Shown one piece after another: positions 1 through 64,000 of a stretch of DNA of 64,000 bases. How positions within the stretch are numbered: the first letter of the stretch is position 1; each line of letters begins with the position of its first letter. Both the position numbers and the translations under genes were made by a program. The stretch is from Bacteroidota bacterium (lineage in GTDB: Bacteria; Bacteroidota; Ignavibacteria; Kryptoniales; JAKASW01). The stretch spans positions 1 through 64,000 of the forward strand of contig JAJZVO010000023.1 of NCBI GenBank assembly GCA_021845665.1, in the 5' to 3' direction. The notes under the pieces were generated by a model. It had not been told where the DNA came from, did no database searches, and was given only the letters and a program-made list of their open reading frames with translations.

Positions 1-1
1 G

Positions 2-580
2 AAGACACCGCAGGCCGCTCTTCGCGACTACTACGAACTGTCAACTTCTCATATCGTTTACGCCGATATCGACGCCGTGAATACCTTGACACACGATCGC
101 ATCAACGGCCGGTTTGAACTAGTCGGCATAAGGGATCCTAACACGCTTCTTTTCTCATCAGGGACGAATGTCTACACGCTCGGCGAGAACCCGGCGATGG
201 ACAATTACATGAGCAATTCCGTGGTCTGCATCCCTGGACCTGAAGCTAAGACGTCGGTCATTTCCGTCAACTTATCAGGCCAACTTCTGTCCTCTGTGAA
301 GAGCTTCATATCGCAGACAGGGGAGACACGGTTCTTCGGTTCGCTGGAAGCCGACCAGCGCGTCGAACTTCCCCAGAACTTCGATAGGTTCAACACGATA
401 TCCTCTTACGGCAGCATAGTAAAATTCGATCATGCCTCCTATGACGATATCCTTCGGCTCTCTATAGAAAACACTCTAATCCTGAAAGGCCAGCTCACCG
501 TAAAAACCATATCCGAAGAGTCCCATTCGTCTCCAAGTCACCTTGTCTCCAATTCTCCCAGTCTCCCCATCTCATTATAG
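2..580 (+). pseudogene. 3' part of an unidentified gene, cut by the window edge
   Basis: The reading frame is open from the left edge of the window, so the true start is not visible; the first in-frame start-like codon is a GTG at 77. I do not recognise the roughly 190-residue product. Its last 16 or so residues (SPSHLVSNSPSL...) come from a pyrimidine-rich low-complexity stretch at about 530-578 that does not look like the rest of the gene, so the natural C-terminus may have been replaced. The stop overlaps the start of the next frame, which encodes part of an HlyD-like adaptor. The two frames may be remains of one secretion-related locus. A real but diverged short gene cannot be excluded. 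Confidence 0.35.
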
Positions 581-1188
581 TGCCTCTCGGCGACTTCTCC
601 GCGGTGGACACTACGGGCGGCGCAGCTGAGCTGTCTGTTATAGTCAAGTCCGGTGACACCGTGGCAGCTGGAACCATACTCGCGAAGATCAGTACTCCCT
701 CAGAGCTGAAGGTTTTGAACACGATCTCTTCATTGCAGAGCCGTAAAGCTTCGCTCCAGACTCGACAAGAAAGTGCCCTTGCCAGGCTGCGTTACTCAGT
801 TCGCTCCGCAGAGGAAAAGCTGGAGAACTCGATTCGGGCCTACAATCTGAAACTCGATCTCCACAACAAGTCTCTTGCTTCCGGGACGGAACTTAACATC
901 GCCCAGAAGGACAAATCTGCTGCCCAATCTAATCTGGACAAAGCCAACAAGATTCTCGAATCCACCGAGGAGAAATACGTTGAGGACCTCCGCAACATTC
1001 AGAAAAGGATTAATCACCTGCACTCGGAACTTGCTGCCAGCCGGAACAAGCGTGTCATATCTTCGCCTGCCGACGGCATCGTCGTGGAACTTCGTTCCAC
1101 CCTGAAGAACCAAGGAAAGATGTGGTACTCTATTGTGCTCCAATTACTGGGTCCAGACCCCGACCAAAATGGCCTTCGGAACAAATGA
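580..1188 (+). pseudogene. truncated HlyD-like membrane-fusion (adaptor) protein
   Basis: About 202 residues from a GTG at 580. The first half-lipoyl motif (VKSGDTVAAGTILAKI, about 22-37) is followed by a long heptad-rich coiled coil (about 45-160) and the second half-lipoyl stretch (SSPADGIVVELR). This is the central architecture of HlyD/AcrA-family periplasmic adaptors, which link an inner-membrane transporter to an outer-membrane channel. Full-length family members also have an N-terminal membrane anchor and a C-terminal beta-barrel/membrane-proximal domain. Both are missing here, and the frame ends in unrelated residues soon after the second lipoyl half. No transporter or TolC gene is next to it. 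I read it as a decayed remnant; a frameshift joining it to the preceding frame is possible. Confidence 0.6.
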
Positions 1189-1328
1189 CAAACAGCAAGT
1201 TTCGGATCCCCGCTTGTAGCGTGGCACACTCTGCGTTAAGAGGCAAATATCTTCCTCTACCTTTGCTCGGAAATGAGGAGGGCATTCTCATCTCATTCCT
1301 CATTACGGAATCCCCTTGCGAAAATAGA

Positions 1329-1445
1329 GTCGCGTGCCCACACACCAAAACCTATCAGTTATCTGAAGAGGCGATTTTAGGAATCACATCTAACGTGCAG
1401 TTACCACCGTATATTAAAATCGCCTCTCATTACGGGGCACGCGAC
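1329..1445. repeat. nested inverted-repeat element
   Basis: Two perfect inverted repeats are nested. The outer arms GTCGCGTGCCC (1329-1339) pair with 1435-1445, and the inner arms GAGGCGATTTTA (1368-1379) pair with 1415-1426. A separate short hairpin, TTCCGAC-GAA-GTCGGAA, lies just right at about 1448-1464. No gene covers the surrounding non-coding stretch (about 1190-1570). The structure fits a small non-autonomous palindromic element or a strongly folded RNA; nothing in it codes for a transposase. Confidence 0.6.
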
Positions 1446-1572
1446 GTTTCCGACGAAGTCGGAAGCATTTTCGCGGGGTGCCCTTTTCTTTTGGTTCGTT
1501 TTCTTTTCGGCAAGGAAAAGAAAATGAACGCCGAGATTCTCTCTGCTTGCAGAAGGTAAATGGTTGAAAGTT

Positions 1573-2082
1573 ATGTGTACCCCCTTTAGGCAAACCACCG
1601 ATCTCCGACAGGATCCCTTCTTCATCGGCCGCTCAGCCGAGCTCCATCAAATCATCACCAACCTTCTTCAAAACCGCCACACACTCATCACCGGCGATCG
1701 CGGGATTGGGAAGACCCGTCTCATGCAGGAGGCACTTTCCATCCTCAACGGAACGGTTCACCACATTGATCTTGCCAAATTACCGCGCTCGTCAGAGCCT
1801 GGACTCTGCATCTACATTGATTCTCTGGAGACGCGGCCGAAAAGTCCAACGACAAAGAGCACGAAGATTTTTCACGAAGGACACGAAGGTCTCTATTCAT
1901 TTATCGCTCTTTCTTTGTGTTCTTTGCGCCCTTTCTTCGTGACCTTTGTGGTTAAATGGTTTTGCGGCGGGTTTTCGGCCCGGCTTCTAGCGCGACCGAG
2001 AGAAAGGCCCGAAATAGCTTTGTTTTACCTTCCTTCAAATGCAAAAGGTGGGAAATCGTGCAATAGGAGCCCGATTCTCTGA
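1573..2082 (+). pseudogene. AAA/STAND-type ATPase N-terminal fragment interrupted by a repeat
   Basis: The first 85 or so residues resemble the start of an ORC/STAND-like AAA ATPase: a 'FIGRSAELHQI' entry motif and a Walker A, GDRGIGKTR. Translation then runs into the dispersed palindromic repeat that begins at 1824 and continues as meaningless sequence to a stop at 2082. Walker B, sensor and C-terminal domains are absent. An ATG at 1573 is in frame; a TTG at 1564 is an alternative. The fragment was probably a regulator or defence ATPase before truncation, but which one cannot be told. Confidence 0.6.
1824..1990. repeat. dispersed palindromic (MITE/REP-like) repeat, long copy
   Basis: The first 107 bases (1824-1930) match 16539-16645 with only four differences and no gaps. 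The copy here extends further and shows imperfect terminal inverted repeats. The left arm contains GCGGCCGAAAA and CAAAGAGCACGAAG; the right arm, read in reverse complement, contains CACAAAGGTCACGAAG and GGGCCGAAAA. It carries no ORF of its own and has landed in the ATPase fragment. A non-autonomous mobile palindromic repeat is the simplest explanation. Confidence 0.7.
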
Positions 2083-2178
2083 TCTATTTGGCGTTTTCCG
2101 CTCTCTTCACGATTTCTTGAAACCATCTTGACATTGCAAAATCATCGTACTATCTTTGTTCCGACAAACGAGGTAATT

Positions 2179-4821
2179 ATGAGCCTTTCCGACATACTTA
2201 CACCACGGCCTGAGGTCCTCCGAAAAGAAGGCATCGATGGCGTTATTGATATCGAGAACCTCCGAGACCGGAAACAGAAATCGATCGAGTCCCGGCCGGA
2301 AGACTTCTTCGGATTGACTTACCCAACTTCCGATGTGAAAACCATTCTTAACCATCTGCATCATCGGTTCAATTCAGGAGAGAAGTCGGCAGGTTTATTC
2401 CTGCTCGAGGGACTTAAAGGCAGTGGTAAATCACATCTCGAACTCCTCGTTTATCATCTATTCAAGAACCCATCGGCTGCCGCAGTCTGGCTGAACAGAC
2501 ACAAGCTCGAATGCCTCTTACCAGACGATGCTATCGTCTCCATCCACAAGTTTACCGACTACCCGCGTGAGTCCTTGTGGGGACTTGCATTTGAAGAGCT
2601 TGGCGCAGAACGTGGAGCTAATCAGGATAAACTACCCAACCTCAAGGAACTGAGAGATGCCCTTTCTGGAAAGAAGCTTGTTCTCATACTTGACGAACTC
2701 GAGATGGGCATTCAAAGCATAGTCGATGACCATGTTCGTGCTCAGAACCTCGGCTTCCTGCAAATGTTGACCGAAGAGGCGTCTCGTTCAGAAAACGCCT
2801 CCGTCACGATATTTGCTTCTGTGTATGATTCCAATAAAGAACCCGGTGCGACGCTCAAGCGCGTTCCAAGGATCGATGTCAAGTTCGCTGAACCGCTCGA
2901 CCGACAAATGGTCGTGATGCACAGGCTGTTTACTGACGCTCTCGAAATTGATCCTAACAAGGTTGACACAATAGTCACGAGCTACGTAAATAAATGGAAG
3001 AAATCCGGCGTTGCCGTCGACAACACTTACCTTCACCGCTTCGTCAAAACTTATCCCTTCACTCCCGAACTCATTGACATGCTCTTGCATCGGGTGCTTC
3101 GTAGAGACTTTCAGGGCAACAGAGGCCCCCTAAGCCTCCTGGCGGGCGTCGTCAGGACGGCCTACAAGAAAGTCGACGTAATCTCAGCATCCCAACTTGA
3201 CGTTAATGACGCTGGCATTCGTAACATCCTTCTTGACTTGGACCCGGGGCAGACCATATTTCAGTGTGCCCAAAATGATCTCCACGATCTTCAGATACTT
3301 AAGTACGCTTCCGAAATTGTGTCCGCTGTTCTCGTCGCTACTTTGACATCCAGCGGAAACGTTGTGGGACTGAGCGAAGACCAGCTCGTGCATCAGGTGG
3401 TAAAACCCGATGATGATTACAACGAGTTCACCGCATCCTTGCGTGCGTTCGATAAAATGGGTTCGTATTTCCAACAAAGGGAAGGGAACTACCTGTTCGA
3501 TACTCAGGAAAAACCATACGCGAAGGTTGAGTATCGAGCACTTCGTGTTGACGCGTCTGATGCAAGAGACTTTGCCATCAATCGCTGGAAGATAAACGTT
3601 TTTGGCGATTCGAATGCCGTAGTTGTCCAGGACGTAGATCAGGTCAGGGCTGCTATCAATCAATTAGATAAGAACAGACTTCGCTTCGTCTTTGCACCAC
3701 GACGTTTGACGGATGACGAGCGGGCTCTGCTATACTATGGTGCCGAAAATCAAAACCAGATAATCCTTCTCGAACCTAAATCTGACACCTTCAACGCACT
3801 GGAACACCCAGACCTCATTAAATGGGGGCAACTCGCCATTGCTGCGAACGACCTGACTCGGACATCGCCCGACTCAGACCGCAGGCATCAGTACGAAAAA
3901 ATTTACGCGGAAAACTGCAAGTATATAGAAGAGGCTTTCAAGAAGGCCGCATTGTATTACGTCTCAATTCATGTCCCCTCAAGCGGGGAGGCGCAGAAAC
4001 AGTTTGAGCTCGAACCTCTCGGTTCTGCATTTAGCCACACAGACGTATTGGCAAAGCTGCAACAGGACATCTATCCACGTCAACGCTTTGAGGATCACAT
4101 TTCAGAGTGTTTGCACGACGATAGGAGAAAACTCCTGATAGATAGAACAGTCTCTGAGATCAAGGCTACGTACCGAAAGACCCTCGGATTTCCGGTCTTC
4201 ACAGCTGAGACAATTCTCACTCAGGCAATTACTCAACTCTGCAAAGACAAGAAAATCGGTCTCAAGAATTCCCGTTCCAGCCACTGCGGCAGTACGCCGC
4301 CTTACTCGGGTACTGAATGGAACGAAGTCGTTGTAGTAGAACCCTTCGTTGAAGACGCGCATTCGTCATCTTCGGTCGATTTTGTTGAATCGCCCCATTC
4401 GGAGAATACCGCCAATATTGGTACGGCCGAGGCTGCCGTTTCCATTGTAACACCTCAACCGGACGAAATGGCTGTCAGTATTCAGACGCCCAATGAAACT
4501 TCCTTGAGTCAGTTACGGTTGCGAGCCGCGGAGCGATTGGCTGAATTAGATGATCCTAAGATTCACCGTATAAAGGCTGTTATCTATGCCCACTCTGAAA
4601 AAGCGGAACTCGGAACTTTCCCCAGCGCACTTCGAGGTACGCTCAGCGGCTTAGGAGAGCTTACCGTGGAGATAACTATCGAGCAGCAGGGACTGTTCAA
4701 TAAAGCGCAGGTCGAGCAGGCCGTCGAACAACTTCCCTCTTATAATGAAGCTCACTATCATCTCGAGCTAAGAGGAGTTGCCAAAGCGAAAGTTGATGCG
4801 GAATCCAACGATGCGAAATGA
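2179..4821 (+). CDS. BrxC/PglY-like large P-loop ATPase of a BREX/Pgl-type defence system
   Basis: About 880 residues from the ATG at 2179, which has a GAGG motif 6-9 bases upstream; an in-frame start at 2128 lacks this support. The N-terminal third carries a Walker A (GLKGSGKSH, about residue 80) and a hydrophobic Walker B (KKLVLILDELEMG, about 165-178), followed by a long helical C-terminal part. This matches the BrxC/PglY (DUF499-like) ATPases that accompany PglZ in BREX and Pgl systems, though family members are often larger (about 1,100-1,200 aa). The stop overlaps the start of the pglZ-like gene, so the two are translationally linked. Role by family: ATP-driven component of a phage-exclusion complex in the cytoplasm. 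The assignment to the BREX-like group rests mostly on the neighbours. Confidence 0.7.
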   Translation: MSLSDILTPRPEVLRKEGIDGVIDIENLRDRKQKSIESRPEDFFGLTYPTSDVKTILNHLHHRFNSGEKSAGLFLLEGLKGSGKSHLELLVYHLFKNPSAAAVWLNRHKLECLLPDDAIVSIHKFTDYPRESLWGLAFEELGAERGANQDKLPNLKELRDALSGKKLVLILDELEMGIQSIVDDHVRAQNLGFLQMLTEEASRSENASVTIFASVYDSNKEPGATLKRVPRIDVKFAEPLDRQMVVMHRLFTDALEIDPNKVDTIVTSYVNKWKKSGVAVDNTYLHRFVKTYPFTPELIDMLLHRVLRRDFQGNRGPLSLLAGVVRTAYKKVDVISASQLDVNDAGIRNILLDLDPGQTIFQCAQNDLHDLQILKYASEIVSAVLVATLTSSGNVVGLSEDQLVHQVVKPDDDYNEFTASLRAFDKMGSYFQQREGNYLFDTQEKPYAKVEYRALRVDASDARDFAINRWKINVFGDSNAVVVQDVDQVRAAINQLDKNRLRFVFAPRRLTDDERALLYYGAENQNQIILLEPKSDTFNALEHPDLIKWGQLAIAANDLTRTSPDSDRRHQYEKIYAENCKYIEEAFKKAALYYVSIHVPSSGEAQKQFELEPLGSAFSHTDVLAKLQQDIYPRQRFEDHISECLHDDRRKLLIDRTVSEIKATYRKTLGFPVFTAETILTQAITQLCKDKKIGLKNSRSSHCGSTPPYSGTEWNEVVVVEPFVEDAHSSSSVDFVESPHSENTANIGTAEAAVSIVTPQPDEMAVSIQTPNETSLSQLRLRAAERLAELDDPKIHRIKAVIYAHSEKAELGTFPSALRGTLSGLGELTVEITIEQQGLFNKAQVEQAVEQLPSYNEAHYHLELRGVAKAKVDAESNDAK

Positions 4822-5794
4822 AGTGAACGAACAATTCCCTCTTTTGATGAGCATTCTTCTCGGAAAGGGAGAGAGGCTATCTTCATTAACGGATTGGCTG
4901 CGAAACTCGGTATGGTCCCAAAAGCGATTTGACGAAATGGAGCCGCAGAGATACTTCGAGTCTGGAGAGAAACTGGTACGATATGCAGAAGAGCTTGTAC
5001 TGACAACGGCCCCCACTTTATATGATGAATTCGTTGCCGCTTCTGAATCGACATCAGCGCTGATGACCGAGCTGAGTATTCCGAAAACCGCACTGGTTGT
5101 CTTTGATGGCATCTCAATAAGGGAGATCCCGCTGCTTGAACGACTCGCGAAATCAACAGGCATGACCGTCCATGAATCACGTTACAGTTTTGCGGCTCTG
5201 CCCAGCGAGACGATCTCATTCGTCGAGCAACGCTTGCTCGCCAAGAGAGTGTCTCCTTCGCAGCTTGAAGGAAGGAGGGAATTGAAAGACCTGAACATCG
5301 GCGCCAGATATTACGATGGCGTAATGAGAGTTTTTGAGCTGAAGGATGCCGGTGAGTCTCTCCTTCTTTGGTCGAGTTTTCCTGATGGTACATACATGAA
5401 TTTCGAGGCGCGTTCATCGGGACATTTTGAGACCATTGCAAAACAATTTGACGTCGCTTGGAAGAATATTGTCCTCAACATACCGCGGGATTACCGGATG
5501 ATCATTACGGGCGATCACGGTTACATCTATCTTGGAACCGGGTTCGAGTCCGAAATGAAAGCCGAAAAAGCCCTGAGTATTTTAGACAATGACCGTTTCA
5601 GAGTCTTCCAGGATGGCGAGGTAATCCCGTCTGACGTACCGGAGCTCCAAGTCCTTGGTCACAGGAATACCGCAATGCTCAGGGGCAGAATAAAGAACAG
5701 ACCGAAAGGCCAGAGTGCCAACAAAGTCTTCAGGCATGGCGGCATGTCTATAATGGAGATGCTCACTCCCTGGCTCGTCTTGAATCGATCGTAA
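4811..5794 (+). CDS. pglZ-like: small PglZ-domain protein
   Basis: About 327 residues from an ATG at 4811 that overlaps the preceding stop; an ATG at 4796 and a TTG at 4778 are alternatives. Motifs of the PglZ branch of the alkaline phosphatase superfamily are visible: LVVFDGISIREIPLL with its metal-binding Asp, IITGDHGYIYL, and the C-terminal HGGMSIMEMLTPWLV. PglZ is a core component of BREX and Pgl systems, but typical proteins have 650-850 residues. This one is close to the bare catalytic domain, without the usual N-terminal region. It lies between the BrxC/PglY-like ATPase and a toxin-antitoxin pair, with the methyltransferase further downstream. Confidence 0.8.
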   Translation: MRNEVNEQFPLLMSILLGKGERLSSLTDWLRNSVWSQKRFDEMEPQRYFESGEKLVRYAEELVLTTAPTLYDEFVAASESTSALMTELSIPKTALVVFDGISIREIPLLERLAKSTGMTVHESRYSFAALPSETISFVEQRLLAKRVSPSQLEGRRELKDLNIGARYYDGVMRVFELKDAGESLLLWSSFPDGTYMNFEARSSGHFETIAKQFDVAWKNIVLNIPRDYRMIITGDHGYIYLGTGFESEMKAEKALSILDNDRFRVFQDGEVIPSDVPELQVLGHRNTAMLRGRIKNRPKGQSANKVFRHGGMSIMEMLTPWLVLNRS

Positions 5795-5817
5795 CAACCG
5801 ATACGAGGAGAATATAT

Positions 5818-6090
5818 ATGGCAACGAAAGTCCACCAATCCAAACCGAAGAAAGTCAAGATCGGAACAATCCTGGACGAGGAGGTCCTTCAGCGACTGAA
5901 GGAACGCTCCGTAAAAGAGGGGCGCCCGCTGAATGCGCTCATAGAAGACGCTATCCTTAAGTATGAACAGGATGAAACCTCTTCACGGGAACTGCGTTTG
6001 CGGGCATTGGATTCCGTCCTCGCCATCAAGTTCAATATAGCCGATGATGATCTCCGGCAGATAATGGAGGAGGACTTTTACGAACAATGA
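5818..6090 (+). CDS. ribbon-helix-helix antitoxin
   Basis: 90 residues. A clear ribosome-binding site (GAGGAG) lies 8-9 bases before the ATG. After a basic N-terminus comes an RHH fold signature: a short strand (KIGTILDEEVL), then two helices with RLKERSVKEGRPLNALIEDAIL. Such proteins bind operator DNA as dimers and neutralise a partner toxin with their C-terminus. The stop overlaps the ATG of the PIN-domain gene (ATGA), the usual antitoxin-toxin arrangement. The pair sits inside the BREX-like set and may stabilise it or act as an extra abortive-infection layer. Confidence 0.85.
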   Translation: MATKVHQSKPKKVKIGTILDEEVLQRLKERSVKEGRPLNALIEDAILKYEQDETSSRELRLRALDSVLAIKFNIADDDLRQIMEEDFYEQ

Positions 6091-6590
6091 ACCTGAATGA
6101 GATTAAGAAATCAGAAGTCGTCCTTCTGGACGCCAACGTCATACTTTATGGAGTCCTTCTCAAGTCAGATCAATGCGTTAGCTTGCTTCGGAGATGCGCC
6201 GAAAGGGACGTGATGGGTGTGGTGGGGCTTCAGCAGCTCGCGGAAGTCATGCACCGTCTCATGATGGTCGAGGCAAGAGAAAACGAATGGACTTCGGGAG
6301 CCAATGCCGTCAAGACTCTATCCGAGCGTCCCGAACGGGTGCAGGCTTTATCTCGATATTCCGACGCGATCAGAGGATTGATGGCAGCCGGGTTCAGGTT
6401 CGAGTCGCTGCTGAAGGAAGATTTCGGGTCTGCCTTATCACTCCAGCGTCAGTACGGTCTGCTCACAAATGATGCACTGTTAATCGCCATTGCTGAAAGG
6501 CTGCGCATCCAGTCGGTCGCGAGCGCGGACAAAACTTTTTCGCGGGTTCGTGGAATTGTACTTTATTCACCAAGTGATGTCCTGATATGA
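6087..6590 (+). CDS. PIN-domain ribonuclease toxin (VapC-like)
   Basis: 167 residues, starting at the ATG that overlaps the antitoxin stop. The N-terminal VVLLDANVILYGVL supplies the first metal-binding Asp of a PIN domain. Central acidic residues (LAEVMHRL) and the C-terminal LLTNDALLIAIAE ... VASADKTF supply the later ones, in the order seen in VapC-type RNases. Length is slightly above the usual 130-145 aa. The expected role is cleavage of specific cellular RNAs when the antitoxin is lost. Confidence 0.85.
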   Translation: MNLNEIKKSEVVLLDANVILYGVLLKSDQCVSLLRRCAERDVMGVVGLQQLAEVMHRLMMVEARENEWTSGANAVKTLSERPERVQALSRYSDAIRGLMAAGFRFESLLKEDFGSALSLQRQYGLLTNDALLIAIAERLRIQSVASADKTFSRVRGIVLYSPSDVLI

Positions 6591-6603
6591 AGCGAAAGGT
6601 GAG

Positions 6604-6942
6604 ATGATGAAGAGCACCACAGTTCGCAAAACAGCTCCGTTGCCCAAGCATGTCCTCGATCTTCTTTGGGAATATCCGAAGGGTTCGGTTTCCTGGCAGA
6701 AAGACTCTGACCTTATAATCCGCAAGGTTCTCGAAAGTGGAGGATGGATCAGCATCAAATGGCTCCTCGCCACGACTGGATTCGCCTGGTTGAAAAGCTG
6801 GTTAATCCAACGGCAAGGCGCAGGGTTGGATCCCAAAAGATTGCGCTTCTGGCAACTTGCGCTGAATTTGTCCAAAGATACAGTCGATAAATGGATTCTG
6901 GAAAATCAATCAAATCCATGGCACGCAAGAGGGCAAAGATGA
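6604..6942 (+). CDS. small protein paired with an AbiEii-like nucleotidyltransferase (DUF6922-like)
   Basis: 112 residues. The pattern LPKHVLDLLWEYPKGSVSWQKDSDLIIRKVLESG ... ISIKWLL resembles the DUF6922 family, short proteins usually encoded just before a nucleotidyltransferase of the AbiEii/AbiGii type. The assignment is from memory of the family pattern. The stop overlaps the next start (ATGA), so the two are co-translated. By analogy with AbiE systems this would be the cognate antitoxin or regulator (AbiEi-like position), though no helix-turn-helix is obvious. Confidence 0.5.
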   Translation: MMKSTTVRKTAPLPKHVLDLLWEYPKGSVSWQKDSDLIIRKVLESGGWISIKWLLATTGFAWLKSWLIQRQGAGLDPKRLRFWQLALNLSKDTVDKWILENQSNPWHARGQR

Positions 6943-7571
6943 GATACTACCGCAGTGTACTTTCGTCTAACCAACTCGATCTTCTAAAATTGCTTGGACC
7001 ATTTCTCTCGGAGCAAGGTCTTTATCTTGCCGGAGGAACAGCCATTGCACTTATGCTCGGACATAGAAGGTCGATTGATCTTGATTGGTTTTCTCCGATA
7101 AATACCTCAAACCCACGCTTGTGGGTTAAGAAGATCAAGAGCGTATCTCTCACTCCAAAGAACATTGATGTCGATGAGGGAACATTCTACGCAACAATAA
7201 ACGGAGTTCGCACTTCTATTATTGATTACGAATATCCGATGCTAAAGCCGCTTGTGAAATGGGAAGCTATGAATTGTTCTTTATGTTCGCTCGACGATCT
7301 TTCATGCATGAAACTATCAGCCATCACTTCAAGAGGCTCAAAGAAAGATTTTGTCGATGTTTATGCATTGAAAATGAAACATAAAACATTGAACGCACTC
7401 ATTAAGCTCTATCAGAAGAAATATCCAGATTTCGATCTATTCCCGGCATTTCGAGGACTTGGCTACTTCGACGACGCTGATAAAGAACCGATGCCTGAGA
7501 TGATATGGAAAGTGTCCTGGCAAGAAATAAAAAATGAAATCGAGAAAGACTTGAAGCAAATAATCCGATGA
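6939..7571 (+). CDS. AbiEii/AbiGii-like nucleotidyltransferase toxin
   Basis: About 210 residues from the ATG at 6939, which overlaps the previous stop; an upstream in-frame ATG at 6891 lies inside the preceding gene and is less likely. The N-terminal LYLAGGTAIALMLGHRRSID and LDWFSP form the GG(T/S)x9-13DxD-type core of minimal DNA polymerase-beta nucleotidyltransferases; DLSCMKLSAITSRGSKKDFVDVYAL is the conserved C-terminal part. AbiEii-family enzymes add nucleotides to RNA (for example tRNA) and abort phage infection. The stop overlaps the methyltransferase start, so the pair is embedded in the BREX-like operon. Confidence 0.75.
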   Translation: MRYYRSVLSSNQLDLLKLLGPFLSEQGLYLAGGTAIALMLGHRRSIDLDWFSPINTSNPRLWVKKIKSVSLTPKNIDVDEGTFYATINGVRTSIIDYEYPMLKPLVKWEAMNCSLCSLDDLSCMKLSAITSRGSKKDFVDVYALKMKHKTLNALIKLYQKKYPDFDLFPAFRGLGYFDDADKEPMPEMIWKVSWQEIKNEIEKDLKQIIR

Positions 7572-10500
7572 AACTCGCTATCGAAGAATCCTTTCCTATC
7601 GTTGAGATAAACCGGCTCGCCGTTCCGGAGAGAAACGCATTCAAGCCGATCTACACCATGCACAAGTGGTTCGCGCGCCGTTCGTCCTCGGTCTTTCGTG
7701 CCATCCTGCTCGGTGCTTTGAAACCGTCCGGCACAGACATAATGAAGGAGTTCTACAAGGACCATACTAACGACCCCGACACGAAAGGGAAGGTGGTTCT
7801 CGACCCTTTCATGGGTGGAGGAACGACCGTCGTCGAAGCACTGCGTCTTGGCTGCAAAGTCATTGGCGTTGACCTCAACCCCGTCGCCTGGTTCATAGTC
7901 AAAACAGAAGTTGAGCCGGTTGACCTTGTTGAGCTTAAGGCTGCCTTTGACCGGCTCGCGAAACGGACTGTCGATTGGTCTGGCAAACCGCTCAAGGAAA
8001 CTCTTCTCAGCCTCTACAAGACCGAATGCCCATCCTGCGGCAACAAGGACTCTGATATCATTTATACTTTCTGGGTAAAATCTGCGCCTTGCACAACCGG
8101 CACATGCAACCACTACACACCTCTCTTCGCAGATTACATAATCGCTCAGAAGAAACCTTCCATCCGCTATTTCCCTGAATGCGAATGCCCCAAATGCAGG
8201 AAGACATTCGACTGGGAGCGCGAGCCCGCATCGCTCGTTGGGAATCTGAAGCTGATGGTAAACTCACCAAAGTTCTCTGCAGGCGAGGGACGCACGAGCG
8301 CTCGCTGGGCTTACTCTTCCGGCGACAGTGTCGTCTGCCCGTGGTGCGAACAATCAGTCAAGCCCACTCCGCCGTCAAGCAAACCGAAACGAAAAAAGGT
8401 TGACCTGTCAGTTCTCTACTGTCCGCACTGCGAAGAAGTCTGGCAATACCGCGGCGAACTTTCCGCAGGATCCTTCGGACAGGACAAAGTGGAGTGCCCA
8501 TCCTGTCATCACAGTTATAACCCGAACGAGGGCAATATTCCAGAGAAAGGGAAATTCATTTGCCGTGGAACGTGCAATGGTAACGTGGACGCGATAATAA
8601 CCGCCATCCGAACTCTACCTGAGGACAAACTCCTTCCTGCTCATCCCTACGGAATAGAAGGATATTGCTCAAAGTGTGCAGGGGAAAGGAAGAGCGGGCA
8701 GCCAAAGGATCTTTTTGATGATGCGTCAGACGAAGATCAGGGGGTAGAAGTCGAAACCGATTCGAACTCCTTGTTGAGCAGAAACAATGGCAAGTTTTTT
8801 AAGAGAGTATCGGCTACAGACGCGGCTCTGTACAAGAAAGCAGAAGAGTTGTGGGAAAAGAGCAAAGCATATCTTCCCCATCCGAAATCAGGAGTACCTG
8901 TCGGGGAAAAGACAAAATCAGGCCTGATCGCGCATCATTATAATTCCTGGCATCAGCTGTTCAACTCACGTCAGTTGTTAGAGCTGAGCACGCTATTGAA
9001 AGAAATTGAACGGGAGTCGGACGCGAGATTGAGAGAGTTGTTGATATTAACGTTCTCTCATACCTTGGAGGCCAACAACGTGTTTACACGAACATTGGGA
9101 CGTCGAAATACTCCAGGTGGAATTGCGCCAGGTGGAATATTCTCAAGGCACGATTTTCAACCGAAACTCACATTCTCCGAGCAGAACGTCTTCGGCACTG
9201 CTTCCGGTCGTAAGACATTCCAAAATTGTTGGGCGAAAGTGATCGAAGGTAAAGAGTTCAATTGGGCACCATTCGATCGAAAAATTCTTGATGGCAAGCA
9301 GATAAACGTGACTTCTCAAGAAGTGATTATTCCTAACGATTCTAACATTAGCCTGTTTGCACAGTCATCAACGCGCCTTCCCTTCGATGAGAGTGTGGAC
9401 GTAGTAATAACAGACCCGCCATACGCCGGGAATGTTAACTATGCCGAACTGGCTGAGTTCTTCTATGTTTGGCTCCGGCTCGCATTGAAAGATAGTTATC
9501 CGCAGTTCATGCCTGAATCCCCTCCAAAGGCTGAGGAGGCAATCGTGAACAGGACTCGTGGAAAATCTGCAGCAGATTTCAGTGAAACCCTTTTGGGCGT
9601 TTTCAAAGAGTCCGGCCGCATATCGCATCAGGATGCGCGGCTCATATTTACCTTCCATCACTCTGAGGACTCTGCGTGGGAAGCTCTTCTGAATGCCGTG
9701 TGCGAGGCAGGCTATTACGTGGAAGCTGTCTATCCTGTCCATGGCGAAGCCGAGAACTCATTGCATCTTATGGAAAATGAAGCCATTTCTTATGACCTTA
9801 TTCACGTTTGCAGAAAGAGGGAAAGCGGCGCCGAGTCATCTCGCAAATCTTGGGCAACGGTCAGACAGGACATAAGACGAAGGGCTCGCGACGAGTTGAA
9901 GCTTATCGAGTCCGGTCGTTACGGGAACGAGCCGTTGTCCTCGATGGACGTCGGGCTCCTCCTAATCGGTAAATGCCTCGAGGTTTACAGCAAGCATTAT
10001 GGGACGATTGTCGACTATGAAGACAAACCGGTCCCGATAAAGAGAGCACTGGAGGAAATTAAACTGCTAATCGATCAGCTCGTCACCAAAGGACAACCGA
10101 TGCCGGCCGAGCTTGAAGACCTCATGGTTGAGGACAAGGTTTCATATGTCTATTTCACAGCACTCTGCGGCTACAAGGAGATCAGTGCCGATGAGCTGAG
10201 CAAGGGAACGAGAGGTATCATCGAAACTTCAGTGTTGAAGGACTGCGGACTTGTCATAAAAGGAAGGCAGAACAGGGGCCGCAGCTTTGAGGTCAAGCTT
10301 CCTGTCGAGCGCGTGAACGAACTGAAGTCAAAGTTTCACGATAATATTTCGCTGCAAAGTGAGCTTTTCAACTCTGAGCCATCAGCTGCTTTGCTCCCCG
10401 GTACGATCTTCGTTGACTATGTCCATTATCTCATTGCACTGGCCGAGTTGGGCGAGAACGTCAGACCTTGGCTCGAGAAATTTAGCGGGATGCGTCCCCA

Positions 10501-10615
10501 GATCCGTGCCGCCCTTGATTATCTTCTCAATCACCCAAAAGTGAGTTTCAAAGAGTCTGTCAAGAAAGTGCTCGGCCTGATGGACGAAAGGACTTTGTTC
10601 ACAAAACAGGGATGA
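7568..10615 (+). CDS. DUF1156-type adenine-specific DNA methyltransferase with zinc ribbons
   Basis: 1,015 residues; the ATG overlaps the preceding stop. The N-terminus (NRLAVPERNAFKPIYTMHKW FARR) is the hallmark of DUF1156 proteins. SAM-binding motif I is VLDPFMGGGTTVVEALRLG (about 76-94), followed by the acidic VIGVDLNP. The catalytic motif IV is DPPYAGNVNYAEL (about 616), specifying N6-adenine methylation. Between them lie several CxxC pairs (CPSCG, CPKC, CPWC, CPHC, CPSC, CSKC) that look like zinc ribbons. In PglX-based systems such an enzyme marks self DNA; no matching endonuclease gene is seen. It is followed three bases later by the next gene. Confidence 0.8.
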   Translation: MKLAIEESFPIVEINRLAVPERNAFKPIYTMHKWFARRSSSVFRAILLGALKPSGTDIMKEFYKDHTNDPDTKGKVVLDPFMGGGTTVVEALRLGCKVIGVDLNPVAWFIVKTEVEPVDLVELKAAFDRLAKRTVDWSGKPLKETLLSLYKTECPSCGNKDSDIIYTFWVKSAPCTTGTCNHYTPLFADYIIAQKKPSIRYFPECECPKCRKTFDWEREPASLVGNLKLMVNSPKFSAGEGRTSARWAYSSGDSVVCPWCEQSVKPTPPSSKPKRKKVDLSVLYCPHCEEVWQYRGELSAGSFGQDKVECPSCHHSYNPNEGNIPEKGKFICRGTCNGNVDAIITAIRTLPEDKLLPAHPYGIEGYCSKCAGERKSGQPKDLFDDASDEDQGVEVETDSNSLLSRNNGKFFKRVSATDAALYKKAEELWEKSKAYLPHPKSGVPVGEKTKSGLIAHHYNSWHQLFNSRQLLELSTLLKEIERESDARLRELLILTFSHTLEANNVFTRTLGRRNTPGGIAPGGIFSRHDFQPKLTFSEQNVFGTASGRKTFQNCWAKVIEGKEFNWAPFDRKILDGKQINVTSQEVIIPNDSNISLFAQSSTRLPFDESVDVVITDPPYAGNVNYAELAEFFYVWLRLALKDSYPQFMPESPPKAEEAIVNRTRGKSAADFSETLLGVFKESGRISHQDARLIFTFHHSEDSAWEALLNAVCEAGYYVEAVYPVHGEAENSLHLMENEAISYDLIHVCRKRESGAESSRKSWATVRQDIRRRARDELKLIESGRYGNEPLSSMDVGLLLIGKCLEVYSKHYGTIVDYEDKPVPIKRALEEIKLLIDQLVTKGQPMPAELEDLMVEDKVSYVYFTALCGYKEISADELSKGTRGIIETSVLKDCGLVIKGRQNRGRSFEVKLPVERVNELKSKFHDNISLQSELFNSEPSAALLPGTIFVDYVHYLIALAELGENVRPWLEKFSGMRPQIRAALDYLLNHPKVSFKESVKKVLGLMDERTLFTKQG

Positions 10616-10618
10616 CTT

Positions 10619-11065
10619 ATGCCAGGCTATGTGCTATTGGAACAAGACAAACTGTCGCCGCCTCTCCCTCCCGGTAAGGGAGTGCCTGCGAACAAGACGC
10701 GCATCGCAATAGTTGACTTCTTGCGTTCGCTGGAAGACGAAACTTTCCCTTACGATGAGAACAGTAGTCTGCTCGTTACAGGAATTGAGGAGCTGCTCCT
10801 CGCATCGCGCCCCGACATGGAACATTACGCAAAAAAGATCGGGAGAAAGCTTCGAAAGGTTGCTGGACCGTTCACAAACCGCAGATGTGGCGATGTCCAG
10901 ATTGTCTTCAGGCAGTCTCTTAAGCGAGGCGACAAACTAATGGTGGATCATGTAACGGAGCCGATCCCGATTTATCTCATCTTCGGTACTCCGGTGCCGG
11001 AGACTATTTCAGGTCAAGTGGTTTATAGGACCGGCTCATTTAACCTTACCGGAGCCGGTTACTGA
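10619..11065 (+). CDS. unrecognised 148-residue protein of the defence operon
   Basis: I do not recognise this protein. It starts three bases after the methyltransferase stop, so it is in the same operon, and ends about 40 bases before the helicase. It is soluble, without signal peptide or membrane helix, and mixes a helical middle (IAIVDFLRSLEDE, GIEELLLASRPDMEHYAKKIGRKL) with a beta-rich C-terminal half (YLIFGTPVPETISGQVVYRTG). Conserved placement between a DUF1156 methyltransferase and a helicase suggests an accessory or targeting subunit, which is an inference from position only. Confidence 0.55.
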   Translation: MPGYVLLEQDKLSPPLPPGKGVPANKTRIAIVDFLRSLEDETFPYDENSSLLVTGIEELLLASRPDMEHYAKKIGRKLRKVAGPFTNRRCGDVQIVFRQSLKRGDKLMVDHVTEPIPIYLIFGTPVPETISGQVVYRTGSFNLTGAGY

Positions 11066-11107
11066 AGTTATGGCTTATCCACAGGACATTGCGGGGAGGT
11101 TTACAGA

Positions 11108-13966
11108 ATGTATGTGACTGAAAATAAAATGAAGTATGAGCCGAAAGTTGGCGATCGCGTCCGGGTCCGCGGAAGGGATGACCTGGGCATAGTGGAGGTC
11201 TATCGCCTCAGCGAGCTTTATGGAGTGTACCAGGCCGATGTGATGCACGAAGATTCATCGGGAAGACATTTGCAGAGTTTTCCTGTTGAGCGTCTTGAAC
11301 CGGCACCCGATCTTTGGGAGCGCGTCAGAAATGGTGAGTACGATAACAACATCGATTTTCTCTTGAAGCAGCTTGCCTTCCAGCTTCCGTTGCAGAATGC
11401 CGGCGGCCAACTCTCGAATAGCAGAACCGACCTTCTTCCGCACCAGATCCTGCTTACATCGGATGTCGTATCCATGAATCGCCGTCGTCTCCTCATCGCC
11501 GATGAAGTCGGGCTTGGGAAGACAATTGAGATGGGAATGATCCTCAGAGAACTGATTTCGCGCGGCGAAGCCGACAGGATTCTAATCATAACTCCTGCGG
11601 GACTCATAAAGAACTGGGAAGGTGAGCTGAGAGACGCATTCAGGCTGCATTTCGAGATACTCGGTATCGACTTCATGGATCACACCGCAGCGTCGTGGGA
11701 GACCCATCCTAAAGTCATTGCCTCGATCGACACTTTAAAGAGGCCGCAACGATTGGAGCGCTTGATCGGCGGGCCCCGATGGGACATTGTCGTCTTCGAC
11801 GAAGCGCACCACTTGAGCAAGACTCGCTATGGCAAGAAGGTTCAGCCGACTCAAAACTACAGACTTGCGGAAGCTTTGCGAAACCACACCCGCGATCTTT
11901 TCCTGCTGTCCGCCACGCCTCATCAGGGGAATTCATTTCAATTCTGGTCACTGATACAGATTCTCGACGACACACTTTTCGATTCGGAAGAATCCATGCT
12001 TCTGCACCGTGGTTTTCTGAACAGAGTCATGGTGCGCCGAACTAAGCGTGAAGTGACGGACAGGAATGGCAACCCGATATTCATGCGGCGTCAGGTACAG
12101 ACGCAGTCCTTTCAGCTCTCCATGCGCGAGAGTCTCTTTTATGACAAGCTCACCGAGTACCTGAGAGAAGGCTATACTCACGCCGGTATTGGAGATTCTA
12201 AGGGCAAAACCACAAGCGAACAGCGTGCAATCGGTTTCGTAATGACCACCTTTCAGAAGATCATGTCTTCGAGCATGCGAGCTATACGTCAGGCGCTCAG
12301 GCGCAGGTTATTGGTATTGCTGATTCGTCAGCAACTGGAATTGGAGAATAAGCGAAGGAAACCTTCTCCATCATCTAAACTTGCCGAGGAAATTGTGCGG
12401 CTGCAGGATGAAATGCGAGAGCTTGCCTCTGAAATTCTTGGAACATCAAATACAATCTCCAGGCAGGCCGAAATAGACACTTTCATTGCGCAGACGAGAC
12501 AGAGAGTAAGTAAAGCTTTTCAGCCGTTAGACGATACGACTCAGTGGTCGCTTGACGGTGATGAAGAAGGAGACGAGGGCATATATGCCGATGCGAGCAT
12601 CCCGGATGAAATCTCCAAAGTAAGAGGGTTGATTCGATTGGTGCCTGATGGAACAGACAGGAAATTCGACACGCTGTCGAGAGCCATTGACACAATCCGC
12701 CAGGAGAATCCGAATGAGAAGTTTGTAATATTCACACAGTACGTTGAGACAATGAACTTTCTCATTGACAAGCTGCAAAATATTTACGGCGAGAACAAGG
12801 TTGCCTGGATAAAGGGCGGACCTCTTGAAGATAAGATTGCTGCCAACGAGCGGTTCTGGGACGAGAGCGGAGCTCAGTTTCTCATCTCTACCTCAGCTGG
12901 AGGTGAAGGAATAAACCTTCAAGTTGGCCACATTCTCTTCAACTACGATCTTCCCTGGAACCCCATGGCCGTCGAGCAGCGTATCGGTCGAATTCACCGG
13001 TACGGGCAAAAGGATACAGTGCAGGTTTACAATCTGATTGCTGAAGATACTGTAGAAGAAAAGATCTACAGCATGCTTAACCAGAAACTGAAAGAGATTG
13101 CCTCGCAGATCGGCAAGATGGACACCCAGACCAACGAGCCGCAGGAGGATTTCAGAGCTGAGATACTCGGATACATGGGGTCTTCTCCGAACTATTTGGA
13201 ATGGTACCGGAAAGCCCTTGTGAACAAGGACTACAACAGAACCTCTCAGGAAATCGAAGACGCGATGAAGAAAGCTGTCCAGGCTGTCGATGTGCTTAAA
13301 TCTTTGACGATGGATTTGAGCACATTCAATGTCCAGGATTATCTGAAGATCGAAGGCCGTTTTTCACTCGACGACTTAAGACAATTTGTTGAGGCAGGAA
13401 TACTTCGGCTTGGAGGGTCCATCCTGCCGCGCGGAGAGTTCTTCCAGATCATTACGCCCAAGGCGCTCCTGCGCTTCCCGAATGTTCTCTCGAAGTATGA
13501 GCTTGCAACGTTCGACCGAAAAGCAGCGATGCGAAAACGATCTTCAGAACTCCTCGGAGTAGGTCACCCGCTTGTCGACGCGATTGTCAGCCACTTCCAG
13601 GAAATGACTGTTCCGGGCGATGCTGCAAGTTTAATCAAGCTTCCAACAGAAGGAGAACCCTTTTTCGTAGTCAACACATTAATCACCGTCGAACTCGAAG
13701 GTGGAAAACAGCACAGGGAGTTCAAGATGATTCGCATAAGTCCGTCCGGCGATGCTCACGTTCTTCCGGATGAGTGGTTGATTAGCCGGCTCGTAAGGAG
13801 AGCCACCGAACCTCCGAAGGAAACCTTACCTTCAAGATTCGATATAGAAATCATCCGGCAGGCGTACGAGGGCGCAATAGGCGCGATACTTAGCCAGGTA
13901 AAATCGTCGCTTGAGAAGCCGGTGACAGCAAGAGTAAGATTGTTAGGTGTGTCGGCGGTGTCATGA
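11108..13966 (+). CDS. SNF2-family helicase/translocase
   Basis: 952 residues; GGGGAGG lies about 9 bases before the ATG at 11108. After an N-terminal SH3-like stretch (VGDRVRVRGRDDLGIVEVYR) come the SNF2/RapA motifs: ADEVGLGKTIEMGMIL (Walker A, about 129-144), DIVVFDEAHHLSK (DEAH), LLSATPHQG, and in the second RecA domain FVIFTQYVETM, ISTSAGGEGINLQ and EQRIGRIHRYGQ. The C-terminal 300 residues are specific to defence-type helicases and have no motif I can name. Comparable DNA-tracking helicases occur in DISARM and several BREX types. With the methyltransferase and PglZ-like genes it probably forms the effector or sensing part of the system. Confidence 0.8.
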   Translation: MYVTENKMKYEPKVGDRVRVRGRDDLGIVEVYRLSELYGVYQADVMHEDSSGRHLQSFPVERLEPAPDLWERVRNGEYDNNIDFLLKQLAFQLPLQNAGGQLSNSRTDLLPHQILLTSDVVSMNRRRLLIADEVGLGKTIEMGMILRELISRGEADRILIITPAGLIKNWEGELRDAFRLHFEILGIDFMDHTAASWETHPKVIASIDTLKRPQRLERLIGGPRWDIVVFDEAHHLSKTRYGKKVQPTQNYRLAEALRNHTRDLFLLSATPHQGNSFQFWSLIQILDDTLFDSEESMLLHRGFLNRVMVRRTKREVTDRNGNPIFMRRQVQTQSFQLSMRESLFYDKLTEYLREGYTHAGIGDSKGKTTSEQRAIGFVMTTFQKIMSSSMRAIRQALRRRLLVLLIRQQLELENKRRKPSPSSKLAEEIVRLQDEMRELASEILGTSNTISRQAEIDTFIAQTRQRVSKAFQPLDDTTQWSLDGDEEGDEGIYADASIPDEISKVRGLIRLVPDGTDRKFDTLSRAIDTIRQENPNEKFVIFTQYVETMNFLIDKLQNIYGENKVAWIKGGPLEDKIAANERFWDESGAQFLISTSAGGEGINLQVGHILFNYDLPWNPMAVEQRIGRIHRYGQKDTVQVYNLIAEDTVEEKIYSMLNQKLKEIASQIGKMDTQTNEPQEDFRAEILGYMGSSPNYLEWYRKALVNKDYNRTSQEIEDAMKKAVQAVDVLKSLTMDLSTFNVQDYLKIEGRFSLDDLRQFVEAGILRLGGSILPRGEFFQIITPKALLRFPNVLSKYELATFDRKAAMRKRSSELLGVGHPLVDAIVSHFQEMTVPGDAASLIKLPTEGEPFFVVNTLITVELEGGKQHREFKMIRISPSGDAHVLPDEWLISRLVRRATEPPKETLPSRFDIEIIRQAYEGAIGAILSQVKSSLEKPVTARVRLLGVSAVS

Positions 13967-14033
13967 TGTCGACGGAGCGATCTGTGTGTGCAATGAGTCG
14001 ATACGGCTTTCATGGAAGACTAAGAGGTGATTG

Positions 14034-14747
14034 ATGACCTGGGAATTTGAAATCACCGGTGATCCTTGGGTCTTAGGACAACTGTCGGAAGCTCTTCAGT
14101 CCGAGGATATGAAGATTGTCAGGCAAAATGGATTGTTCAAACTGGTTGGTAGAGTGTTCGACGGTATAGATAGCAACGATAAAGCGCGGAAAACGGCGGA
14201 GGAGCAATTAGGCAGAATCAGTGGGCTTGCATTCTTGAACCTTCAGCTGAAGGCGCCACTTCAAATAAAAAGTGTCGCATCACTTGACGACGAAGGACAA
14301 GCGAAGTCCTGTTTTATCACTTCGCCTGCAGCCACCATTGACACATATTTGTCTTTGGCAGTCACTGATCCGCAAGGGAATGTCATCTCGAGGTCGCCGT
14401 CACCGGATTCAATCCATGCCAGTTTGAACTTGGCTGGTTCTGATAAAAATGTGGACAAGGTACTTCGGCTATTAGGAAGCGGCGATTTCGGATGGGTGAA
14501 TCTCTATCGGATTTACGAAGTCGTTGCAGCGGACGCGGGTGGGGAACACGCACTTGAGAAAACAAGATGGGTTGACCCGAAAGACTTGCCCCTGTTCCAC
14601 CATACCGCGAATAGTCCTCAAGCAGCAGGGAACTCTGCCCGACACGGAAAACCTGCTGGCAGCCCGCCAAGGCAGCCGATGTCCCTGAGTGAGGCTCAGG
14701 AACTCATTCGAACAATTGCGCAGAAGTGGCTGCAAGAAAAAACCTAA
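14034..14747 (+). CDS. unrecognised accessory protein of the defence island
   Basis: About 237 residues from the ATG at 14034, preceded by AGAGGTGA. I do not recognise a family. The product looks like a mixed alpha/beta soluble protein with a proline- and glycine-rich linker (about 195-215) before a short C-terminal helix (SEAQELIRTIAQKWLQEK). It begins about 70 bases after the helicase and ends 12 bases before the SWIM gene, so it belongs to the same transcription unit. No transmembrane segments or catalytic motifs are visible. Confidence 0.5.
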   Translation: MTWEFEITGDPWVLGQLSEALQSEDMKIVRQNGLFKLVGRVFDGIDSNDKARKTAEEQLGRISGLAFLNLQLKAPLQIKSVASLDDEGQAKSCFITSPAATIDTYLSLAVTDPQGNVISRSPSPDSIHASLNLAGSDKNVDKVLRLLGSGDFGWVNLYRIYEVVAADAGGEHALEKTRWVDPKDLPLFHHTANSPQAAGNSARHGKPAGSPPRQPMSLSEAQELIRTIAQKWLQEKT

Positions 14748-14759
14748 GATGGTGAGCTA

Positions 14760-16529
14760 ATGGATTCGGAGAGCAATATCGGAAAGCTTCTTTCGACGCA
14801 CATGCTTCGGGAGTTGGCAGGCGAGTCGTCCTATTCACGCGGAGCAGAATACTTTAATGAAGGACGAGTTTATGATGTCCATCTCGAAAACGAAAGCGTT
14901 CTTGCGAGCATAAAAGGCTCGCGGGTATATCGCGCTGAGCTTTGGGAAGAAGAGGATGGAGAACTTGGCTATTCATGTACGTGCCCGTTTTATCGAGACA
15001 CGATGACTTTCTGCAAGCACTGTGTTGCAACCGGGTTGGCGTTCATGTCGCGCAAGAACATGCCAGAACATCGATCCTCTAAGCAAAAAGCCGAGAGCGA
15101 GATGAGTATGAAAGACGTTGAAGCATTTTTGATGACGCAGGACAAGTCGTCTCTTATCACGCTGCTTCTTCATTATGCCAAAGATGATGAACAGCTCAGG
15201 TCCCGACTTTTATTGGAGGCGGGCGGAACTGGAAAGAAGGTACATCTCCCGACCTTCAAGCGAGCCATTGATCGTGCAGTTAATTGGGGCGATTTCGTTG
15301 ATTACCAGTCAATGTATGAGTACTCCGAAGGGATTAGCAAAGTGATTGAGTCTCTTCGTGGCCTTATGGCAAAGAATCATGCCGCCGACGTGGTGGATTT
15401 ATCAGAGTATTTTCTTGAGCGCCTCGAAGCGCAAATGGGGATGGTTGACGACTCCGATGGGTATATGAGTGGCATTCTAGCGGAGGTCCAAGAACTTCAT
15501 CACGATGCCTGTGTAAAAATTAAGCCTGACCCAAAACAGCTCGCCAAGAAATTGTTTGAGTGGGAGCTGCACAGTGACTGGGAAGTGTTCTTTGGAGCCG
15601 TAGAACGTTATGCGGTTGTCCTGGGAAAAGAGGGATTGAAAGTGTATGAAGATCTTGCCGAAGAGGAGTGGAAGAAGCTTCCGTCTCTGGTGCCCGGCCA
15701 ATCCGATCAGCGGCATGAGGAAAGACGATTCCGCATTACGAGCATTATGGAGCATCTTGCATCTCGAACAGGTGATATTGAAAAACTGGTGGCAGTCAAA
15801 GCAAAAGACCTTTCGCTTGCTTATTCCTACCTGGAGATCGCTGAATTGTACAAACAGGCCGGCAAGCCGGACAAGGCCCTGGAATGGGCTGAAAATGGAG
15901 TCCAGGCATTTCCAAAGCAAACCGATTCTCGTCTCCGCGAGTTTCTTGCAAATGAGTACCATAAGCGGAAGCGGCATGAAGATGCGATGCGTCTTATCTG
16001 GGCTGAATTCACAGATACCCCCGGTTTTGAGAAATACAAACTTCTCAAGATTCATGCTGAAAAGGCTGGCGGTGCCAAGGCATGGAAGCAGTGGAGGGAA
16101 AAGGCACTTCAGTCCATCCGGGAACGGATTGAAGAATCCAAGCGTACGGCGAAAGGGAAAAAGTATCTTTGGAACTCTTACGATCATTCGGATCTTGTTC
16201 AGATATTTTTATGGGAGAAAGATGTTGATGCGGCATGGGGAGAAGCCCGCGACGGAGGATGTCAGGAATCCTTGTGGCGTGAGCTGGCGGCTAAGCGAGA
16301 ACCCGAGCATCCTGAAGATGCATTGTCGGTGTACATGTCCCTCGTGGAACCACAAGTCAGACGAATGAATAGCGACGCCTATCGAGACGCAGCGGCACTT
16401 GTGAAAAAGATCGGCATCCTTTTCAAGCGACTGGGGAGAGCTGAAGAATGGAATCGTTACTTAAGTACTATCCGCGCAAATCATAAGCGGAAGCGCAACT
16501 TCGTGGCATTGTTGGAGAAACTAGAGTGA
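14760..16529 (+). CDS. SWIM zinc-finger protein
   Basis: 589 residues. The N-terminal 100 residues hold a SWIM-type zinc finger of the CxCxnCxH form (CTCPFYRDTMTFCKHC, about 74-89), usually involved in DNA or protein binding. The remaining 450 residues are almost entirely helical, with TPR/HEAT-like pairs (EIAELYKQAGKPDKALEWAENG; EWNRYLSTIRANHKRKRN). SWIM proteins of this layout accompany SNF2 helicases in bacteria, and this one lies downstream of such a helicase. The gene is followed within 10 bases by the second copy of the dispersed repeat, which probably marks the end of the BREX-like operon. Confidence 0.7.
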   Translation: MDSESNIGKLLSTHMLRELAGESSYSRGAEYFNEGRVYDVHLENESVLASIKGSRVYRAELWEEEDGELGYSCTCPFYRDTMTFCKHCVATGLAFMSRKNMPEHRSSKQKAESEMSMKDVEAFLMTQDKSSLITLLLHYAKDDEQLRSRLLLEAGGTGKKVHLPTFKRAIDRAVNWGDFVDYQSMYEYSEGISKVIESLRGLMAKNHAADVVDLSEYFLERLEAQMGMVDDSDGYMSGILAEVQELHHDACVKIKPDPKQLAKKLFEWELHSDWEVFFGAVERYAVVLGKEGLKVYEDLAEEEWKKLPSLVPGQSDQRHEERRFRITSIMEHLASRTGDIEKLVAVKAKDLSLAYSYLEIAELYKQAGKPDKALEWAENGVQAFPKQTDSRLREFLANEYHKRKRHEDAMRLIWAEFTDTPGFEKYKLLKIHAEKAGGAKAWKQWREKALQSIRERIEESKRTAKGKKYLWNSYDHSDLVQIFLWEKDVDAAWGEARDGGCQESLWRELAAKREPEHPEDALSVYMSLVEPQVRRMNSDAYRDAAALVKKIGILFKRLGRAEEWNRYLSTIRANHKRKRNFVALLEKLE

Positions 16530-16538
16530 TTATCATAG

Positions 16539-16645
16539 TCTGGAGACGCGGCCGAAAAGTCCAACCACAAAGAGCACGAAGATTTTTCATGAAGGACACG
16601 AAGGACTCTATTCATTTATCGCTCTTTCTTTGTGCTCTTTGCGCC
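16539..16645. repeat. dispersed palindromic repeat, short copy
   Basis: 107 bases matching 1824-1930 at 103 of 107 positions. CAAAGAGCAC near the left and GTGCTCTTTG near the right form an inverted repeat, so the transcript can fold into a hairpin and might act as a terminator between the SWIM gene and sbcD. The outer right arm present in the longer copy is missing. Confidence 0.75.
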
Positions 16646-16755
16646 ATTTAATTACATGAACAAGCTTCACGGGTGCATGCTTCAAAAAGAGAAGTTAGAG
16701 ATGCACCAGAATCTATCTTCGCAATTGATTAACCGAATTCAGGAAAAATCCCCAA

Positions 16756-17979
16756 ATGAAAATCCTTCATACCTCCGATTGGCATCTCGGCAAATCGCTG
16801 GGCAGCATTTCCCGTCATCCCGAGCAAGTCGAAGTGCTGAATGAAATCTGCGAAATTGCAGATGAAGAACAAGTGAACGCCGTTATTGTTGCGGGCGATC
16901 TTTTCGATACCTTCAATCCCCCTGTCGAGTCCACCGAATTGTTCTACCGAACACTCAAGCGACTCGCAAATGACGGCAAAAGAGTCGTCATTGCAATTGC
17001 TGGTAATCATGATTCCCCTGAACGAGTCGAATCTCCGGACCCATTGGCCCGCGAGTGCGGCATAATATTCCTCGGCTATCCTCATACAAAAACGCCGACG
17101 TTCAGCTTGCCATCCGGGCTGCAAGTGACCAGGTCCGATGAGGGCTTTGTAGAGGTCGTTGTTCCCGGACAGACTCAAGCGCTTAGGCTGATCACCACGC
17201 CCTATGCAAACGAGAAGCGGTTGCGCTCATACCTGGGGATTGAAAACCCTGAAGAACAACTGAGAAACATCCTTCAGACCAGGTGGAATTCAACCGGCGA
17301 GAAGTACTGCGATGAAAACGGCGTAAACATCCTAACAGCTCACTTGTATCTCGCGTCACGGCTTGGAGAGAAATTTGAGGAGCCGGAAGACGAGAAACCC
17401 ATCCTCGACGTTGGCGGGGCGCAAGCGGTATTCCTTGAGAACCTTCCTGACGGCATTCAGTACGTCGCGCTCGGACATCTTCACCGAAGGATCAAGATGC
17501 AAAACAGGAATGTCCCCGTCATTTATAGTGGCAGTCCGTTGTCATATAGTATGAGCGAGGCCGACCAGGAAAAGGCCGTGACTATCGTTGAGGTCACCCC
17601 TGGAAAGGCAGCAGCCACAAAAGAGATCCCTCTGCATTCTGGTCGGAGGGTCCATCGCAAGAGCTTTGATTCCGTTACCGAAGCAATCGCCTGGCTCCAA
17701 GGCAATCCCAACACCTTGGTGGAACTCACAATCATTTCCGATACATATCTCACTGCGGATCAGAGGAAGTCACTCACCTCGGCGCATGATGGAATCGTCG
17801 ACGTCATTCCCCAGGTGAAGAATGCGGAAGAAGGAGCAGGGGCGGTGATTACCCCCGCCAATTTGTCGGAGTCCGTCGAAGACCTCTTCAAGGAATTCTT
17901 CAAGCACGAGAAAAATCAGGAACCGAACGGTGAAATGATTAACCTACTCCGTGAGATCATGAAAGTAGAGGAAGAATGA
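16756..17979 (+). CDS. sbcD: SbcD, nuclease subunit of the SbcCD exonuclease
   Basis: 407 residues, normal for SbcD. All Mre11-type phosphoesterase motifs are present in order: HTSDWHLGKSLG at the N-terminus, VAGDLFDT, AIAGNHDSP and YVALGHLHRRIK, which bind two Mn2+ ions. SbcD with SbcC forms an ATP-dependent nuclease that opens hairpins and processes DNA ends, including palindromes and phage recombination intermediates. Its stop overlaps the sbcC start (ATGA), indicating translational coupling. It is a housekeeping repair function, but placement at the end of a defence island leaves open a link to anti-phage activity. Confidence 0.95.
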   Translation: MKILHTSDWHLGKSLGSISRHPEQVEVLNEICEIADEEQVNAVIVAGDLFDTFNPPVESTELFYRTLKRLANDGKRVVIAIAGNHDSPERVESPDPLARECGIIFLGYPHTKTPTFSLPSGLQVTRSDEGFVEVVVPGQTQALRLITTPYANEKRLRSYLGIENPEEQLRNILQTRWNSTGEKYCDENGVNILTAHLYLASRLGEKFEEPEDEKPILDVGGAQAVFLENLPDGIQYVALGHLHRRIKMQNRNVPVIYSGSPLSYSMSEADQEKAVTIVEVTPGKAAATKEIPLHSGRRVHRKSFDSVTEAIAWLQGNPNTLVELTIISDTYLTADQRKSLTSAHDGIVDVIPQVKNAEEGAGAVITPANLSESVEDLFKEFFKHEKNQEPNGEMINLLREIMKVEEE

Positions 17980-20900
17980 TACCGATTGAAATAACCCTCA
18001 AGGGCATTTACTCTTACCAGGACGAGCAGACCATAGACTTCACCTCTCTATCTAAGAACCACCTTTTTGGCATTTTTGGTCCGGTCGGCAGCGGCAAGTC
18101 TACAATCCTGGAGGCAATGACTTTTGCCCTTTACGGTGACACAGACCGTCTCAATAGCAAGAATGACTTGCGTAATTACAACATGATGAATTTGAAATCC
18201 GATGAGCTCTCTATCGACTTCACATTCACTGCTGGTAAAGACCACGCAGACATTTACCGCTTCACGGTAAAAGCGAAACGGAATAAGAAGAATTTTGAAG
18301 ACGTGGGCAAATACGAGCGCAGGGCCTTTAAAAAGGAGGGAGACGGTTGGACTCCTATAGAGCCTGGCACAGTGGAAGAAATAGTCGGGTTAAGTTATGA
18401 CAACTTTCGAAGAACCATAATAATACCCCAGGGTAAATTTGCCGAGTTCCTGCAGCTCGGTGATTCTGACCGCAGCGAGATGCTAAAAGAGATTTTCGCC
18501 CTCGGCAGATTTGATTTGTATTCAAAAGCTGAAGTTGTGGACGGAAGGAACAACCGGGAATTAGAGGGCTTGAGGGGCCAACTCCAACAGATAGGCGACG
18601 TTACTCAGGAAAAGATCGATTCGGATAAGGAGCAGCTGACAGGTCTGAATGCAAACAGGAAGAACCTCAACGACAATCTGAGAGAAGAGGAGAAGAAGGA
18701 GAAGGCGCTTGAGGATTTGCGAAAACTCCAGGACAAGATCGTAGAGCAAACGAATACTCTTGCTGCACTCAAGAATAAAGAGCCTGAATTCATGAAAAGG
18801 GAGAAAGAGGTCGAACAATTCGAGACTTGCGAAAGAGAATTCCGTGACATCCTTGCGGGTTACGAAGATCGAAAGCGGAGGCTGGACGACCTTGATGTCC
18901 AGATAACTGCCAACAAGACTAAGGAGTCAAAGCTAACCGGCGAACTGGCAGAAGTGCAGACTCAGTTTGATGCGAACAAGGAGAAATACAATAATCGTGC
19001 GGATATTCAATCACAATGGGAGGAGCATGAATCCATGCTCGATGTTCTCCAACTTGACGGCGAGATCAAACGACTCTCAGATCAGGAGGAAAAGCTGCTC
19101 GATGAAGAAAAAGAATTCAAGGACAAATTGTCTGAACTCAAGCTCCAACTCGACAATACCGATCGTTCAATAAAGGGCTTCAAACAATCCTTGCCCGATG
19201 AAACAGCCTTGGTCGAGATGAGCAAATGGTTTACAAAAAGACAAGGGCTCGTCGAACAGATCAAAGATTACGACCATGCAGTTAGGGATGCACGAGATCG
19301 ATTGAAAGCGCTCGGAGAGCGGAAAGACGAAATCCTTACCTCGGACGATCTCTCGCAATTCATAAAACCGGGTGAGCGAAGCTGGCAGGCCGGCAAGCTG
19401 GTTGAGAAGTTGCAATCAATCAAAAAGGATTTCAAAGCGAAGGTTCGAAGCCTTGAAAAGACTGTGGGATCACTTCGGGAAACCGCAGCTCTCGAAGACT
19501 TCGCCAAAGAACTTAAGGATGGCACACCATGCCCGCTGTGCGGTTCTGAACATCACCCGAAGGTTTATCACGCAAGGGGAGTCAAATCACAAATCTTGGA
19601 GTATGAAAGGCAAGAACGAGAATTTGAGGAGCAGATCGAAGTTATTGATCAGTCATTATCCGGCCTTGGAAAGCTCGGCGGAACAATTGAAGCGGCGGAA
19701 AAGGAGTTTGCAAAGGCTGAGGACAATAAAGAATCCAAGAAAACGGCACTTGCTCAGCACGACGACACTTTCAACTGGAATGGATTTTCAATCGACGATC
19801 AAAAGAAAGTCGAGGAGGAACTCGAAAGCCTGAAGAAGCTGAAAGAAAAGATTGCCAGGGAAGAGAACGTCAAAGCCAAGCTTGAGCAGGATCGTGAACA
19901 GGCGGATGAGAACCTGAATAAAATGCATGACCAGCTGCAGGCAACCAAACAGACTCTTGCCGCAAAGAAAAGCGAGAGAACAGTCCTTCTCGGAAAAGTG
20001 AAGCATGTGAACGCCGATTCAGCGTTGCGACTAACTGCAAAGGAGATCAAGTCCACGATCGAGAGCCTCAGGAAACAATACGTGGAAATAGAACGACAGC
20101 ACACCGCTCTGGAGCGCGAGTTAAGCGAGCACACTATACAATTGAACCAGCTGAAAGGTGAAATCACGAAGGAGGCGCAATTTCTAAAGCAGACCGACAA
20201 GGAGCTCAAAGAAACCGAAAAAGAGCTGACGCATCGCCTCGAAGAGCATGGGTACAGTGCCATTACAGAAGTGAAGAAAGTCCTTTTGTCGGCAGTCGAC
20301 GTCAAAAACGAACGAAAGGCAATACAGAAGTTCCGTGAAGATCTCAAGTCTGCAAAGGAACAGCTCGATAAGCTCAATGATGAAAAAGGGGCAGGGGCAT
20401 ACGATAGGACACAACACGTCCTCGCCAAGGAGCGACTGTCGGAACTTCGCGCTACACTCGAAAGTATGGACAAAGAAATTGGAAAGCTTGAAAGCGCCAT
20501 TCATGAAAACGCCGACAAGTTGAAAAAGAAAGATAAGCTGGAAAAGGAAAAGACCAAGCTCGAAGGCAAGGCTTCCAATCTCAGGGTACTCAAGAACCTT
20601 CTTAAGGGGAAGAGTTTTGTCGGTTTTGTCTCGAGAGTTTACCTCCAAAATCTTTGTGGTGCTGCCAACGATAGGTTTGCACAGCTCACAAAGCAAAAAC
20701 TCAGACTGGAGCTCACAGGCAATAATTCATTCCAGGTAAGAGACTACCTCAACGACGGCAAAGTCAGGAATGTGAAGACGCTCTCAGGTGGCCAAACATT
20801 TCAGGCGTCGTTGTCCCTCGCACTTGCCCTCGCCGACAACATCCAGCATTTTGCCCAGTCTTCCCAGAGCTTCTTTTTCCTCGATGAAGGGTTTGGCTCG

Positions 20901-21068
20901 CTCGACAGGGACTCCCTGCAAATCGTCTTTGATGCCCTCAAGTCACTTCGCCGCGAGAATAGAATTGTCGGAGTAATTTCACATGTCGAGGACATGAATC
21001 AGGAAATAGAGAATTACGTGTCGGTTGAACTCCAGGAGACTCATGGGAGTGTAGTCACCGTCAATTAA
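17976..21068 (+). CDS. sbcC: SbcC, SMC-like ATPase subunit of SbcCD
   Basis: 1,030 residues, typical length. The N-terminal ATPase half has Walker A GPVGSGKST (about 33-41) and the Q-loop IIIPQGKFAEFL. Two long coiled-coil arms flank a zinc hook with CPLCGSEHHP (about residue 520), and the C-terminal half has the ABC signature LSGGQTF and Walker B FFFLDEGFGSLD. The architecture is complete, so the nuclease complex should be functional. It is cotranscribed with sbcD by overlap and with the small gene at 21106 by proximity. Confidence 0.95.
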   Translation: MIPIEITLKGIYSYQDEQTIDFTSLSKNHLFGIFGPVGSGKSTILEAMTFALYGDTDRLNSKNDLRNYNMMNLKSDELSIDFTFTAGKDHADIYRFTVKAKRNKKNFEDVGKYERRAFKKEGDGWTPIEPGTVEEIVGLSYDNFRRTIIIPQGKFAEFLQLGDSDRSEMLKEIFALGRFDLYSKAEVVDGRNNRELEGLRGQLQQIGDVTQEKIDSDKEQLTGLNANRKNLNDNLREEEKKEKALEDLRKLQDKIVEQTNTLAALKNKEPEFMKREKEVEQFETCEREFRDILAGYEDRKRRLDDLDVQITANKTKESKLTGELAEVQTQFDANKEKYNNRADIQSQWEEHESMLDVLQLDGEIKRLSDQEEKLLDEEKEFKDKLSELKLQLDNTDRSIKGFKQSLPDETALVEMSKWFTKRQGLVEQIKDYDHAVRDARDRLKALGERKDEILTSDDLSQFIKPGERSWQAGKLVEKLQSIKKDFKAKVRSLEKTVGSLRETAALEDFAKELKDGTPCPLCGSEHHPKVYHARGVKSQILEYERQEREFEEQIEVIDQSLSGLGKLGGTIEAAEKEFAKAEDNKESKKTALAQHDDTFNWNGFSIDDQKKVEEELESLKKLKEKIAREENVKAKLEQDREQADENLNKMHDQLQATKQTLAAKKSERTVLLGKVKHVNADSALRLTAKEIKSTIESLRKQYVEIERQHTALERELSEHTIQLNQLKGEITKEAQFLKQTDKELKETEKELTHRLEEHGYSAITEVKKVLLSAVDVKNERKAIQKFREDLKSAKEQLDKLNDEKGAGAYDRTQHVLAKERLSELRATLESMDKEIGKLESAIHENADKLKKKDKLEKEKTKLEGKASNLRVLKNLLKGKSFVGFVSRVYLQNLCGAANDRFAQLTKQKLRLELTGNNSFQVRDYLNDGKVRNVKTLSGGQTFQASLSLALALADNIQHFAQSSQSFFFLDEGFGSLDRDSLQIVFDALKSLRRENRIVGVISHVEDMNQEIENYVSVELQETHGSVVTVN

Positions 21069-21105
21069 GTGCGGTTATTAAAATGAATGCATCAACTGGT
21101 GGAAC

Positions 21106-21366
21106 ATGAACCTTGAAAACCTTCTTGTCCTATTCGGTAACGAACCAGCCAGGCAAACCTTTCTTGGCCTCTGCAAACAATACTATGCCGAACGGGTTCG
21201 ACAGGAAGCAGCCAAATCCGCTGGCATTCCCGTCCCCGACTCCCGCCGTGCTGAAATCCATACAGAAATAATGAAAATTGTTCAGAAGCTTTATCTGCAG
21301 AGGAAAGAGCCGATGCCATCGAGAACAGAGGTGGGGCTGATGATCATGAAGCACTTCAGGCAATAG
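21106..21366 (+). CDS. small helical protein downstream of sbcC
   Basis: 86 residues beginning 37 bases after sbcC. It has no recognised family. The sequence looks all-alpha with a high charge density (QYYAERVRQEAAKSAG; EIHTEIMKIVQKLYLQRKEP). Only the proximity and orientation link it to sbcDC. No signal peptide or membrane segment is seen. A hairpin follows within 10 bases. Confidence 0.5.
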   Translation: MNLENLLVLFGNEPARQTFLGLCKQYYAERVRQEAAKSAGIPVPDSRRAEIHTEIMKIVQKLYLQRKEPMPSRTEVGLMIMKHFRQ

Positions 21367-21373
21367 GCAGATG

Positions 21374-21421
21374 CCTCCGCATAGTGCCGATCCTGACCCG
21401 AATATCGGTGCGTGCGGAGCC
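21374..21421. terminator. bidirectional hairpin between convergent genes
   Basis: An imperfect inverted repeat has arms at about 21374-21391 and 21404-21421, with CTCCGCA and GCCGAT paired to ATCGGTGC and TGCGGAG. It fills the gap between the converging genes ending at 21366 and 21423. On the plus strand it is followed by a moderately T-rich stretch. Transcription termination in both directions is the likely role. Confidence 0.5.
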
Positions 21422-21422
21422 G

Positions 21423-21851
21423 CTATTTCTTCTTTAGGACCCTTTGAAGGAACGCCGCAACCCTATTCTTCTCCAGTTCCTCGCGCAGCCGGTTAAAAGG
21501 TATCATCACTGCGTTCTCCAGGATCCCAACCATATACTCAGCAGCCCTGATGTTCATGGAATGCACGACAACAGGTGTTGACTTGTTAATCGTTTCAGAC
21601 AAACGTTTCGCAACATAAATACCCGTCCCCTTTTCCACAAGCGCTTGAGATGGTACAGCCGTCAGATCATAGTCTAGGAAGATTACATCGTAATTGGCGT
21701 GATTCAGGAGCTCAACCGCTGCGAGAGGTTCTTCGACTATCTGAACCGCCTGTTCACTAAATTTGTCCGAAAGAAATTGCGACCGCAGTGCGCTATCCTC
21801 TACTACCAAAATTCTAAGTCTCTTCTTTCCCACTGTTCCGGTCTGTGCCAT
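21423..21851 (-). CDS. cyclic-phosphate-processing receiver-like (CheY-fold) protein
   Basis: About 142 residues from an ATG at 21851 (a TTG at 21863 is also in frame). The fold is CheY-like: LRILVVEDSALR gives the acidic pair and VIFLDYDLTAVP the phospho-acceptor-position Asp. Instead of the usual T/S-K pair of a response regulator it has VVVHSMNIRAAEYM. The 'HS-N' motif and 'LDxDL' resemble the receiver variant predicted to process cyclic phosphates in RNA repair or RNA-targeting conflict systems. No output domain is present. It is divergent from the CARF gene at 22012, with a perfect palindrome between them, so the two may share control. Identification is from motif resemblance only. Confidence 0.55.
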   Translation of the reverse strand: MAQTGTVGKKRLRILVVEDSALRSQFLSDKFSEQAVQIVEEPLAAVELLNHANYDVIFLDYDLTAVPSQALVEKGTGIYVAKRLSETINKSTPVVVHSMNIRAAEYMVGILENAVMIPFNRLREELEKNRVAAFLQRVLKKK

Positions 21852-21914
21852 GCCAATTCGCAATATACATCATCCACCCCGACTTTTCTCGGCGGCTTCC
21901 ATGTAAGACATGCC

Positions 21915-21928
21915 TCGTAGCGCTACGA
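21915..21928. promoter_or_regulatory. 14-bp perfect palindrome in a divergent promoter region
   Basis: TCGTAGCGCTACGA is a perfect 14-base palindrome placed between the receiver-like gene (minus) and the CARF gene (plus). Its position 64 bases from one start and 84 from the other fits a shared operator. No obvious -10/-35 pair was assigned. Confidence 0.4.
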
Positions 21929-22011
21929 AGCGGCCACTACTACAAGCGCGCCCTTTTCTTGCTTGAAGTAATAGTAAGGTGTATCTTCAAGAAAACCGCG
22001 GATCCATTTCT

Positions 22012-23487
22012 ATGAACAAGTTGGTTATATGCACAACAGGAACATCGATCGCCAACGCTTGTCTTGCGCAGCGAGAAATGTTGAGGCAGCGCAAATCGTG
22101 GGATGAGGATGCTCAGCCCCTCAAGCTTCAGATACTCGACTTCTTGAGCAAACCGGAGAACGACTTGCGTCATCAGGACTTCAGGCGCAAGGTGTGCGCT
22201 GAAATGAATTCACTCGACAGGCTGGGCATGGAACGCACCGACCGGGTGGTTCTTCTTGCGAGTGATACAGCACAGGGACGTGTATGTGCTGAGATGATTA
22301 AGAAAGTAATTCAGGAATCATATTCCATGAGCAATGCGCAGGTCGAGGTCAGAAGAGTTGAAGGCCTTCAGGTTCATAATTCGGCAATGCTCAGGGAACG
22401 GGGTCTCATGAACCTTGTCGAAATCCTCTTGGACGACTATCTCACAAAAGATGAGTTGCGATACTCTTATGATGTAATTCTGAATGCCACCGGCGGATTC
22501 AAAGGTACCGTTCCATTCCTGACAATTCTTGGGATGCTTTACGGAGCGAGGACCGTTTATACATTCGAGTTCTCCAATGAACTGATAACTCTCCCTCCCT
22601 TGCCCTTTACCTTCGATGTCGAGGTTTACAATCGGGTGCGTCCCGCTCTTAACTACATTGAAGAGGAGGTTGCCGTTCGGGAACAAGCTTTTCTGAGCAA
22701 GGTGTTGAATTATTCATCTTCTGAAAAAGATATGTTCATGGCATTTACAGAGCCATACGAGAACGGCCGCGTAACCCTTTCTCCATTGGCTTATGCGTTT
22801 TTGAAGATTGACACAAGGCAAATTGTCCTCGTCAGCGAGCAGGTGTTGGATACAGTCAGACGAAGTCAGGGGATACACAAGGTTGAGTTTGAACGTCTCC
22901 TTTCCAACGTGGGTTTACCACTCTGGCGCAGGATCCACATGGAGCGCTGGCGGTTGACAGATCTCCTTGTCATCAAACAAAAACGAACTGGCGAACGAAT
23001 TGCGGGATTTGTCAGAGCTGGAGTGTTTCATGCAGCCCTTGCTTTTGCCGAGCATGAGGATTATCAACGTGTGCTTGGTAACTATAGAATGACAGATTTC
23101 GACAATGTGAATTTTGTTCAATGGGTACCCCAAGAAGATCTTGGGATCGACGAAGACTACAGCGATGGAATTGTAGAAGAACGGGATAAGCTCATCGTTG
23201 AGAAGCGGGAACTGAAAGAGCGGGTTGAGCGACTGAACGAAGACGTCATAGGTCTTCAACTGAAGACCGAAGGACAGCGAAACGCAGAGGAGAAACTCAA
23301 AGCGTTGCTCAAGGAGAGGGATCTGGAATTGGCCAGCTTGAGCCAGCAAGTGCTCTCTCTCCAGGGCGCCAAACAGATGCTTAAACAAGAAACACTTTCA
23401 TTGAAAGATGAGCTTGGGAAAGACAAAGCCTCAGGTAAAATAGACCTTAAGCAATTGATTAGAAAACTCTTTAAAGGGCACACCTAA
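22012..23487 (+). CDS. CARF-domain CRISPR-associated protein (APE2256/Csm6-like sensor) with coiled-coil tail
   Basis: About 491 residues from the ATG at 22012; an upstream in-frame GTG at 21979 is less likely because the CARF fold begins at MNKLVICTTGTSIANA. NATGGFKGTVPFLTILGMLYG (about 160-180) is the typical nucleotide-binding loop of the APE2256-like CARF group, which binds cyclic oligoadenylates made by type III Cas10. The middle region (about 240-365) is a separate domain; no HEPN R-x4-6-H motif is apparent, and parts such as HEDYQRVLG recall RelE-fold toxins as in CARF-RelE proteins (Cami1), but this is uncertain. The last 110 residues are a coiled coil with a basic tip. It lies about 1.3 kb upstream of cmr1 in the same direction and is probably an ancillary effector of that locus. 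Confidence 0.75.
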   Translation: MNKLVICTTGTSIANACLAQREMLRQRKSWDEDAQPLKLQILDFLSKPENDLRHQDFRRKVCAEMNSLDRLGMERTDRVVLLASDTAQGRVCAEMIKKVIQESYSMSNAQVEVRRVEGLQVHNSAMLRERGLMNLVEILLDDYLTKDELRYSYDVILNATGGFKGTVPFLTILGMLYGARTVYTFEFSNELITLPPLPFTFDVEVYNRVRPALNYIEEEVAVREQAFLSKVLNYSSSEKDMFMAFTEPYENGRVTLSPLAYAFLKIDTRQIVLVSEQVLDTVRRSQGIHKVEFERLLSNVGLPLWRRIHMERWRLTDLLVIKQKRTGERIAGFVRAGVFHAALAFAEHEDYQRVLGNYRMTDFDNVNFVQWVPQEDLGIDEDYSDGIVEERDKLIVEKRELKERVERLNEDVIGLQLKTEGQRNAEEKLKALLKERDLELASLSQQVLSLQGAKQMLKQETLSLKDELGKDKASGKIDLKQLIRKLFKGHT

Positions 23488-23580
23488 AGAGAAATAAGGT
23501 GTTTCTCATCTTCATGAACAATCCAATCGCGAGGCCACCGTTGGTACCGGGATCGTGACGGTGAAATATAATATAACGGT

Positions 23581-23655
23581 TCATTTTTTAAGCTTCTTAG
23601 CAATCCGTGCAGCGGTACCAAGCACTATGGCGATAACTTCAATTATTTCCCACAT
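23581..23655 (-). CDS. tiny amphipathic peptide ORF (24 aa)
   Basis: An ATG at 23655 is preceded on the minus strand by GGAAAGAAAGGAAG, a good Shine-Dalgarno. The product is MWEIIEVIAIVLG followed by TAARIAKKLKK: a hydrophobic helix with a basic C-terminal tip, as in small membrane-active peptides. It is too short for routine gene calling. Two similar ORFs lie upstream on the same strand (23728-23817 and 24039-24116). Confidence 0.45.
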   Translation of the reverse strand: MWEIIEVIAIVLGTAARIAKKLKK

Positions 23656-23727
23656 ATAACTTCCTTTCTTTCCAGGTCGGAAAAAATTCCGACAGCTTAT
23701 TTACCTTCCCCGGCTCCATTGTGCCGG

Positions 23728-23817
23728 CTACTCACGTGTAATCGTTTCAACGATCGTGCGCGCTGCCATGACAATGACAATGGCAATTGCGATCTTTATT
23801 CCTTTCGTGATTTTCAC
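23728..23817 (-). CDS. tiny hydrophobic peptide ORF (29 aa)
   Basis: A GTG at 23817 is preceded by AAAAGGA at about 8 bases. The product begins MKITKGIKIAIAIVIVM and ends AARTIVETITRE, again a hydrophobic helix followed by a charged segment. The same frame is open upstream to an ATG at 23943, which would give a 71-residue protein. The short form is preferred because it resembles the two neighbouring tiny ORFs. Confidence 0.35.
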   Translation of the reverse strand: MKITKGIKIAIAIVIVMAARTIVETITRE

Positions 23818-24038
23818 GATTCTTGTCCTTTTAAGAATTTGAGTGCCCGTTGGATACGATTCCTCGAGCCTGGGATACTGAAAGGCCCTCTGATTCGAGT
23901 TTAGGAAAGCGCTGAACAGATAGCAGGCAATCTCCATTTTCATCCCACCTTTGTGGAACGTCATTATTGTAGGTCGATAATTGCATCCTTCTCGCACAAA
24001 GGCATTTTAAGTGATATAGTGCCTACTGTCCTGCGTGA

Positions 24039-24116
24039 TTAAAGCTTTCCGAACTGACGCGCAATCTCAGTTACTGCTGCTGCTAATGCAACTAATGCCA
24101 CCTTAGCCCAGTTCAT
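24039..24116 (-). CDS. tiny hydrophobic peptide ORF (25 aa)
   Basis: The ATG at 24116 has a near-perfect Shine-Dalgarno (AAAGGAGG) 6-8 bases upstream, the strongest in this area. The product is MNWAKVALVALAAAV followed by TEIARQFGKL. The ribosome-binding site makes translation likely. It shares layout with the ORFs at 23581 and 23728. Confidence 0.5.
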   Translation of the reverse strand: MNWAKVALVALAAAVTEIARQFGKL

Positions 24117-24187
24117 AAGATTCCTCCTTTTGTGAACTCAACTTCGTAGACCTCTTGTCCTTGCATTCATTTGACCCTTTTTCTCGT

Positions 24188-24391
24188 TCACGGTTTCCTT
24201 CTTTTCGCAACCTCCTTCCCGTCTTTGTATCCTTCCCAATAGGCGCTGCTACCGGGTCTGGAGCCACCACTCATACCGAGGGTGAGCAGCGACATTGAAG
24301 CACTGAACCTGTCATCCGGCTTTCTGCCCGAGAGAGCGTCCCGCATCCCGCGATTGTATTCACGAATCTCGTCTTTAGTCTGCTTATCCAC
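24188..24391 (-). CDS. small unrecognised protein (67 aa)
   Basis: The best start is a GTG at 24391 with AAAGGAG about 7-13 bases upstream; a TTG at 24412 would overlap that ribosome-binding site. The product is hydrophilic at both ends (EIREYNRGMRDALSG; YWEGYKDGKEVAKRRKP) with a serine/glycine-rich middle. It has repeated Y-x-x-G-x-x-D/DG patterns (YNRGMRDA, YWEGYKDG) that I cannot place in a family. It is the first gene of the minus-strand cluster of small ORFs, with the three tiny peptides downstream. Confidence 0.45.
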   Translation of the reverse strand: MDKQTKDEIREYNRGMRDALSGRKPDDRFSASMSLLTLGMSGGSRPGSSAYWEGYKDGKEVAKRRKP

Positions 24392-24799
24392 TTTTCGAAT
24401 CTCCTTTAACAATCTGACCTCACTGTTAATAGAGTCAGCCTAAGTCTCATTTTCCACCGAGCACGCCGAAGATTTTTACCAAAAGTCGATGTCTTTCGCC
24501 ACCGATTCTACGAGACATCATGTTGGCCCCCGTCACCAGGGATGTTCAGACCCCGAAACTTTTGGTCATTCATGATTTCTCTCGTTGAGACTTTTTTCGA
24601 CGCTCATTTGGAAAATCCCGACTCTCTCCACTCTATAGTTAATGATGAGCAATTGCATGGACATTAGACCGGCATCTCTGCGTCAGCAAAACGACCTGCA
24701 AATCTTGTTCACGGGAAAGTCGGACTTTTCGGTTGACAGTTTGCTAATGTTGTTCTGAGTCACTAAAATTGGTAATCAAATAGGGAGTGCATTCTGATT
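24392..24799. other. non-coding interval upstream of cmr1
   Basis: No ORF with a ribosome-binding site was found. A TTGACA at 24733-24738 is the only promoter-like element noted and lacks a convincing -10 partner. The interval separates the minus-strand small ORFs from the plus-strand cmr operon and should hold divergent promoters. Confidence 0.3.
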
Positions 24800-25951
24800 A
24801 TGGAACAGATCAAATTCGAGTGCGAGGTAGTAACCCCTATGTTCCTCGGTGGGGCTGATCAACGGGCTGAATTGCGCGCGCCTTCTATACGCGGTGCCAT
24901 GCGGTGGTGGTTCAGGGCTATGATGGGAGGTAATCTCTTCGGCCGTTCGAGGGATTTTCTCAAAGAGGTAAAAGATATTGAAGACGCGACTTTCGGGAGC
25001 ACGTCTGGTCAAGGAAGTTTCTCTTTGTCTGTCGAGCATAATGGGATCAAAGAGAAGGACTTTAGTTCACTCAACGGTTTCTTCTTGACATACTTGGGGT
25101 TTGGTTTGAAGGATAATAAGCGAAGATACATCCCGCCACTTTTTCCCTTTGATGTCGTCTTCAGATTCCATTCCTCCGATAGCCAGATCAAGAAGCTAGT
25201 CTTGGCGACCTTCTGGATGCTCTCAAATTTCGGAAATTTAGGCGCGAGAGCTACACGCGGTTTTGGATCATTCATTGTGAAAACCCCATTGGGAGACAAC
25301 CTTCCTATTGTCGAAAGTGCTGACAAACTAGAAGAGGGTCTCAGATGCGTCGCAGGGGAGAAATATTTCAATATCCCTTCCACTCCAACCGTCACCACGG
25401 TCCCGGCGTTTTCGATTGTCTATCCCGGTTTCTGGCAATGCATCGTCCCCACAAGCAGTAAATTTCAAAACAGTGACGCTGTGCTGTTAATGAACACGAT
25501 AGGTAAAGAATTCAGATTGAGCCGAGAGAATACTAGTAGTTCATTTATGAAAACCATCGGCGGAAAGACAATCAAGGGTTTTCACACAAATGACTATGCA
25601 GCAATTTCAAAATGGTCACCGCCACCTGCTGGAGCACCAGGCACCACAATCCCGAGTCAGACAGCGTTTGGGCTGCCTCATCAATTCCAGGGCTCTGGCG
25701 GTCTAAAGATCATGGTTGAAGGTGAGAATCGGTCCAGGCGCACATCACCCCTTCATATTCACGTGCACAAATTTGGCAAGACTTATTCTGTCAGCTTTCA
25801 GGTTTTCAAGTCACAATTCCTTGATTCGAATATCAAGATTCGAGACATGAACAATGCGACTCGAACTGAAATTCTGAGTGGTACACCTTCATACTCAGAC
25901 CTCGATGCCTTCATGACAAGTTTCTCGGGCAAGAAGGACATAGTCCTATGA
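24800..25951 (+). CDS. cmr1: Cmr1, type III-B RAMP subunit
   Basis: 383 residues; AGGGAG lies about 12 bases before the ATG. The N-terminal RAMP strand FECEVVTPMFLGGADQ is followed by the diagnostic LRAPSIRGAMRWWFRAMMGG (about 28-47), and LGARATRGFGSF gives the glycine-rich loop. Cmr1 caps the 3' end of the crRNA in the Cmr complex and helps engage target RNA. It is the first gene of a tight operon; its stop overlaps the cmr2 start. Confidence 0.93.
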   Translation: MEQIKFECEVVTPMFLGGADQRAELRAPSIRGAMRWWFRAMMGGNLFGRSRDFLKEVKDIEDATFGSTSGQGSFSLSVEHNGIKEKDFSSLNGFFLTYLGFGLKDNKRRYIPPLFPFDVVFRFHSSDSQIKKLVLATFWMLSNFGNLGARATRGFGSFIVKTPLGDNLPIVESADKLEEGLRCVAGEKYFNIPSTPTVTTVPAFSIVYPGFWQCIVPTSSKFQNSDAVLLMNTIGKEFRLSRENTSSSFMKTIGGKTIKGFHTNDYAAISKWSPPPAGAPGTTIPSQTAFGLPHQFQGSGGLKIMVEGENRSRRTSPLHIHVHKFGKTYSVSFQVFKSQFLDSNIKIRDMNNATRTEILSGTPSYSDLDAFMTSFSGKKDIVL

Positions 25952-27822
25952 CATCTTCTAATTCCCTTCTCCTCTTTTCTCTAGGTCCTGTTCAGGACTT
26001 CATAGCAGCTTCTCGTAAGACCAAGGACCTTTTTGGAGGGAGCTTGCTCCTATCCTATCTCTCTGGAATTGCTATAGAAACCGTCTCAAAATACACAGTG
26101 AACGGCAAACCGCTCGGAGTCGAGTCAATCATTTTTCCGTCGTTGAAGCATGAGAAGATAACTCCCCTCGGCACAGCATTTCCCAACAGATTTCTCGCAA
26201 TAGTTCCATCTGAAGAAGTGAAAGGAATCGCTACCGCAGCCGAGAAGTCTGTCCGCGACAAGATGCAGGAAATAGCCAACGGCGTCATCTCCCTGGGCTC
26301 GGCCCATTCTCTAGTAAACGAGATAAAGAGTGCGGGTGTCGATCAATACAAGTCACAGGTTGAAAACTTTGTGGAGTGTTACTGGGCTGCAGTTGAGTGG
26401 AATGGAGTACCAGCCGATTATGGAAGTACTTATGAACGGGTGGAAGGTGCTCTTGGCCAGCGAAAGCTGATAAGGAATTTCAAACAGATCGCGGAGCAAG
26501 GTGAGAAGTGTTCGCTCATCCCATCGCTCGTGGATGTGGTTAACGCCAAATCAAGTGGCGGAAAAGAGCGTCTCTCAGGGGTCGCTATTGTAAAACGCTT
26601 TTTTCCAGACTGGCAAAAAGCGGAATCTAAATTTCCTTCAACCAGCACAGTAGCCGTTTCTGATTTCGTGAAGGACATCCTCTTGCTCAGTAAGCAGCAC
26701 GAGAAAATCCGTAATCTGGCAGGAACCTTTGCCGAGAAGGTAAAAGCGGTCACATCGGAATTTGCAAGCCAACCACTGCCAATGACAAAGACACTCGCCG
26801 ATCAGAACAACCTGTCCGAATTTGCCACAATTGACGGCGACTGGTTCTTCGAAGATCAGTACGAATCTGAAAACCTTAGGAAAGCTCTCGAGGAAGAGAA
26901 GTCGAACTGGATATATCCAAGAGGGCCGGCTACCGCGGCTAAAAATGCATTACGAGCGTTGCTCAAAGGAGCGAAGGAATTGGATATTAATTCTCCCTCG
27001 AAATACTACGCGGTTATAAGGTTCGACGGAGACAGGATGGGGAAGTGGTTATCGGGTGCTTTTAGAAACTCCGTCTCCATTGATGCACACCGGCAATTGA
27101 GCGACAAGCTTCTTGAATTCTCCGGCAAGCTGAAGGAAATTGTTGAACGCCGACATTGTGGCCAAATAGTCTATGCCGGGGGCGACGATGTCCTTGCATT
27201 TGTTACCTTGCGAGATTGTCTAAATGTCTCAAAGGACATTCGGGAGGCTTACGCAATCATGGAGAATGCCGCCGCTGGCGGGGCGGGGGAGAAACCCACC
27301 GGAAGTCTTGGCATAGTAATCGCCCACCATAAAGATGATCTTAAGTCTGTCATGACCGAATCTAGAAGCGCTGAACATTTTGCCAAGGAGGCAATAGGTC
27401 GTGATGCTGTTTCCATATCTCTCCTGAAGAGATCCGGTGATCACACCACCAGCGGGGCAAAATGGAAACTTGATGGAAATCTCGATACTGTTGAGATACT
27501 CAACCAGTTCGGTAACTTTGTGAAGAACCGTGATCTTGCCAAGGGATTCATCTATGATTATGCCACTGAGTCGGATGTGCTGTCTGATGTTAACGTAGAC
27601 GCTGCCGGACAAGAGTTCAAAAGGCTTTTCCTCCGCCGACTTTCGCAGAAGAAAAAGAAAGCCACACCAAAGGCTGAGATAGTTGAAACAGTTTCAAAAT
27701 TCTGGAAGCTTGCAAAACTCAAGTATGAACAAAAAGACGAAAACGAGAAAGTCATTGCGACTTATCCGGCCTTTCCTCTGTTCGCAGCTGCACAGTTCAT
27801 CGCGAAAGGAGGCAATCAATGA
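25948..27822 (+). CDS. cmr2: Cmr2 (Cas10), cyclic-oligoadenylate synthetase, HD-less
   Basis: 624 residues, short for Cas10/Cmr2 (commonly 700-1,000). The N-terminus LLLFSLGPVQDFIAASRKTKDLFGGS is the normal start of the Cmr2 palm-like region, so no N-terminal HD nuclease domain is present. RFDGDRMGKWL (about 358) belongs to the first nucleotide-binding site, and YAGGDDVLAF (GGDD about 411-414) is the intact catalytic palm motif that makes cyclic oligoadenylates from ATP. The complex should therefore signal rather than cut DNA directly, which fits the many CARF proteins nearby. The stop overlaps cmr3. Confidence 0.93.
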   Translation: MTSSNSLLLFSLGPVQDFIAASRKTKDLFGGSLLLSYLSGIAIETVSKYTVNGKPLGVESIIFPSLKHEKITPLGTAFPNRFLAIVPSEEVKGIATAAEKSVRDKMQEIANGVISLGSAHSLVNEIKSAGVDQYKSQVENFVECYWAAVEWNGVPADYGSTYERVEGALGQRKLIRNFKQIAEQGEKCSLIPSLVDVVNAKSSGGKERLSGVAIVKRFFPDWQKAESKFPSTSTVAVSDFVKDILLLSKQHEKIRNLAGTFAEKVKAVTSEFASQPLPMTKTLADQNNLSEFATIDGDWFFEDQYESENLRKALEEEKSNWIYPRGPATAAKNALRALLKGAKELDINSPSKYYAVIRFDGDRMGKWLSGAFRNSVSIDAHRQLSDKLLEFSGKLKEIVERRHCGQIVYAGGDDVLAFVTLRDCLNVSKDIREAYAIMENAAAGGAGEKPTGSLGIVIAHHKDDLKSVMTESRSAEHFAKEAIGRDAVSISLLKRSGDHTTSGAKWKLDGNLDTVEILNQFGNFVKNRDLAKGFIYDYATESDVLSDVNVDAAGQEFKRLFLRRLSQKKKKATPKAEIVETVSKFWKLAKLKYEQKDENEKVIATYPAFPLFAAAQFIAKGGNQ

Positions 27823-28970
27823 AAGCGTTCATTGAGCCTTCCGACGTGCTCTTTTTCAGAGACGCACGCACTTTTAATCGCGGCGACGATCATATTGCGC
27901 GACTGATCTTTCCTCCATTGCCTATGCCATTCTACGGCGCGATCCGCAGTTCGATAATTGCAGAGAACTGGAACAACTTCAAAGAATTTGCAGGTGGGGC
28001 TAGTACAGGGGCGAGCAATGCCGTCGGGAGCAGCTCAAAACTCGGCACCATGTCTATTAGTCATTTCTCGCTTGCATCCAAGAAAGGGACAATTGTTGAA
28101 AGGCTCTACCCCATTCCGGGTGACCTGGTAGAAATCAAGGGAGGAAACGGCGCGAAGTTCCTGGTACTTTCGCCAAGAAAGATCCCTGCCGGGACCAAGA
28201 CAAATTTGCCTTCACCTGTGGACACGTGCGTTCTGGGACATGGAAGCGTTGGGCTTGAGGAGGCAAGGGGCTTTCTGAACACCCAGGGCCTTTCTAAATA
28301 CCTAGAGGGCAAAGAGATTACCGAGGACGACATCGTGAAGGAGGACGAAGTCTTCAGACGAGAATACAGGGTTGGCATTGCCAGAAGCAAAGAAACCGGC
28401 GTCGCTAAGGAGGGAATGCTATATAGTGCAGAGTTTGCGAGGCTCAACAAAAGTCACCGAGGCCAGGCAAGCTCGATCGGGTTCTTGCTTGAAATAAACG
28501 GCGAAGACGGCCTCCTAAAACCACGAAATGACAAGCCGAGAATACTCCGACTCGGCGGCGAGACTCGGACTGCCTATCTCGAAACGGAATTCAGTGAAGC
28601 ACCCGCCCCCGTATCAACTTCAAAAGTCCCGCGATTCAAATCTACCCTTCTCACTCCGGCGGTCTTCACTAATGGTTGGATTCCCGATGGAATCGATGCG
28701 ATCAGTGGAGAGGGGATTTTGAATGGGCACAGAGTAAGACTTGTCTCAGCAGCTGTTAATCGGCATGTCCCAGTCGGTGGGTGGGATATAGCGGCGCGGA
28801 GATCCAAGACAACGAAACGGGCAGTGCCGCAGGGAAGCGTGTATTATTTTGAGCTTCTTGACTCCACAACAATAGAGACGCCGCAGTTTTATTTCCCGCT
28901 TTGCAGGGACGAGTATTATTCCAAACAGGGCTTCGGCCTATCAATCATAGGAGACTGGAACTATGTATGA
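27819..28970 (+). CDS. cmr3: Cmr3, type III-B RAMP subunit
   Basis: 383 residues. PSDVLFFRDARTFNRGDDHI, RLIFPPLPMPFYGAIRSS and the C-terminal GFGLSIIGDWNYV are characteristic of Cmr3, the Csm4-like subunit that binds the crRNA 5' handle and contacts Cas10. The start overlaps the cmr2 stop and its own stop overlaps cmr4, so stoichiometric production is likely. No unusual features. Confidence 0.92.
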   Translation: MKAFIEPSDVLFFRDARTFNRGDDHIARLIFPPLPMPFYGAIRSSIIAENWNNFKEFAGGASTGASNAVGSSSKLGTMSISHFSLASKKGTIVERLYPIPGDLVEIKGGNGAKFLVLSPRKIPAGTKTNLPSPVDTCVLGHGSVGLEEARGFLNTQGLSKYLEGKEITEDDIVKEDEVFRREYRVGIARSKETGVAKEGMLYSAEFARLNKSHRGQASSIGFLLEINGEDGLLKPRNDKPRILRLGGETRTAYLETEFSEAPAPVSTSKVPRFKSTLLTPAVFTNGWIPDGIDAISGEGILNGHRVRLVSAAVNRHVPVGGWDIAARRSKTTKRAVPQGSVYYFELLDSTTIETPQFYFPLCRDEYYSKQGFGLSIIGDWNYV

Positions 28971-29877
28971 GCAAACCTTATTAGTTAGCCTTTACGCAGA
29001 AACCTCGCTTCATGTTGGAAGTGGTTCAAGCTTCGGAGTAATTGATCTTCCGATCCAGCGAGAAAAATACACGGATTTCCCGATGTGTGCCGCCAGTAGC
29101 CTGAAGGGAGCTGTAAGAGAATGGTTTGAAATCAAAGGAAAAGAAAAAGAGGATGGCATCACGCAGGATGATATCAACATCGTTTTCGGACCGAAAGACG
29201 GAAGCGATTTCGCCTCTTGCGTTGCTTTTGGCGACGCGCGTGTCCTCTTGTTCCCTGTTCGATCTGCCAAAGGAGTCTTCGCGTGGATAACATGCCCCAT
29301 GGTATTTAGCCGCTTTCTGATCGAACTTCATCGAGCTGGGTTCAAAGACATCCCAAAGCCACCCGACCAGGACGGTGGGAAGATCGGGGTCGAGGTTAAG
29401 ACCCAGGTCGTCCTTGCAGGCAATAAGATCTTGCTTGAAGAAAGCATTTTCGATATTTCAGAAAGAATATCCAGAGAGATGGAGGGGTTAGGAAAGTGGG
29501 TTTCGGACAACCTCTTCCCGAAGGGAGATGAATATAAATTTTGGAGAGACAGTGTAGCTTCCAGGTTGGTAGTTTTGCCGGACGATGACTTCACATACTT
29601 TGTTAAGCACTCCACCGAAGTCAACGCCAGAGTAAAGCTGAGTGACAAAAAGACAACCGAGGATGGAGGCAATCTATTCTATGAAGAGAATTTGCCGCCG
29701 GAAAGTATTCTATATGCTTCCATCTTTGCTTCACATCCTCATAGCGATGGTGGAAAGAGTCTACCTGATGCCTCGAGTGCAGCGACATTCATAAAGAAAC
29801 TCGGCGGAAAGAGGATGCAGCTTGGCGGCGATGAGACTGTCGGTCGCGGAATAATTAACGTCAGAATGCTGGGATAG
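28963..29877 (+). CDS. cmr4: Cmr4, backbone RNase subunit
   Basis: 304 residues, the usual size. The start of the fold (SLYAETSLHVGSGSSFGVIDLPIQRE) contains Asp28 in the loop equivalent to the catalytic aspartate that cuts target RNA at 6-nt intervals. CAASSLKGAVREWF is the conserved G-rich helix entry. The subunit repeats along the crRNA in the Cmr filament. The catalytic residue is present, so target RNA cleavage is expected. Confidence 0.93.
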   Translation: MYEQTLLVSLYAETSLHVGSGSSFGVIDLPIQREKYTDFPMCAASSLKGAVREWFEIKGKEKEDGITQDDINIVFGPKDGSDFASCVAFGDARVLLFPVRSAKGVFAWITCPMVFSRFLIELHRAGFKDIPKPPDQDGGKIGVEVKTQVVLAGNKILLEESIFDISERISREMEGLGKWVSDNLFPKGDEYKFWRDSVASRLVVLPDDDFTYFVKHSTEVNARVKLSDKKTTEDGGNLFYEENLPPESILYASIFASHPHSDGGKSLPDASSAATFIKKLGGKRMQLGGDETVGRGIINVRMLG

Positions 29878-29886
29878 GAGGCTCAC

Positions 29887-30279
29887 ATGAGTAAGGATCT
29901 TGAAAAACTTCGCGCGAAGAAGGCATGGGATATTGTTTCAGAAATTAACCGGGGTGAGGCTGAGCTCAAAGAGAAATACTCACAGGAGGCCCAGGGATTT
30001 CCCGTCGACATCATCTCGAACGGACTGTTGCAGACTCTCGCCTTTTATAGATTGGGTGGGGATGACATAACAAAGAAGGCAAGACGTAAACTTGCCGGGC
30101 ACCTGGAAAATTGGCTTTTCTCGACTGGCGAAGATGGTCCCAATATTCCATTCAGCACAGGCACAGCGAACTCCGTCCACAAGTTGATAAGTTCATCTGG
30201 CGAAGTATATCGTCAAGCCACGCTGGAGTCTCTTGCTTTCCTGCAATGGCTCAAACGCTTCTCAAAGATGGAGGAGTAA
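29887..30279 (+). CDS. cmr5: Cmr5, small helical subunit
   Basis: 130 residues, entirely helical. RAKKAWDIVSEIN and PVDIISNGLLQTLAFYRLGG match the Cmr5 pattern. GGAGG lies about 6 bases before its ATG. The protein forms the minor filament that stacks on Cmr4 and stabilises target binding. It sits in the canonical position between cmr4 and cmr6. Confidence 0.9.
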   Translation: MSKDLEKLRAKKAWDIVSEINRGEAELKEKYSQEAQGFPVDIISNGLLQTLAFYRLGGDDITKKARRKLAGHLENWLFSTGEDGPNIPFSTGTANSVHKLISSSGEVYRQATLESLAFLQWLKRFSKMEE

Positions 30280-30283
30280 GGAA

Positions 30284-31348
30284 ATGGCTCAATACCTATT
30301 GCCTGATGAAACGAGAAATGCTCTAACTGGTGCAAATCTAAATTTGCAGGAGCTGAATCTTTCCCTTCTCTCTAATCTCTACCTCAAAGTCTGGACCGAG
30401 ACCGCCGGGAATTGGGAAATTACCACGGACAGCAAGGAAGGGGGTTTCAACGCCATGAAGAGCGTTTACCAAAACCCTTTTCTGGAGAGCGTGAGAAACA
30501 GAGCTGAAGCATCTCTGGGTGGTTTCAAACAAAAAAAGTCATTCTCCCTTAAGACCAGCTGGCGAATGGTAGTAGGACTCGGAGCTCCCAATCCTCTGGA
30601 GAGCTCCATGACACTTCATCCAGTCTACGGCTTCCCTTACATACCGGCAACCGCTGTGAAGGGCATCGCCAGAGCGTGGGCCGAGAAACATGCCCCAATA
30701 ACACCTGCTGATAGAAAACAAATACTTCTCGAGATATTCGGTTCTGAGGACAAGTATAGTAAGGACAGCGAGAACCAGCAGGTTGGCGGAATAATATTCT
30801 TCGATGCACTTCCCAACGGTTTTCCAAAATTTGAAATTGACGTTATGACACCTCATTACTCTCAATATTACACGAAGGGGGAAGTGCCAGGTGATTGGTA
30901 CAGTCCAGTGCCGATTAAATTCTTGACGGTGGACACGGGATCTGAGTTCACCTTCTCGCTGGCAGCATCCAGAAGGTTGGATTCATCACGTTCCGATGAG
31001 CTCTTGAACCATGCCGCAGCTTTTCTCGAAGAAGGTCTCGTTAATTTGGGAGTAGGCGCGAAGTCTAATGCAGGCTACGGCTACTTTCTAGATCAGTCAG
31101 GCAAGCCTTCATCTGCCGCAGGATCTTCGGTTGAACCGGACATTTTTCGCGGTCAACTGACGCGTGAAGCACAAGTACCTGCCCATGTAGTTAGAAGCGA
31201 TGCAGGCAAGATAACCGTCAGGCTGCACACCGAAACACCTAATGAGGCTACCTTTACATACGCAGCGGGTATCCAGGTCGGGAAATGGGTCTGGGTTAAG
31301 GTCACAAACCCAAAATCTCTTTCCGTGCAATTCATAAAGTTTATCTGA
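30284..31348 (+). CDS. cmr6: Cmr6, type III-B RAMP subunit
   Basis: 354 residues from the ATG at 30284, preceded by GAGGAGTAAGG; an in-frame start at 30233 lies inside cmr5. VVGLGAPNPLESSMTLHPVY, PYIPATAVKGIARAW and the C-terminal GAKSNAGYGYF are typical Cmr6 motifs. The protein ends about 100 residues after the last RAMP motif with a basic beta-rich tail (about 285-354), slightly longer than many homologues. It forms the crRNA 3'-end side of the filament with Cmr1. Confidence 0.92.
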   Translation: MAQYLLPDETRNALTGANLNLQELNLSLLSNLYLKVWTETAGNWEITTDSKEGGFNAMKSVYQNPFLESVRNRAEASLGGFKQKKSFSLKTSWRMVVGLGAPNPLESSMTLHPVYGFPYIPATAVKGIARAWAEKHAPITPADRKQILLEIFGSEDKYSKDSENQQVGGIIFFDALPNGFPKFEIDVMTPHYSQYYTKGEVPGDWYSPVPIKFLTVDTGSEFTFSLAASRRLDSSRSDELLNHAAAFLEEGLVNLGVGAKSNAGYGYFLDQSGKPSSAAGSSVEPDIFRGQLTREAQVPAHVVRSDAGKITVRLHTETPNEATFTYAAGIQVGKWVWVKVTNPKSLSVQFIKFI

Positions 31349-31381
31349 CTTCTCTCAAGAATTGCAGATTCCGAGTTTCGC

Positions 31382-32443
31382 TTGAATGCAAAGCAGCCAG
31401 CAGAATCGGCTATTCCTGATAATGGGAGCGCTGAGAATGACTTATTAGGCAAGGTACTCTCCTACGCTAAGCGTCTTCGCATCCTCGACCTTGGCTTTGA
31501 GATAGAATTCCTCTCCGATGTCGTCTTGCCAACTTACAAAGGCTCCACGCTCCACGGCGGGCTTGGCAGGGCTTTCCGAAAGCTCTACTGCACATGCGCA
31601 GAGCCGTTGCGGACACCGGATGAGAATGATAGCGAGGAGCAGTCCATCCATCACGAGGCAGAAGCCTGTCCTTATCATTTCATCTTCGAAACAAGAATCA
31701 ACGACAACGTCTTCAAGTTCCTGCGCAATGTCCCGAGCGTGCCGCACCCGTATTTGCTCGAACCGCCTCTCGACGAAAAGAAGGAATACATGGCAGGAGA
31801 AAGGCTGGCGTTCACCCTCAGGATTTTCGGTTCTGCCACAGGGTATGCGGTTAACATGATCGAAGCAGTTGCACTCTTCGGCAGACTCGGCGTGACCAGG
31901 GCAAGCGTTCACTTCAGGATTGTTCGGGTGACATCAATAGGCGCCGGAAGGAAACAGAATGTCATTTATGATGGCGCCTCGAACACCTATCTGGCGATTC
32001 CAAAACCCTATCGTTGGAAGCCCCGGGAAGAAAGCCCTCTATCTCACGAGTTGATGATCCGTTTTCTTTCACCGACTCGGCTTGTCAAGAGCGAACATTT
32101 ACAGGAGAACGTTGACTTCTTGATTATTTTGACCTCTCTCATCAGAAGGCTCGCGGCTCTCGCATACTACGCTGAAGGATTGAAGAACGCCGTGAAACTG
32201 ACCGAAGGAGTCAACATCTCCGCCAATAACGTTAGATTGATCAAACAGGACATCGATTGGAAAGCCTGGCGTCGGTATTCCAACCGGCAATCAACCGCCA
32301 TGCTGTTAGGGGGAGTGGTCGGAGAGTTGACTTTTGGAAACGTCACCGAGGATTTGCTGCTGTTGCTTGAATTCGGAAAGCTACTCCATCTTGGAAAGCA
32401 GACTACCTTTGGCCTGGGAAAATATGAAATCGCTCAGAAGTGA
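31382..32443 (+). CDS. cas6: Cas6, pre-crRNA processing endoribonuclease
   Basis: About 353 residues from a TTG at 31382; no ATG is available before the RAMP fold. LPTYKGSTLHGGLGRAFRKLYC opens the ferredoxin-like fold of the Cas6 group that has a cysteine-containing insertion (C-T-C-A...EACPYHFIFETR). The C-terminal glycine-rich loop is LHLGKQTTFGLGKYEI. It cuts the repeat RNA to leave an 8-nt 5' handle, here predicted to be ATGGAAAC. It overlaps cas2 by four bases, so the adaptation and processing genes follow cmr in one transcript. Confidence 0.9.
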   Translation: MNAKQPAESAIPDNGSAENDLLGKVLSYAKRLRILDLGFEIEFLSDVVLPTYKGSTLHGGLGRAFRKLYCTCAEPLRTPDENDSEEQSIHHEAEACPYHFIFETRINDNVFKFLRNVPSVPHPYLLEPPLDEKKEYMAGERLAFTLRIFGSATGYAVNMIEAVALFGRLGVTRASVHFRIVRVTSIGAGRKQNVIYDGASNTYLAIPKPYRWKPREESPLSHELMIRFLSPTRLVKSEHLQENVDFLIILTSLIRRLAALAYYAEGLKNAVKLTEGVNISANNVRLIKQDIDWKAWRRYSNRQSTAMLLGGVVGELTFGNVTEDLLLLLEFGKLLHLGKQTTFGLGKYEIAQK

Positions 32444-32721
32444 AACCGGAGCTGCTCGACTTTGTCGTCTCCTACGACATAACGGATAACAGAAAGAGAA
32501 AGAAGATAGCCGACATACTCGACGAGTATGGACACAGGGTTCAATACAGTGTCTTTGAAATCACCGTACCATCGAATGATTTCAGTAAGCTTCGTTCGCG
32601 ACTGATAAAACATCTTCGACAATCGACTGATACGATCAGGTATTATTCTCTCTGCCAGAAATGCGTCGCTAAGGTTTCATTTGACAGTGCCAAACGAAAA
32701 GGTGGTGAGAATAAACCCTGA
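32440..32721 (+). CDS. cas2: Cas2, adaptation protein
   Basis: 93 residues from a GTG that overlaps the cas6 stop. VVSYDITDNRKRKKIADILDE and HRVQYSVFE are the classic Cas2 ferredoxin-fold motifs, with the conserved Asp in SYDI. TIRYYSLCQKC is the C-terminal part. It forms the integration complex with Cas1. About 400 structured non-coding bases separate it from the RT-cas1 gene. Confidence 0.95.
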   Translation: MKPELLDFVVSYDITDNRKRKKIADILDEYGHRVQYSVFEITVPSNDFSKLRSRLIKHLRQSTDTIRYYSLCQKCVAKVSFDSAKRKGGENKP

Positions 32722-32859
32722 TTTGTCATTAGAAGAAGGATCGCAACGGAATGAATGCAAGTTCCAACTCCCTAACTGCAACTCCTTCGCCATCTTCCCC
32801 GAATAGAAGAAGCTGCGACACTCAGAATAACACTCTGAGAAAATATTAGTAAGGAAACG

Positions 32860-33055
32860 ACCTGAGAATATTCGACGAAAAGAAATTTGTGGAACGAAGC
32901 GTAAAGCGGAACATGCTGTTTGACCTCGACAAATCTCCGATTTGTCGAGGGAGTCTCATTTTCCGCAGCGAAGTGGAACAAATTCCAGTCGAATATTTTC
33001 CAGTCTTGACCCTTAGGTTCTGGAGCCTGCCCCGCCGTAAGCGGGGTGTCAAGAC
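32860..33055. ncRNA. long imperfect hairpin plus second nested hairpin upstream of RT-cas1
   Basis: The core is a perfect 12-bp stem, CCTCGACAAATC (32924-32935) paired with 32939-32950 across a 3-base loop. Further matching blocks extend the arms outward: GCGGAA (32906-32911) with 32961-32966, AATTTGT (32884-32890) with 32978-32984, and AATATTCGAC (32867-32876) with 32988-32997. A second hairpin follows: GTCTTGAC (33003-33010) pairs with 33048-33055, enclosing CCCCGC-CGTAA-GCGGGG (33030-33046). No ORF is supported in 32722-33126. It could be a structured RNA, a palindromic mobile element or a regulator of RT-cas1; the type given is provisional. Confidence 0.4.
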
Positions 33056-33126
33056 GAAAGAACAGAAAATCAAAACTTATTCACTGTGCAGCGGTTCTAA
33101 CACCAATTCCCGGATAAAGTCACTCG

Positions 33127-35409
33127 ATGAATCAGCAGTACAAATTTGAATGGGCGGAACAATCCTTGCGTTACGCGTTTCAAGGTATAGCTGCCAAAGG
33201 CTCCCGCGGAGGCATCGACAGAGTAACCGCAGAAGCCTATTCAAAGAACCTGCACTCAAATCTGTCAGCGCTGCTCAAACGCTTGCAGGAGGGGACTTAT
33301 GTTCCGTCACCCTATGAAAAGATATCCATACCAAAAGATGGCGGGTCGGTACGTATTCTCAGCCTCGCGACGGTCGAGGACAAAATAGTCCAGAGCATTG
33401 TAATGCATTATCTCGATGATACCTTCAAAGGCGTTTTTCTTGATTGCTCCTATGCTTACCGGGAAAACAAAGGCCATAAGAAAGCTATCGGCAGAGTCGA
33501 GCATTCACTCAGGGCTGCCCGCTCAGAGATGACTGCCGATGTAGACAATTTCTTTGACTCGATCGATCATTCAATCCTCGAATCCCAGCTTGCAGAAAGA
33601 ATCAAGGATGACCGGCTGCTCACACTAATCCGATTATGGATCACCACCGATTCTATCCATGATTCAAGACTCCAGAAAAGAAACATCGGCATTCCGCAGG
33701 GCGGACCCGTCTCGCCCATACTCTCGAACATCTACCTTTCTCCATTCGACAGGTTCATGGTCGGCCTCGGCAGGGCTTATATCCGCTATGCGGATAATTT
33801 CATTGTCTTCTCCGAAAACAAAAACGAGCTGGTCGAGATATTTAACCGGGCAGTCGATTACCTTCGCAGAAACCTCAGGCTCAGGCTCAACGAAGCAACT
33901 CCCGTGATATGTACTGAGGAGGAAGGCTTCGATTTTCTCGGCATCCATTTTAAAAACGGGAAGAGGACCATTGCCGACAGTAAGTTCACAAAGGCACTCA
34001 AGGAACCGGACGAGCTGAGGAGGAGACATCGTAAGGATAGCCTGGAGCGCTTGCGCGACCACTGGAACAAGATGGTACAATCATGGAGATTCTACTATGG
34101 GCCGTTTGACGTTGCAGAGCAGTTCTCATCACTAAGGCAGGAATTGCAAAAGAACCTCAGGCAGGAAATACTCTACCGGGCACAGCATGAAGAGATTCCC
34201 GAAGCAAAACTCGGAGAGATCATTTGTTCATTTGACTCCCTGACTGCGAACCCGAATGAGAACCGTGACTTTGCCGGAAGGATACTCGGTGAGATTAAGG
34301 AATTCCGAAAAGGGCGGGCCGACGGGAAGGAGGTACAGATTGCCCGAACGAGAGCCGCAAAAGTGAGGAAATTTATTCACCTCCACGTTGCCGAACACAA
34401 TCTCCTTGTGTCAACCCCGGGTTTCTTCATCGGAAGGTCGCAGGGAAAGATCCAGGTGAGGAAAGGACAGGAAGTTGTGACCGAACAACCCCTGCGAAGC
34501 ATTCACAATCTGATGCTTTCCGATCATGGCATCGGCATCTCCACCGATGTGATTGCCGAATGCGTTGAGAAGAAAACCCAGATTTTTATCGTGGACTCGA
34601 TCGGACATTACAGGGCGCTCATTATAGGAGACCCGTGGCCTCAGTTTAGCATCACTCTTTCCCAGGTCAATGCAGCCAACAGCTGGCTGGGCTCCCAGTG
34701 CGCGTTCAATTTCGTCGATGCGAAGATCAGGAATCAGGTCAACCTTCTTCGTTACTACGCCAAGTATCATTACGATGCAAACAGAAACTACGCTGAGGTC
34801 ATCTCCAAAGAAATCCCACGGATGGAGAAGGTGCTGACCGACATTTCCGCGCTGAATAGGAAAGGGTCTCTTCCAGGTGAGTACAATTCGGCAGTTTTCG
34901 GTCTTGAGGGACAGGCGGCCATTTCCTACTGGGCATGCATCGCCGCATTAATTGGAGACGAATGGGCCTTTACAAAGAGAGAACATCAGAACGCCGCAAA
35001 TATTGTTAACAAGATGCTCAATTACGGTTACGGCGTCCTGTCGTCGAAAATCCTCATCGCGATTATTTCGAGCGGATTGAACCCAATGATCAGCTTCCTG
35101 CATTCTGCCCAGGAAGGGAGACCATCTTTGGTCTTCGATGTCATGGAGCAATTCCGCCCCACTTGTGTGGACAGGGTCGTGGTCAGCATGTTGCTTCGAA
35201 AGGAAAGAGTCGAGAAAGACGGTGAGAAACTCCCGATCGAGCTGAGGAAAAGGATTGCCAGCGGGGTGCTGACGAAGATGGGCACTGAGTTCCAGTACCG
35301 CGGGAAAAGGCAGACAATCGAGGAAATACTGGCTAAACAGCTCGGCGATGTAGTCGAATTCCTCCAGGGGAAAACAAGAAACTTCAGGGCATTCCTCTCG
35401 AGATGGTGA
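33127..35409 (+). CDS. RT-cas1: reverse transcriptase-Cas1 fusion
   Basis: 760 residues. The N-terminal 330 or so are a group II intron-like RT: IDRVTAEAY, YEKISIPKDGGSVRILSL, the motif A aspartates in ADVDNFFDSIDH (about 137-148), GIPQGGPVSPILSNIY (188-203), and the active-site box YADN (221-224), where most RTs have YADD. The C-terminal 350 residues are a full Cas1: HNLLVSTPGFFIG, the catalytic Glu region VFGLEGQAAISYW, and SFLHSAQEGRPSLVFDVMEQFRP with the catalytic His and acidic residues. Fusions of this type let type III systems acquire spacers from RNA. There is no N-terminal Cas6 domain; cas6 is a separate gene. Confidence 0.95.
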   Translation: MNQQYKFEWAEQSLRYAFQGIAAKGSRGGIDRVTAEAYSKNLHSNLSALLKRLQEGTYVPSPYEKISIPKDGGSVRILSLATVEDKIVQSIVMHYLDDTFKGVFLDCSYAYRENKGHKKAIGRVEHSLRAARSEMTADVDNFFDSIDHSILESQLAERIKDDRLLTLIRLWITTDSIHDSRLQKRNIGIPQGGPVSPILSNIYLSPFDRFMVGLGRAYIRYADNFIVFSENKNELVEIFNRAVDYLRRNLRLRLNEATPVICTEEEGFDFLGIHFKNGKRTIADSKFTKALKEPDELRRRHRKDSLERLRDHWNKMVQSWRFYYGPFDVAEQFSSLRQELQKNLRQEILYRAQHEEIPEAKLGEIICSFDSLTANPNENRDFAGRILGEIKEFRKGRADGKEVQIARTRAAKVRKFIHLHVAEHNLLVSTPGFFIGRSQGKIQVRKGQEVVTEQPLRSIHNLMLSDHGIGISTDVIAECVEKKTQIFIVDSIGHYRALIIGDPWPQFSITLSQVNAANSWLGSQCAFNFVDAKIRNQVNLLRYYAKYHYDANRNYAEVISKEIPRMEKVLTDISALNRKGSLPGEYNSAVFGLEGQAAISYWACIAALIGDEWAFTKREHQNAANIVNKMLNYGYGVLSSKILIAIISSGLNPMISFLHSAQEGRPSLVFDVMEQFRPTCVDRVVVSMLLRKERVEKDGEKLPIELRKRIASGVLTKMGTEFQYRGKRQTIEEILAKQLGDVVEFLQGKTRNFRAFLSRW

Positions 35410-35820
35410 AGAGAGTTGCGAAGATCGGATATCCAAAAAGGTAGCGGAAATGCACATTCTTGAAAAAAGACTTTCGCAAATCCATCTGACTGAGTAGGTG
35501 GAAAGACGAGTTGCGAACAATGAGCATTTCATAGTCGGAAATTCGGCAGAAAATCGTGTTTGCGAGGGGCGATTTTCTCAAAAGCCCTTTCTCCTAAATG
35601 GACCAGAAGAGTTGCGACTTCAACTGAACCTTACATTTCATGGAGGGATAAATGGTTAAGACGACACTGAGAAGTAGTCGAGTTCAAATAAGCGCCAAGT
35701 GTGAATGGAGTTGCGAAAGAAATGAGTACGGATATGTAAACTGCAGTGACGGCGCGAGTTCCGCCGCGCGGGGCTACTTGCAACGAGGAGACGAGATTCA
35801 TAACTTATTGCGGAAGCGCT
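35410..35820 (+). promoter_or_regulatory. CRISPR leader with a regularly spaced GAGTTGCGA motif
   Basis: The region between RT-cas1 and the first repeat carries GAGTTGCGA at 35413, 35508, 35609 and 35708, spaced 95, 101 and 99 bases. A fifth partial copy (TTGCGGA) starts at 35808, just before repeat 1. It also has an 8-bp hairpin, GAAAATCG (35549-35556) paired to CGATTTTC. The degenerate last repeat is at the other end of the array, so this side is taken as the leader, holding the array promoter and the site of new spacer insertion. Confidence 0.6.
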
Positions 35821-35834
35821 CTTTGAAAACCTGA
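35652..35834 (+). CDS. doubtful small ORF inside the leader
   Basis: 60 codons with GGAGGG about 6 bases before the ATG, a good ribosome-binding site. The product is basic, contains three cysteines and runs into the first CRISPR repeat before stopping. It resembles nothing known. It might be a fortuitous frame in the leader; the ribosome-binding site is the only positive evidence. Confidence 0.2.
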   Translation: MVKTTLRSSRVQISAKCEWSCERNEYGYVNCSDGASSAARGYLQRGDEIHNLLRKRSLKT

Positions 35835-37717
35835 CTTATGGTTGAAGGATGGAAACCAAAACAGATTTTAATGTTTCGCTGTCAAATGTTTCTTTGAAAA
35901 CCTGACTTATGGTTGAAGGATGGAAACAATCTCCACGAGACATTACCACACTAACTATCTTGTCCTTTGAAAACCTGACTTATGGTTGAAGGATGGAAAC
36001 AAATATGGAACAGTTTTTGCGGCGGTATACGCAAACCACTTTGAAAACCTGACTTATGGTTGAAGGATGGAAACGACCGTCAAAGTCCCCAATTAATCCG
36101 CGGTCGTGCATGTCTTTGAAAACCTGACTTATGGTTGAAGGATGGAAACCCTGGAGCCAATAGAAATAGGTTCCGGAAGGAAGACGCGCTTTGAAAACCT
36201 GACTTATGGTTGAAGGATGGAAACAGTCCGGACAGTCGTCGGGACACTGCTCGCAAGGGCACTTTGAAAACCTGACTTATGGTTGAAGGATGGAAACTGT
36301 CCTCCTCAATGTAGGAGGTGTGAAGTATCTGTATCTCTTTGAAAACCTGACTTATGGTTGAAGGATGGAAACTGTCCACGGCGCTCCAAGTAAGGCCGCC
36401 ATCGGTACTTTGAAAACCTGACTTATGGTTGAAGGATGGAAACAGAGATGTGATGTCCGCATTCCAATCGGTGGTATCTGGCTTTGAAAACCTGACTTAT
36501 GGTTGAAGGATGGAAACTCTGACTCAACGCGAAGGTTGTTGGAACAGGCGGGTTATCCTTTGAAAACCTGACTTATGGTTGAAGGATGGAAACGCGCAGA
36601 AGTGATGGTTCACGTCCGAACAAACGGCGACCTTTGAAAACCTGACTTATGGTTGAAGGATGGAAACGCCGGAGTTACTACACGTTTCGAGATACACCAC
36701 TGAATCGCTTTGAAAACCTGACTTATGGTTGAAGGATGGAAACGGGACATAATGTCTCGCACCTCGTGCTCGGTCACATCACCCTTTGAAAACCTGACTT
36801 ATGGTTGAAGGATGGAAACGAACTTTCCGGGCTATCAGTGTAACCACTAAAAAGGACCCTTTGAAAACCTGACTTATGGTTGAAGGATGGAAACAGATTG
36901 GTGAAAATCAGTTGCGGGGAACTTGCCGCTTTGAAAACCTGACTTATGGTTGAAGGATGGAAACAGTAGTACTGAGACCAATAAATATTTCCTACAGCTT
37001 CTGGCTTTGAAAACCTGACTTATGGTTGAAGGATGGAAACTCTGCGAGTTTCCGTCTTGCGGTAGTAGATGTAACCTACTTTGAAAACCTGACTTATGGT
37101 TGAAGGATGGAAACAGATAACCACCATAATCGCCGTTTGAATAACTAATATTCCCTTTGAAAACCTGACTTATGGTTGAAGGATGGAAACAAGCTGAACG
37201 TTGTGGCGACGGGCGGGTTATCAACGACCTTTGAAAACCTGACTTATGGTTGAAGGATGGAAACTATACAGCTCTTCCGCTGTCCCCTCGGGGAATTCCT
37301 CGGGCTTTGAAAACCTGACTTATGGTTGAAGGATGGAAACGCTTTTTTCGAGCTTTCTTCCAACCCCATGTCGTACTTTGAAAACCTGACTTATGGTTGA
37401 AGGATGGAAACTCTGTTCTTCAGAAGGTTTTCCATCGAAACACTTCCGTTTTCTTTGAAAACCTGACTTATGGTTGAAGGATGGAAACAATTTCTGGTCG
37501 ATAGGAGACCGACTGAACGGCTGCCTCGAGAGGCTTTGAAAACCTGACTTATGGTTGAAGGATGGAAACGTGGTCGCAGCGGTAGGTGGAATTTGGATCC
37601 ACCGCTTTGAAAACCTGACTTATGGTTGAAGGATGGAAACGAGAATTTGGCTGAACCTTCCCCGGTCGGTACCAATAAGACCTTTGAAAACCTGACTTAT
37701 GGTTGAAGGATGGAAAT
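35821..37717 (+). CRISPR. type III CRISPR array, 26 repeats and 25 spacers
   Basis: The 36-base repeat begins CTTTGAAAACCTGACTTATG and ends GTTGAAGGATGGAAAC. Repeat starts are at 35821, 35892, 35965, 36039, 36114, 36189, 36262, 36337, 36408, 36482, 36558, 36632, 36708, 36784, 36859, 36929, 37005, 37079, 37155, 37229, 37305, 37376, 37453, 37534, 37605 and 37682. Spacers are 34-45 bases, mostly 35-41. The repeats looked uniform except the last, which ends GGAAAT, marking the distal end. The expected crRNA 5' handle is ATGGAAAC. Spacers at 36518-36557 and 37191-37228 target related coding sequences. Confidence 0.98.
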
Positions 37718-37896
37718 TCCAAAGTTGCCCACTTAGACCGCGAAGCGGGGTAAGCGGCAGCAACTCTGAGAATCCCGCCGAAGGCTTACTCGAGGCGTCG
37801 ATCGATACCCGTTGGTTTGTAGTGCGCTTGTAAGTTTCGCTGAATCTTGCTATCGTATTTTCAACAATCGGTGCCTTAGATACGAGGTTGAGCAGA

Positions 37897-38367
37897 ATGG
37901 ACGAGTTCTTCGAACACTTGGAGTATGATCTGACAAGCCGGCTCTTGCATCAGCTTAGATTTGAAAAGAAGTTACAGAAGAGGTTGCGTTCGCGGAGAAA
38001 CGCGACCGAAGAGACGGATGATGCGTATTCTGACTATAGTTTAGGGACGATCTGGGTCGTTGACGACCACAAGGTGCATTTTCGCGGTCGGCGCGACGAA
38101 AAATCATATCATGACGGAAGGCGGCCAGGGGTAGTTATCGTCTCTCCCTGCAAAGAGACGCGTTACGAGGTCTGCTGGATCCCGGGATCATCCAAAATCG
38201 CGGGGCGACCTATAGCCCGTATAGTGGTCAGCGAGAACTCGGCCTATCTCTTGTGCGAAAAAGAGTGGTATCGTCCTCAGACTCTCGAATCGAAGAGAGG
38301 AGACTTGCCCCCCGACAAGCTTCTCGAACTGCGGCACAAATGGGATGAACTGGAATGCGATGAGTAA
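37897..38367 (+). CDS. PemK/MazF-like protein
   Basis: About 156 residues from the ATG at 37897, with GAGG about 10 bases upstream; a TTG at 37888 is in frame. After an N-terminal charged helical segment (about 1-45) comes a PemK/MazF-type SH3-like barrel: SLGTIWVVDD, RRPGVVIVSP, IARIVVSENSAYLL and a C-terminal helix LPPDKLLELRHKWDEL. MazF-family proteins are usually mRNA interferases, but a homologue serves as the sigma-binding partner in the CalpL-CalpT-CalpS type III signalling module. It overlaps the sigma-like gene by eight bases and is the first gene after the CRISPR array. Confidence 0.65.
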   Translation: MDEFFEHLEYDLTSRLLHQLRFEKKLQKRLRSRRNATEETDDAYSDYSLGTIWVVDDHKVHFRGRRDEKSYHDGRRPGVVIVSPCKETRYEVCWIPGSSKIAGRPIARIVVSENSAYLLCEKEWYRPQTLESKRGDLPPDKLLELRHKWDELECDE

Positions 38368-39364
38368 CCGCTTTCAGGATAACCTGGCAGAACTTGTAAC
38401 TCTTATCCGCAAGCTCCGAAATGAATCTACTCTGAAGCCGAAAGAGCACGCGAGTGTTAACAAGCGGTTTGATCGAGTTCTTGCCGAGTTCGTTCACTCT
38501 ATGGCGTCCTCATACTCAACTTACCCCTATACATTAGATGAGTTCAAGGATCTCCTGGGAGAAGTTCAAAAGAACATCGCAACAAATCTTCTTAGAAAAG
38601 ATGCCTTTGAAAATGGAGATACCATCGACGGAGCCCCCGACGATCGGATTAAAGGATGGATAAAAACAACCACGAGTAACGCGCTCAGGAACGACCCCTC
38701 CCCTCAAAAGAGAGACTATCGTTACCTGTTGACGACAATCAATAACACTCTGAAGAGGATGGAAAATTCAGGAGAATTTGACTCTTCTAAAATTGTGGAA
38801 TATCGTTTTGAAGAGTTGAGACGAAAGATTCTTAATGAGATTGACGTGTCAGAGTCCAAAGGGAAAAGCCTTGCCAGGAAGGTCGCAGAAATTGCGAGGA
38901 GGATACTAAAATTGGCCGGCGGTATGATCGAGCGACGCGATTTGAATGATTTGGTTAGCGAGATCACTGGCATTTACAAACCCGTCAAGGAGAGTCCTGG
39001 AGACGAGTCGAACAAGAATGTTGTCGATGATATTCCATCGGTTGACGATTTACCAAAAGAGATAATCATTGACATTGAGTCTGCAACCGAACGCCTTCTG
39101 ACACGCCTCGAAGGGCGGAAGGATCCACGATTGTTGCCAATACTTTGCTATAAATTTGTTCATGAGTTGACTTATAGGGAGATTCAATCGAGGACTAAGA
39201 TACCGAAGCAGACTCAGGATTTTCTTCTTAAACGAAGGATACTACCAGATCTCTACAACGCGATCAAGAATTGCAGCAGGGATCCCGACTATAGAATCGT
39301 TGCAAAGTTTCGTGAAAAGGTTTTAGAAGGTTTGAGCAAAAGGGGGATACAATGCGAAGCCTGA
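38360..39364 (+). CDS. sigma-factor-like protein
   Basis: About 334 residues from the ATG at 38360, overlapping the previous stop. Residues about 45-115 resemble sigma region 2 (LDEFKDLLGEVQKNIATNL, RIKGWIKTTTSNALRND). Near the C-terminus, LLPILCYKFVHELTYREIQSRTKIPKQTQDFLLKRRILPDL reads as a region 4-type helix-turn-helix. The two parts are separated by a long charged, helical linker, so it is larger than an ECF sigma factor (about 180-200 aa). It would redirect RNA polymerase once freed from an inhibitor. The next gene starts 13 bases before its stop, the usual arrangement for sigma/anti-sigma pairs. The sigma call is from motif resemblance. Confidence 0.6.
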   Translation: MSNRFQDNLAELVTLIRKLRNESTLKPKEHASVNKRFDRVLAEFVHSMASSYSTYPYTLDEFKDLLGEVQKNIATNLLRKDAFENGDTIDGAPDDRIKGWIKTTTSNALRNDPSPQKRDYRYLLTTINNTLKRMENSGEFDSSKIVEYRFEELRRKILNEIDVSESKGKSLARKVAEIARRILKLAGGMIERRDLNDLVSEITGIYKPVKESPGDESNKNVVDDIPSVDDLPKEIIIDIESATERLLTRLEGRKDPRLLPILCYKFVHELTYREIQSRTKIPKQTQDFLLKRRILPDLYNAIKNCSRDPDYRIVAKFREKVLEGLSKRGIQCEA

Positions 39365-40545
39365 GCCAGAGAAAGGGCAAATCGCAACGTCTCCCGGAGA
39401 TTCCGGACAGATATGAGATTGCCGAGTATGTTCAGGGGAGACTTTCAAAAAGCCGGCGAAAGCAGATAAAAGAGTTGCTTGAGTCTGATGACCCTGTTGC
39501 AATAGGTGTGAAGATTGACTTTGAAGAAATAAAGAGCCGTATTAAAGCCATGCCCTTCAGACCGCTTTCTAGTAATGCAACCGGTGTGCTTCAAGCTCGC
39601 ATGCAGGCGGTCCTCAGACATTCAGGGATGCCAGCCCCGGGGGAAATATGGTCACTTCAGTTGCAGAAATCTAATTCCGGGATCTCCAGAGATCGATCCG
39701 TTTTGATCTTTCATATCCATGGCGGATTCGCGCGAGTTGCACCAGTGACTAAGGAAACCGATTTTGCCGGTCCGCGTGATATTATTGTGCGCGACCGATC
39801 CTATGCCTTCGTGCCTTTCATGCTCGAGTTGTTCGCGTCATTCTGGACTGATTTGAGTCTGCTAACTGATCAAGGCGAATTCGAAGCCCGTGTTTCAGAG
39901 AAGACTCTTTCTGCAGCACGTAGAGCGGACAGGGGCATCTATAGCAATTTGCCTCGCGGCGTCAGACGCGGCTCCGTCCAGGAAATATCAGACATTGAAG
40001 AGTTCCATGAGGAATGGCGAGAAGGAGAGCGGATGCTCTTTGAAAAATTCAAAACAACACCGTACGTGCTGGAAGAATTCGAAGCGGCTGATGTCGAGAA
40101 GGTAGCTGAACCACAGTCGATACCCATCCCTGTCTCTTTCATTTCGTACCAACAGCCCACGCAATACGTGTACCGTCTCGCCGCGGCTGACCAGACATTC
40201 ACGGTCTCTGAATTCCAATTCTGGGAAAAGGAAAGGGGCCTTTCTGGCCAAATGCGTCGCCTCATTCTCCAGGCCCCATCCTTTGAAGTGCGTGTCTCGA
40301 TAGTCGATGGCCACCTCTTCTTGGTTGCTGAACGAGCCGACAAGTCACCGAAGATTGTATCAGACGTTTCCTTGTCCAGTGGTGAAACAAACATTCTCAC
40401 TACGGAGAACTCCGTTCAGTTCTCAACATCCCAGAGAGTTCATCTTCATTTTGATGTTGATCCTGCACTCCCTCTCACAGGGCGGTGGATTTTGCGTTTC
40501 AGCCTTGATGATAAGGGGTATCAGAACGAGGTCGAATTCAAATGA
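39352..40545 (+). CDS. PemK/MazF-core protein, candidate anti-sigma factor
   Basis: 397 residues. The N-terminal 55 residues (RYEIAEYVQGRLSKSRRKQIKELLES) look like the helical sigma-binding segment of cytoplasmic anti-sigma factors, without the zinc ligands. Residues about 95-145 have a PemK/MazF-like barrel: GEIWSLQLQKSNSGISRDRSVLIF, FARVAPVTKETDFAGPRDIIV. The remainder is an unrecognised beta-rich region with an Ig-like end (TGRWILRFSLDDKGYQNEVEF). Position between a sigma-like gene and a Lon-like protease gene mirrors CalpS-CalpT-CalpL, where a MazF homologue holds the sigma factor until cleaved. The anti-sigma role is an inference. Confidence 0.55.
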   Translation: MRSLSQRKGKSQRLPEIPDRYEIAEYVQGRLSKSRRKQIKELLESDDPVAIGVKIDFEEIKSRIKAMPFRPLSSNATGVLQARMQAVLRHSGMPAPGEIWSLQLQKSNSGISRDRSVLIFHIHGGFARVAPVTKETDFAGPRDIIVRDRSYAFVPFMLELFASFWTDLSLLTDQGEFEARVSEKTLSAARRADRGIYSNLPRGVRRGSVQEISDIEEFHEEWREGERMLFEKFKTTPYVLEEFEAADVEKVAEPQSIPIPVSFISYQQPTQYVYRLAAADQTFTVSEFQFWEKERGLSGQMRRLILQAPSFEVRVSIVDGHLFLVAERADKSPKIVSDVSLSSGETNILTTENSVQFSTSQRVHLHFDVDPALPLTGRWILRFSLDDKGYQNEVEFK

Positions 40546-41714
40546 ACATCGTGCGACGCGAGCAGGAAGCACAAGGTCACCTTGAGCTGGGCAACTATCG
40601 ACAAGCACAGGAAATCTACAAAGAACTTGCAGAGAACGAAAGCGATCTTAGTTCGAAGAACCACTTCAACGATTCTGCAAATGCTGCCGAGGCGTTTGCC
40701 ACAGAATTCACTGGCTTGCGTGTGGGAGAAGCCCTATGTCCTATCGTCGACAAGAGGACAGGTCATGGTTGTCTCTGTGTAGTCCAAACGGGTAAAGTGC
40801 GTGACTTACATGGCCGCCTCGTTTCGCAGTCCATCGGGACCTCATTTGAACTGTTTCCTCAGCTGATGTTGAATTGGACGCCGGTAACGGAACTAATTGC
40901 AACTTTCCTTTCTCCTCTGGTAAGTTCGTTCGGGAGATTATCGGTACTCAACTGGGGTTGGGATTGTTGGAAGCCTTCAGTTCGCAAATTGCCACACCGC
41001 TCTAATGAGAGAGCCAAGGATCCACAAGGTGAGTCATCTCAACTGGCCATGGCATTGGCGATTATATCTGAAATTACCTCCAGGCCCATCGGTGCGGGAT
41101 TTGCATTCACAGGAAGACTTGTAACGGAGGGAGGAAAGGTTTGCGTAGAACGGGTTGAAGACATTGCTGAGAAAGTCAGAGTATCCCTGAAGGAACTGCC
41201 TCAGGTAGGAACGATATTTGTTCCTCATTCAAATGAGCGTGAGGCACTTCAGGAAGCTCGGCAGATCGGAAAAGAAGCGCAGACAAGAGCCGTGTCAACT
41301 CTCGAAGAGGTTATCGAAGTTGTTTTCCCGGGCTTCAATGCGGATTTCTTGCGGATGGTTGAGGACAGGCACATCGGATCTGATTGGCTGTATCTGGACC
41401 TAAGAGAGAATTCTGAACATGTTCTGCAGTTCGAGTCTCTCCGAAACGGTTCCGCTTTGGTCGATCATAAAACAATTGGGTCTATTCAATTGCCCTCGCT
41501 TCCTGATGGGACTCGGGGGCTAATCTTAAATGGCCCGTTGCCTATTTTTCTAACATCCACGCTGACTCCAAGATATATTAGACACTATCAGATTTTTTTC
41601 GCGGTGAGTCTTGGCAAGGACCGGAAGTACGCGGTCGTCACCGCCGGACATGCGCTCGCGCCTCGACAAGTTGGAGATGTTGTTTCATTCGAGCCGTCTC
41701 CGGAACAAGACTGA
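40542..41714 (+). CDS. TPR-Lon-like protease with Csx3-like C-terminal domain
   Basis: 390 residues; the ATG overlaps the preceding stop. Residues 1-35 look like one TPR repeat. About 160-245 align with the Lon proteolytic domain: GESSQLAMALAIISEIT matches GPSAG..., FAFTGRL matches the MTGE strand, and EDIAEKV matches KEKL. The catalytic dyad would be Ser165 and Lys211, both present, with a three-residue insertion compared with E. coli Lon. Residues about 315-390 (LPSLPDGTRGLILNGPLPIF, FFAVSLGKDRKYAVVTAGHA, VGDVVSFEP) resemble Csx3, a cyclic tetra-adenylate-binding protein. There is no AAA module and no SAVED domain. It is probably a ligand-controlled protease. Confidence 0.65.
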   Translation: MNIVRREQEAQGHLELGNYRQAQEIYKELAENESDLSSKNHFNDSANAAEAFATEFTGLRVGEALCPIVDKRTGHGCLCVVQTGKVRDLHGRLVSQSIGTSFELFPQLMLNWTPVTELIATFLSPLVSSFGRLSVLNWGWDCWKPSVRKLPHRSNERAKDPQGESSQLAMALAIISEITSRPIGAGFAFTGRLVTEGGKVCVERVEDIAEKVRVSLKELPQVGTIFVPHSNEREALQEARQIGKEAQTRAVSTLEEVIEVVFPGFNADFLRMVEDRHIGSDWLYLDLRENSEHVLQFESLRNGSALVDHKTIGSIQLPSLPDGTRGLILNGPLPIFLTSTLTPRYIRHYQIFFAVSLGKDRKYAVVTAGHALAPRQVGDVVSFEPSPEQD

Positions 41715-41721
41715 CGCGACC

Positions 41722-43041
41722 ATGAAAGAAAACGTCCTCTTTTCTACCCTGGGTGTCACCGCCCCTGTAATCTCAGAAACAATCAACTTGCTTGAGGCCG
41801 AGGGAAAATCGATTAACAAACTTGTAGTCGTTCACACCTCCTTCAAAGACGTTCTTCACAAACAAACTCCATCAGGGAAAGATATAGGGCTCGTGGCACT
41901 GAAGGAGTATATCGGAAGTAAACGCGGCAACATCGCGGTTGAATCAATAGACTTGGGGATTGAAGACATTCTCACGGAAAATGATAACACAAAGGTCCTC
42001 CACGTTTTGATGAATGCCATCGAGGAGGAAAGAAATAAGCAAAACACTGTCTATGTAAGCATCGCTGGCGGGCGAAAAACGATGTCCGCCGCCGCCTTGT
42101 TTGCCGCTTATGCAGTAGGCTGTGACGGAATATATCATGTCCTGGTTAATGGCAGAGAAGAGGAACTTACAGACGCATATGGTTTCGATGTTCCACTGGA
42201 TAAGCTTACTCTGATTAGAATTCCTCCAGTCAATCTTTCACTGATGTTGAAGACGGTGATTGAGGAGATTGACACAAACAACCTCTTTCGCGGAGATATC
42301 TCTGCATATCTGCAGGATAAGGAGAGAGTTGAAGAAGTATTCAGTTATCTAAACGACGGATTACGGGCGTCACTGGATCTGCGTAAACTTCACGAGGAAC
42401 ATAACCGGCGTTATTCGCTTTACGAGAGAATGAACCAAACCGTTCTCGCTATCCTGCAAGGCCGGATCCGGAAATCCGCGGTTATGAAACCGCAATATGA
42501 GAGCAGGGTGAAAACCTTCGAAAGCTTCATACGGAAAATTGCCGAGAAACGGGGCAGAGGAGAAACGTTCCAAGATCCGTTCGAAAGGATACATGACCTA
42601 TCGGCGGTCAGAATTGTCACGTACTTTCAAGAGGATCTGGATACCCTCGAAAAGATGATCGATGGCATGATTACCGAACGGGTGGATTTTGAACCTTATC
42701 CCGATCCCGACAAGGCAAAAAAGATTAAGAAGCCGGAGGTGGTTGGATATACCGGAATTCATTATCTGGTCGGACTTCGCCCCGATCGGACAGCTCTCCT
42801 GGAATATGAAAGGCTGTCCGGATTATGGTGTGAAATTCAGCTCAAGACAATTTTCGATCATGCCTGGTCCCAGGTCGATCATCGTCTCCGGTTCAAGTCA
42901 GAAGAATTCCATGCGATGTCGAAAGAACAAAAGGACGAAGTCCTGGCGGTGTTCGCAGATGCGGCCAGGTTGTTGAACGAAAGCAAAGCCGTTTTCAGTA
43001 CTCTGCGCGAAACTTACGAGCATTTCAGAAAAGAGACCTAG
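41722..43041 (+). CDS. CARF-RelA/SpoT alarmone synthetase fusion
   Basis: About 439 residues from the ATG at 41722; an upstream frame at 41611 lies inside the protease gene. The N-terminal half is a CARF fold of the NE0113-like group: LFSTLGVTAPVISETINLL and VSIAGGRKTMSAAALFAAY (about 112-130). The C-terminal half is a (p)ppGpp synthetase domain with all key motifs: SRVKTFESF (R262, K264), IHDLSAVRI (D292), GYTGIHYLV (Y343, H347) and EIQLKTIFDHAWSQVDH (E371, Q373). A helical linker (about 175-250) joins them. No HD hydrolase domain is present. Binding of cyclic oligoadenylate to CARF would switch on alarmone synthesis, or tRNA pyrophosphorylation as in toxSAS enzymes, and so cause growth arrest. 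Confidence 0.85.
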   Translation: MKENVLFSTLGVTAPVISETINLLEAEGKSINKLVVVHTSFKDVLHKQTPSGKDIGLVALKEYIGSKRGNIAVESIDLGIEDILTENDNTKVLHVLMNAIEEERNKQNTVYVSIAGGRKTMSAAALFAAYAVGCDGIYHVLVNGREEELTDAYGFDVPLDKLTLIRIPPVNLSLMLKTVIEEIDTNNLFRGDISAYLQDKERVEEVFSYLNDGLRASLDLRKLHEEHNRRYSLYERMNQTVLAILQGRIRKSAVMKPQYESRVKTFESFIRKIAEKRGRGETFQDPFERIHDLSAVRIVTYFQEDLDTLEKMIDGMITERVDFEPYPDPDKAKKIKKPEVVGYTGIHYLVGLRPDRTALLEYERLSGLWCEIQLKTIFDHAWSQVDHRLRFKSEEFHAMSKEQKDEVLAVFADAARLLNESKAVFSTLRETYEHFRKET

Positions 43042-43128
43042 ACAACCTCTTCGGAGATTTCATCATTGATTAATGGATCCAAAGTTCGGCGAGGATCTTC
43101 TATTGCAACAAACACTTCACAATGACAA

Positions 43129-43521
43129 ATGCTTATCAACCTCTCAAATCACCCGCTAACAGCATGGGATAACTCGCAGCGACATGCCGCACAAGAAGAG
43201 TACGGTCTGTTAGCCGACCTTCCGTTCCCACCTGTTCCAGCTAACGCCGGGTTGCAGGAAGTCCAACAGAAAGTGGAAGAATACATTTCGCTCTGTCAGG
43301 CTATGTTTGACGATTACTTCCAGACCGGAGGAATTGCTGACAAGAATCGCAACGCAATACATGTTATGGGGGAATTCACTTTCGTCTATTTGTTTGTTGC
43401 CCGTTGCCGGAAGTTGTCGATTCCGTGTGTCGCGTCCACCACGGATCGCATTGTTGTCGATAATACGGACGGTTCCAAGACAACCCGCTTCAACTTCTTG
43501 CAATTCAGGCCTTACTTCTAA
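43129..43521 (+). CDS. small CRISPR-associated protein, candidate ring nuclease
   Basis: 130 residues. MLINLSNHPLTAWDNSQ, YGLLADLPFPPVPANA and the C-terminal VVDNTDGSKTTRFNFLQF give a Rossmann-like pattern seen in short proteins encoded next to type III effector genes, some considered candidates for cyclic-oligoadenylate ring nucleases (Csx15-like). The resemblance is from memory and no catalytic residues are established. It lies between two CARF effector genes and ends one base before the next ATG, so it could limit the lifetime of the signal. Confidence 0.45.
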   Translation: MLINLSNHPLTAWDNSQRHAAQEEYGLLADLPFPPVPANAGLQEVQQKVEEYISLCQAMFDDYFQTGGIADKNRNAIHVMGEFTFVYLFVARCRKLSIPCVASTTDRIVVDNTDGSKTTRFNFLQFRPYF

Positions 43522-43522
43522 G

Positions 43523-45163
43523 ATGTCCCAACCAAGAAGAAATATTCTCGTTGCCGTTGTAGGTATGACCCCGCAAGTGGTCACGGAAACACTCTATGCA
43601 CTGGAGGTGGAACAGCGTATAAAAGTGTCAGAGACTTATGTTATCACTACCGAAGAGGGCAAGAAGAATATCCTGGGTGACAAAGGCCTACATTCTCTTG
43701 CTGATGAAATCGCAAGACTATCACAAATATATGAATGTCAGCTTCCAACTTTTTCCGTTGAGAAGAACTGCATCACCGTCGAAGATGAAAGCTTTCAGAT
43801 TGCTGACATCGATTCGGCCGAGAAGAGTCTCGCCTTCTTCAACGCGATGACAGAGTTCGTTCGCAATTTGTCCGCTGATTCCAACTCAGCGATACATTGC
43901 TCCATAGCAGGCGGTCGTAAAACAATGGGCCTCGCTGCCGGCTATGCTATGTCGCTTTTCGGCCGCCCTCAAGACACACTGTCTCATGTCTTGGCTAGCA
44001 AGGAACTTGAAGACAGTAAGAAATTCTTCCCAGAGCCAGGCCATGATGCCGAAAAGGTTGTCCTTGTCGAGATACCTTTCATCCGGCTGAGGGACTTCAT
44101 TGACATAGAGTTGTCAAAAGGATCATACTCTGATTTTGTAAGTCTTGCTCAAGCTAGGGTTGATATTCGAACCGGTGATTTCGGTGCACGATTCGGTATC
44201 ATAGGCCACTCCCCGAAAATGATTGATGTTTTTTCGAGAATAGAGGATTACTCGGAATCGGATTACCCCATCTTGATTATCGGAGAGACTGGGACAGGAA
44301 AAGAACTCGTCGCACGCGCAATTCACCAAAACAGCAATCGAGCTGAATCAGAATTTGTCGCGGTGAATTGTGGGTCAGTTTCTCACGACCTTCTTGAGAG
44401 TGAACTATTCGGTCACGTCAAAGGTGCATTTACGGGAGCAGGTCAAGATAGAGCTGGCTTTTTCGAAACAGCTGACAATGGCACGATCTTCCTTGATGAG
44501 GTAACCGAGACTGATTCTAATTTTCAGAAAAATCTTCTTCGCGTTCTTCAGGAAGGAGAATACCGCCGAGTTGGCGAGACTCTCCTCAGGAAAACAAATG
44601 CACGGGTCATCGCAGCAACTAATCGAGTTGATCTAAGAAGAGAGATCACCGGTGGGGATTTCCGCCAAGACCTTTACTACCGGCTCGATGTCTTGCGCAT
44701 TTCGATCCCACCATTGAGAGAGAGAAAAGAGGATATACCCGAACTGGTCGATTACTTCCTCATGAAGCACTCTAAAAAGGTAGGGAAAAGTTTTGACGGT
44801 CTATCCCCAGTTTTTCAGGACGCACTCCAATCTTATGATTATCCTGGAAATGTTCGCGAATTAGAGAACAACATCATCCAGACGGTTGTTGGCACTGGCG
44901 GCAAGACCATTACCGACAAATATCTTGGCCAAGAGATTAAAGATGCGTGGTCGAGGATCTTAGCTACCATAGTTATTGAAGAACCTCCCGAGACCATTCT
45001 GCCATTTGAAGATATGAAGAAACATTGGCTGATCCACGTACTTCGCATAACTCGCGGCAATCGCTCGAAGGCTGCTCAGTTAATGCAACTCGACTATGAC
45101 ACTGTTCTAAACTGGATTAAGAAGTACGGAATAGAAGAGCACCATTACCGAAATACTCGGTAA
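43523..45163 (+). CDS. CARF-sigma54 AAA+ enhancer-binding transcription activator
   Basis: About 546 residues from the ATG at 43523. The N-terminus is an NE0113-type CARF domain (ILVAVVGMTPQVVTETLYAL; HCSIAGGRKTMGLAAGYAM). From about 230 a complete sigma54-interaction AAA+ domain follows: Walker A GETGTGKE (about 254), the sigma54-contact loop GAFTGA (about 301), Walker B GTIFLDEV, FRQDLYYRLDVLRISIPPLRERKEDI, and YPGNVRELEN. The C-terminal Fis-type helix-turn-helix is NRSKAAQLMQLDYDTVLNWIKKYGI. The layout matches RtcR, a CARF-containing sigma54 activator, but with a CRISPR-type CARF. Ligand binding should allow it to remodel sigma54-RNA polymerase at target promoters. Confidence 0.9.
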   Translation: MSQPRRNILVAVVGMTPQVVTETLYALEVEQRIKVSETYVITTEEGKKNILGDKGLHSLADEIARLSQIYECQLPTFSVEKNCITVEDESFQIADIDSAEKSLAFFNAMTEFVRNLSADSNSAIHCSIAGGRKTMGLAAGYAMSLFGRPQDTLSHVLASKELEDSKKFFPEPGHDAEKVVLVEIPFIRLRDFIDIELSKGSYSDFVSLAQARVDIRTGDFGARFGIIGHSPKMIDVFSRIEDYSESDYPILIIGETGTGKELVARAIHQNSNRAESEFVAVNCGSVSHDLLESELFGHVKGAFTGAGQDRAGFFETADNGTIFLDEVTETDSNFQKNLLRVLQEGEYRRVGETLLRKTNARVIAATNRVDLRREITGGDFRQDLYYRLDVLRISIPPLRERKEDIPELVDYFLMKHSKKVGKSFDGLSPVFQDALQSYDYPGNVRELENNIIQTVVGTGGKTITDKYLGQEIKDAWSRILATIVIEEPPETILPFEDMKKHWLIHVLRITRGNRSKAAQLMQLDYDTVLNWIKKYGIEEHHYRNTR

Positions 45164-45194
45164 TACCTGAAACTTCGGCACCGAAAATTTCGGT
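45144..45194. promoter_or_regulatory. pair of ACCGAAA-type inverted repeats at the end of the activator gene
   Basis: ATTACCGA (45144-45151) pairs with TCGGTAAT (45157-45164) across AATAC and contains the stop codon. ACCGAAA-A-TTTCGGT (45180-45194) is a second, nearly perfect palindrome 16 bases on. The two share the half-site ACCGAA. They could be protein-binding sites for the activator just upstream or parts of a transcription end signal; no T-run follows. Confidence 0.4.
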
Positions 45195-45524
45195 CTCCGC
45201 AAGTCCCACCCATCAAAACCCTACCAATCTTTCCCAAAACCTCATCTTTAATGCGGCATATCATTTGAACTAATACGAATTAGTTCTTTGATTTGGCTGA
45301 GCAGGACTTCCTGGTGAACCTTCATTTGCTTCTGGTCCTCACTGATAGTCGGCATGCAACGTAACCGCGGAAGCTTACTGAAACTGAGCCGAAAAATCTT
45401 CAACTGAACTTATCGACGGTAAAAAAAGTGAGGGTTGATTTGGAAATGGATCTAGATTCTCACTCTTAGTATAGCGAGAGGTTAAACGCATCAACTTCAA
45501 GGCATCGTACTTGTTGGAGGTCAA
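45195..45524. other. non-coding interval
   Basis: No supported gene. I looked for a sigma54 promoter (GG-N10-GC in TGGC...TTGC context) and did not find a convincing one. It probably contains the promoter for the genes starting at 45525. Confidence 0.3.
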
Positions 45525-45752
45525 ATGAATCGGAAAGTAATTGGAAGAGTGAAAGCTGATATGGAAGCTTCAGAGCACGGCAAGGTGGAGCGAGTCCCCG
45601 GCAAGCACACCTGGCGGCTCAAGAGACGCGGAGTTCCCGGCTCGGAGTACAAAGTGGTCGAGAACTTCCCGGGTTGCACGATTGACTACGAAGGCCTAAA
45701 CGCCATGCTGCGGGGGCTGGGCTACAAAACTTCCAGCTGGGATCCGAGATAG
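45525..45752 (+). CDS. small basic protein
   Basis: 75 residues with GGAGGTCAA directly before the ATG, a very strong ribosome-binding site. The product is basic (RVKADMEASEHGKVERVPGKHTWRLKRRG) and ends GYKTSSWDPR. No family recognised. It begins a run of small genes (45906, 46026) leading into a large membrane-protein gene, all with strong ribosome-binding sites and the same direction. Confidence 0.6.
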   Translation: MNRKVIGRVKADMEASEHGKVERVPGKHTWRLKRRGVPGSEYKVVENFPGCTIDYEGLNAMLRGLGYKTSSWDPR

Positions 45753-45905
45753 TAGACTCAGCGGTCGCCGCTCGGTTCCCAGGGCACAGCGATACGGCCC
45801 GAATCGTTCTTTGACAAATTTGATCCAGCTTCGATTCTTATTTCTCTACGCAGGCAGTATTCATCGCTATTCTGGATGTAGTCAACAAAAAAGGGAGGTT
45901 TTTCT

Positions 45906-46001
45906 ATGGATGAAGCAATCATTAAACACTTATGGAGGCAGACACCCGGGGCAGTCACCAACGACGAACCAACTGCTGATTCGATGACTTGGTACATCTA
46001 A
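45906..46001 (+). CDS. very small ORF (31 aa) with strong ribosome-binding site
   Basis: GGGAGG lies about 8 bases before the ATG at 45906. The product begins MDEAIIKHLWRQTPGAVTND and ends DSMTWYI. It is too short for standard gene calling but sits between two small genes with equally strong ribosome-binding sites. Confidence 0.4.
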   Translation: MDEAIIKHLWRQTPGAVTNDEPTADSMTWYI

Positions 46002-46025
46002 CGAATAATAATTGGAGGTTCCGAC

Positions 46026-46316
46026 ATGAATGATCTAAAGAAAATCTTTGAGAGGCAGGATGACCCTAAAAAGCAGGAGTTCCTCAAGGAGGTTGTTGCT
46101 CGTGGAACACTGATCACTGATGATCCCACTGCGGACCTGTTGGCCTACGCAGCGAAGAAGGACGAGCGTGAGAAGGCTGAGCAGACGGCTTCGAGTGAAT
46201 CCGACTTAACCGATGACACCGATCTTGAGCTGCATCCCCCAGAGCTGCCCACGATACCTAAGGAGTTACTGGATAAATGCATCAGGCTAGCCCGGAAAAT
46301 TGCCGGAGCCAAGTAG
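46026..46316 (+). CDS. small acidic helical protein
   Basis: 96 residues; GGAGG precedes the ATG by 7 bases. The product is helical and acidic (ERQDDPKKQEFLKEVVARG, AYAAKKDEREKAEQTASSES) with a proline-containing turn (LHPPELPTIP) and a basic C-terminal helix (KCIRLARKIAGAK). No family recognised. It precedes the large membrane protein by about 100 bases. Confidence 0.55.
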   Translation: MNDLKKIFERQDDPKKQEFLKEVVARGTLITDDPTADLLAYAAKKDEREKAEQTASSESDLTDDTDLELHPPELPTIPKELLDKCIRLARKIAGAK

Positions 46317-46415
46317 TCGCGTCGGTACGGATAGGACAAATAAGCGTGATGAAAGAGTAAATAGCGTGAGAAATTTAGTGTTCAATTGGATCTATAATAA
46401 TCAAACGGAGCTGAT

Positions 46416-48224
46416 ATGAAGTCAATCTTAGATTTTATGTTCGGTTTGATGTATGCGTTCAGAGGCCGTCCACTCCAAATTGCTGAGGAAACTCGGCGCA
46501 ACCAGCTTCTGGCGAAAGCTCCCCTCTCGGTATCGCCCGCGTCCTTTCAAATACAACCTGACGGAGAGGTCATTCATGTTACCGAGGACACAGCCGATGA
46601 TCAACCTGACGATGAAGATGAGCTCAGTCTCAGGCGGCTTATCGGTCAAAAATCGATTCAAAGAATCATCCGCCACGTGCAGGAGCTGGGCGAGCGGCTA
46701 AGTCAACTCATTCTCGAGAGGACAGAGAAAGCAGCCCAGCTTGACGAACTCCGAGCCGCATCTCGCTCATCCATGCTTGACTCCGGCGGAGAACTCGAGC
46801 ACAAGCGCCGCGACCGCAAACGGCTCATTCCATTAATGATATTAACCGCGCTCGCGGCAATCCTTTTTGATGCCTTCACTCTCGCTGACTGCGTGACGGG
46901 CCTCGATATCTCGAATTTGTTCCGGGCCGGTCCACTTTCAATATTCACAACTTCTGTCCTTTCGCTCGGGATGTTCTTCGTGCAATACTGGGCGGCGCAC
47001 CTTTTCAGCGAGGAGAAAACAACCCACAAAATATCAGGCATATTTGTCCTGGTATCCTTGGCTTTCATCCTCATGATGTTCAGATTGCATGAAAATTACG
47101 GGGCTGGTCTGCAAGCATCATCGCAGATTACGGATTTTCTTGGCGCCCTCTTTTTCCTTCTTACGGTGAGCTTGGCTTTACTCTTTCACTCCCTTTACCA
47201 AGAATCCCGTCAAATTCAAAAATGGCTTGATATGTACGATGGAAATCTCAAGGCAAGGAGACAGGCTGAACTGGAATTACAAGCCGAAACGAGATCCATC
47301 GACGAGCGAATACAAGAATGCGAAAGAGAGATTGAAAGCGATATAAGAGAATTCGAGAACGCCCACCGCGCAGAGGAATCCAGAAAGGAAACTGAGGCAC
47401 AACGGTCAGATGCCTTTGCAAAAAGGCTTCTTGCCCGTCTTGCCACGTTCCGCTTCGGCTACCTGATGGGAGAACGAACAAAGAAGGCCCCGGCACTCAA
47501 ACCAGTACTCGTGGCTTCGATAATAATTCCGCTCCTTTTCCTCCTCTTCGGGTGCGGCTATTACGCTAATCGTGGTGGAGCTGATTGCGAGGTTATCACA
47601 GACCAGAGCACATCGGTCGGAAGCTACCACATAAACTCCGCTGAACTCGCTGAGATCGGCACCTCATGGGTTCACGACGCTGAGAGAATGGGTGGCGGCA
47701 GATTTGAAATATTGCTGGTCGGCCATTCCTTCGACGATGTGCCGGTACTTTTTTCCCAGGATTACCCAACACGGTTTCCTGCACCCATAAGTGAAAGCAA
47801 GGCCAGGTGGGGAAGGCAATTCATTGCTCGCCTCAGCGGAGTCGCCGACAGCCTGCCTCAAAATGGAGGCTCGGCGATAGCCGAGGCAATTTACCGGGCC
47901 TCACTTCGAATTCCCGACAAAGGGGAAACCACAATCTTTGTCTACTCCGACCTTCGGGAAGTGAACAGGAGATTCGATCTGGAGAGGAACGTTCCCACTT
48001 ATACGGAGTTTGCAGACTGGCTCAAAGGGGATGGTATATCTCCAGTATTTCCGAAAGACACTCGATTGCAGGTAATCGGAGTTCACCCTTACAGCGGGCC
48101 GAACACTTCCAGACTGACTGCCCAAAACTACGATAAAACAATTCGACTCTGGGAGCAGGTTTTCAAAAGCTGGAAAGTTAAAGCATCAATCTCAGAGACT
48201 TTGAACTTGAATTCGATCCAATAA
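46416..48224 (+). CDS. five-helix membrane protein with coiled coils and a vWA-like domain
   Basis: 602 residues. A cytoplasmic N-terminus with a coiled coil (about 75-115) is followed by four hydrophobic segments (about 133-155, 172-196, 205-225, 237-260), a second coiled coil (about 265-345), and a fifth segment (VLVASIIIPLLFLLFG, about 366-381). The C-terminal 215 residues begin CEVITDQSTSVG, where DQSTS matches the DxSxS metal site (MIDAS) of von Willebrand A domains, and continue with IFVYSDLREV in the place of the second conserved Asp. The function is unknown. The next gene starts 22 bases downstream and is probably its partner. Confidence 0.6.
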   Translation: MKSILDFMFGLMYAFRGRPLQIAEETRRNQLLAKAPLSVSPASFQIQPDGEVIHVTEDTADDQPDDEDELSLRRLIGQKSIQRIIRHVQELGERLSQLILERTEKAAQLDELRAASRSSMLDSGGELEHKRRDRKRLIPLMILTALAAILFDAFTLADCVTGLDISNLFRAGPLSIFTTSVLSLGMFFVQYWAAHLFSEEKTTHKISGIFVLVSLAFILMMFRLHENYGAGLQASSQITDFLGALFFLLTVSLALLFHSLYQESRQIQKWLDMYDGNLKARRQAELELQAETRSIDERIQECEREIESDIREFENAHRAEESRKETEAQRSDAFAKRLLARLATFRFGYLMGERTKKAPALKPVLVASIIIPLLFLLFGCGYYANRGGADCEVITDQSTSVGSYHINSAELAEIGTSWVHDAERMGGGRFEILLVGHSFDDVPVLFSQDYPTRFPAPISESKARWGRQFIARLSGVADSLPQNGGSAIAEAIYRASLRIPDKGETTIFVYSDLREVNRRFDLERNVPTYTEFADWLKGDGISPVFPKDTRLQVIGVHPYSGPNTSRLTAQNYDKTIRLWEQVFKSWKVKASISETLNLNSIQ

Positions 48225-48246
48225 GAAAACAAAAAGGGAGACTATC

Positions 48247-49179
48247 ATGAAAAAGAATATCTTCATCGGCGGGGCCCACAGGGGCGGCAAGGCAATCACA
48301 GAGGCGGCTCTGAAAGACGACGCCATCGACAAATTCGACTCGGTACTGATTTCAGATCCCAAGGAAAATCGCGCGAAGCAACTGGCGCTCGACTGGAGCC
48401 GGGCGGGGATACGATCTCAAGCCTATGAGGTGCCCTGCGAAGTAGCTATTCGCAGGATCAATACACCTCTCGATGCCGCACTTCTCTCAATCGATACAAT
48501 TAATCCCATGAAAGATGTCATGCGAGAGAGGAAAGTCCCGACTCAGTGGCAGCTTATGGTGAAGGGTCTCGGTGCCACGGGACCGCTTATCGGGATCTCC
48601 GGCTCAGTTCCCAGAGGTGACAATGATGTGAGAGGATTGTCAGAGACTCTGATCGATTCGCTGGGCAGGTTTATCAAGCCGACTAGCTCCTCGGCGGTTA
48701 GAGAAAATCTGCTGAATGCAGACTTGCTTTACTCCTTGAGAAAATCTGTCTCCTGGCACAGCGTCACCAGGCTCGACATGCTCGACCGCGACCCGGATGA
48801 CATGCCCGGCGGGAGCCTGAATTTCTTCTGGGGGGACGAGAGACTCCCTTTGATCATTGAGCAGAAATCTCCGTCGCAGGAGCTCGTCGAAAGCAAGAAG
48901 CAGGCGCTGGAGGTGAATGTGCCTCAGCGACTACAGGGCTCGAAAACCCACGCTGTCGCGCTAGTGTCGAGTCAGAATGTGGACTTTTTCGTAGTTAATC
49001 AAGTGCGCGGAAAACGTTTCGCGCGGCTTCATGTGCCGTTGATGCATTCGCTCCCGGCGCCGGCTTCGTCGACACGATCGGGATCGGCGGCGGGACTCCT
49101 GCTGCTCGCCGGCATTGCGCTCCCATTTCTTGGTGCGGCTGCGGCCCCGGCAGCAATGGCAGCTGCTGTGACGGACTGA
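48247..49179 (+). CDS. Rossmann-like protein with a hydrophobic tail
   Basis: 310 residues; GGGAG precedes the ATG. The N-terminus KNIFIGGAHRGGKAITEAAL is a beta strand plus glycine-rich loop of a dinucleotide-binding-like fold, with an acidic second strand (SVLISDPKENRA). The C-terminal 35 residues (SAAGLLLLAGIALPFLGAAA) form a hydrophobic anchor. I cannot name a family. Close spacing to the vWA membrane protein suggests that they work together, possibly at the inner membrane. Confidence 0.5.
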   Translation: MKKNIFIGGAHRGGKAITEAALKDDAIDKFDSVLISDPKENRAKQLALDWSRAGIRSQAYEVPCEVAIRRINTPLDAALLSIDTINPMKDVMRERKVPTQWQLMVKGLGATGPLIGISGSVPRGDNDVRGLSETLIDSLGRFIKPTSSSAVRENLLNADLLYSLRKSVSWHSVTRLDMLDRDPDDMPGGSLNFFWGDERLPLIIEQKSPSQELVESKKQALEVNVPQRLQGSKTHAVALVSSQNVDFFVVNQVRGKRFARLHVPLMHSLPAPASSTRSGSAAGLLLLAGIALPFLGAAAAPAAMAAAVTD

Positions 49180-49252
49180 CAGCCGATATCCACCGAGCAA
49201 CGCCAGCGTACCAGTATGGGTGTGAGGCCATTTACATAAGGAATGGTGGAAC

Positions 49253-49414
49253 ATGAGTGCATTACTACTGCTGTTCTTGATATTTGCATTGCCGGTACTC
49301 CTAATCAAGATTCTCAAGTCGCTATTCGCATTCGTGCTGAGCGCGGCCCGGTTGTACTTCTATCTGATCCTCGTTCTGCTATTATCTGCGCTCGTAATCG
49401 GAGGATTCAAATGA
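49253..49414 (+). CDS. small membrane protein (53 aa)
   Basis: The ATG at 49253 follows GGTGGAAC. The product starts MSALLLLFLIFALPVLLIKI and contains two hydrophobic helices separated by KSLFAFVLSAARLY, ending LSALVIGGFK. It is missed by length filters above 60 residues. It lies in the operon between the Rossmann-like protein and the secreted protein at 49497. Confidence 0.55.
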   Translation: MSALLLLFLIFALPVLLIKILKSLFAFVLSAARLYFYLILVLLLSALVIGGFK

Positions 49415-49496
49415 CAATCGCTCTTCTCATGAACATACTGCAAATCCGAAGACGAACCTTGGAAAGAATATCTCTTATCGACTCTATGACAATTGG

Positions 49497-50192
49497 ATGC
49501 AAAAAATGAAAACAGACATTTACATAGCGAAAGTCGGCGTTTTGATCTTCGCAGCCTCGCTGCTCACTTCGACGGTTTGTTTCGCCCAATTTCGCATCAG
49601 GCCTGACTGGGTCACCAATCCTCCACGCGGCTATATCAATTATTATTATGTCGGATTGGGCATCAGTCCCGATTACCAATTGTCGGTACAATACGCGATT
49701 TCTGATGCGGCACAGATGTTGGAAAATCGCTACGACATTGAGAGCTACACACTAATCGACAAAACTCCGGTCGCCGATTATTCGAGAGTAATTGTTAGTC
49801 TTCACGGGCAGAAGAAGACAGTTCTCCTTAAAGTCGTCGACAGTTATGTAGAGCAGGGATATGACGGCTACAAGACCTTTCTTCTTATTAGTTCGCCGAG
49901 ACCGGCTTCTGATATCAGGCACATCCCCGGCGATCTGGGAGCGTTGTTGAGGTCAACCTTGATCCCTGGCTGGGGGCAATACTATAAACATTACCGGGAA
50001 CGCGGAATGATTTTCCTCATAGCTGAGGGGATCGCACTGGGAACGGCAGCCGTGCTGTACCATGAAGCAACTACCGGGCTTGATCGCCAGGCTAGATCAG
50101 GCTTCAATATCGCCTTCAGCATTGGAATTGCAATCCATATCCTGGATATGATCGATAGCGCGACAATTAAGCCAAATATTCAATATGAATAG
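49497..50192 (+). CDS. secreted/envelope protein, LPP20-like with a DUF5683-like tail
   Basis: 231 residues; starts at 49497 or 49506. A signal peptide (VGVLIFAASLLTSTVCFA) ends at about residue 31. WVTNPPRGYINYYYVGLGIS resembles the entry to the LPP20-type domain of envelope lipoproteins. The C-terminal part, LRSTLIPGWGQYYKHYRERGMIFLIAEG followed by hydrophobic helices, resembles DUF5683, common in Bacteroidetes. No lipobox is seen. It overlaps the frame of the next gene's upstream region and is probably co-expressed with the lipoprotein that follows. Confidence 0.55.
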   Translation: MQKMKTDIYIAKVGVLIFAASLLTSTVCFAQFRIRPDWVTNPPRGYINYYYVGLGISPDYQLSVQYAISDAAQMLENRYDIESYTLIDKTPVADYSRVIVSLHGQKKTVLLKVVDSYVEQGYDGYKTFLLISSPRPASDIRHIPGDLGALLRSTLIPGWGQYYKHYRERGMIFLIAEGIALGTAAVLYHEATTGLDRQARSGFNIAFSIGIAIHILDMIDSATIKPNIQYE

Positions 50193-50229
50193 CACTCTTC
50201 AAAAGATTTACAAAACGGAGGTTGATAAG

Positions 50230-50844
50230 ATGAAAACCAAATTGTTCTTCCTGTTGTTTCTTGCCGTTCTCACGTACGGTTGCGGAGCAAGTTCGCTCCT
50301 GAATACACCCGGTACTGTTCAGAAAACGCTCTTTGAAACAAGCACCTCCAAGGAGCCACAATGGGTGCTTGGTTCCAAAGTATTCTGGTACGACCCTAAG
50401 GATCAATGTTACTACGTGGTGGGAGTCGCAAACGACCAGTCGGACTTGGGATTCGGCAGCTCGATCGCGCAGGCCATTGCGCTCAAAAACCTGGCGCAAA
50501 GAATTCAGACTATCTTCAATTCAAGATTTGCACTCATCGAGACTGGCAAATCTGATGAAGTCCGTAATCTCGGTGACCTGCTTGTATCGGCGGTCACGAA
50601 CAACATTCAGCTATCAGTCGCTATGACAGAACAGTACTGGAAAGAGTGGCAGATCAATGATGGTTATCAGGCCAGGTTTCGGTACGACATCTACACACTG
50701 AACCAGATAAGCAGGGCAGATTTGGATCGGGCAATCGCTTCGGCGGTCGAAGGTTCAAAGCAGCATGTCGAAGATCCGGAGCTTCGAAGTCGATTGGACA
50801 AGTTTGAGAACGACGTTCAGAAAGAACTGGGTAACGTCCGATGA
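50230..50844 (+). CDS. lipoprotein, LPP20-like
   Basis: About 204 residues from the ATG at 50230, with GGAGG about 9 bases upstream. The signal is MKTKLFFLLFLAVLTYGC, with Cys18 as the lipid attachment site. CYYVVGVANDQSDLGFGSSIAQAIALKNLAQRI has the pattern of LPP20-type domains, in which a helix follows a strand carrying a GxA motif. The stop overlaps the next ATG (ATGATGA). The protein should sit in the inner leaflet of the outer membrane. Confidence 0.6.
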   Translation: MKTKLFFLLFLAVLTYGCGASSLLNTPGTVQKTLFETSTSKEPQWVLGSKVFWYDPKDQCYYVVGVANDQSDLGFGSSIAQAIALKNLAQRIQTIFNSRFALIETGKSDEVRNLGDLLVSAVTNNIQLSVAMTEQYWKEWQINDGYQARFRYDIYTLNQISRADLDRAIASAVEGSKQHVEDPELRSRLDKFENDVQKELGNVR

Positions 50845-51473
50845 TGAAAGCTTTGTTCATGGCGCTGATTGTCCTTCAGGCTGGCCAAGTCGCTGCCCAG
50901 CAGGTATACCCGCGATCCCGAGTGTGCTTCAGCTACGCCGTCGACATGACGACATATCACGTCGTTGAAAACAATGGATTCGCAGTGGCTGTCGGTCAAC
51001 CGCCCAGTCCTGCGCCAGTGCTCCTTAACGTCCTTGAAGTGTCATACTTCTCGTACAACAATGAACTGATGATTGGAATCAACGGAGGATTGAGCCTCGG
51101 TCAGCCCAACGGCGCTCTTCGTTTTACAAAGGCTGCACTCGACATAGAACTTGGAATCAGCGGCGGCTCGATAGACTTATATGGCGGTCTTAAGGGATTT
51201 TTATTGATAAATATGAGGCAGAGAGGAATATCCAGCTTCGATTTTTCGACAGTAAATGTGGCATATACCGAAGGACAAATCTTTGGATTCGCACCGATCG
51301 CGGGCATCAGGGCATACATAGGTATCCTGACGGTTTACGCTGAAGGATCGGTAAATGTCCTCCCCGATAGCGGCGCGCTCACCGATTGGTATAATACCGG
51401 TTCCATCGCACCATTTCAGAACGTCTCTCTCGAACCATTTTCGTTGAAGGGAGGAATAGGGATTGATTTCTGA
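50841..51473 (+). CDS. outer-membrane beta-barrel-like protein
   Basis: 210 residues. A signal peptide (MMKALFMALIVLQAGQVAAQ) is followed by alternating hydrophobic/polar beta strands (YFSYNNELMIGINGGLSLG; LDIELGISGGSIDLYGGLKG) ending in FSLKGGIGIDF with a terminal aromatic residue, as in small outer-membrane barrels. No family can be named. It is cotranslated with the preceding lipoprotein. Confidence 0.6.
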   Translation: MMKALFMALIVLQAGQVAAQQVYPRSRVCFSYAVDMTTYHVVENNGFAVAVGQPPSPAPVLLNVLEVSYFSYNNELMIGINGGLSLGQPNGALRFTKAALDIELGISGGSIDLYGGLKGFLLINMRQRGISSFDFSTVNVAYTEGQIFGFAPIAGIRAYIGILTVYAEGSVNVLPDSGALTDWYNTGSIAPFQNVSLEPFSLKGGIGIDF

Positions 51474-51527
51474 ACTCGATTTTCCTGCATCGGTTGCTCG
51501 AAATATTATTGAAGAGGAGAAATGTCT

Positions 51528-52343
51528 ATGAAAACCTTCCTGATGTTCACTGCTATTGTTTTCACCGCCGCGAATACAAATTTGTACGGCAGCACATTAA
51601 AAGTCGGGATAGGCCAACCATACTCTACCATTCAGAGTGCCATCAACGCCGCAGCGACTGGTGACACAGTCAAGGTCTTCCCCGGGACCTACAACGAGGC
51701 AATCATTATCAATAAAAATATCGTCATCCAAGGTTCGGGTTATGAGACCACAAGAATTACAAGTGCCAACAATCCGACTGTGACCATGAGCAGCGGTAAG
51801 CTGATGTGGTTTTCCATCACGTCGATTTCCGGGGACGGCATACAGGCGACAGCCGGACTAATAACCAACGACGTGATCGCGGGATGCGGCCGCTACGGCG
51901 TTAATTTTCTCCAAAATAGCACGGCAAGCATTAAGAATTCTGTAATTCTCGGAAATTCATCTCATGGCGTAGAGGGTTACAATAACGGCTATAACGGGAC
52001 CGCTGTTAACTGCATCAGTTGGAACAACGGGCAATACTCCAGGGGGTTTGACGGTCTCAAAGGTGTCACATATTGTGACGGATCAGTGTCGGCTCAATCA
52101 AGCAGCAACACGATCAACGTTGATCCAATGTTCATCAGCGGGAACGATTTTCACATTCCACCCACCTCGCCGTGCTATGAGACCGGCAATCCAGCCGATG
52201 TCAACCCCGACGGTTCTCGCAGCGATATGGGATATTTTGGCGGATCGGATTGTGCCATTTATCCTGTCATAACCAGAATACTAATCGTGCCGGTGGGAAA
52301 CGGCCAGGTCCAGATCCAGGCAACTGCTCAGGCAAACTACTGA
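51528..52343 (+). CDS. secreted right-handed beta-helix protein (first copy)
   Basis: About 271 residues from the ATG at 51528, which is better spaced from GAGGAG than the ATG at 51522. A signal peptide is followed by the parallel beta-helix hallmark YSTIQSAINAAATGDTVKVF, PGTYNEAIIINKNIVIQGSG, and NPDGSRSDMGYFGG. Such proteins of the pectin-lyase-like superfamily bind or cleave surface polysaccharides, but no catalytic residues are identifiable here. It has a clear paralogue at 60222, and the following gene is likewise duplicated. Confidence 0.75.
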   Translation: MKTFLMFTAIVFTAANTNLYGSTLKVGIGQPYSTIQSAINAAATGDTVKVFPGTYNEAIIINKNIVIQGSGYETTRITSANNPTVTMSSGKLMWFSITSISGDGIQATAGLITNDVIAGCGRYGVNFLQNSTASIKNSVILGNSSHGVEGYNNGYNGTAVNCISWNNGQYSRGFDGLKGVTYCDGSVSAQSSSNTINVDPMFISGNDFHIPPTSPCYETGNPADVNPDGSRSDMGYFGGSDCAIYPVITRILIVPVGNGQVQIQATAQANY

Positions 52344-52352
52344 GGTATGACC

Positions 52353-53372
52353 ATGAAGAATGCAATTCTGATTACTCTGGTGATCATTGTTTCCGGTCTG
52401 AAGTGCTATTCCCAGAACATTTCTCGGGGCCAAACAATCGTTGCCGGTGAATATTTCACCAATATAGACCCTGGCGCTGGGAACGGAACGCCGATATCTG
52501 CAAACTATGGGTCCGCAGCTGCCAATGCGTCATTCACCGCTCAGGTTCCGCCCGGAGAGGTCCTCTATTTCAGATTCGAGAGTTCCGACGGTACTTGGAG
52601 TACTCCGCAACCGGTCCTCGGTGGAGCCTCGTCAAGTTCCGGAGCCAGTCTAGTCGCCGGAGAATATTCCATAGACTCTGATCCTGGAATCGGAAAGGCG
52701 ACATCGTTCTCCGTTAGCACAAATGGAAAGATCGCTATTTCCCCACCTCCGATGACAAGAGGTGACACACTCTATATGCGGGTTAAGGATTCTTACGGAA
52801 GGTGGAGTCCGACAAGCGTGGTCAAGTACGATTTTATTAGCATTGCTGATGCGCAGTACTACATAAAGTATGCAAATGGAACAACAACTCAGTCAGCTGA
52901 GATGTCTCTCATAGACTCACTTCAGAACTACCCGGTCTTCGTTGCCGTGTCATCTAGCATACCGGCACTTACGAATTTCGATACAGTTTACGCCCGTGTC
53001 CGGAGTGAGAACGGATTTTGGAGCGCATGGTCCCAATCAGCCGGCGTTCTAACGGCAATCCAAGGGGATGACATAAGCGTTCCCGGAGAGTTTAGACTCT
53101 TTCAGGCTTATCCCAATCCTTTTAATCCATCGACGACAATCGAGTATGAGCTTCCTGAAAGATCACATATCTCGATAATCGTATATGATGTTCTAGGCAG
53201 AAATGTCAGGACATTGGTAAATGAGAATGAACCAGCGGGGACTTACCGGGTCATTTTTGACGCAGCCAATGTCCCTAGCGGAGTGTACTTCTATAGGCTT
53301 GTTGCGAGTGGAGTCGAGCCGTCCGCCGCAGGAGGTTTTGCAGACACAAAAAAATTCACGGTTCTTAAATAG
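52353..53372 (+). CDS. secreted protein with type IX sorting domain (first copy)
   Basis: About 339 residues from the ATG at 52353 (52347 also in frame). After a signal peptide, two EYF/EYS...DPG repeats with FRFESSDGTWS-type strands form the body. The C-terminal 80 residues are a type IX secretion signal: AYPNPFNPSTTIEYELPE, ISIIVYDVLGRNVRTLV, VPSGVYFYRLVA. The cargo is exported by the T9SS and cleaved at the cell surface. It starts a few bases after the beta-helix gene and is paralogous to 61069-62187. Confidence 0.8.
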   Translation: MKNAILITLVIIVSGLKCYSQNISRGQTIVAGEYFTNIDPGAGNGTPISANYGSAAANASFTAQVPPGEVLYFRFESSDGTWSTPQPVLGGASSSSGASLVAGEYSIDSDPGIGKATSFSVSTNGKIAISPPPMTRGDTLYMRVKDSYGRWSPTSVVKYDFISIADAQYYIKYANGTTTQSAEMSLIDSLQNYPVFVAVSSSIPALTNFDTVYARVRSENGFWSAWSQSAGVLTAIQGDDISVPGEFRLFQAYPNPFNPSTTIEYELPERSHISIIVYDVLGRNVRTLVNENEPAGTYRVIFDAANVPSGVYFYRLVASGVEPSAAGGFADTKKFTVLK

Positions 53373-53410
53373 GACTATATGTTACCAGCTATAAATGACG
53401 GGGAAATGTT

Positions 53411-56131
53411 ATGAGCACGGCTAATAACTATGAGGTCTTATTTATAGACCTTGAAGGCAAGAACATCGTTCCATCCTTGGAGCCTTTGGCAAGTCGACAT
53501 GGGCTGCATCTTTTGTCCACTGCAAGCATTGATGAGGGGATCCGCCTTCTCGAAACCTACCGTCCGATCCTCGACGCGGTCGTGGTCACGTCGAAACTGG
53601 CTGGCGCTTCAAACCTCGATGACCTCCATGTCCAAGCCATAAAGGCAAAGGGCAACGACATTCCTGTCCTTATTTTCCCGTCTGACGATTCAGATTGCCT
53701 CATGACTTCCAGTGGTCAGCAACCCGAAAGTTATACGCAAATCCTCCACCACGAAATTGGCGCTGATCCACAACACGTGTTCTCTCAAATCCGAAGCGCG
53801 ATAGAATTAGACCGCGTAACCAATGCACATGATTCATCGACCTTCGAATCAAGCTGGGACAGTCGTTCAGGATTCTATCTTCAGCAGAAAAGGGACGGTG
53901 AATGCCGCGCCTTGTTTGCTTTCCCCCTTCAATCTGTTCTCGCACTCCGTTCGCAGCTGGAATCTGCGACTGCACTGCGTGCAGCAATTCGTTGGCATTA
54001 TCATTTCTTGAGCTTGCTGACCTTCTTCTCGTTCCCGCTCGACGTAACCCTGCGGATTATTTCTCCTCAGGTGGAAGGCCAGAAAGACAAGAAGTTGCTC
54101 ATTTCGCTGATCTTTTCTACAACAGGCAGCAGTTATGAATTGGCCACGGATAACGCGAAGACGCTTCAAGACGAATTACAGGCTCACCTGAGCCAGAGTA
54201 ACGATGGTCTTTCCCATCCATACAGCTTCGCTCCAATTCTCGATCAATTGGAATTTGAACGGATCATCACACCATTTCCTCTTCAGTCTGTCGTGAACTT
54301 AGAAAGACGAACTCTCAAGTTGGGAAACCCTGGCCACGGTCTGCTCAGGAACGCGGCGGACAATGAGGAGGGGATAGGGCTAGCACTTCCGACAGGGGGA
54401 TCCTTCTCAGCTCCCTCTCCCCTTAATCATATCTGCGCAGTACTTTCTGACCAATCCAGCCAGAGTCTTCTTGACATTACCATCACCCCTTCTAAGCTCC
54501 TCCCTTCGGAAATTGACTTGCTTCACGATATGAGGAACGATCTGAGTCAAGACGCTGAGAATGTTCTTTCTGAAGAAAAGGAATCCGTGATTCCGTTTGC
54601 ACAAGCAATGATGGAGCAAGCCGGTCAGACTTTTTATCTCCAGTCCCGTCTCGCAACCGCAGCCCCTGCAGTTTCCGGTAATCTTATCACCGCGGCGGCC
54701 ATTGACCTTTTCGGCCAGGTTTCCAGCGTGCAAGTCTCCCAATTAAACACTGACGAGGGTGGGATCCTTAACCCGATGTCCTTTCAGACAACTCAACCAA
54801 TCGTGAGGCTGCGGCACATTTTCCCGCTTAGCCATCTCGTTACCATATTTCACCTCCCTTTGCCATTTCAAGGAGACGCACCTTGGATCAACACGACCCA
54901 TCCGCTGGACCGTTTTCTTCCAGATAACATTTCGACTAACGGTCCCGTCTTGGGCTACAAAGAAGCCGGGAAACGTCAGCAGCTGATCAGAATTGCACCC
55001 GAAGATTTACGTCGCCATCTCTGGATTCTCGGTCAGACTGGTACTGGCAAATCAACCACGCTTATGTCAATGATAAAAGAGAGAATTGATTCCGGTGCTG
55101 GCGTAGCATTGATTGACCCCCATGCTGATTTGTGGCAGAAAGTCTATGAGAGCATACCGAAGCGGAGACGAGACGATGTAGTTGTATTCGATCCCACTGA
55201 TTTGACAAACCCACCCGGCTTGAACTTGCTTGAATATGACAAGCGTTTTCCGGAACAAAAGACATCCCTTATAGATGAAATGCTAAAGCTCTTCGACGAG
55301 ATGTATGACCTCAAGTCCACCGGCGGTCCGGTGTTTGAAATGTACATGCGAAACGCAATGCTCCTTGCCATGGATGATCCGAGTGATCCCGGTACTCTAC
55401 TCGATGTTGTCAGGATATTTCAGGACAGCGACTTTCGCAGCCAGCTTCTTGAGAAGAGCACAGATCAACAGGTTGTCAATTTTTGGCGCATCGAAGCTGA
55501 AAAAGCCGGCGGTGAATTATCCTTGCGGAACGTAGCCCCCTATGTTACAAGCAAGTTGACAAAATTTGTCCAGAATCATTATCTCACACCGATCGTTGGT
55601 CAACAGCACAGCACAATCGATTTTCGTGAAATTCTGGACAACAGAAAGATTCTTCTGGTGAAACTGACAAAAGGAAAGTTGGGCCAGCTCGGCGCCAGGT
55701 TGCTCGGCACAATTCTTTTTGCCAGGCTCCTAATGGCAGCACTTTCAAGGGAGGACACTCAGGAAGAAAAGAGGGCAGACTTCACACTCTTTGTCGACGA
55801 ATTTCAGGACTTCGTATCGGACTCCCTGGAATTGATGCTGTCGGAGGTAAGAAAATATCGGCTCAGCCTTGTCTTGGCAAACCAGGCTCTTGGCCAATTG
55901 CGCCCAAGCACACTGAAAACCCTATTTGGTAATGTGGGGAGTTACGTTTTCTTCAGACCCGGCATAGATGACGCAACCATTATGGAACCTTATGTGTGTC
56001 CTCCTTTTGTCAAGGAGGAACTCTTAAACATGCCGAATTTCGTTGCCGTCGCTCGGCTAATGATCAATAACACGCCTTCTTTTCCGTTTATAATGAACAC
56101 GCTGTCACCCGAAATGCTGAAACGATATTAG
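53411..56131 (+). CDS. VirD4/HerA-like DNA-translocating ATPase
   Basis: 906 residues. The first 130 look like a degenerate receiver-like fold (EVLFIDLEGKNIVPSLEPLA). Residues about 150-520 are beta-rich with no motif I can name. From about 530: ILGQTGTGKSTTLMSMIKE (Walker A), GVALIDPHADLW, FTLFVDEFQDFVSDSLELML (Walker B), VLANQALGQL and GNVGSYVFFRPG, typical of HerA/VirD4-type coupling ATPases. No relaxase or other conjugation gene is near, so it may be a stand-alone DNA translocase of a mobile or defence module. Confidence 0.75.
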   Translation: MSTANNYEVLFIDLEGKNIVPSLEPLASRHGLHLLSTASIDEGIRLLETYRPILDAVVVTSKLAGASNLDDLHVQAIKAKGNDIPVLIFPSDDSDCLMTSSGQQPESYTQILHHEIGADPQHVFSQIRSAIELDRVTNAHDSSTFESSWDSRSGFYLQQKRDGECRALFAFPLQSVLALRSQLESATALRAAIRWHYHFLSLLTFFSFPLDVTLRIISPQVEGQKDKKLLISLIFSTTGSSYELATDNAKTLQDELQAHLSQSNDGLSHPYSFAPILDQLEFERIITPFPLQSVVNLERRTLKLGNPGHGLLRNAADNEEGIGLALPTGGSFSAPSPLNHICAVLSDQSSQSLLDITITPSKLLPSEIDLLHDMRNDLSQDAENVLSEEKESVIPFAQAMMEQAGQTFYLQSRLATAAPAVSGNLITAAAIDLFGQVSSVQVSQLNTDEGGILNPMSFQTTQPIVRLRHIFPLSHLVTIFHLPLPFQGDAPWINTTHPLDRFLPDNISTNGPVLGYKEAGKRQQLIRIAPEDLRRHLWILGQTGTGKSTTLMSMIKERIDSGAGVALIDPHADLWQKVYESIPKRRRDDVVVFDPTDLTNPPGLNLLEYDKRFPEQKTSLIDEMLKLFDEMYDLKSTGGPVFEMYMRNAMLLAMDDPSDPGTLLDVVRIFQDSDFRSQLLEKSTDQQVVNFWRIEAEKAGGELSLRNVAPYVTSKLTKFVQNHYLTPIVGQQHSTIDFREILDNRKILLVKLTKGKLGQLGARLLGTILFARLLMAALSREDTQEEKRADFTLFVDEFQDFVSDSLELMLSEVRKYRLSLVLANQALGQLRPSTLKTLFGNVGSYVFFRPGIDDATIMEPYVCPPFVKEELLNMPNFVAVARLMINNTPSFPFIMNTLSPEMLKRY

Positions 56132-56229
56132 GCTGTGGGAGGTTGGAAGACGAAACAAGGAAATGGATGGCAGGCACCGAATCCACTCGTGATTCTTCCG
56201 AAACCATGGAAAAACATTGGACCAATTAT

Positions 56230-56922
56230 ATGATTAAGAATTTTCTACTGGCACTCGCATTTCTGCTCTCGGTTTCCCTGGCCGACGCACAGTCTGCCGG
56301 ATGGTCTAACCTGACCCGTGGCAAGGCTGCAGGTTCCTTCTCTTTCAAAGATGATGGCACGCTCCTGTTCGGTGGGAGGCCTTTCAATTACCGAATCACC
56401 GTGCCGGGGGATAACGAACAACCCTTTACACCCACGGACATCTGGATTAGCTCTGCGAATCCATCTGGCCAGTACGCGATATTGCAGGCATCAAATCGCC
56501 ATCACGATTTCGGTTATTGCTGGTTACTGGATCTCAGGCATCTTACCGTAACCGACATCAATTACACCCACTTCGGACCCGCTCGCTGGGTAATGTGGTC
56601 GCCGGACGGTCGATACGCAATTCTTGAAGATCCTGAAGCGCAGGTTCTGCAAAGGATAGAGCTGAACACAGGACACGTAGGGAATCTGCAGGTCACTGGC
56701 TATTGGGATGGTCTGCAAAATATAACATCTGACAATACAAGACCTGCCATCGAGAATAGTAATGAATATGAGCAGATCAACCTTCACAGTTTCTATTGGA
56801 TAACAGGGACTCTGAAATTCATGGTAAGAGTTGACGTCAAGTACTACAACAAAGCCGGGATTGACCATTCATTCTTCGTCGAAGTCGACGTCCCAAGCGG
56901 GCTAAGCAGGCAGATTCGCTGA
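56230..56922 (+). CDS. secreted protein of unknown function
   Basis: About 230 residues from an ATG at 56230, which starts a good signal peptide (MIKNFLLALAFLLSVSLADA); the frame is open upstream to 56143 but those residues are hydrophilic. The mature part is beta-rich with WVMWSPDGRYAILEDPEAQV, like a single beta-propeller blade. No family assigned. Confidence 0.55.
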   Translation: MIKNFLLALAFLLSVSLADAQSAGWSNLTRGKAAGSFSFKDDGTLLFGGRPFNYRITVPGDNEQPFTPTDIWISSANPSGQYAILQASNRHHDFGYCWLLDLRHLTVTDINYTHFGPARWVMWSPDGRYAILEDPEAQVLQRIELNTGHVGNLQVTGYWDGLQNITSDNTRPAIENSNEYEQINLHSFYWITGTLKFMVRVDVKYYNKAGIDHSFFVEVDVPSGLSRQIR

Positions 56923-57072
56923 TTCAATCTGGCAATGGGAATGTAACCCACATACGATCCTCAGATAGACAGTCAGGCATTTCATAAGCGCCGTCTCAAA
57001 CAGAATCGGATACGAGCCACTGTCATTGAAGCACGAAAGGAATTGCTGACAACAGATGAAGGGGGACAAACT

Positions 57073-57642
57073 ATGAGCAAGAAATCCGAACGACAGTTCA
57101 TGAAAGACAACCTACGAATAGAAATCAAAAATGGAAGCGGTACCCGAGTGGCGAAAATCGGTTTCTCAAGAGTCGAAAAAATTCACAAAAGTTATAGTGT
57201 CGATTCCCTCGATACCCGGCAGGCGGAGCATCTTTTTCATCTCATGGCAAACGCGGAACGAATTCATGCTAAATACAGTGCCGAGACCGGGCGACATGCA
57301 ACATTCTTGCTTTGGGACGAGCAGATCGCAAAAATTGCGCGCGGCTTCTCGCGGGATATGAGCACAAGTAAAGCCTTTAACCTTGCTCTTTCGGACGGGA
57401 CCGCTATGCAAAGTCGTCTTTCAAAGGCTGGAATAAAGTGGTCATCCTTCGGCGTAAATCTAGGTATATCTTCCGGATATGCACTGGCGGCGCACATGGC
57501 GTTCATGCGGGAACAACCACACCGGAGGAATCATCGTGCAAACATCCTCAATCCGAGGTTCACTCGATTTGGGGCCGGGGTTATCTTGTCAAGGGGAGTC
57601 TTCTATGTATGCGAAATCTTTCTCGAACCAACAGAGAAGTGA
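57073..57642 (+). CDS. CAP (SCP/PR1)-domain protein
   Basis: About 189 residues from an ATG at 57073 with GGGGGA upstream; a frame at 57043 lacks this support. NAERIHAKYSAETGRHATFLLWDEQIAKIARGFSRDMS and RRNHRANILNPRFTRFGAGVI, FYVCEIFL match the CAP superfamily (N-x-x-R, W-D-x-x-I-A-x-x-A-R, H-R-x-N-I-L-x-P). CAP proteins are usually secreted, but no signal peptide is visible here. Bacterial members are poorly understood; none of the expected metal-binding positions can be verified without an alignment. Confidence 0.7.
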   Translation: MSKKSERQFMKDNLRIEIKNGSGTRVAKIGFSRVEKIHKSYSVDSLDTRQAEHLFHLMANAERIHAKYSAETGRHATFLLWDEQIAKIARGFSRDMSTSKAFNLALSDGTAMQSRLSKAGIKWSSFGVNLGISSGYALAAHMAFMREQPHRRNHRANILNPRFTRFGAGVILSRGVFYVCEIFLEPTEK

Positions 57643-57694
57643 CCATCTCCGCTTTACTGAACGCCGGTGTCCTTTCCGAATGACTTAATTCGGG

Positions 57695-58147
57695 CTAGCT
57701 CTTTCGCCTATCCCCGTGCTTCTTTCCTTTTTGATGCTCTATCTGATACTCCTTAACAGCCCATTTACGAAGTGCTCCTCGTAGCTCCCGCGCCGAAGAG
57801 GAGGTCATCGGCTGAGATGTGTCCCGCGCAGCCTTTATGAGTCTTACCATCTTCTCCACCTCCTCTTCAACCGCGTCCATCTCTCTTGAGCTAAGGTCAT
57901 TCTTTCCCTCTATAGCTACAGGCAGAAGTATGGCGCTGCTTTCACCTGATATTAACCAATTGGGATCGCATCCTAATTCTCGCAGCTTTGCAAGTAATTC
58001 GAAACCCGGGAACGATTGCCCATTTAGATATACATACAGCTGCTGACTGTTCTTGAGTCCAAGGGCACGCGCAAACTCGGCCCTTCTCCCGAATCGGTCG
58101 GCAAACTCCGTCAGCCTTTTTCCGATTTCCTTTTTGTCGATACTCAC
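57695..58147 (-). CDS. phage-type helix-turn-helix repressor (CI-like)
   Basis: 150 residues from a GTG. The N-terminal helix-turn-helix, RRAEFARALGLKNSQQLYVYLNGQSFPGFELLAKL, with DPNWLISGE after it, is the pattern of short CI-like repressors from temperate phages. The C-terminal half is a helical, charged region without an identifiable peptidase. It is divergent from a Cro-sized HTH gene, with a palindrome between them. This is probably a remnant of a prophage control switch. Confidence 0.8.
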   Translation of the reverse strand: MSIDKKEIGKRLTEFADRFGRRAEFARALGLKNSQQLYVYLNGQSFPGFELLAKLRELGCDPNWLISGESSAILLPVAIEGKNDLSSREMDAVEEEVEKMVRLIKAARDTSQPMTSSSARELRGALRKWAVKEYQIEHQKGKKHGDRRKS

Positions 58148-58173
58148 AAAATTGTGATACCTCTTGACAATAC

Positions 58174-58210
58174 TGTATTAAATATGTTACATTGTTCCCA
58201 ATCGGGAACA
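58174..58210. promoter_or_regulatory. divergent promoter with palindromic operator
   Basis: TTGACA (58174-58179) followed 17 bases later by TTACAT forms a plausible promoter for the rightward gene. The palindrome TGTTCCC-AATC-GGGAACA (58193-58210) lies immediately downstream, where a bound repressor would block it. Both HTH genes flank it, in the style of a phage CI/Cro switch. Confidence 0.55.
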
Positions 58211-58218
58211 TACAAAGT

Positions 58219-58506
58219 ATGCAAAAGGAAAATGCAAAAATCAAACCCGGCAGATACCTGATCAATAGGGCAGAAGTGGCTAGGAAACTCGGGGTTTCTT
58301 CAAGGTATATCAACATGTTGTTTCGTGGACAACGACAAAATCCGAAAAGGCTGGCGCAGATCAAAAAGCTCATCAGTGACGAGTTAAATATCCTGACGAG
58401 ATCTATTAATTGCCAAAGAGCCGCACCGCTGGTCCACCATAGGTCCGGACAGCGTCACACAGACCATAAGAGAATTCAAAACAAAAAAGAAGGAGAATCG
58501 CTGTGA
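58219..58506 (+). CDS. small helix-turn-helix protein (Cro-like)
   Basis: About 95 residues from an ATG at 58219. The HTH is RYLINRAEVARKLGVSSRYINMLFRGQRQNPKRLAQIKKLI. The remaining 30 residues are polar and basic. Divergent orientation to the CI-like gene with a shared operator indicates a regulatory pair. It overlaps the start of the outer-membrane gene at 58503, so this pair may now control host envelope genes. Confidence 0.7.
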   Translation: MQKENAKIKPGRYLINRAEVARKLGVSSRYINMLFRGQRQNPKRLAQIKKLISDELNILTRSINCQRAAPLVHHRSGQRHTDHKRIQNKKEGESL

Positions 58507-59069
58507 AAACAATTATGGGATCGCTGCTGCTTTTCATCATGTCCTCATCTGTTGCAATATCGCAGACCGCTTTCGAAGAAGGCCACTCTGTCCTCCAATT
58601 TGGCGTCGGCTACGGTTTGCTCAATTCTTACGGCAACGTGACCGTTCCACCCGTTACACTGGCGCTTGACTACGGGAGTACCTCTAACCTTTCTGTCGGC
58701 GGCTATGTCGGTTACTCGGCCTCCAGGGACGTGATGTTCCCGAGCGGCTCGTATGGTGGCCTTATTACCGAAGATGCAGGCATTAACTACACCTACTTCA
58801 TCTTGGGAGGAAGGCTGTGCTACCACTTCGACACAGGGGACAAGAACCTGGACGGCTACATCGGCGCGATGCTCGGATATAATGCCGTTTCTGCTTCCTC
58901 ATTTGGACTGTCGTCGCTTGGTGGAATCGACGTGACAGCCAAAGGGAGCGCATTGATATACGGCGGGCAGCTGGGAGGGAGATACTTCGTGAGCCCTAAT
59001 GTTGCGCTCTTCGCCGAAGTGGGATACGGAATCGGCTATATAACCGGTGGCCTTTCCATCAAATTGTGA
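58503..59069 (+). CDS. outer-membrane beta-barrel protein (OmpW/OprF-like)
   Basis: 188 residues. A signal peptide ends near residue 20 (SSSVAISQT). The mature protein is a small beta barrel with glycine-rich turns (LQFGVGYGLLNSYG; YFILGGRLCYHFDTGDKN; LFAEVGYGIGYITGGLSIKL). The start overlaps the HTH gene by four bases. The general class is outer-membrane protein beta-barrel; the subfamily is uncertain. Confidence 0.65.
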   Translation: MKTIMGSLLLFIMSSSVAISQTAFEEGHSVLQFGVGYGLLNSYGNVTVPPVTLALDYGSTSNLSVGGYVGYSASRDVMFPSGSYGGLITEDAGINYTYFILGGRLCYHFDTGDKNLDGYIGAMLGYNAVSASSFGLSSLGGIDVTAKGSALIYGGQLGGRYFVSPNVALFAEVGYGIGYITGGLSIKL

Positions 59070-59153
59070 ACCGAGTGAAAATCAGCAACCTCAAGAAAAT
59101 GGAAAAAGATTCTATTTACTAACACACAACAATCAATAACAAGGGAGTACGAA

Positions 59154-59513
59154 ATGAAACGTTTACCATTTGCAGTGGTTCTGGTCATTGCCATCCTCGC
59201 AGTCGGCATTCAATCCTGTGCCACCTCCGAGGCGATCACGGGTAGTCCAATCGATCCAGCGTTGGTTGCTAAGATTGTTGACGGCCAGACTACCCAGGAC
59301 CAGATCATCTCCTGGTTTGGAGCGCCAACCACAACATCTCAATTAGGCGACAATGTCCTCTACATTTATAAGTACTGTAAGACGAGCGGGTCGGGCCTCT
59401 ACACCGGATACTTCGGACAGACAAAGAGCGTGGAGAAGTGCAATGAGCTCACCGTAACATTTGATAAGGCCACAGGGACCGTTAAGGCGCATAACTTCCA
59501 GAAAGCATTCTGA
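59154..59513 (+). CDS. lipoprotein, BamE/SmpA-like fold
   Basis: 119 residues. A signal sequence ends with a lipobox (VGIQSC, Cys22). IVDGQTTQDQIISWFGAPTTTSQLGDNVLYIYKY has the helix-loop-strand pattern (GxTTxxxVxxxFGxPxxT) of BamE/SmpA-type lipoproteins. The true BamE partners are not nearby, so a direct role in outer-membrane assembly cannot be concluded. Confidence 0.7.
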   Translation: MKRLPFAVVLVIAILAVGIQSCATSEAITGSPIDPALVAKIVDGQTTQDQIISWFGAPTTTSQLGDNVLYIYKYCKTSGSGLYTGYFGQTKSVEKCNELTVTFDKATGTVKAHNFQKAF

Positions 59514-59575
59514 CCCGACATTGCCGCGACCTTTTCATGGTCGCGACACTTACGACTTGAATAGGAGAAAGCGCC

Positions 59576-60151
59576 ATGTTTAGAAGCTCAACACGATTTA
59601 CTTCGGTCATTGCAGTTCTGGCTGCCTTCGCCCTGTCTTCGTGCGCGGAAATCCGGCAAGCGCAGGACTCGGCTCTTTTTCAGATGGAGACCACAGCCAA
59701 GCCGAGCGGGCCGCAGGTGTATCCGGAGGATCACGAGTTCGTTTTCTTGCCTTATCCCACGGTCTACGCCAAAGTGGATTCTTCGTACTGGACGGACCAG
59801 CTCGAGAATGGCGCCACGCCGGCCGCTTATTTCCTCGTCGTCTGGCTCACGTTCACGAACGTCGGGAACTCCCCGGTGACCTTCGACCAGTACCACGTCG
59901 TAGCCACCTTCGGACTCATAACCGACGACGGCGTCAATTATCATTTCAACGGCAACTTGACCGGCCGTCTCTTCGAATCCGCCCTGAACCCCCGCGTGCC
60001 CGGGAAATTCAGGGTAGTCTTCGACGTGCCGAAAGGCAGTTACATACTCATAGTCGGCCGGGACATCTACAACAGCATGTCGTACCGGACCGACCATTAT
60101 GATGAAACGGAGGTGTGCAGGCTTCGCCTTCAGCCGCGAGGTGGCAATTAA
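59576..60151 (+). CDS. lipoprotein of unknown function
   Basis: 191 residues with lipobox ALSSC (Cys23). GGAG precedes the ATG by about 12 bases. The mature part is beta-rich: VFLPYPTVYAKVDSSYW, LVVWLTFTNVGNSPVTFDQY, IDDGV-type turn, KFRVVFDVPKG. It resembles an immunoglobulin-like or C2-like fold. No family is recognised. The region from here rightward is visibly more GC-rich than the left half of the window. Confidence 0.55.
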   Translation: MFRSSTRFTSVIAVLAAFALSSCAEIRQAQDSALFQMETTAKPSGPQVYPEDHEFVFLPYPTVYAKVDSSYWTDQLENGATPAAYFLVVWLTFTNVGNSPVTFDQYHVVATFGLITDDGVNYHFNGNLTGRLFESALNPRVPGKFRVVFDVPKGSYILIVGRDIYNSMSYRTDHYDETEVCRLRLQPRGGN

Positions 60152-60221
60152 CCGGCCACTCCTCGTTTTATGGAGAATGCCATGCGACCGGTTTTTTTGA
60201 ACTTTCATTCAGGAGGATACA

Positions 60222-61058
60222 ATGTCCATCAGATTCGCTTTGTTTGCGGCTTATGCACTCGCGCTTTCGGCAGAGATGGCGTCTGCCAGAACGATCATCG
60301 TCGATCAGTCCGGCTTGGGCCAATACACGACCATCCAGGCCGGCATCGATGCCGCCGCCGCGGGTGACACGGTCAAGGTCTATCCCGGCGTGTACCACGA
60401 ACAAGTGAGCGTCACGATAAACATCGTGGTACAGGGGTCGGGGTACGAGCGTACCCAGATCGTCCCGGACGCATATCCCGCCGTGAGCATCGGAACTGGC
60501 AAGATGATGTGGTTCGCCATATCCAGCAATACCGGTTACGGCGTCATCATGTCCGGGGGAATCCTGACGAACTGCGTCGTCTGGAACTGCCCATCGTACG
60601 GAGTGGCCGTGGTCTCGGGGTCATCGCCCATCATCGAGAACGACGATATCGTGGACAACAATAATTGCGGAATCTACGTCTCGAGCGGATACGCAACCGT
60701 CATCAACACGATCGTCGTGGGGAGCCTGGATCCCGCCGAATCCAGGAACATAAGCGGCAACACGAGCATCCTCTATTCGTTGTACTACAACGTTCTCGGT
60801 GTCAACGGCACTGGCGACATCAACCTGCTCGACTCCGACCCGGAGTTCGTCTCGTCGACCGACTTCCGGCTTCAGACCGGTTCCCCGTGCATCGATGCCG
60901 GGAAGCCGGATATCTACGATCCCGACGGCTCGCGATCTGACATGGGTTATTACGGCGGCCCTGATGCCCCGGTCTTTCCCGTCGTGACGAACCTCCGTCT
61001 TTACCTGAACTCCGACGGTTCCGTGAGCGTCCAGGCGACCGCTGAATCGAGATATTAG
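60222..61058 (+). CDS. secreted right-handed beta-helix protein (second copy)
   Basis: 278 residues; AGGAGG lies 7-12 bases before the ATG. A signal peptide (MSIRFALFAAYALALSAEMASA) precedes the parallel beta-helix: YTTIQAGIDAAAAGDTVKVY, PGVYHEQVSVTINIVVQGSG, DPDGSRSDMGYYGG. The product aligns with the protein at 51528 over its length. The DNA is more GC-rich than in that copy, so the duplication is old or one copy was imported. Confidence 0.75.
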   Translation: MSIRFALFAAYALALSAEMASARTIIVDQSGLGQYTTIQAGIDAAAAGDTVKVYPGVYHEQVSVTINIVVQGSGYERTQIVPDAYPAVSIGTGKMMWFAISSNTGYGVIMSGGILTNCVVWNCPSYGVAVVSGSSPIIENDDIVDNNNCGIYVSSGYATVINTIVVGSLDPAESRNISGNTSILYSLYYNVLGVNGTGDINLLDSDPEFVSSTDFRLQTGSPCIDAGKPDIYDPDGSRSDMGYYGGPDAPVFPVVTNLRLYLNSDGSVSVQATAESRY

Positions 61059-61068
61059 GAGGTCCGCG

Positions 61069-62187
61069 ATGTCCACTAAGTTCAAGATCCTTGTATGCGT
61101 CTCAGCGCTCGTGTGGGTTGCCGCGTCAGCAGAGGCTCAGGTGATTCCGAGGCAGGCGCCGGTAACCGCCGCCGAATACTTCATAGGAAACGATCCCGGC
61201 GAAGGGAAGGGGACGCCAATCACGATTCCGAATTCATCCACGAGCGTTCCGTTGGATCTGTCCAGCATCAAGCTGTCGCAAGGGCAGTTCATTCACATCA
61301 GGGTGGAAAACTCCCAGGGAACATGGAGCGCACCTGTCAACTTGATGTACCCGGCGAGGACGATCACCGCAGCGGAGGTCGTCGTCGGCAGCAATCCGGG
61401 TAGTGTGGTGCTTGGTCATGGAATTCCCATGATGCCGGTCGGCGGGAGTTTCGGGACGGGGGTAGTCAACGTTCAGGCGAGCATATCTAATTGGAATCAC
61501 ACCGACACGATCTGGGTACGAGCGCGGTCGTCGCAGTATCTCTGGAGTGAACCGGTGGGAAACATCGCCCTCGTGGACACGATCCTTAAGCCAGTCGAAC
61601 TCATCGCGCCGTCCGATGACGACACGCTCCAGCTTTATTATCCCGTGAGACCGATTACCTTTTCTTGGTCGAGATCGACTATTACTACTGGCATCCCGGT
61701 CGAATATTCGTTTCACTTGGTGGGGCCGGGGCTGGACACGACAATCGTGAATTTGCAGGATACAACGTTAACGACTGATCTTATGTCGCTCCTTAAAATC
61801 TCCTCGGTATACGGGTGGTCGGTAAGCGCGACTGACGGGTATGCCGTGGTCGCTTCCCCGGACAGCTTCTTGTTCAGGACGTCGGACGGGATCACGGCGG
61901 TTCACGATGTCAATCAGGTGCCCAAGGTTTTCGCTCTTTACCAGAACTACCCGAACCCCTTCAACCCGACCACGATCATTGGTTATGACGTACCGAGGCG
62001 ATCCCTGGTAAGCCTTGTCGTGTATGATGTCCTTGGAAGACGAATCGAAACGCTTGTCAACGGGCAGAAGCAGGCCGGACATTACCAAGTGACTTTCGAT
62101 GCGGACAACTTGCCGAGCGGCGTTTATTTCTACACTCTGCGAACCGGAAATTCCATTGTCACGAAGAAGCTCACGCTCATCAAGTAG
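61069..62187 (+). CDS. secreted protein with type IX sorting domain (second copy)
   Basis: 372 residues. Signal peptide, then AAEYFIGNDPGEGKGTP and HIRVENSQGTWSAPV, homologous to the 52353 gene, then a fibronectin/Ig-like stretch, and a terminal T9SS signal (NYPNPFNPTTIIGYDVPR, LVVYDVLGRRIETLV, LPSGVYFYTLR). It follows the beta-helix gene by 10 bases, exactly as in the first copy, so the pair was duplicated together. Confidence 0.8.
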   Translation: MSTKFKILVCVSALVWVAASAEAQVIPRQAPVTAAEYFIGNDPGEGKGTPITIPNSSTSVPLDLSSIKLSQGQFIHIRVENSQGTWSAPVNLMYPARTITAAEVVVGSNPGSVVLGHGIPMMPVGGSFGTGVVNVQASISNWNHTDTIWVRARSSQYLWSEPVGNIALVDTILKPVELIAPSDDDTLQLYYPVRPITFSWSRSTITTGIPVEYSFHLVGPGLDTTIVNLQDTTLTTDLMSLLKISSVYGWSVSATDGYAVVASPDSFLFRTSDGITAVHDVNQVPKVFALYQNYPNPFNPTTIIGYDVPRRSLVSLVVYDVLGRRIETLVNGQKQAGHYQVTFDADNLPSGVYFYTLRTGNSIVTKKLTLIK

Positions 62188-62252
62188 CATCGAATGATCC
62201 ATGTGACAGGTTTCCGTTTCACAGCCACAGCGTTAAGATTGAGAGGGAACAT

Positions 62253-63509
62253 ATGAAAAACATTTTCGGATTCTTGTTGGCGATCCTCTTTATGTACGGC
62301 AACTCCGCTTCAGTATGCGCCCAATGGGTGCAAACCGGCATCCTTGGTGGCGGCGCTCCGCAGGTCAAGTCGCTTGCCGCGACCGGGAAGTACGTTTTTG
62401 CGGGAACCGACAGCGGCGTCTTCGTGTCCACGAACGAGGGAGCGACTTGGACCCAGTCGAACGCGGGCCTAACGGACACGAACGTGCCGAGTCTTGCCGT
62501 GTACGGTTCGGCGGTCTTCGCTGGCACCCATGACGGGGTCTTCCGTTCGATCGACTACGGCACGACATGGAACGCGGCGAACTCCGGGCCGATGCAAAAC
62601 ACTGACGTTGCAGCCCTTGTTTTCAAGGGGTCAGATCTCTTCGCAGCCACTTTCGGGAACGGCATTTTCGTCTCTTCCGACCAAGGCACATCTTGGAGCC
62701 AGACGGATTCGGGAATCACCGATTCCTATTTCTTCTGCCTCGCGGTGAGCGGATCCAATATCGTGGCAGGAGGGGAGGCCGGTGCCTTCCTCTCAACTGA
62801 TAACGGAGCAAGCTGGAATGCGGTATCGAACGGCCCTTGGGGATACAATGTCCGAGCGCTCGCTGTCTCAGGTGGGAATCTCTACGCCGGAGTGGATGGG
62901 AACTACGATACCAAGTGCATCTACCGCTCGACCGACAACGGGGCGAGCTGGACAGCGCTCGATGGAAGCTCGTCGGGTGGCACTGTGTACGCCTTTGCGG
63001 TGAGTGGCATGAGCGTATTCGCGGGCGGGAATGTCAGTGTCGTCTTGTCCACGGATAACGGGACGTCGTGGACGGATGCGGCCTCTTGGGATAACTGTAC
63101 CTTCGCGAACAGCATCGTTTCCGCTCTGGCCATAGGAGACACGAATCTGTATGCCGGAACGGCACTCATTCAACCCATCGGCGTATTCCGGCGGCCTCTT
63201 TCGCAGATGGTAACTGCTGTGCGAGATGAGGGGACGGCACCCCCTCATGCATTCCTTCTCTCCCAGAACTATCCCAATCCATTCAACCCTTCAACCATAA
63301 TCGAATACGCCGTACCGAACAAGCTTCACGTGATACTGATTGTCTACGATGTACTTGGCAGAACAGTTGAGACACTCGTCGATGAAAAAGAAGCTCCGGG
63401 AACATACAAGGTTCTCTTCGACGCGAGTTGCCTGCCGAGCGGCGTGTATTTCTACAGAATCTTCGCTGGACACTTCGTGGAAACAAAAAAATGCTTGGTA
63501 ATCAAGTGA
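62253..63509 (+). CDS. secreted BNR/sialidase-repeat-like protein with type IX sorting domain
   Basis: 418 residues. After a signal peptide, repeated blades of the form GVFVSTNEGATWTQSNAG, GVFRSIDYGTTWNA, GIFVSSDQGTSWSQ, AFLSTDNGASW contain the Asp-box-like S-x-D-x-G-x-(T/S)-W motif of beta-propeller proteins (photosystem II HCF136/sialidase type). The C-terminus is a T9SS sorting signal (NYPNPFNPSTIIEYAVPN, LIVYDVLGRTVETLV, LPSGVYFYRIF). It is probably a surface protein; no enzymatic residues were identified. Confidence 0.8.
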   Translation: MKNIFGFLLAILFMYGNSASVCAQWVQTGILGGGAPQVKSLAATGKYVFAGTDSGVFVSTNEGATWTQSNAGLTDTNVPSLAVYGSAVFAGTHDGVFRSIDYGTTWNAANSGPMQNTDVAALVFKGSDLFAATFGNGIFVSSDQGTSWSQTDSGITDSYFFCLAVSGSNIVAGGEAGAFLSTDNGASWNAVSNGPWGYNVRALAVSGGNLYAGVDGNYDTKCIYRSTDNGASWTALDGSSSGGTVYAFAVSGMSVFAGGNVSVVLSTDNGTSWTDAASWDNCTFANSIVSALAIGDTNLYAGTALIQPIGVFRRPLSQMVTAVRDEGTAPPHAFLLSQNYPNPFNPSTIIEYAVPNKLHVILIVYDVLGRTVETLVDEKEAPGTYKVLFDASCLPSGVYFYRIFAGHFVETKKCLVIK

Positions 63510-64000
63510 AGTCGGAGCGCACTCAGGAGCAAACCATACTCCTGCGAGAAGGATCATCTTAGCCGCACAGAACTCACGAGTATGCGCCAGGTTCAGCACG
63601 AATCCCGCCCACCCGCCCAAACAGGCTCACTTGATGACTGCCAGCAGCCGAGAAATAATCTCCCTCTCTCCGCCGAACAATTCGGCGTCGATTCACCCCG
63701 TCCACCATGTGAAGGCATAGCGGTACACGATTACTTCTCTTCTTGCACCATGCTCTTTGCTCCATGCTCACAAAAGGGGTATTTCTCGGCTCGCCTGTCA
63801 GTATCTGCGTTCGCAGAAAACAAAGGACCCTGAAGAGATGCCCGCAACAGGTTCAGTCACGCCGATTAAGATGAAGACATAGCTTCATCTCGAGTAGATC
63901 GAGACTCCGCTGCGTCTTCATCACTCGCTCCTTGTCCCGACCGAATATTCATTCGGTCGCGATCCTTCGGACCAGAAAGACAGCTGCGCTGTCTTACAGG
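63510..64000. other. non-coding right end with short hairpins
   Basis: I see no supported gene from 63510 to the window edge. Two inverted repeats are present: GATGAAG ... CTTCATC near 63870-63890, and CGACCGAAT-ATTC-ATTCGGTCG at 63938-63959. Either may belong to a terminator or to a palindromic intergenic repeat. Confidence 0.4.

What the first reader, a model, noticed from the sequence alone, without database searches (positions are those of the whole stretch)
23581..24391. Cluster of tiny amphipathic-peptide ORFs with strong ribosome-binding sites between two CRISPR-related genes
Three ORFs of 24-29 codons on the minus strand share a layout: hydrophobic helix followed by a charged, basic C-terminus with an A/I-A-R type junction. 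Each has its own Shine-Dalgarno. With the 67-aa gene upstream they may form an operon of membrane-active peptides (toxins, or effectors of abortive infection) that no standard annotation would show.
Basis: partly seen in the sequence, partly recalled or inferred. Interest (0 to 1): 0.72.

Follow-up and report, generated by a model that had tools for sequence, protein, structure and literature searches.

The report
Orphan tiny membrane-peptide genes beside CRISPR
Three tiny genes for membrane-seeking peptides, each with its own ribosome landing site, sit between a CRISPR toxin gene and the CRISPR effector operon; they are too unusual to be chance, but no relative was found anywhere, so the idea that they are infection-triggered toxins is untested.

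Summary
On the minus strand, between a Cami1-like CARF-RelE gene (21979-23487 +) and cmr1 (24800 +), lie four small ORFs. Three encode cationic hydrophobic helices of 25, 29 and 24 aa (24039-24116, 23728-23817, 23581-23655); a 67-aa hydrophilic ORF (24188-24391) lies upstream. All four have AAGGA-or-better Shine-Dalgarno sites. Three such ORFs on one strand occurred in 0 of 1000 shuffles at hydropathy cut-offs of 1.6 or more. In about 158 kb of intergenic DNA of the same genome they are the only ORFs with hydropathy of at least 2.2 and a positive in-frame coding score (driven by amino-acid composition, not synonymous codon choice).

No relative was found: none in the 12 other same-genus genomes; for the 67-aa ORF also none in about 400 phylum genomes, phages, plasmids, viral contigs or an 84,980-species set; no similar peptides in 20 other loci with a CARF gene of the same family. 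The three peptides are not detectably paralogous. No sigma-54 site, Rfam match, CreA-like repeat or convincing operon promoter was found.

Best reading: lineage-specific membrane-peptide genes working like type I toxins (e.g. TisB). Toxicity, operon and CRISPR role are inference. Interest is modest.

The parts
24188..24391 (-). ORF1, 67-aa hydrophilic orphan protein, GTG start; SD AAGGAG at 24401-24406
   Evidence: best-scoring frame, synonymous part positive; no homologue
24039..24116 (-). ORF2, 25-aa cationic hydrophobic peptide MNWAKVALVALAAAVTEIARQFGKL; SD AAGGAGG at 24123-24129
23728..23817 (-). ORF3, 29-aa cationic hydrophobic peptide, GTG start; SD AAGGA at 23826-23830; an in-frame ATG at 23943 would give 71 aa
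23805..23819 (-). Hairpin UCGUGA-AAA-UCACGA that holds the ORF3 start codon
   Evidence: start codon unpaired probability 0.00, lower than all but about 1% of 124 SD-bearing genes of the genome
23581..23655 (-). ORF4, 24-aa cationic hydrophobic peptide MWEIIEVIAIVLGTAARIAKKLKK; SD AAGGA at 23662-23666
23676..23693 (.). Perfect hairpin GTCGGAA-TTTT-TTCCGAC between ORF3 and ORF4, terminator-like on the + strand (end of the convergent CARF-RelE transcript?)
21979..23487 (+). Convergent neighbour: Cami1-like CARF-RelE effector, 502 aa (context, not part of the cluster)
   Evidence: PF09651, PADLOC CARF_RelE, Cami1 8phb/8phj best by sequence and by fold
24800..25951 (+). Divergent neighbour: cmr1, first gene of the type III-B operon (context)
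   Evidence: RAMP family

Best explanation
The cluster is a set of genuine, lineage-specific small-protein genes: three cationic membrane-inserting helical peptides plus a 67-aa hydrophilic protein. They most likely work like type I toxins such as TisB: kept silent by transcriptional and mRNA-structure control (the ORF3 start codon sits in a tight hairpin), and, when translated, inserting in the inner membrane and dissipating the membrane potential so that growth stops. Shown: the ORFs, SD sites, hydropathy and charge, their non-random clustering, the predicted hairpin at the ORF3 start. Inferred: translation, membrane insertion, toxicity, any antitoxin (an RNA, or ORF1), and any link to the adjacent type III-B defence system.
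For: SD plus hydrophobic small ORFs: 3 seen against 0.10 expected, 0 of 1000 shuffles; three of the top seven of 143 in about 158 kb of intergenic DNA, the only ones >=2.2 with positive coding score; own frame scores best of six for all four ORFs; net charge +2/+3/+3 and helical moments like TisB's; ORF3 start locked in a hairpin. Type I toxins are mostly 18-51 aa in E. coli, mostly membrane-active, and tisB translation is limited by its mRNA structure (PMC7667032); most carry a positively charged C-terminus (PMC8309996).
Against: No homologue of any ORF, so no conservation evidence of coding. The coding score of ORF2-4 comes from amino-acid composition; the synonymous part is slightly negative. 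Amphipathicity exceeds composition shuffles clearly only for ORF2. ORF2 and ORF4 starts are not unusually hidden. No antitoxin RNA or promoter was identified.
Confidence: 0.38

Rival explanations
1. Real small membrane proteins that are not toxins: single-helix regulators or stabilisers of a larger membrane complex (in the manner of KdpF, AcrZ or MgrB, named from general knowledge).
For: Same anatomy evidence as above; many known bacterial small membrane proteins are regulators (PMC7667032 introduction).
Against: No membrane complex is recognised among the nearest genes; three different peptides in a row is unusual for a single-subunit partner.
Confidence: 0.25
2. Chance open frames in a rapidly evolving intergenic stretch; no functional peptide is made.
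For: No conservation anywhere; synonymous codon choice uninformative; the region was picked by eye and the hydropathy cut-off set after seeing it.
Against: 0 of 1000 shuffles at cut-offs from 1.6 to 2.2, 1 of 1000 at 1.2, and the real-DNA background of the same genome both make chance unlikely.
Confidence: 0.22
3. Effectors of the type III-B immune response: made only on infection, under one of the cyclic-oligoadenylate-sensing regulators of this locus (for example the CARF-sigma-54 activator at 43307-45163).
For: Position between a Cami1-like gene and cmr1; Cas10 keeps GGDD; CARF-sigma-54 and CARF-RelA genes in the same window; membrane effectors are known in type III systems, and Cam3 always lies just downstream of cami1 in 12 III-B loci (PMC11229360).
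Against: No sigma-54 site of acceptable quality upstream of the cluster; no such peptides in 20 other loci with a CARF gene of the same family; the peptides cannot hold a sensor domain.
Confidence: 0.09
4. A leaderless multi-peptide bacteriocin cluster exported to kill competitors.
For: Several short cationic helical peptides in tandem, each with its own RBS.
Against: The nearest genes on both sides are a receiver-domain protein, the Cami1-like gene and the cmr operon; no exporter or immunity gene was recognised beside the cluster. Peptides are shorter than usual.
Confidence: 0.04
5. A CRISPR-regulated toxin-antitoxin (CreTA): toxin gene repressed by a CRISPR-like guide RNA.
For: Tiny toxin-like ORFs in an intergenic stretch at a cas locus.
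Against: The best match to the array repeat in the region is reached by 66 of 200 shuffles, and no spacer matched the region above the reporting cut-off. Published CreTA modules are described for type I systems with RNA toxins (PMC8501985, PMC9458426).
Confidence: 0.02

Closest known systems
Membrane-acting type I toxin peptides (TisB, Hok, TimP and similar)
   Same: Size, hydrophobic helix, net positive charge; ORF3 has a structured start region as tisB mRNA has
   Different: No sequence homology, no antisense RNA shown, three different peptides in a row behind a 67-aa protein
Membrane effectors of type III CRISPR (Cam1, Csx23, Cam2, Cam3)
   Same: Membrane-directed products at a type III locus; Cam3 lies next to cami1 as these do
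   Different: These have no sensor domain, are 24-29 aa instead of multi-domain or six-helix proteins, lie on the opposite strand and are not conserved
Leaderless multi-peptide bacteriocins (aureocin A70 type)
   Same: Tandem short cationic helical peptides
   Different: Shorter, no exporter or immunity gene recognised alongside
CreTA CRISPR-regulated toxin-antitoxin
   Same: Small toxin-like gene in an intergenic stretch at a cas locus
   Different: No degenerate repeat or CreA-like RNA; type III instead of type I

Membership tests
Type I toxin-antitoxin | Small hydrophobic toxin peptide with membrane helix | tested here: met
   24-29 aa, 12-residue hydropathy 2.3-2.9, net charge +2 to +3
Type I toxin-antitoxin | Antisense or trans-acting RNA antitoxin that blocks toxin translation | not testable with these tools
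   No Rfam match; needs RNA-seq
Type I toxin-antitoxin | mRNA structure that limits toxin translation (common, not universal) | tested here: inconclusive
   ORF3 start hidden (about 1st percentile of native genes), ORF2 and ORF4 ordinary
Type I toxin-antitoxin | Toxicity on overexpression | not testable with these tools
   Experiment required
Type III CRISPR ancillary effector | Domain that senses cyclic oligoadenylate or another Cas10 product | tested here: not met
   Peptides of 24-29 aa; no Pfam, NCBIfam or PADLOC match for any ORF searched
Type III CRISPR ancillary effector | Recurrent association with type III loci | tested here: not met
   None in 20 loci with a CARF gene of the same family; no homologue
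CreTA | Degenerate CRISPR repeat beside the toxin gene | tested here: not met
   66 of 200 shuffles reach the best score
Leaderless bacteriocin | Linked exporter or immunity genes | tested here: not met
   Adjacent genes are a receiver domain, Cami1-like and cmr genes

The most novel reading that the evidence does not exclude
A type III-B locus carries a battery of sensor-less, membrane-depolarising micro-peptides whose expression is unlocked during the antiviral response: a peptide-based abortive-infection arm unlike any known CARF or SAVED effector.
Probability: 0.07. Interest if true: 0.8.

Novelty: new member of a known kind. Interest (0 to 1): 0.33.

Why it matters
If real, these are genes that standard annotation skips, inside a rich type III-B defence locus. 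If they are toxic and induced on infection, they would add a peptide arm to CRISPR immunity. As it stands they are a small, cheap-to-test set of orphan membrane peptides, and an example of where tiny genes can be recognised by clustering without conservation.

Tried and rejected
Homology of ORF1: 100 relatives, about 400 phylum genomes, phages, plasmids, viral contigs, 84,980-species contigs, Pfam, NCBIfam, PHROGs, PADLOC, PDB: nothing beyond noise. DNA of the intergenic stretch: no match in 40 relatives. Synteny: one close cmr relative, whose contig begins inside cmr1; the CARF-RelE gene has only distant relatives (17-24% identical overall) in 391 genomes of the class. CreTA through a degenerate repeat: not significant. 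Sigma-54 control: no good site. Rfam: none. Paralogy of the three peptides: not significant. ORF1 structure from a single sequence: low confidence, pLDDT 61.

Full report
OBSERVATION. The sequence was read on both strands. Between a plus-strand CARF gene ending at 23487 and cmr1 starting at 24800 there are four minus-strand small ORFs, in order of transcription: ORF1 (24188-24391, 67 aa, GTG), ORF2 (24039-24116, 25 aa), ORF3 (23728-23817, 29 aa, GTG) and ORF4 (23581-23655, 24 aa). Each has an AAGGA-or-better Shine-Dalgarno at a normal distance. This genome uses such sites for ordinary genes: in the window 34 of 43 long ORFs have one of at least 4 nt at some plausible start.

IS IT MORE THAN CHANCE? 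SD-preceded small ORFs alone are not remarkable: the stretch is expected to hold 1.2, and 57 of 1000 shuffles have three or more on one strand. SD-preceded small ORFs with a strongly hydrophobic 12-residue stretch are: 0.10 expected at a cut-off of 1.6, three seen, 0 of 1000 shuffles; 1 of 1000 at a laxer cut-off of 1.2. A second control used real DNA: 718 kb of the same genome, about 158 kb of it outside predicted genes. There the three peptides rank 1st, 4th and 7th in hydropathy among 143 SD-preceded small ORFs and are the only ones at 2.2 or above with a positive in-frame coding score, all within 540 bases (a first pass on 37 kb). In a same-genus genome the top hit of the same scan looks like SecE (my reading of its sequence), so the scan can find real small membrane proteins. 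Caution: the coding score of ORF2-4 comes from amino-acid composition; its synonymous part is slightly negative, as it also is for cmr2 and the CARF gene, so codon choice does not discriminate here. The hydropathy cut-off was also chosen after the fact, which is why a range is given.

RELATIVES. ORF1 has no homologue in 100 relatives, about 400 genomes of the phylum, phages, plasmids, viral contigs, genome contigs, or in Pfam, NCBIfam, PHROGs, PADLOC and PDB beyond noise. ORF2-4 match nothing but themselves, and one chance hit at E about 1, in 60 relatives that include all 12 other held members of the genus. The DNA of the stretch matches nothing in 40 relatives. The only close cmr relative, a Bacteroidetes MAG contig of the same genus (JAKASW010000367.1, 91% in Cmr2), starts inside cmr1 and cannot say whether the cluster is there. 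In 20 other loci with a CARF gene of the same family, with about 59 kb of intergenic DNA, not one such peptide was found under a rule that picks out these three (and one other ORF, at 16526) in the window. The cluster is an orphan, and not a conserved companion of such loci.

THE PEPTIDES. ORF2, 3 and 4 carry net charges +2, +3 and +3, and their best 18-residue helical moments are 0.49-0.52, against 0.50 for TisB in the same computation. Amphipathicity exceeds composition shuffles clearly only for ORF2 (0.02), marginally for ORF4 (0.065) and not for ORF3 (0.18). The apparent shared AAR/IAR junction is not above chance (0.09-0.26 with block-preserving shuffles), so descent from one ancestor is not shown. 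The ORF3 GTG lies inside a UCGUGA-AAA-UCACGA hairpin; its start codon is less accessible than in all but about 1% of 124 SD-bearing genes, while ORF2 and ORF4 starts are ordinary. An in-frame ATG at 23943 would make ORF3 71 aa long and the hairpin irrelevant to its start; that extension has a lower per-codon score than the 29-aa part.

NEIGHBOURHOOD. The convergent neighbour is a Cami1-like CARF-RelE effector: PF09651, PADLOC CARF_RelE models, Cami1 as best PDB match by sequence and by fold, although the RelE region of the model is of low confidence. The divergent neighbour is cmr1. Cas10/Cmr2 keeps a GGDD motif, so cyclic-oligoadenylate signalling is plausible. The window also encodes a CARF-RelA/SpoT protein and a CARF-sigma-54 activator. 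Whether the latter could drive the cluster was tested: no acceptable -24/-12 site lies upstream. A CreTA arrangement was tested too: no degenerate repeat above chance and no matching spacer.

HOW IT MOST LIKELY WORKS. The best-supported reading is a set of genuine small membrane-peptide genes acting in the manner of type I toxins: silent by default, membrane-inserting and depolarising when made. The anatomy supports the kind of molecule; nothing here shows translation, toxicity, an antitoxin or a CRISPR role. From the literature: type I toxins in E. coli are mostly 18-51 aa, most act on the membrane, and tisB translation is limited by mRNA structure (PMC7667032); most carry a positively charged C-terminus (PMC8309996). 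Cam3, a membrane protein, always lies just downstream of cami1 in 12 type III-B loci (PMC11229360), which makes a membrane partner at this position conceivable, but the peptides here are on the other strand, far smaller and not conserved.

VERDICT. Interest is moderate to low until the peptides are shown to be made.

Noticed in passing
window 40542-41714 (+), with the preceding genes 37888-40545: The gene at 40542 has a weak Lon-protease C-terminal match in the middle (above Pfam's cut-off) and a sub-threshold Csx3 match at its C-terminus, a possible Csx3-sensing Lon protease. The genes before it have no Pfam match; 38345-39364 ends in what looks by eye like a sigma-factor region. This could be an analogue of the CalpL/CalpT/CalpS cascade.
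   Followed up: partly
window 41611-43041 (+): CARF domain fused to a RelA/SpoT-type synthetase domain: a possible link from cyclic oligoadenylate to alarmone synthesis.
   Followed up: partly
window 43307-45163 (+): CARF domain fused to a sigma-54 activator (RtcR/PspF-like). In the genus only the AAA+ part has relatives at the threshold used. Its target promoters were not found in the window.
   Followed up: partly
window 33127-35409 (+) and 35821-37717: Reverse transcriptase-Cas1 fusion followed by a CRISPR array of 26 repeats CTTTGAAAACCTGACTTATGGTTGAAGGATGGAAAC.
   Followed up: no
window 21423-21863 (-): Cyclic-phosphate-processing type receiver domain (cREC) directly before the Cami1-like gene, on the opposite strand.
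   Followed up: no
window 5818-6590 (+): Weak ribbon-helix-helix antitoxin-like gene followed by a PIN-domain gene: a likely VapBC-type toxin-antitoxin pair.
   Followed up: no

Follow-up and report, generated by a model that had tools for sequence, protein, structure and literature searches.

Reverse transcriptase (RT)-linked type III CRISPR arrays are known for spacers without an identified source, a point made in passages of the work on Arthrospira platensis (PMC5513706). In the type III-B system of Marinomonas mediterranea, passages of the published account place cmr1-6, cas6, cas2, RT-cas1 and the array in one locus and state that interference needs antisense guides (PMC5576922). On the side of possible targets, Cryophage is reported to carry T9SS cargo genes that vary between phage variants (PMC7468147), T9SS cargo is also reported for crAss-like phages (PMC6949934), and the self-targets of P. 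gingivalis spacers are said to include a T9SS sorting-domain gene (PMC13055991). Among the matches listed in our literature searches there was no relevant report joining CRISPR spacers and T9SS cargo, the P. gingivalis paper having come up through the phage/T9SS search. Here we describe a Bacteroidota locus in which two such themes meet: an RT-linked type III-B array with spacers that can be assigned to exported-protein domains by profile.

The window (the whole 64,000-nt stretch of DNA analysed here) contains an intact type III-B system with RT-Cas1, Cas2, Cas6 and Cmr1-6, all on the plus strand. The effector genes for Cmr1, Cas10/Cmr2, Cmr3, Cmr4, Cmr5 and Cmr6 (24800..31348) are followed by those for Cas6 (31382..32443), Cas2 (32440..32721; PF09827) and, directly before the array, an RT-Cas1 fusion for spacer acquisition (33127..35409), in which PF00078 and PF01867 lie in one 760-aa frame. 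The Cas10 translation keeps GGDD. The active reverse transcriptase motif is YADD; the RT-Cas1 of the window reads YADN, as related fusions read YADN or YSDN in seven of eight cases and YADD in one, and with YADN in place of YADD, RNA as the source of spacers is uncertain. Downstream of the array, the four genes at 37888-41714 show, in order, no family match, a sigma region 4-like end (by eye), no family match and a Lon_C protease, a set that we presume to be reminiscent of CalpL/CalpT/CalpS as a candidate likeness. Two further genes each join a CARF domain to another: a Csx1/NE0113-like CARF with a RelA/SpoT domain at 41611-43041 (PF09623 + PF04607), which may act on (p)ppGpp as a type III effector, and a Cas_NE0113 CARF with a sigma-54 activator domain at 43307-45163, a candidate cOA-controlled transcription activator.

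The array itself (35821..37717, plus strand) has 25 spacers between 26 repeats of 36 nt, the last of which carries one mismatch. Across 13 genomes of the genus, the repeat pattern was present in this genome alone; in a sister genome whose RT-Cas1 is 95 percent identical, the contig ends at the first repeat. A 24-nt piece of the repeat resembles, with one gap, the antisense of one of the genome's own T9SS genes (C70:23209-23239, locus L038), where the matched stretch reads by eye as the codons for PSTIIRF; this likeness is probably due to chance. The orientation of the crRNAs was read from the repeat end, GGAAAC, and from the degenerate last repeat at 37682-37717.

The first-pass annotation of this DNA had picked out two spacers, which we call S10 and S19, as targeting one DNPPV-containing motif in antisense. 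Their positions and translations are correct (the minus-strand frames read DNPPVPTTFALSQ and VVDNPPVATTFS, respectively), and the crRNA orientation given above does make the guides antisense to the DNPPV frame. The adjoining system is likewise of type III-B, where antisense guides are needed. What the motif is, and thus what it can tell us, proved to be another matter. The peptide DNPPVPTTFALSQ, encoded by the minus strand of S10 (36518..36557), is the entry of the T9SS type A sorting domain, 'VPxxFALSQ|NYPNPFNP', and the crRNA is antisense to it. We take this C-terminal domain to be TIGR04183 / PF18962, with a full length of 72 residues. Residues such as VPxxFALSQ precede NYPNPFNP in the genome's own domains (34 distinct entries listed), and the own-genome sequences most like S10 are T9SS entries that share its register. 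A spacer that the first-pass annotation left unnamed, S5 (36150..36188), encodes RLPSGTYFYWLQ on its minus strand, the end of the same sorting domain, so that S5 and S10 match its opposite ends. When all 25 spacers were scored in six frames against a profile built from 84 own-genome domains, S5 (27.2 bits) and S10 (26.7 bits) stood out, both in antisense, from a third-best spacer at 13.5 bits. Their scores were not reached by any control, whether Markov (2,000; maximum 21.8 bits) or window fragment (2,000; maximum 18.4 bits), and none of 100,000 further Markov null spacers reached 26.7 bits (maximum 24.4). The residues specific to the type A domain are present in both, at the entry in S10 and at the end in S5.

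A third spacer, S8 (36373..36407), encodes TDGGLTWSAVD on its minus strand, an Asp-box/BNR repeat that scores 26.8 bits against an Asp-box profile, a score reached by 0 of 2,000 null spacers. It follows the S-x-D-x-G-x-T-W motif, the leading S lying outside the spacer frame. The Asp-box domain co-occurs with the T9SS sorting domain in exported proteins, and the window encodes a protein of this kind (62253..63509, plus strand), whose Asp-box repeats and T9SS sorting domain are the domain pair of S8 and S5/S10; another of the host's own T9SS sorting-domain proteins lies at 52347..53372 (plus strand). An independent view of the three spacers comes from a BLAST search in which the entire array was queried against 294 class genomes; it returned 46 rows, two in the own genome and 44 outside it, and 29 loci from the latter were read. 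Both loci matching S10 were T9SS entries (their alignments start in the repeat, which inflates spacer identity), all three matching S5 were T9SS domain ends, and all six matching S8 were Asp-boxes (STDGGLTW); at each of these 11 loci the crRNA would be antisense to the gene. The remaining 18 of the 29 loci had no common domain.

These identities change the meaning of the motif, which had been offered as a tag for finding one virus family. For DNPPV as an export tag, the role of marking one such family is not supported: the domain that it opens occurs at least 150 times in the own genome (150 among the scored candidates, of 185), as well as on plasmids and a few viral contigs, and an entry so frequent in the host and rare in viral records makes a poor handle on a virus. 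Nor did the proposed searches lead to one. A degenerate DNPPV[PA]TTF scan picked up a single viral locus, which was unrelated, and 20 loci in genomes, with no T9SS gene among them, and in 20 genomes of the order its sole match was the array itself; in phage and plasmid collections every match to the whole array had E > 0.5. Searched with a T9SS query, phage records gave 0 of 50,697 and plasmid records 13 of 72,556, while a second query, from the viral locus L222, found two weak matches in phage records (E 0.2 and 0.6). Viral contigs held 31 T9SS loci on 29 contigs, where the best spacer match was 26/39 and none was close, and exact 21-23-mers of S10, S5 and S8 were absent from the viral contigs as a whole; in the collections searched, no protospacer was found on a viral contig. 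The suggestion that both spacers were taken from homologous genes of related viruses is supported in part: S10 is antisense to coding sequence and S19 is like it, and no viral source gene was found in these collections.

A viral source is still plausible: phages can carry a T9SS sorting domain, as shown by L222 and by the published Cryophage (PMC7468147). At L222, on a 210-kb viral contig, the T9SS-tagged gene (4359-5270) lies between genes for a T4-like major head protein (3.4e-70) and a head-tail adaptor. A PHROGs scan of 20 neighbouring proteins, around eight of the 31 viral loci, placed others next to a DnaB helicase (L215) or near a ribonucleotide reductase (L210), an integrase (L220), a homing endonuclease (L233) and a virion structural protein (L208; 2e-9); two loci with one neighbouring protein each (L211, L219) gave no PHROGs match.

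The six other RT-Cas1 arrays that we collected from the class and phylum hold 146 spacers (59, 13, 29, 2, 28 and 15), none of which scored above 17.8 bits against the T9SS profile. T9SS matching is thus a property of the present array, with the qualification that the profile was built from the own genome. In one of these arrays (L163), the spacer at 11242-11278 reads KDKGKTWVHLTN in antisense and resembles an Asp-box, with a score of 17.8 bits that is close to the highest null score (18.0). The spacers at 9157 and 12501 of the same array cover nearly one protospacer, shifted by two bases and in the same orientation.

How S19 (37191..37228) fits into this picture bears on a different origin for the original pair. 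S10 and S19 are the most alike of the 25 spacers (local score 17, against 10 for the runner-up pair), and a best-pair score of at least 17 occurred in one of 300 simulated spacer sets (about 0.003); a chance likeness is unlikely, yet the evidence is not overwhelming. Both could be sense-strand pieces of coaX (...KVVATGGLS...), the gene for type III pantothenate kinase (CoaX, TIGR00671); the T9SS reading of S10 in antisense would then be a coincidence, and these crRNAs would be unable to pair with mRNA. A coaX profile from 18 relatives indeed gives S10 21.3 and S19 20.5 bits (0 of 2,000 null spacers in each case), and many of the 20 genome loci from the DNPPV[PA]TTF scan resembled antisense coaX when named by eye. 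S19 taken alone fits coaX, in an open sense frame through VVATGG, better than the T9SS entry, against which it scores 11.7 bits, within the null. Codon positions do not help here. Differences between the two spacers had been said to fall largely at third positions, and four of five mismatches do so in an ungapped 27-nt alignment (p 0.045), but the sense frames, KLNVVATGGLST for S19 and *LNAKVVGTGGL for S10, have a third-position lattice identical to that of the antisense frames, so the mismatch pattern cannot choose between T9SS and coaX. What does weigh against coaX is S10, whose sense frame through KVVATGG is interrupted at the first codon by a TGA stop, whose best in-register coaX DNA identity (26/40, among loci of 20 order genomes) is no better than that of its T9SS partners, and whose T9SS score exceeds its coaX score. 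The unbiased class search for S10 returned T9SS loci and no coaX, and S5 matches the same T9SS domain independently. We therefore take S10 as T9SS, regard an origin in coaX as improbable, and lean towards T9SS for S19 through its likeness to S10. An accidental resemblance of short peptides to domains has in its favour that they are merely 11-13 residues long and that protospacers were not found; with 0 of 100,000 null spacers at the scores of S5 and S10, 0 of 2,000 at that of S8, and three separate spacers of 25 involved, we consider it very improbable indeed.

A more serious question is whether the source was foreign at all. The host has a full-length SprA, and its 150 T9SS domains make up 0.73 percent of the genome, so that random host sequence would contribute 0.18 of 25 spacers, and two or more with P 0.014; the T9SS spacers are thus only mildly above random-host expectation, which separates foreign from self poorly. 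The spacers might have come from transcripts of the host itself or of a close relative, captured by RT-Cas1 regardless of origin; the gene might later have disappeared or diverged, or the spacers might be regulatory. Besides the abundance of the domain, this account can draw on M. mediterranea, where RT-Cas1 is described as taking spacers from host RNA (PMC5576922), and on the self-targeted T9SS gene reported for P. gingivalis (PMC13055991). A search of 142 fetched own T9SS loci and the window, with 150 domain places known, gave best matches of 27/39 for S5, 26/40 for S10, 24/38 for S19 and 23/35 for S8, and the source gene is not among the own T9SS loci examined (142 + window); against the own genome, the whole array matched itself and otherwise only weakly. 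Further against a self or kin origin, 0 of the 146 spacers in the six related arrays match the T9SS domain, and all three assigned spacers (S5, S8, S10) are antisense, the orientation that, in the passages on M. mediterranea, is selected against for host-gene spacers when Cmr is active (PMC5576922). Taken with the complete Cmr set, the 3/3 antisense orientation favours a foreign source. Array-wide, a codon test gave a total of +11.8 nats (expected: all sense -31, sd 9; half +1, sd 11; all antisense +33, sd 9) and a maximum-likelihood antisense fraction of 0.75 (range 0.4-1.0), so that 'all sense' alone is clearly excluded. Overall, we consider a self or kin origin rather unlikely, if the strongest of the competing accounts.

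We thus favour, at somewhat better than even chances, a reading in which T9SS domains supplied S5, S10 and probably S19, and an Asp-box supplied S8, with foreign exported-cargo genes as their likeliest source. The source would be one or a few such genes, perhaps of a single family, carried by a mobile element such as a phage or plasmid, with cargo domains that differ from the host's own. Against this reading count the failure of every collection searched to yield a protospacer and the lack of comparable spacers in the six related arrays. RT-Cas1 and Cas2 would have inserted fragments of the cargo genes, taken from either RNA or DNA, into the array; the crRNAs would then pair with the foreign cargo mRNA and guide the Cmr complex, which would cut the transcript, and Cas10, with its GGDD kept, might then signal to the CARF proteins encoded nearby. 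Beyond domain identity and orientation, these steps draw on established type III knowledge or on our own inference. We also entertain, tentatively and with less confidence, the more specific idea that one mobile gene like that at 62253-63509 gave rise to S8, S5 and S10, all confined to a run of six adjacent spacers, and that a related gene supplied S19.

If this more specific idea is right, an RT-linked III-B system would distinguish secretion cargo of foreign origin from a tag that the host itself carries in about 150 copies, and some 'enigmatic' RT-linked spacers would derive from fast-changing cargo genes, visible to domain profiles and not to DNA searches. In this array, spacers without a DNA match could be assigned by a profile of a domain present in 150 host copies. 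Were the source mobile cargo, type III immunity would be tied to T9SS cargo carried by phages or plasmids, and the question would become how a guide against a tag common to 150 own genes avoids autoimmunity; were it self or kin, antisense host-like spacers would have been kept beside an intact Cmr system.

Set beside the systems described so far, the locus thus has several partial counterparts. Like the spacers of P. gingivalis array 30.1, those described here are tied to a T9SS sorting-domain gene, although self-targeting is reported there (PMC13055991), whereas the own T9SS genes examined here match at 27/39 or less. Cryophage, with its variation between phage variants (PMC7468147), and the crAss-like phages (PMC6949934) are reported to offer just such foreign genes with a T9SS type A sorting domain, though none of the collections searched yielded a phage with these protospacers. 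With the M. mediterranea system, as far as its account describes it, the locus shares its gene content and the need for antisense guides (PMC5576922), and differs in having some spacers assignable to a protein domain and perhaps in its YADN motif. Finally, as passages on the A. platensis III-B system also report (PMC5513706), DNA search finds no protospacer; here, by contrast, three of the 25 spacers can be assigned, two by the profile of a paralogue-rich domain and one by that of the Asp-box.

Follow-up and report, generated by a model that had tools for sequence, protein, structure and literature searches.

A four-gene module beside a type III CRISPR system most likely converts a CRISPR alarm molecule into a change in transcription through a sensor type new to this role

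We analysed a 64,000-nucleotide stretch of DNA from a member of the Bacteroidota, referred to here in its entirety as the window. The window contains a type III-B cmr operon, in which the Cas10/Cmr2 sequence has a GGDD motif, followed by a CRISPR array and then by a tightly packed run of genes on the plus strand (37897–41714; Table 1). Among the first four genes, adjacent reading frames share 4 to 13 nt. In order, these genes encode a small MazF-like protein, a sigma-like protein, a CalpT-like protein and a Lon-family protease with a Csx3-like C-terminal domain (Lon–Csx3), and they are followed by a gene for a CARF–RelA/SpoT fusion. A gene for a Csx20-like ring nuclease lies two genes downstream of Lon–Csx3, and a CARF–sigma54 activator gene comes after it; RelA-type and FleQ-type CARF proteins have been listed previously (PMC10910872) and provide precedents for the two CARF fusions. 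The initial annotation of this DNA had singled out the open reading frames starting at 38360 and 39352 as a sigma-like protein and a MazF-core candidate anti-sigma factor. We found both on the plus strand at these positions, with an overlap of 13 nt. That account included neither the adjacent Lon protease with its Csx3-derived domain nor the MazF-family gene upstream.

Table 1. Positions of the module genes, their domains and the neighbouring CRISPR-associated features in the window
Feature	Position	Strand	Basis or remark
Type III-B cmr operon: Cmr1, Cas10/Cmr2, Cmr3, Cmr4, probable Cmr5, Cmr6, Cas6 (weak match), Cas2-like ORF, RT–Cas1	24800..35409	+	Cmr5 and Cas2 by inspection
CRISPR array, 26 repeats of ~36 nt	35821..37717	+	Ends ~180 bp upstream of the module
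Small MazF/PemK-family protein, 156 aa, first module gene	37897..38367	+	Family profile against MazF structures, hhalign, residue conservation
Sigma-like protein, 334 aa, CalpS-like	38360..39364	+	Regions 2 and 4 against ECF sigma factors; AlphaFold best matches
Sigma region 2-like domain, residues ~24–108	38429..38683	+	hhalign
Extra helical middle domain of the sigma-like protein, residues ~113–205	38696..38974	+	hhalign without ECF match; predicted helices
Sigma region 4-like helix-turn-helix, residues ~265–300	39152..39259	+	hhalign
CalpT-like protein, 397 aa	39352..40545	+	MazF core by hhalign; N-terminus by inspection
MazF-like core of the CalpT-like protein, residues ~89–196	39616..39939	+	hhalign alignment
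Lon–Csx3 fusion protease, 390 aa, CalpL-like	40542..41714	+	Pfam and family profile against the PDB
Lon (S16) protease domain	40698..41363	+	Structure match to Lon; invariant residues
Degenerate Csx3-like domain, residues 307–381, proposed messenger sensor	41460..41684	+	Family profile; Pfam
CARF–RelA/SpoT synthetase fusion, directly downstream of Lon–Csx3	41722..43041	+	Pfam Cas_NE0113 1.9e-22, RelA_SpoT 3.8e-17
Csx20-like ring nuclease (probable off-switch)	43129..43521	+	NCBIfam CAS_Csx20 E 5e-8, under the curated cut-off
CARF–sigma54 activator (RtcR-like)	43526..45163	+	Pfam Sigma54_activat 1.5e-64, Cas_NE0113 9e-32

Relatives of the module were sought in whole genomes from the same class and phylum, and the regions around the hits were then read. 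The order sigma-like, CalpT-like, Lon–Csx3 was conserved in the window and at eleven other loci (L041, L042, L043, L045, L046, L078, L079, L080, L081, L082 and L084); L044 and L047 are partial loci at contig ends. A small MazF-like gene precedes the sigma gene in 10 of these 11 relatives, with the gene in L084 assigned by position and inspection, and none was recognised in L041. Within the aligned set, the Lon–Csx3 proteins share 16–26% identity with that of the window. A narrower scan of a genome collection returned three loci, all in Bacteroidota and none of them additional, and no real relative was found in a plasmid collection. The named records of the genome collection are Bacteroidota metagenome-assembled genomes, one of which is labelled Melioribacter roseus.

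The sigma-like open reading frame encodes 334 residues from the ATG at 38360, or 339 from an alternative ATG at 38345. Single-sequence scans against Pfam and NCBIfam gave no significant match for this protein or for the CalpT-like protein, and profile searches of the PDB with the two families gave no matches. Because the single-sequence searches were without significant result, the motifs described in the initial annotation lie at the edge of detection, and profile–profile comparison (hhalign) was needed, using comparison families drawn from the same genome or class. The ECF reference consisted of ECF-size sigma factors from the window's own genome. Against this reference, the N-terminal part of the sigma-like protein matched ECF region 2 (89% probability, p = 2.1e-6) and a segment nearer the C-terminus matched ECF region 4 (80.7%, p = 1.3e-5), with unrelated control domains at or below 0.5%. 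The region 2-like and region 4-like motifs first noticed in the single sequence are thus confirmed by family profiles, with flat controls. Sigma factors were also the best PDB matches of the AlphaFold model, although each match scored weakly (best E = 8.5e-3, Z about 7). Beside the genes at L044, a fragment exceeded the Pfam Sigma70_r4 cut-off (E = 2.2e-6) and matched the window's sigma family weakly in hhalign.

The segment between the two regions had been described as a large charged linker. We found instead that most of it is a middle domain of predicted helices, and that a linker in the proper sense, short, acidic and disordered (residues ~205–230), comes after this domain. The middle domain did not match the ECF profile (0.4%, p = 0.14). 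Its interpretation as region 3 of a primary sigma factor was dropped, as it matched neither the ECF profile nor a profile of larger sigma factors. Whereas typical ECF sigma factors have only regions 2 and 4 and a short linker between them, the window's protein adds this helical domain.

Two proteins of the module share the fold of the MazF/PemK toxins. The family profile of the small protein matched MazF structures (E = 2e-8), and hhalign aligned it with the MazF family (95.8%, p = 7.5e-9; controls 0.2%). Of the MazF catalytic residues, this protein has Arg-Pro at R76-P77 and Ser/Thr at position 98, both kept in 10/10 relatives. The core of the CalpT-like protein matched the MazF family equally clearly (95.9%, p = 5.7e-9; controls 0.2%), in support of the PemK/MazF core proposed for it in the initial annotation, and its relative in L041 has a PemK_toxin match (E = 1e-3). 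In contrast to the toxins, the CalpT-like core shows no Arg-Pro motif on inspection of the alignment, and it is flanked by a helical N-terminus that by eye resembles anti-sigma domains and by a C-terminal beta-rich domain. The 39352 protein is present in a single copy in the window's genome. Compared directly in hhalign, the CalpT-like family and the small MazF family matched weakly. The small protein may contribute a second output to the module or pair structurally with the CalpT-like core.

The preserved active site of the small protein, together with the position of its gene, which stands ahead of the sigma gene at almost every locus, raises the question of whether the module works chiefly as a toxin system with the small MazF protein as effector. 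The MazF-like CalpT-like protein would then hold this mRNA interferase until the protease frees it, and the sigma-like protein would be a DNA-binding autoregulator. We consider this distinctly unlikely, since the sigma-like protein has both region 2 and region 4, more than an autoregulator would need, and since genome G184, which carries L041, holds the other three genes with no small gene recognised.

The protein encoded at 40542 matched Lon_C (E = 5.2e-6) and, under the cut-off, Cas_csx3 (E = 1.4e-3) in a whole-protein hmmscan against Pfam. A profile of 12 Lon–Csx3 relatives, searched against the PDB, recovered Lon (1.9e-16) and Csx3 (5.8e-4) on separate parts of the protein. The predicted structure matched Lon with a Z score of 21 and an rmsd of 2.7 over 196 residues, and the residues of the Lon dyad, Ser165 and Lys211, are invariant (12/12). 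CalpL was absent among the PDB matches of the Lon profile. SAVED gave no match at E ≤ 1 in the 40542 protein and none in the window's genome, and we therefore do not class the protease as CalpL. A trypsin-like reading of a 'TAGHAL' motif in this protein was also dropped, as the motif falls within the Csx3-like region.

The assignment of the C-terminal domain is more remote. When the profile of this domain family was searched against the PDB, the only significant matches were Csx3 structures (E = 3e-5), and these remained at the top when the window sequence and two others were left out of the profile (E = 0.04). This weakening indicates a distant link that depends on the window's sequence, yet the matches point to one family. 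In a genome-wide search, the window's domain scored 22.5 bits, above the Pfam Csx3 cut-off; among the individual Lon proteins, only 2/12 had a Csx3 Pfam match at E < 1. AlphaFold confidence for the domain was modest, with ten-residue means mostly between 40 and 78.

In Csx3 of Archaeoglobus, catalysis has been linked to H57, H60, H80, D69 and R71 (PMC7371418). These residues are largely lost from the Lon–Csx3 family: H57 is found in 0/12 proteins, D69 in 2/12, R71 in 1/12, H80 in 1/12, and H60 in 0–5/12 depending on the alignment. The glycine at Csx3 position 45, whose main chain contacts the ligand, is retained in 7/12. Loss of the catalytic residues with Gly45 often kept could fit a sensor that derives from a ring nuclease, and the domain may bind cyclic oligoadenylate (cOA). 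It is very unlikely, given the same residue counts and the separate Csx20-like ring nuclease encoded downstream, that the domain is still a ring nuclease and the protein a self-limiting effector like CalpL, as its similarity to the Csx3 family and the degradation of cA4 by the CalpL SAVED domain (PMC11417357) might suggest.

Read differently, the residue loss could mean that the C-terminal domain serves protein binding: with a STAS fold, it would dock the CalpT-like protein onto the protease, and the signal would enter by another route. Csx3 has been classed as a STAS fold, which is also that of anti-sigma factor antagonists (PMC7159879), Crn3 is said to resemble the domains of such antagonists (PMC12409355), and the Csx3 similarity of the individual proteins is weak. 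The profile search of the PDB nevertheless returns Csx3 without any STAS or SpoIIAA protein, Pfam recognises no sensor domain in the Lon–Csx3 fusion besides the Csx3-like one, and the module co-occurs with Cas10, all of which make docking an unlikely account of the domain.

The co-occurrence with Cas10 was marked. Cas10 was found in 12/14 genomes that carry all or part of the module, compared with 6/76 sampled genomes of the same class without the module (Fisher p = 5e-9, a value that ignores the relatedness of the genomes). Within the class sample, four of the ten Cas10-bearing genomes, the window's included, carry the module or part of it, and the module is therefore no rarity there. The association is also visible at the level of gene neighbourhoods, in which Cas families were checked by search for some loci and by eye for others. 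Module genes adjoin a III-A cas10 in L042, III-B cmr genes in the window and L082, cas1/cas2 in L046 and L080, RT–Cas1 in the window, L079 and L084, and csx20 in the window, L047 and L081. In the sister genomes G184 and G373 the module is present and Cas10 was not detected; there, the module may respond to a different signal or persist as a relic. Its position in these two genomes, between serS/MerR-like and priA-like genes, would suit a general stress cassette of sigma factor, anti-sigma factor and protease that often lands in defence islands and is no CRISPR effector. Such a cassette is scarcely probable in view of the Cas10 distribution and of the cas genes or csx20 that directly adjoin the module in most loci.

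One of the closest known systems is CalpL/CalpT/CalpS, the Lon–SAVED system of Sulfurihydrogenibium (mechanism in PMC11417357 and PMC12751052). Both it and the module lie beside type III CRISPR and combine a protease of the Lon family, equipped with a sensor domain at its C-terminus, with an ECF-type sigma factor and a putative anti-sigma factor that is MazF-like. The module differs in that its proposed sensor is Csx3-like and not SAVED, the sigma-like protein has an extra middle domain, and an additional MazF-family gene is present. The likeness of the window proteins to CalpL, CalpT and CalpS is one of domain content and gene order. The CalpS–CalpT logic suggested in the initial annotation is supported to that extent, by domain identity, conserved gene order and the Lon-family gene that comes next, with the anti-sigma role of the CalpT-like protein being putative. 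We also searched 296 genomes of the phylum for the SAVED family as a route to Lon–SAVED proteins; this search yielded six SAVED proteins and no Lon–SAVED among those of suitable size.

The C-terminal domain resembles Csx3/Crn3 in its sequence profile, and the Csx3 family binds cA4 between dimers (PMC7371418). Unlike Csx3, which stands alone or is fused to an AAA ATPase, the window's domain is without the conserved catalytic residues and is fused to a protease. The Csx29/Csx30 Craspase of type III-E systems (PMC10028731) is similar in being a CRISPR-activated protease tied to a sigma factor pathway. Csx29, however, is a TPR-CHAT (caspase-like) protein switched by RNA-guided binding, whereas the protease encoded in the window belongs to the Lon family and has a sensor proposed for cOA. 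We found no description of a Lon–Csx3 fusion in the open-licence literature that was searched.

Together, these data indicate that the module is probably a Calp-like type III CRISPR signalling system in which a Csx3-derived sensor takes the place of SAVED. In this model, Cas10/Cmr2 would recognise phage RNA and make a cyclic oligoadenylate, probably cA4. Csx20 degrades cA4 (PMC12409355), and the Csx20-like gene downstream thus points to cA4 as the messenger; its product would serve as the off-switch. The messenger would bind to the degenerate C-terminal Csx3 domain of the Lon protein, and binding would cause the protease to assemble and switch on the Ser165/Lys211 active site. We propose assembly because dimers of genuine Csx3 clamp cA4 between them and the inactive H60A form of Csx3 makes cA4 fibres (PMC7371418). 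The active Lon protease would then cut the CalpT-like putative anti-sigma factor and thereby release the ECF-like sigma factor that this protein is predicted to hold. Once free, the sigma factor would redirect RNA polymerase to defence genes.

It is conceivable, but doubtful, that the catalytically dead Csx3 fold is a dedicated cOA sensor that polymerises Lon, and that one cut frees both a sigma factor and a MazF-type RNase from the MazF-like inhibitor. A 2025 survey describes CARF and SAVED as almost the sole cOA sensors. If this two-output reading were true, Csx3 would be a third sensor fold of cOA effectors beside them.

If the module responds to cOA, it would add to the known sensors one that descends from a ring nuclease, with the transcriptional logic of the Calp system built on a different sensor. 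The module would feed a CRISPR signal straight into host transcription, beside a CARF–alarmone synthetase fusion and a CARF–sigma54 activator. Which genes CRISPR signalling switches on would thereby become a testable question in these bacteria.

The module is also found in two sister genomes, G184 and G373, in neither of which Cas10 was detected. There it occupies an identical chromosomal site (loci L041 and L043, respectively), flanked by serS/MerR-like and priA-like genes. L043 has a small MazF gene, but none could be recognised in L041.

RT-Cas1 proteins adjoin the module in L079 and L084. They resemble that of the window, in which Cas1 is fused to a reverse transcriptase of the group II intron type and which has a weak maturase-domain match. 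A CARF-like protein is likewise adjacent in L084. The unidentified proteins beside the module in L080 (CARF-like by eye) and L081 may be additional effectors.

Coordinates of features around the module and elsewhere in the window
Feature	Sequence	Coordinates	Basis
Candidate defence gene row	Window	2128-13966	By eye
PglZ-like ORF	Window	4778-5794	By eye
Very large methyltransferase-like ORF	Window	7568-10615	By eye
SNF2-like helicase	Window	11108-13966	By eye
CARF protein (APE2256/TIGR02619-type)	Window	21979-23487	
RT-Cas1 fusion	Window	33127-35409	
CARF-RelA/SpoT fusion	Window	41722-43041	
CARF-sigma54 activator	Window	43526-45163	
Unidentified protein	L080	14150-15178	
Unidentified protein	L081	4247-5773	

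In the window, consecutive genes for a large ATPase, a PglZ-like protein, a methyltransferase-like protein and an SNF2-like helicase look, by eye, like another defence system. Upstream of the cmr operon lies a CARF protein with a coiled-coil-like C-terminus. The immediate downstream neighbour of the Lon-Csx3 gene encodes a RelA/SpoT-type alarmone synthetase domain joined to a CARF domain; its synthetase motifs look plausible by eye, and PMC10910872 lists CARF systems of the RelA type. A further gene joins a CARF domain to a sigma54-type AAA activator (RtcR-like), possibly providing a second transcriptional output of the window's CRISPR locus.

What the first reader, a model, noticed from the sequence alone, without database searches (positions are those of the whole stretch)
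40542..41714. Lon-like protease with Ser-Lys dyad joined to a Csx3-like domain instead of SAVED
Ser165 and Lys211 align with the Lon dyad, and the last 75 or so residues resemble Csx3, a cA4-binding fold. CalpL uses a SAVED sensor and a membrane anchor; this protein has neither. If the reading is right it is an independent design of a cyclic-nucleotide-gated protease beside a MazF-like/sigma pair.
Basis: partly seen in the sequence, partly recalled or inferred. Interest (0 to 1): 0.88.

Follow-up and report, generated by a model that had tools for sequence, protein, structure and literature searches.

The report
CRISPR protease with dead-Csx3 sensor
A bacterial CRISPR immune locus carries a protein-cutting enzyme that, instead of the usual alarm-signal sensors, bears a Csx3-type domain that has lost its signal-destroying residues, and it always sits beside a sigma-factor-like gene and two MazF-like genes, so viral attack probably rewires gene expression through a sensor not yet described in this role.

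Summary
The ORF at 40542-41714 has a Lon (S16) protease domain with the Ser165-Lys211 dyad and a C-terminal Csx3-like domain. It has no SAVED domain and no transmembrane helix. Twelve more full-length homologues from Bacteroidota genomes (16-27% identical) share this layout, and both dyad residues are invariant in 13 of 13. The C-terminal profile matches genuine Csx3 at 96.5% hhalign probability; decoys and shuffles stay below 1%. The residues Csx3 needs to cut cA4 (H57, H60, D69, R71, H80) are not conserved in this family, so it looks like a sensor derived from a ring nuclease.

The gene closes a conserved four-gene cassette: small MazF-like protein, sigma-like protein, CalpT-like protein of probable MazF fold, Lon-Csx3. 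Of 11 carrier genomes in the class, 9 have Cas10, against 15% in the class; Cas10 or another CRISPR gene is often within 2-27 kb.

The best reading is a Calp-type relay (second messenger, protease, cleaved anti-sigma, released sigma factor) whose SAVED sensor is replaced by a catalytically dead Csx3. Gating by cA4 and cleavage of the 39352-40545 product are inferred, not shown. I found no description of this fusion.

The parts
37888..38367 (+). small MazF-like protein (159 aa, TTG start), gene 1 of the cassette
   Evidence: Profile of 10 orthologues matches MazF structures at E=2e-8; 5 of 10 hit Pfam PemK_toxin; overlaps gene 2
38345..39364 (+). sigma-factor-like protein (339 aa; presumed CalpS counterpart), gene 2
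   Evidence: ECF-like region-2 and region-4 patterns by eye; local hhalign puts the C-terminus on region 4 (P=0.001) and the global alignment is colinear with own-genome sigma factors; one orthologue hits Sigma70_r4_2 weakly. Weakest assignment of the four.
39352..40545 (+). CalpT-like protein (397 aa; orthologues 287-485 aa), presumed anti-sigma and protease substrate, gene 3
   Evidence: Conserved 'GQIW' start of a divergent MazF-like domain, colinear over 102 columns with MazF (hhalign 26-29%, decoys at or below 0.3%); always directly upstream of Lon-Csx3 except in the permuted G281 copy
40542..41714 (+). Lon-Csx3 fusion (390 aa), gene 4
   Evidence: ATGA overlap with gene 3
40719..41327 (+). 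Lon protease domain (residues about 60-262)
   Evidence: Profile alignment to 1xhk (positions 52-239 of the family profile)
41034..41036 (+). codon of catalytic Ser165
   Evidence: aligned to the AfLonB Ser; 13 of 13 conserved
41172..41174 (+). codon of catalytic Lys211
   Evidence: aligned to the AfLonB Lys; 13 of 13 conserved
41460..41687 (+). Csx3-like domain (residues about 307-382) lacking the Crn3 catalytic residues
41722..43041 (+). CARF-RelA/SpoT fusion (neighbouring cOA-type effector)
   Evidence: Cas_NE0113 1.9e-22 and RelA_SpoT 3.8e-17
43129..43521 (+). Csx20 (family tested as a cA4 ring nuclease)
   Evidence: NCBIfam NF040559 33 bits, below its cut-off of 70; PADLOC Csx20 2e-32
43523..45163 (+). 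CARF-RtcR type sigma-54 activator
   Evidence: PADLOC RtcR_PspF2--CARF_AAA_HTH 9e-105
25948..27822 (+). Cas10 with GGDD cyclase motif, no HD nuclease motif seen
   Evidence: PF22335 7e-33; GGDD at residue 411
33127..35409 (+). reverse transcriptase-Cas1 fusion
35821..37717 (+). CRISPR array, 26 repeats of 36 nt; the cassette starts just downstream

Best explanation
The cassette is a Calp-type signal relay of a type III CRISPR system. Cas10 (GGDD cyclase present) detects foreign RNA and makes a cyclic oligoadenylate, most likely cA4. The Csx3-like domain of the Lon-Csx3 protein binds it without destroying it, because the Crn3 catalytic residues are gone. Csx3 dimers are known to sandwich cA4 head to tail, and a catalytically dead Csx3 mutant forms fibres with cA4; such ligand-bridged stacking would bring Lon domains together and switch on the Ser165-Lys211 protease, as cA4-driven filaments do for CalpL. 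The protease then cuts the neighbouring MazF-fold protein (39352-40545), which holds the sigma-like protein (38345-39364), and the freed sigma factor changes transcription. The small MazF-like protein is either a second subunit of the held complex or a released toxin. Csx20 resets the signal. Shown here: domains, dyad, conservation, cassette, CRISPR linkage, loss of ring-nuclease residues. Inferred: ligand, oligomerisation, substrate, sigma release.
For: Lon dyad invariant in 13 of 13. Csx3 homology with controls. All five Crn3 catalytic or cA4-contact residues lost while genuine Csx3 domains of the same class mostly keep them (residue roles from PMC7371418). Four-gene cassette in the same order in nearly every locus read, permuted in one. 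Nine of 11 carriers in the class have Cas10 against 30 of 197 sampled (Fisher P about 1e-6). Cas10 1.7-27 kb away in six genomes; RT-Cas1 or CARF genes near others. Csx20 beside the cassette in several loci. CalpL/T/S mechanism with a MazF-like 23-kDa CalpT fragment (PMC11417357, PMC9704534). The CalpT-like orthologues L019, L052, L053, L055 and L056 (287-302 aa) are about the 33 kDa of CalpT.
Against: The cA4-contacting side chains of Csx3 (R46, R71, H80) are not conserved, so cA4 binding is not supported by residues. The sigma assignment is weak and the MazF fold of the presumed substrate is only moderately supported. Two genomes (G251, G433) carry the cassette without any Cas10 or SMODS cyclase, so some copies must work without type III signalling or be relics.
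Confidence: 0.6

Rival explanations
1. Toxin release instead of sigma release: the protease frees a MazF-type RNase (the small 37888 protein or the MazF-like domain of 39352-40545), and arrest rather than transcription is the output.
For: Two MazF-like genes in every cassette read; the small one is clearly MazF by profile (E=2e-8). This was also the first proposal for CalpT (PMC9704534).
Against: Does not explain the sigma-like gene always present in the cassette; CalpT was later shown to be an anti-sigma factor (PMC11417357).
Confidence: 0.2
2. The Csx3-like domain does not sense a nucleotide. It is a protein-docking module (Csx3 resembles STAS/anti-sigma antagonist folds) that brings the protease to its substrate, and the trigger is something else.
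For: Ligand-contact residues are not conserved; cassettes exist in genomes without Cas10; fold resemblance of Csx3 to STAS domains is stated in PMC12409355.
Against: Profile comparison finds Csx3, not STAS (96.5% against 0.1%); strong Cas10 association.
Confidence: 0.15
3. A ring-nuclease fusion that limits its own signal, like Crn2-Csx1, where the Csx3 domain destroys cA4 while another site senses it.
For: Genuine Csx3 is a ring nuclease; self-limiting fusions exist (PMC7293037, listed; PMC12409355).
Against: H57, H60, D69, R71 and H80 are not conserved in the family, and there is no second sensor domain in the protein.
Confidence: 0.05

Closest known systems
CalpL/CalpT/CalpS (SAVED-Lon, type III CRISPR)
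   Same: Lon Ser-Lys protease with a C-terminal sensor, MazF-fold substrate candidate, sigma-like gene, same type III context; several members hit PADLOC SAVED_LON and CRISPR-Lon profiles
   Different: Sensor is a Csx3-like domain of about 75 residues, not SAVED; no membrane anchor; an extra small MazF-like gene; 390 aa
CARF-Lon effectors (PADLOC CARF_LON; predicted only)
   Same: Another sensor swap on a CRISPR Lon protease
   Different: CARF instead of Csx3-like sensor
Crn3/Csx3 ring nuclease and Csx3-AAA fusions
   Same: Homologous domain by profile
   Different: Catalytic and cA4-contact residues lost; fused to a protease, C-terminal rather than N-terminal
Type III-E Craspase module (Csx29/Csx30/Csx31/CASP-sigma)
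   Same: CRISPR protease plus three genes including an anti-sigma and a sigma factor; four-part logic (PMC10028731)
   Different: Csx29 is a TPR-CHAT protease bound to the effector and switched by RNA, not by a second messenger; no homology tested

Membership tests
Lon (S16) protease domain | Ser-Lys catalytic dyad | tested here: met
   Ser165/Lys211 aligned to AfLonB, invariant in 13 of 13
Lon (S16) protease domain | Homology over the protease domain | tested here: met
   Family profile against 1xhk E=8e-17 over positions 52-239
Lon (S16) protease domain | AAA+ ATPase domain of full-length Lon | tested here: not met
   No AAA match in P0001; hence not a housekeeping Lon
CalpL (SAVED-Lon) | C-terminal SAVED domain | tested here: not met
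   No SAVED match in any member; Csx3-like domain instead
CalpL (SAVED-Lon) | Activation by cA4 and cleavage of CalpT | not testable with these tools
   needs a protease assay
Calp system | Neighbouring CalpT with MazF-like domain | tested here: inconclusive
   hhalign 26-29%, colinear, decoys at or below 0.3%; no real CalpT sequence was available
Calp system | Neighbouring sigma factor | tested here: inconclusive
   weak region-4 match
Crn3/Csx3 | Csx3 domain homology | tested here: met
   hhalign 96.5%, controls below 1%; only significant PDB match
Crn3/Csx3 | Ring-nuclease residues H57, H60, D69, R71, H80 | tested here: not met
   not conserved in the 13 copies of the domain compared; kept in most genuine Csx3 of the same class
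MazF/PemK (gene at 37888) | MazF homology | tested here: met
   family profile against MazF structures E=2e-8
Type III CRISPR accessory effector | Linkage to cas10 loci | tested here: met
   9 of 11 carriers against 15% baseline

The most novel reading that the evidence does not exclude
A ring nuclease fold has been turned into a pure second-messenger sensor: a catalytically dead Csx3 gates a Lon protease that controls a sigma factor, as a third kind of sensor (beside SAVED and CARF) on CRISPR Lon effectors, in a four-gene cassette not described before; the altered pocket may mean a ligand other than cA4.
Probability: 0.55. Interest if true: 0.72.

Novelty: new variant of a known kind. Interest (0 to 1): 0.63.

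Why it matters
A 2025 survey states that type III second-messenger sensors are almost exclusively CARF and SAVED domains (PMC12669027); Csx23 and the Cap1 CARF-like domain are among the few exceptions. If the Csx3-like domain senses, the same fold serves as off-switch in one protein and on-switch in another, which shows how new effectors arise. It would also make proteolytic release of a sigma factor a recurring output of CRISPR signalling (SAVED-Lon, Craspase, now Csx3-Lon), and would give a small soluble protease (390 aa) that may be controlled by a cyclic nucleotide and is easy to test.

Tried and rejected
Homologue searches in plasmids, viral contigs and, with the single protein, genome contigs found nothing; whole-genome profile searches did. 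SAVED-Lon was sought in 296 Bacteroidota genomes without success at E 1e-20, though nothing rang in the controls either, so absence is not shown. STAS homology of the C-terminus rejected. Membrane anchoring rejected. CBASS as an alternative signal source in the two Cas10-free carriers: no SMODS cyclase found. The CalpT-like protein has no match in PDB by sequence. Chance gene proximity rejected by Fisher test and repeated gene order.

Full report
Observation. The ORF 40542-41714 encodes 390 residues. Pfam finds Lon_C at 162-262 above its cut-off and Cas_csx3 at 307-381 just below its cut-off. Ser165 and Lys211 fall on the Lon dyad in the alignment to AfLonB. Residues 1-60 are helical-looking, with one TPR-like repeat by eye (not tested). 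No SAVED domain and no transmembrane helix were found.

Relatives. A protein search of 100 related genomes gave two full relatives, one in a Melioribacter MAG and one in Melioribacteraceae SCALA702. Profile searches of 395 phylum and 391 class genomes then gave more, and flanks were read from the genomes. Thirteen full-length members, window protein included, are known; the others are 16-27% identical to it. Ser165 and Lys211 are invariant in all of them. A fourteenth copy (G281) is split over two contigs.

Csx3 domain. The family profile matches Lon structures and, separately, Csx3 structures. The C-terminal part alone has Csx3 as its only significant PDB match. Against nine genuine Csx3 sequences (eight found in the same class, plus AF_1864), hhalign gives 96.5%, and 95.9% without the window protein. 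Shuffles, MazF, sigma, CalpT-like and STAS alignments give under 1%. In A. fulgidus Csx3, H57 and H60 are proposed to bind metal, D69 is catalytic, R71 and H80 contact cA4, and the enzyme works by sandwiching cA4 between dimers; the H60A mutant forms fibres with cA4 (PMC7371418). None of these residues is conserved here, while most genuine Csx3 domains of the class keep them. The domain is therefore very unlikely to be a Crn3-type ring nuclease. Whether it binds cA4 cannot be told from residues.

Cassette. In nearly every locus read the gene order is: small protein of 147-167 aa, sigma-like protein of 338-397 aa, CalpT-like protein of 287-485 aa, Lon-Csx3; in G281 the order is permuted, with Lon-Csx3 first, and in SCALA702 the contig ends inside the sigma-like gene. 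In the window the genes overlap by 23, 13 and 4 bases, pointing to one operon. The small protein is MazF-like. The CalpT-like protein begins its conserved part with GQIW and aligns colinearly with MazF, with modest score; its orthologues L019, L052, L053, L055 and L056 (287-302 aa) are about the size of CalpT (33 kDa). The sigma assignment rests on pattern and weak profile scores.

CRISPR link. The window holds a III-B-like set with GGDD Cas10, RT-Cas1 and a 26-repeat array ending 170 bases before the cassette. Cas10 lies 1.7-27 kb from the cassette in six genomes. Nine of 11 carriers in the class have Cas10 against 30 of 197 sampled (Fisher P about 1e-6). RT-Cas1 (L053) and a CARF protein (L096) lie near other copies. 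Csx20, tested as a cA4 ring nuclease in PMC12409355, is next to the cassette in the window, L025, L053, L054 and L055 (in the loci other than the window by the conserved MLINLSNHP start, by eye). G251 and G433 have the cassette but no Cas10 and no SMODS cyclase.

Mechanism. CalpL binds cA4 through SAVED, forms oligomers, cuts the anti-sigma CalpT and so leads to release of CalpS (PMC11417357, PMC12751052). The parts found here fit the same relay with a Csx3-like sensor. Several members also hit PADLOC SAVED_LON, CRISPR-Lon and CARF-Lon profiles, so the Lon part belongs with the known CRISPR Lon effectors. Steps not shown: ligand, activation, substrate, sigma release.

Novelty. Papers searched and the passages read in the 2024-2025 surveys do not mention a Lon-Csx3 fusion; the library lacks most subscription papers and the supplementary files could not be read, so absence is not proof. 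CARF-Lon and SAVED-Lon are known (PMC9704534), which makes this a new variant of a known kind rather than a new kind.

Noticed in passing
41722-43041: CARF domain fused to a RelA/SpoT-type synthetase directly downstream of Lon-Csx3, with no HD hydrolase partner. A CARF-RelA next to an HD-domain gene is in L098 (9667-11351), like the 'pppGpp hydrolase + RelA' system UAS-50 of PMC10910872.
   Followed up: partly
43523-45163: CARF fused to a sigma-54 activator (RtcR/PspF type) in the same locus, so two separate transcription outputs may share one signal.
   Followed up: no
46416-48224; L052 4931-6716; L053 11294-13064; L097 3259-5359; L098 8-1611; L023 4179-5114: A membrane or coiled-coil protein with, or beside, a von Willebrand A-like protein with a DxS motif recurs near the cassette in at least six loci; only one copy hits Pfam VWA_2 weakly. 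Possible further arm of the system.
   Followed up: partly
L021, L022 (genomes G433, G251): Complete four-gene cassette between housekeeping genes (serine-tRNA ligase-like, PriA-like) in genomes without Cas10, while a genome of the same genus (G663, L096) has it beside a CARF gene.
   Followed up: partly
P0002 residues 15-65 (39394-39546); L020, L054 N-termini: Some CalpT-like proteins carry an N-terminal stretch that looks like an anti-sigma domain by eye ('EYVQGRLSKSRRKQIKELLESD'); missing in shorter orthologues.
   Followed up: no
21979-23487: CARF-like protein with a C-terminal coiled coil upstream of the cmr genes, by eye.
   Followed up: no
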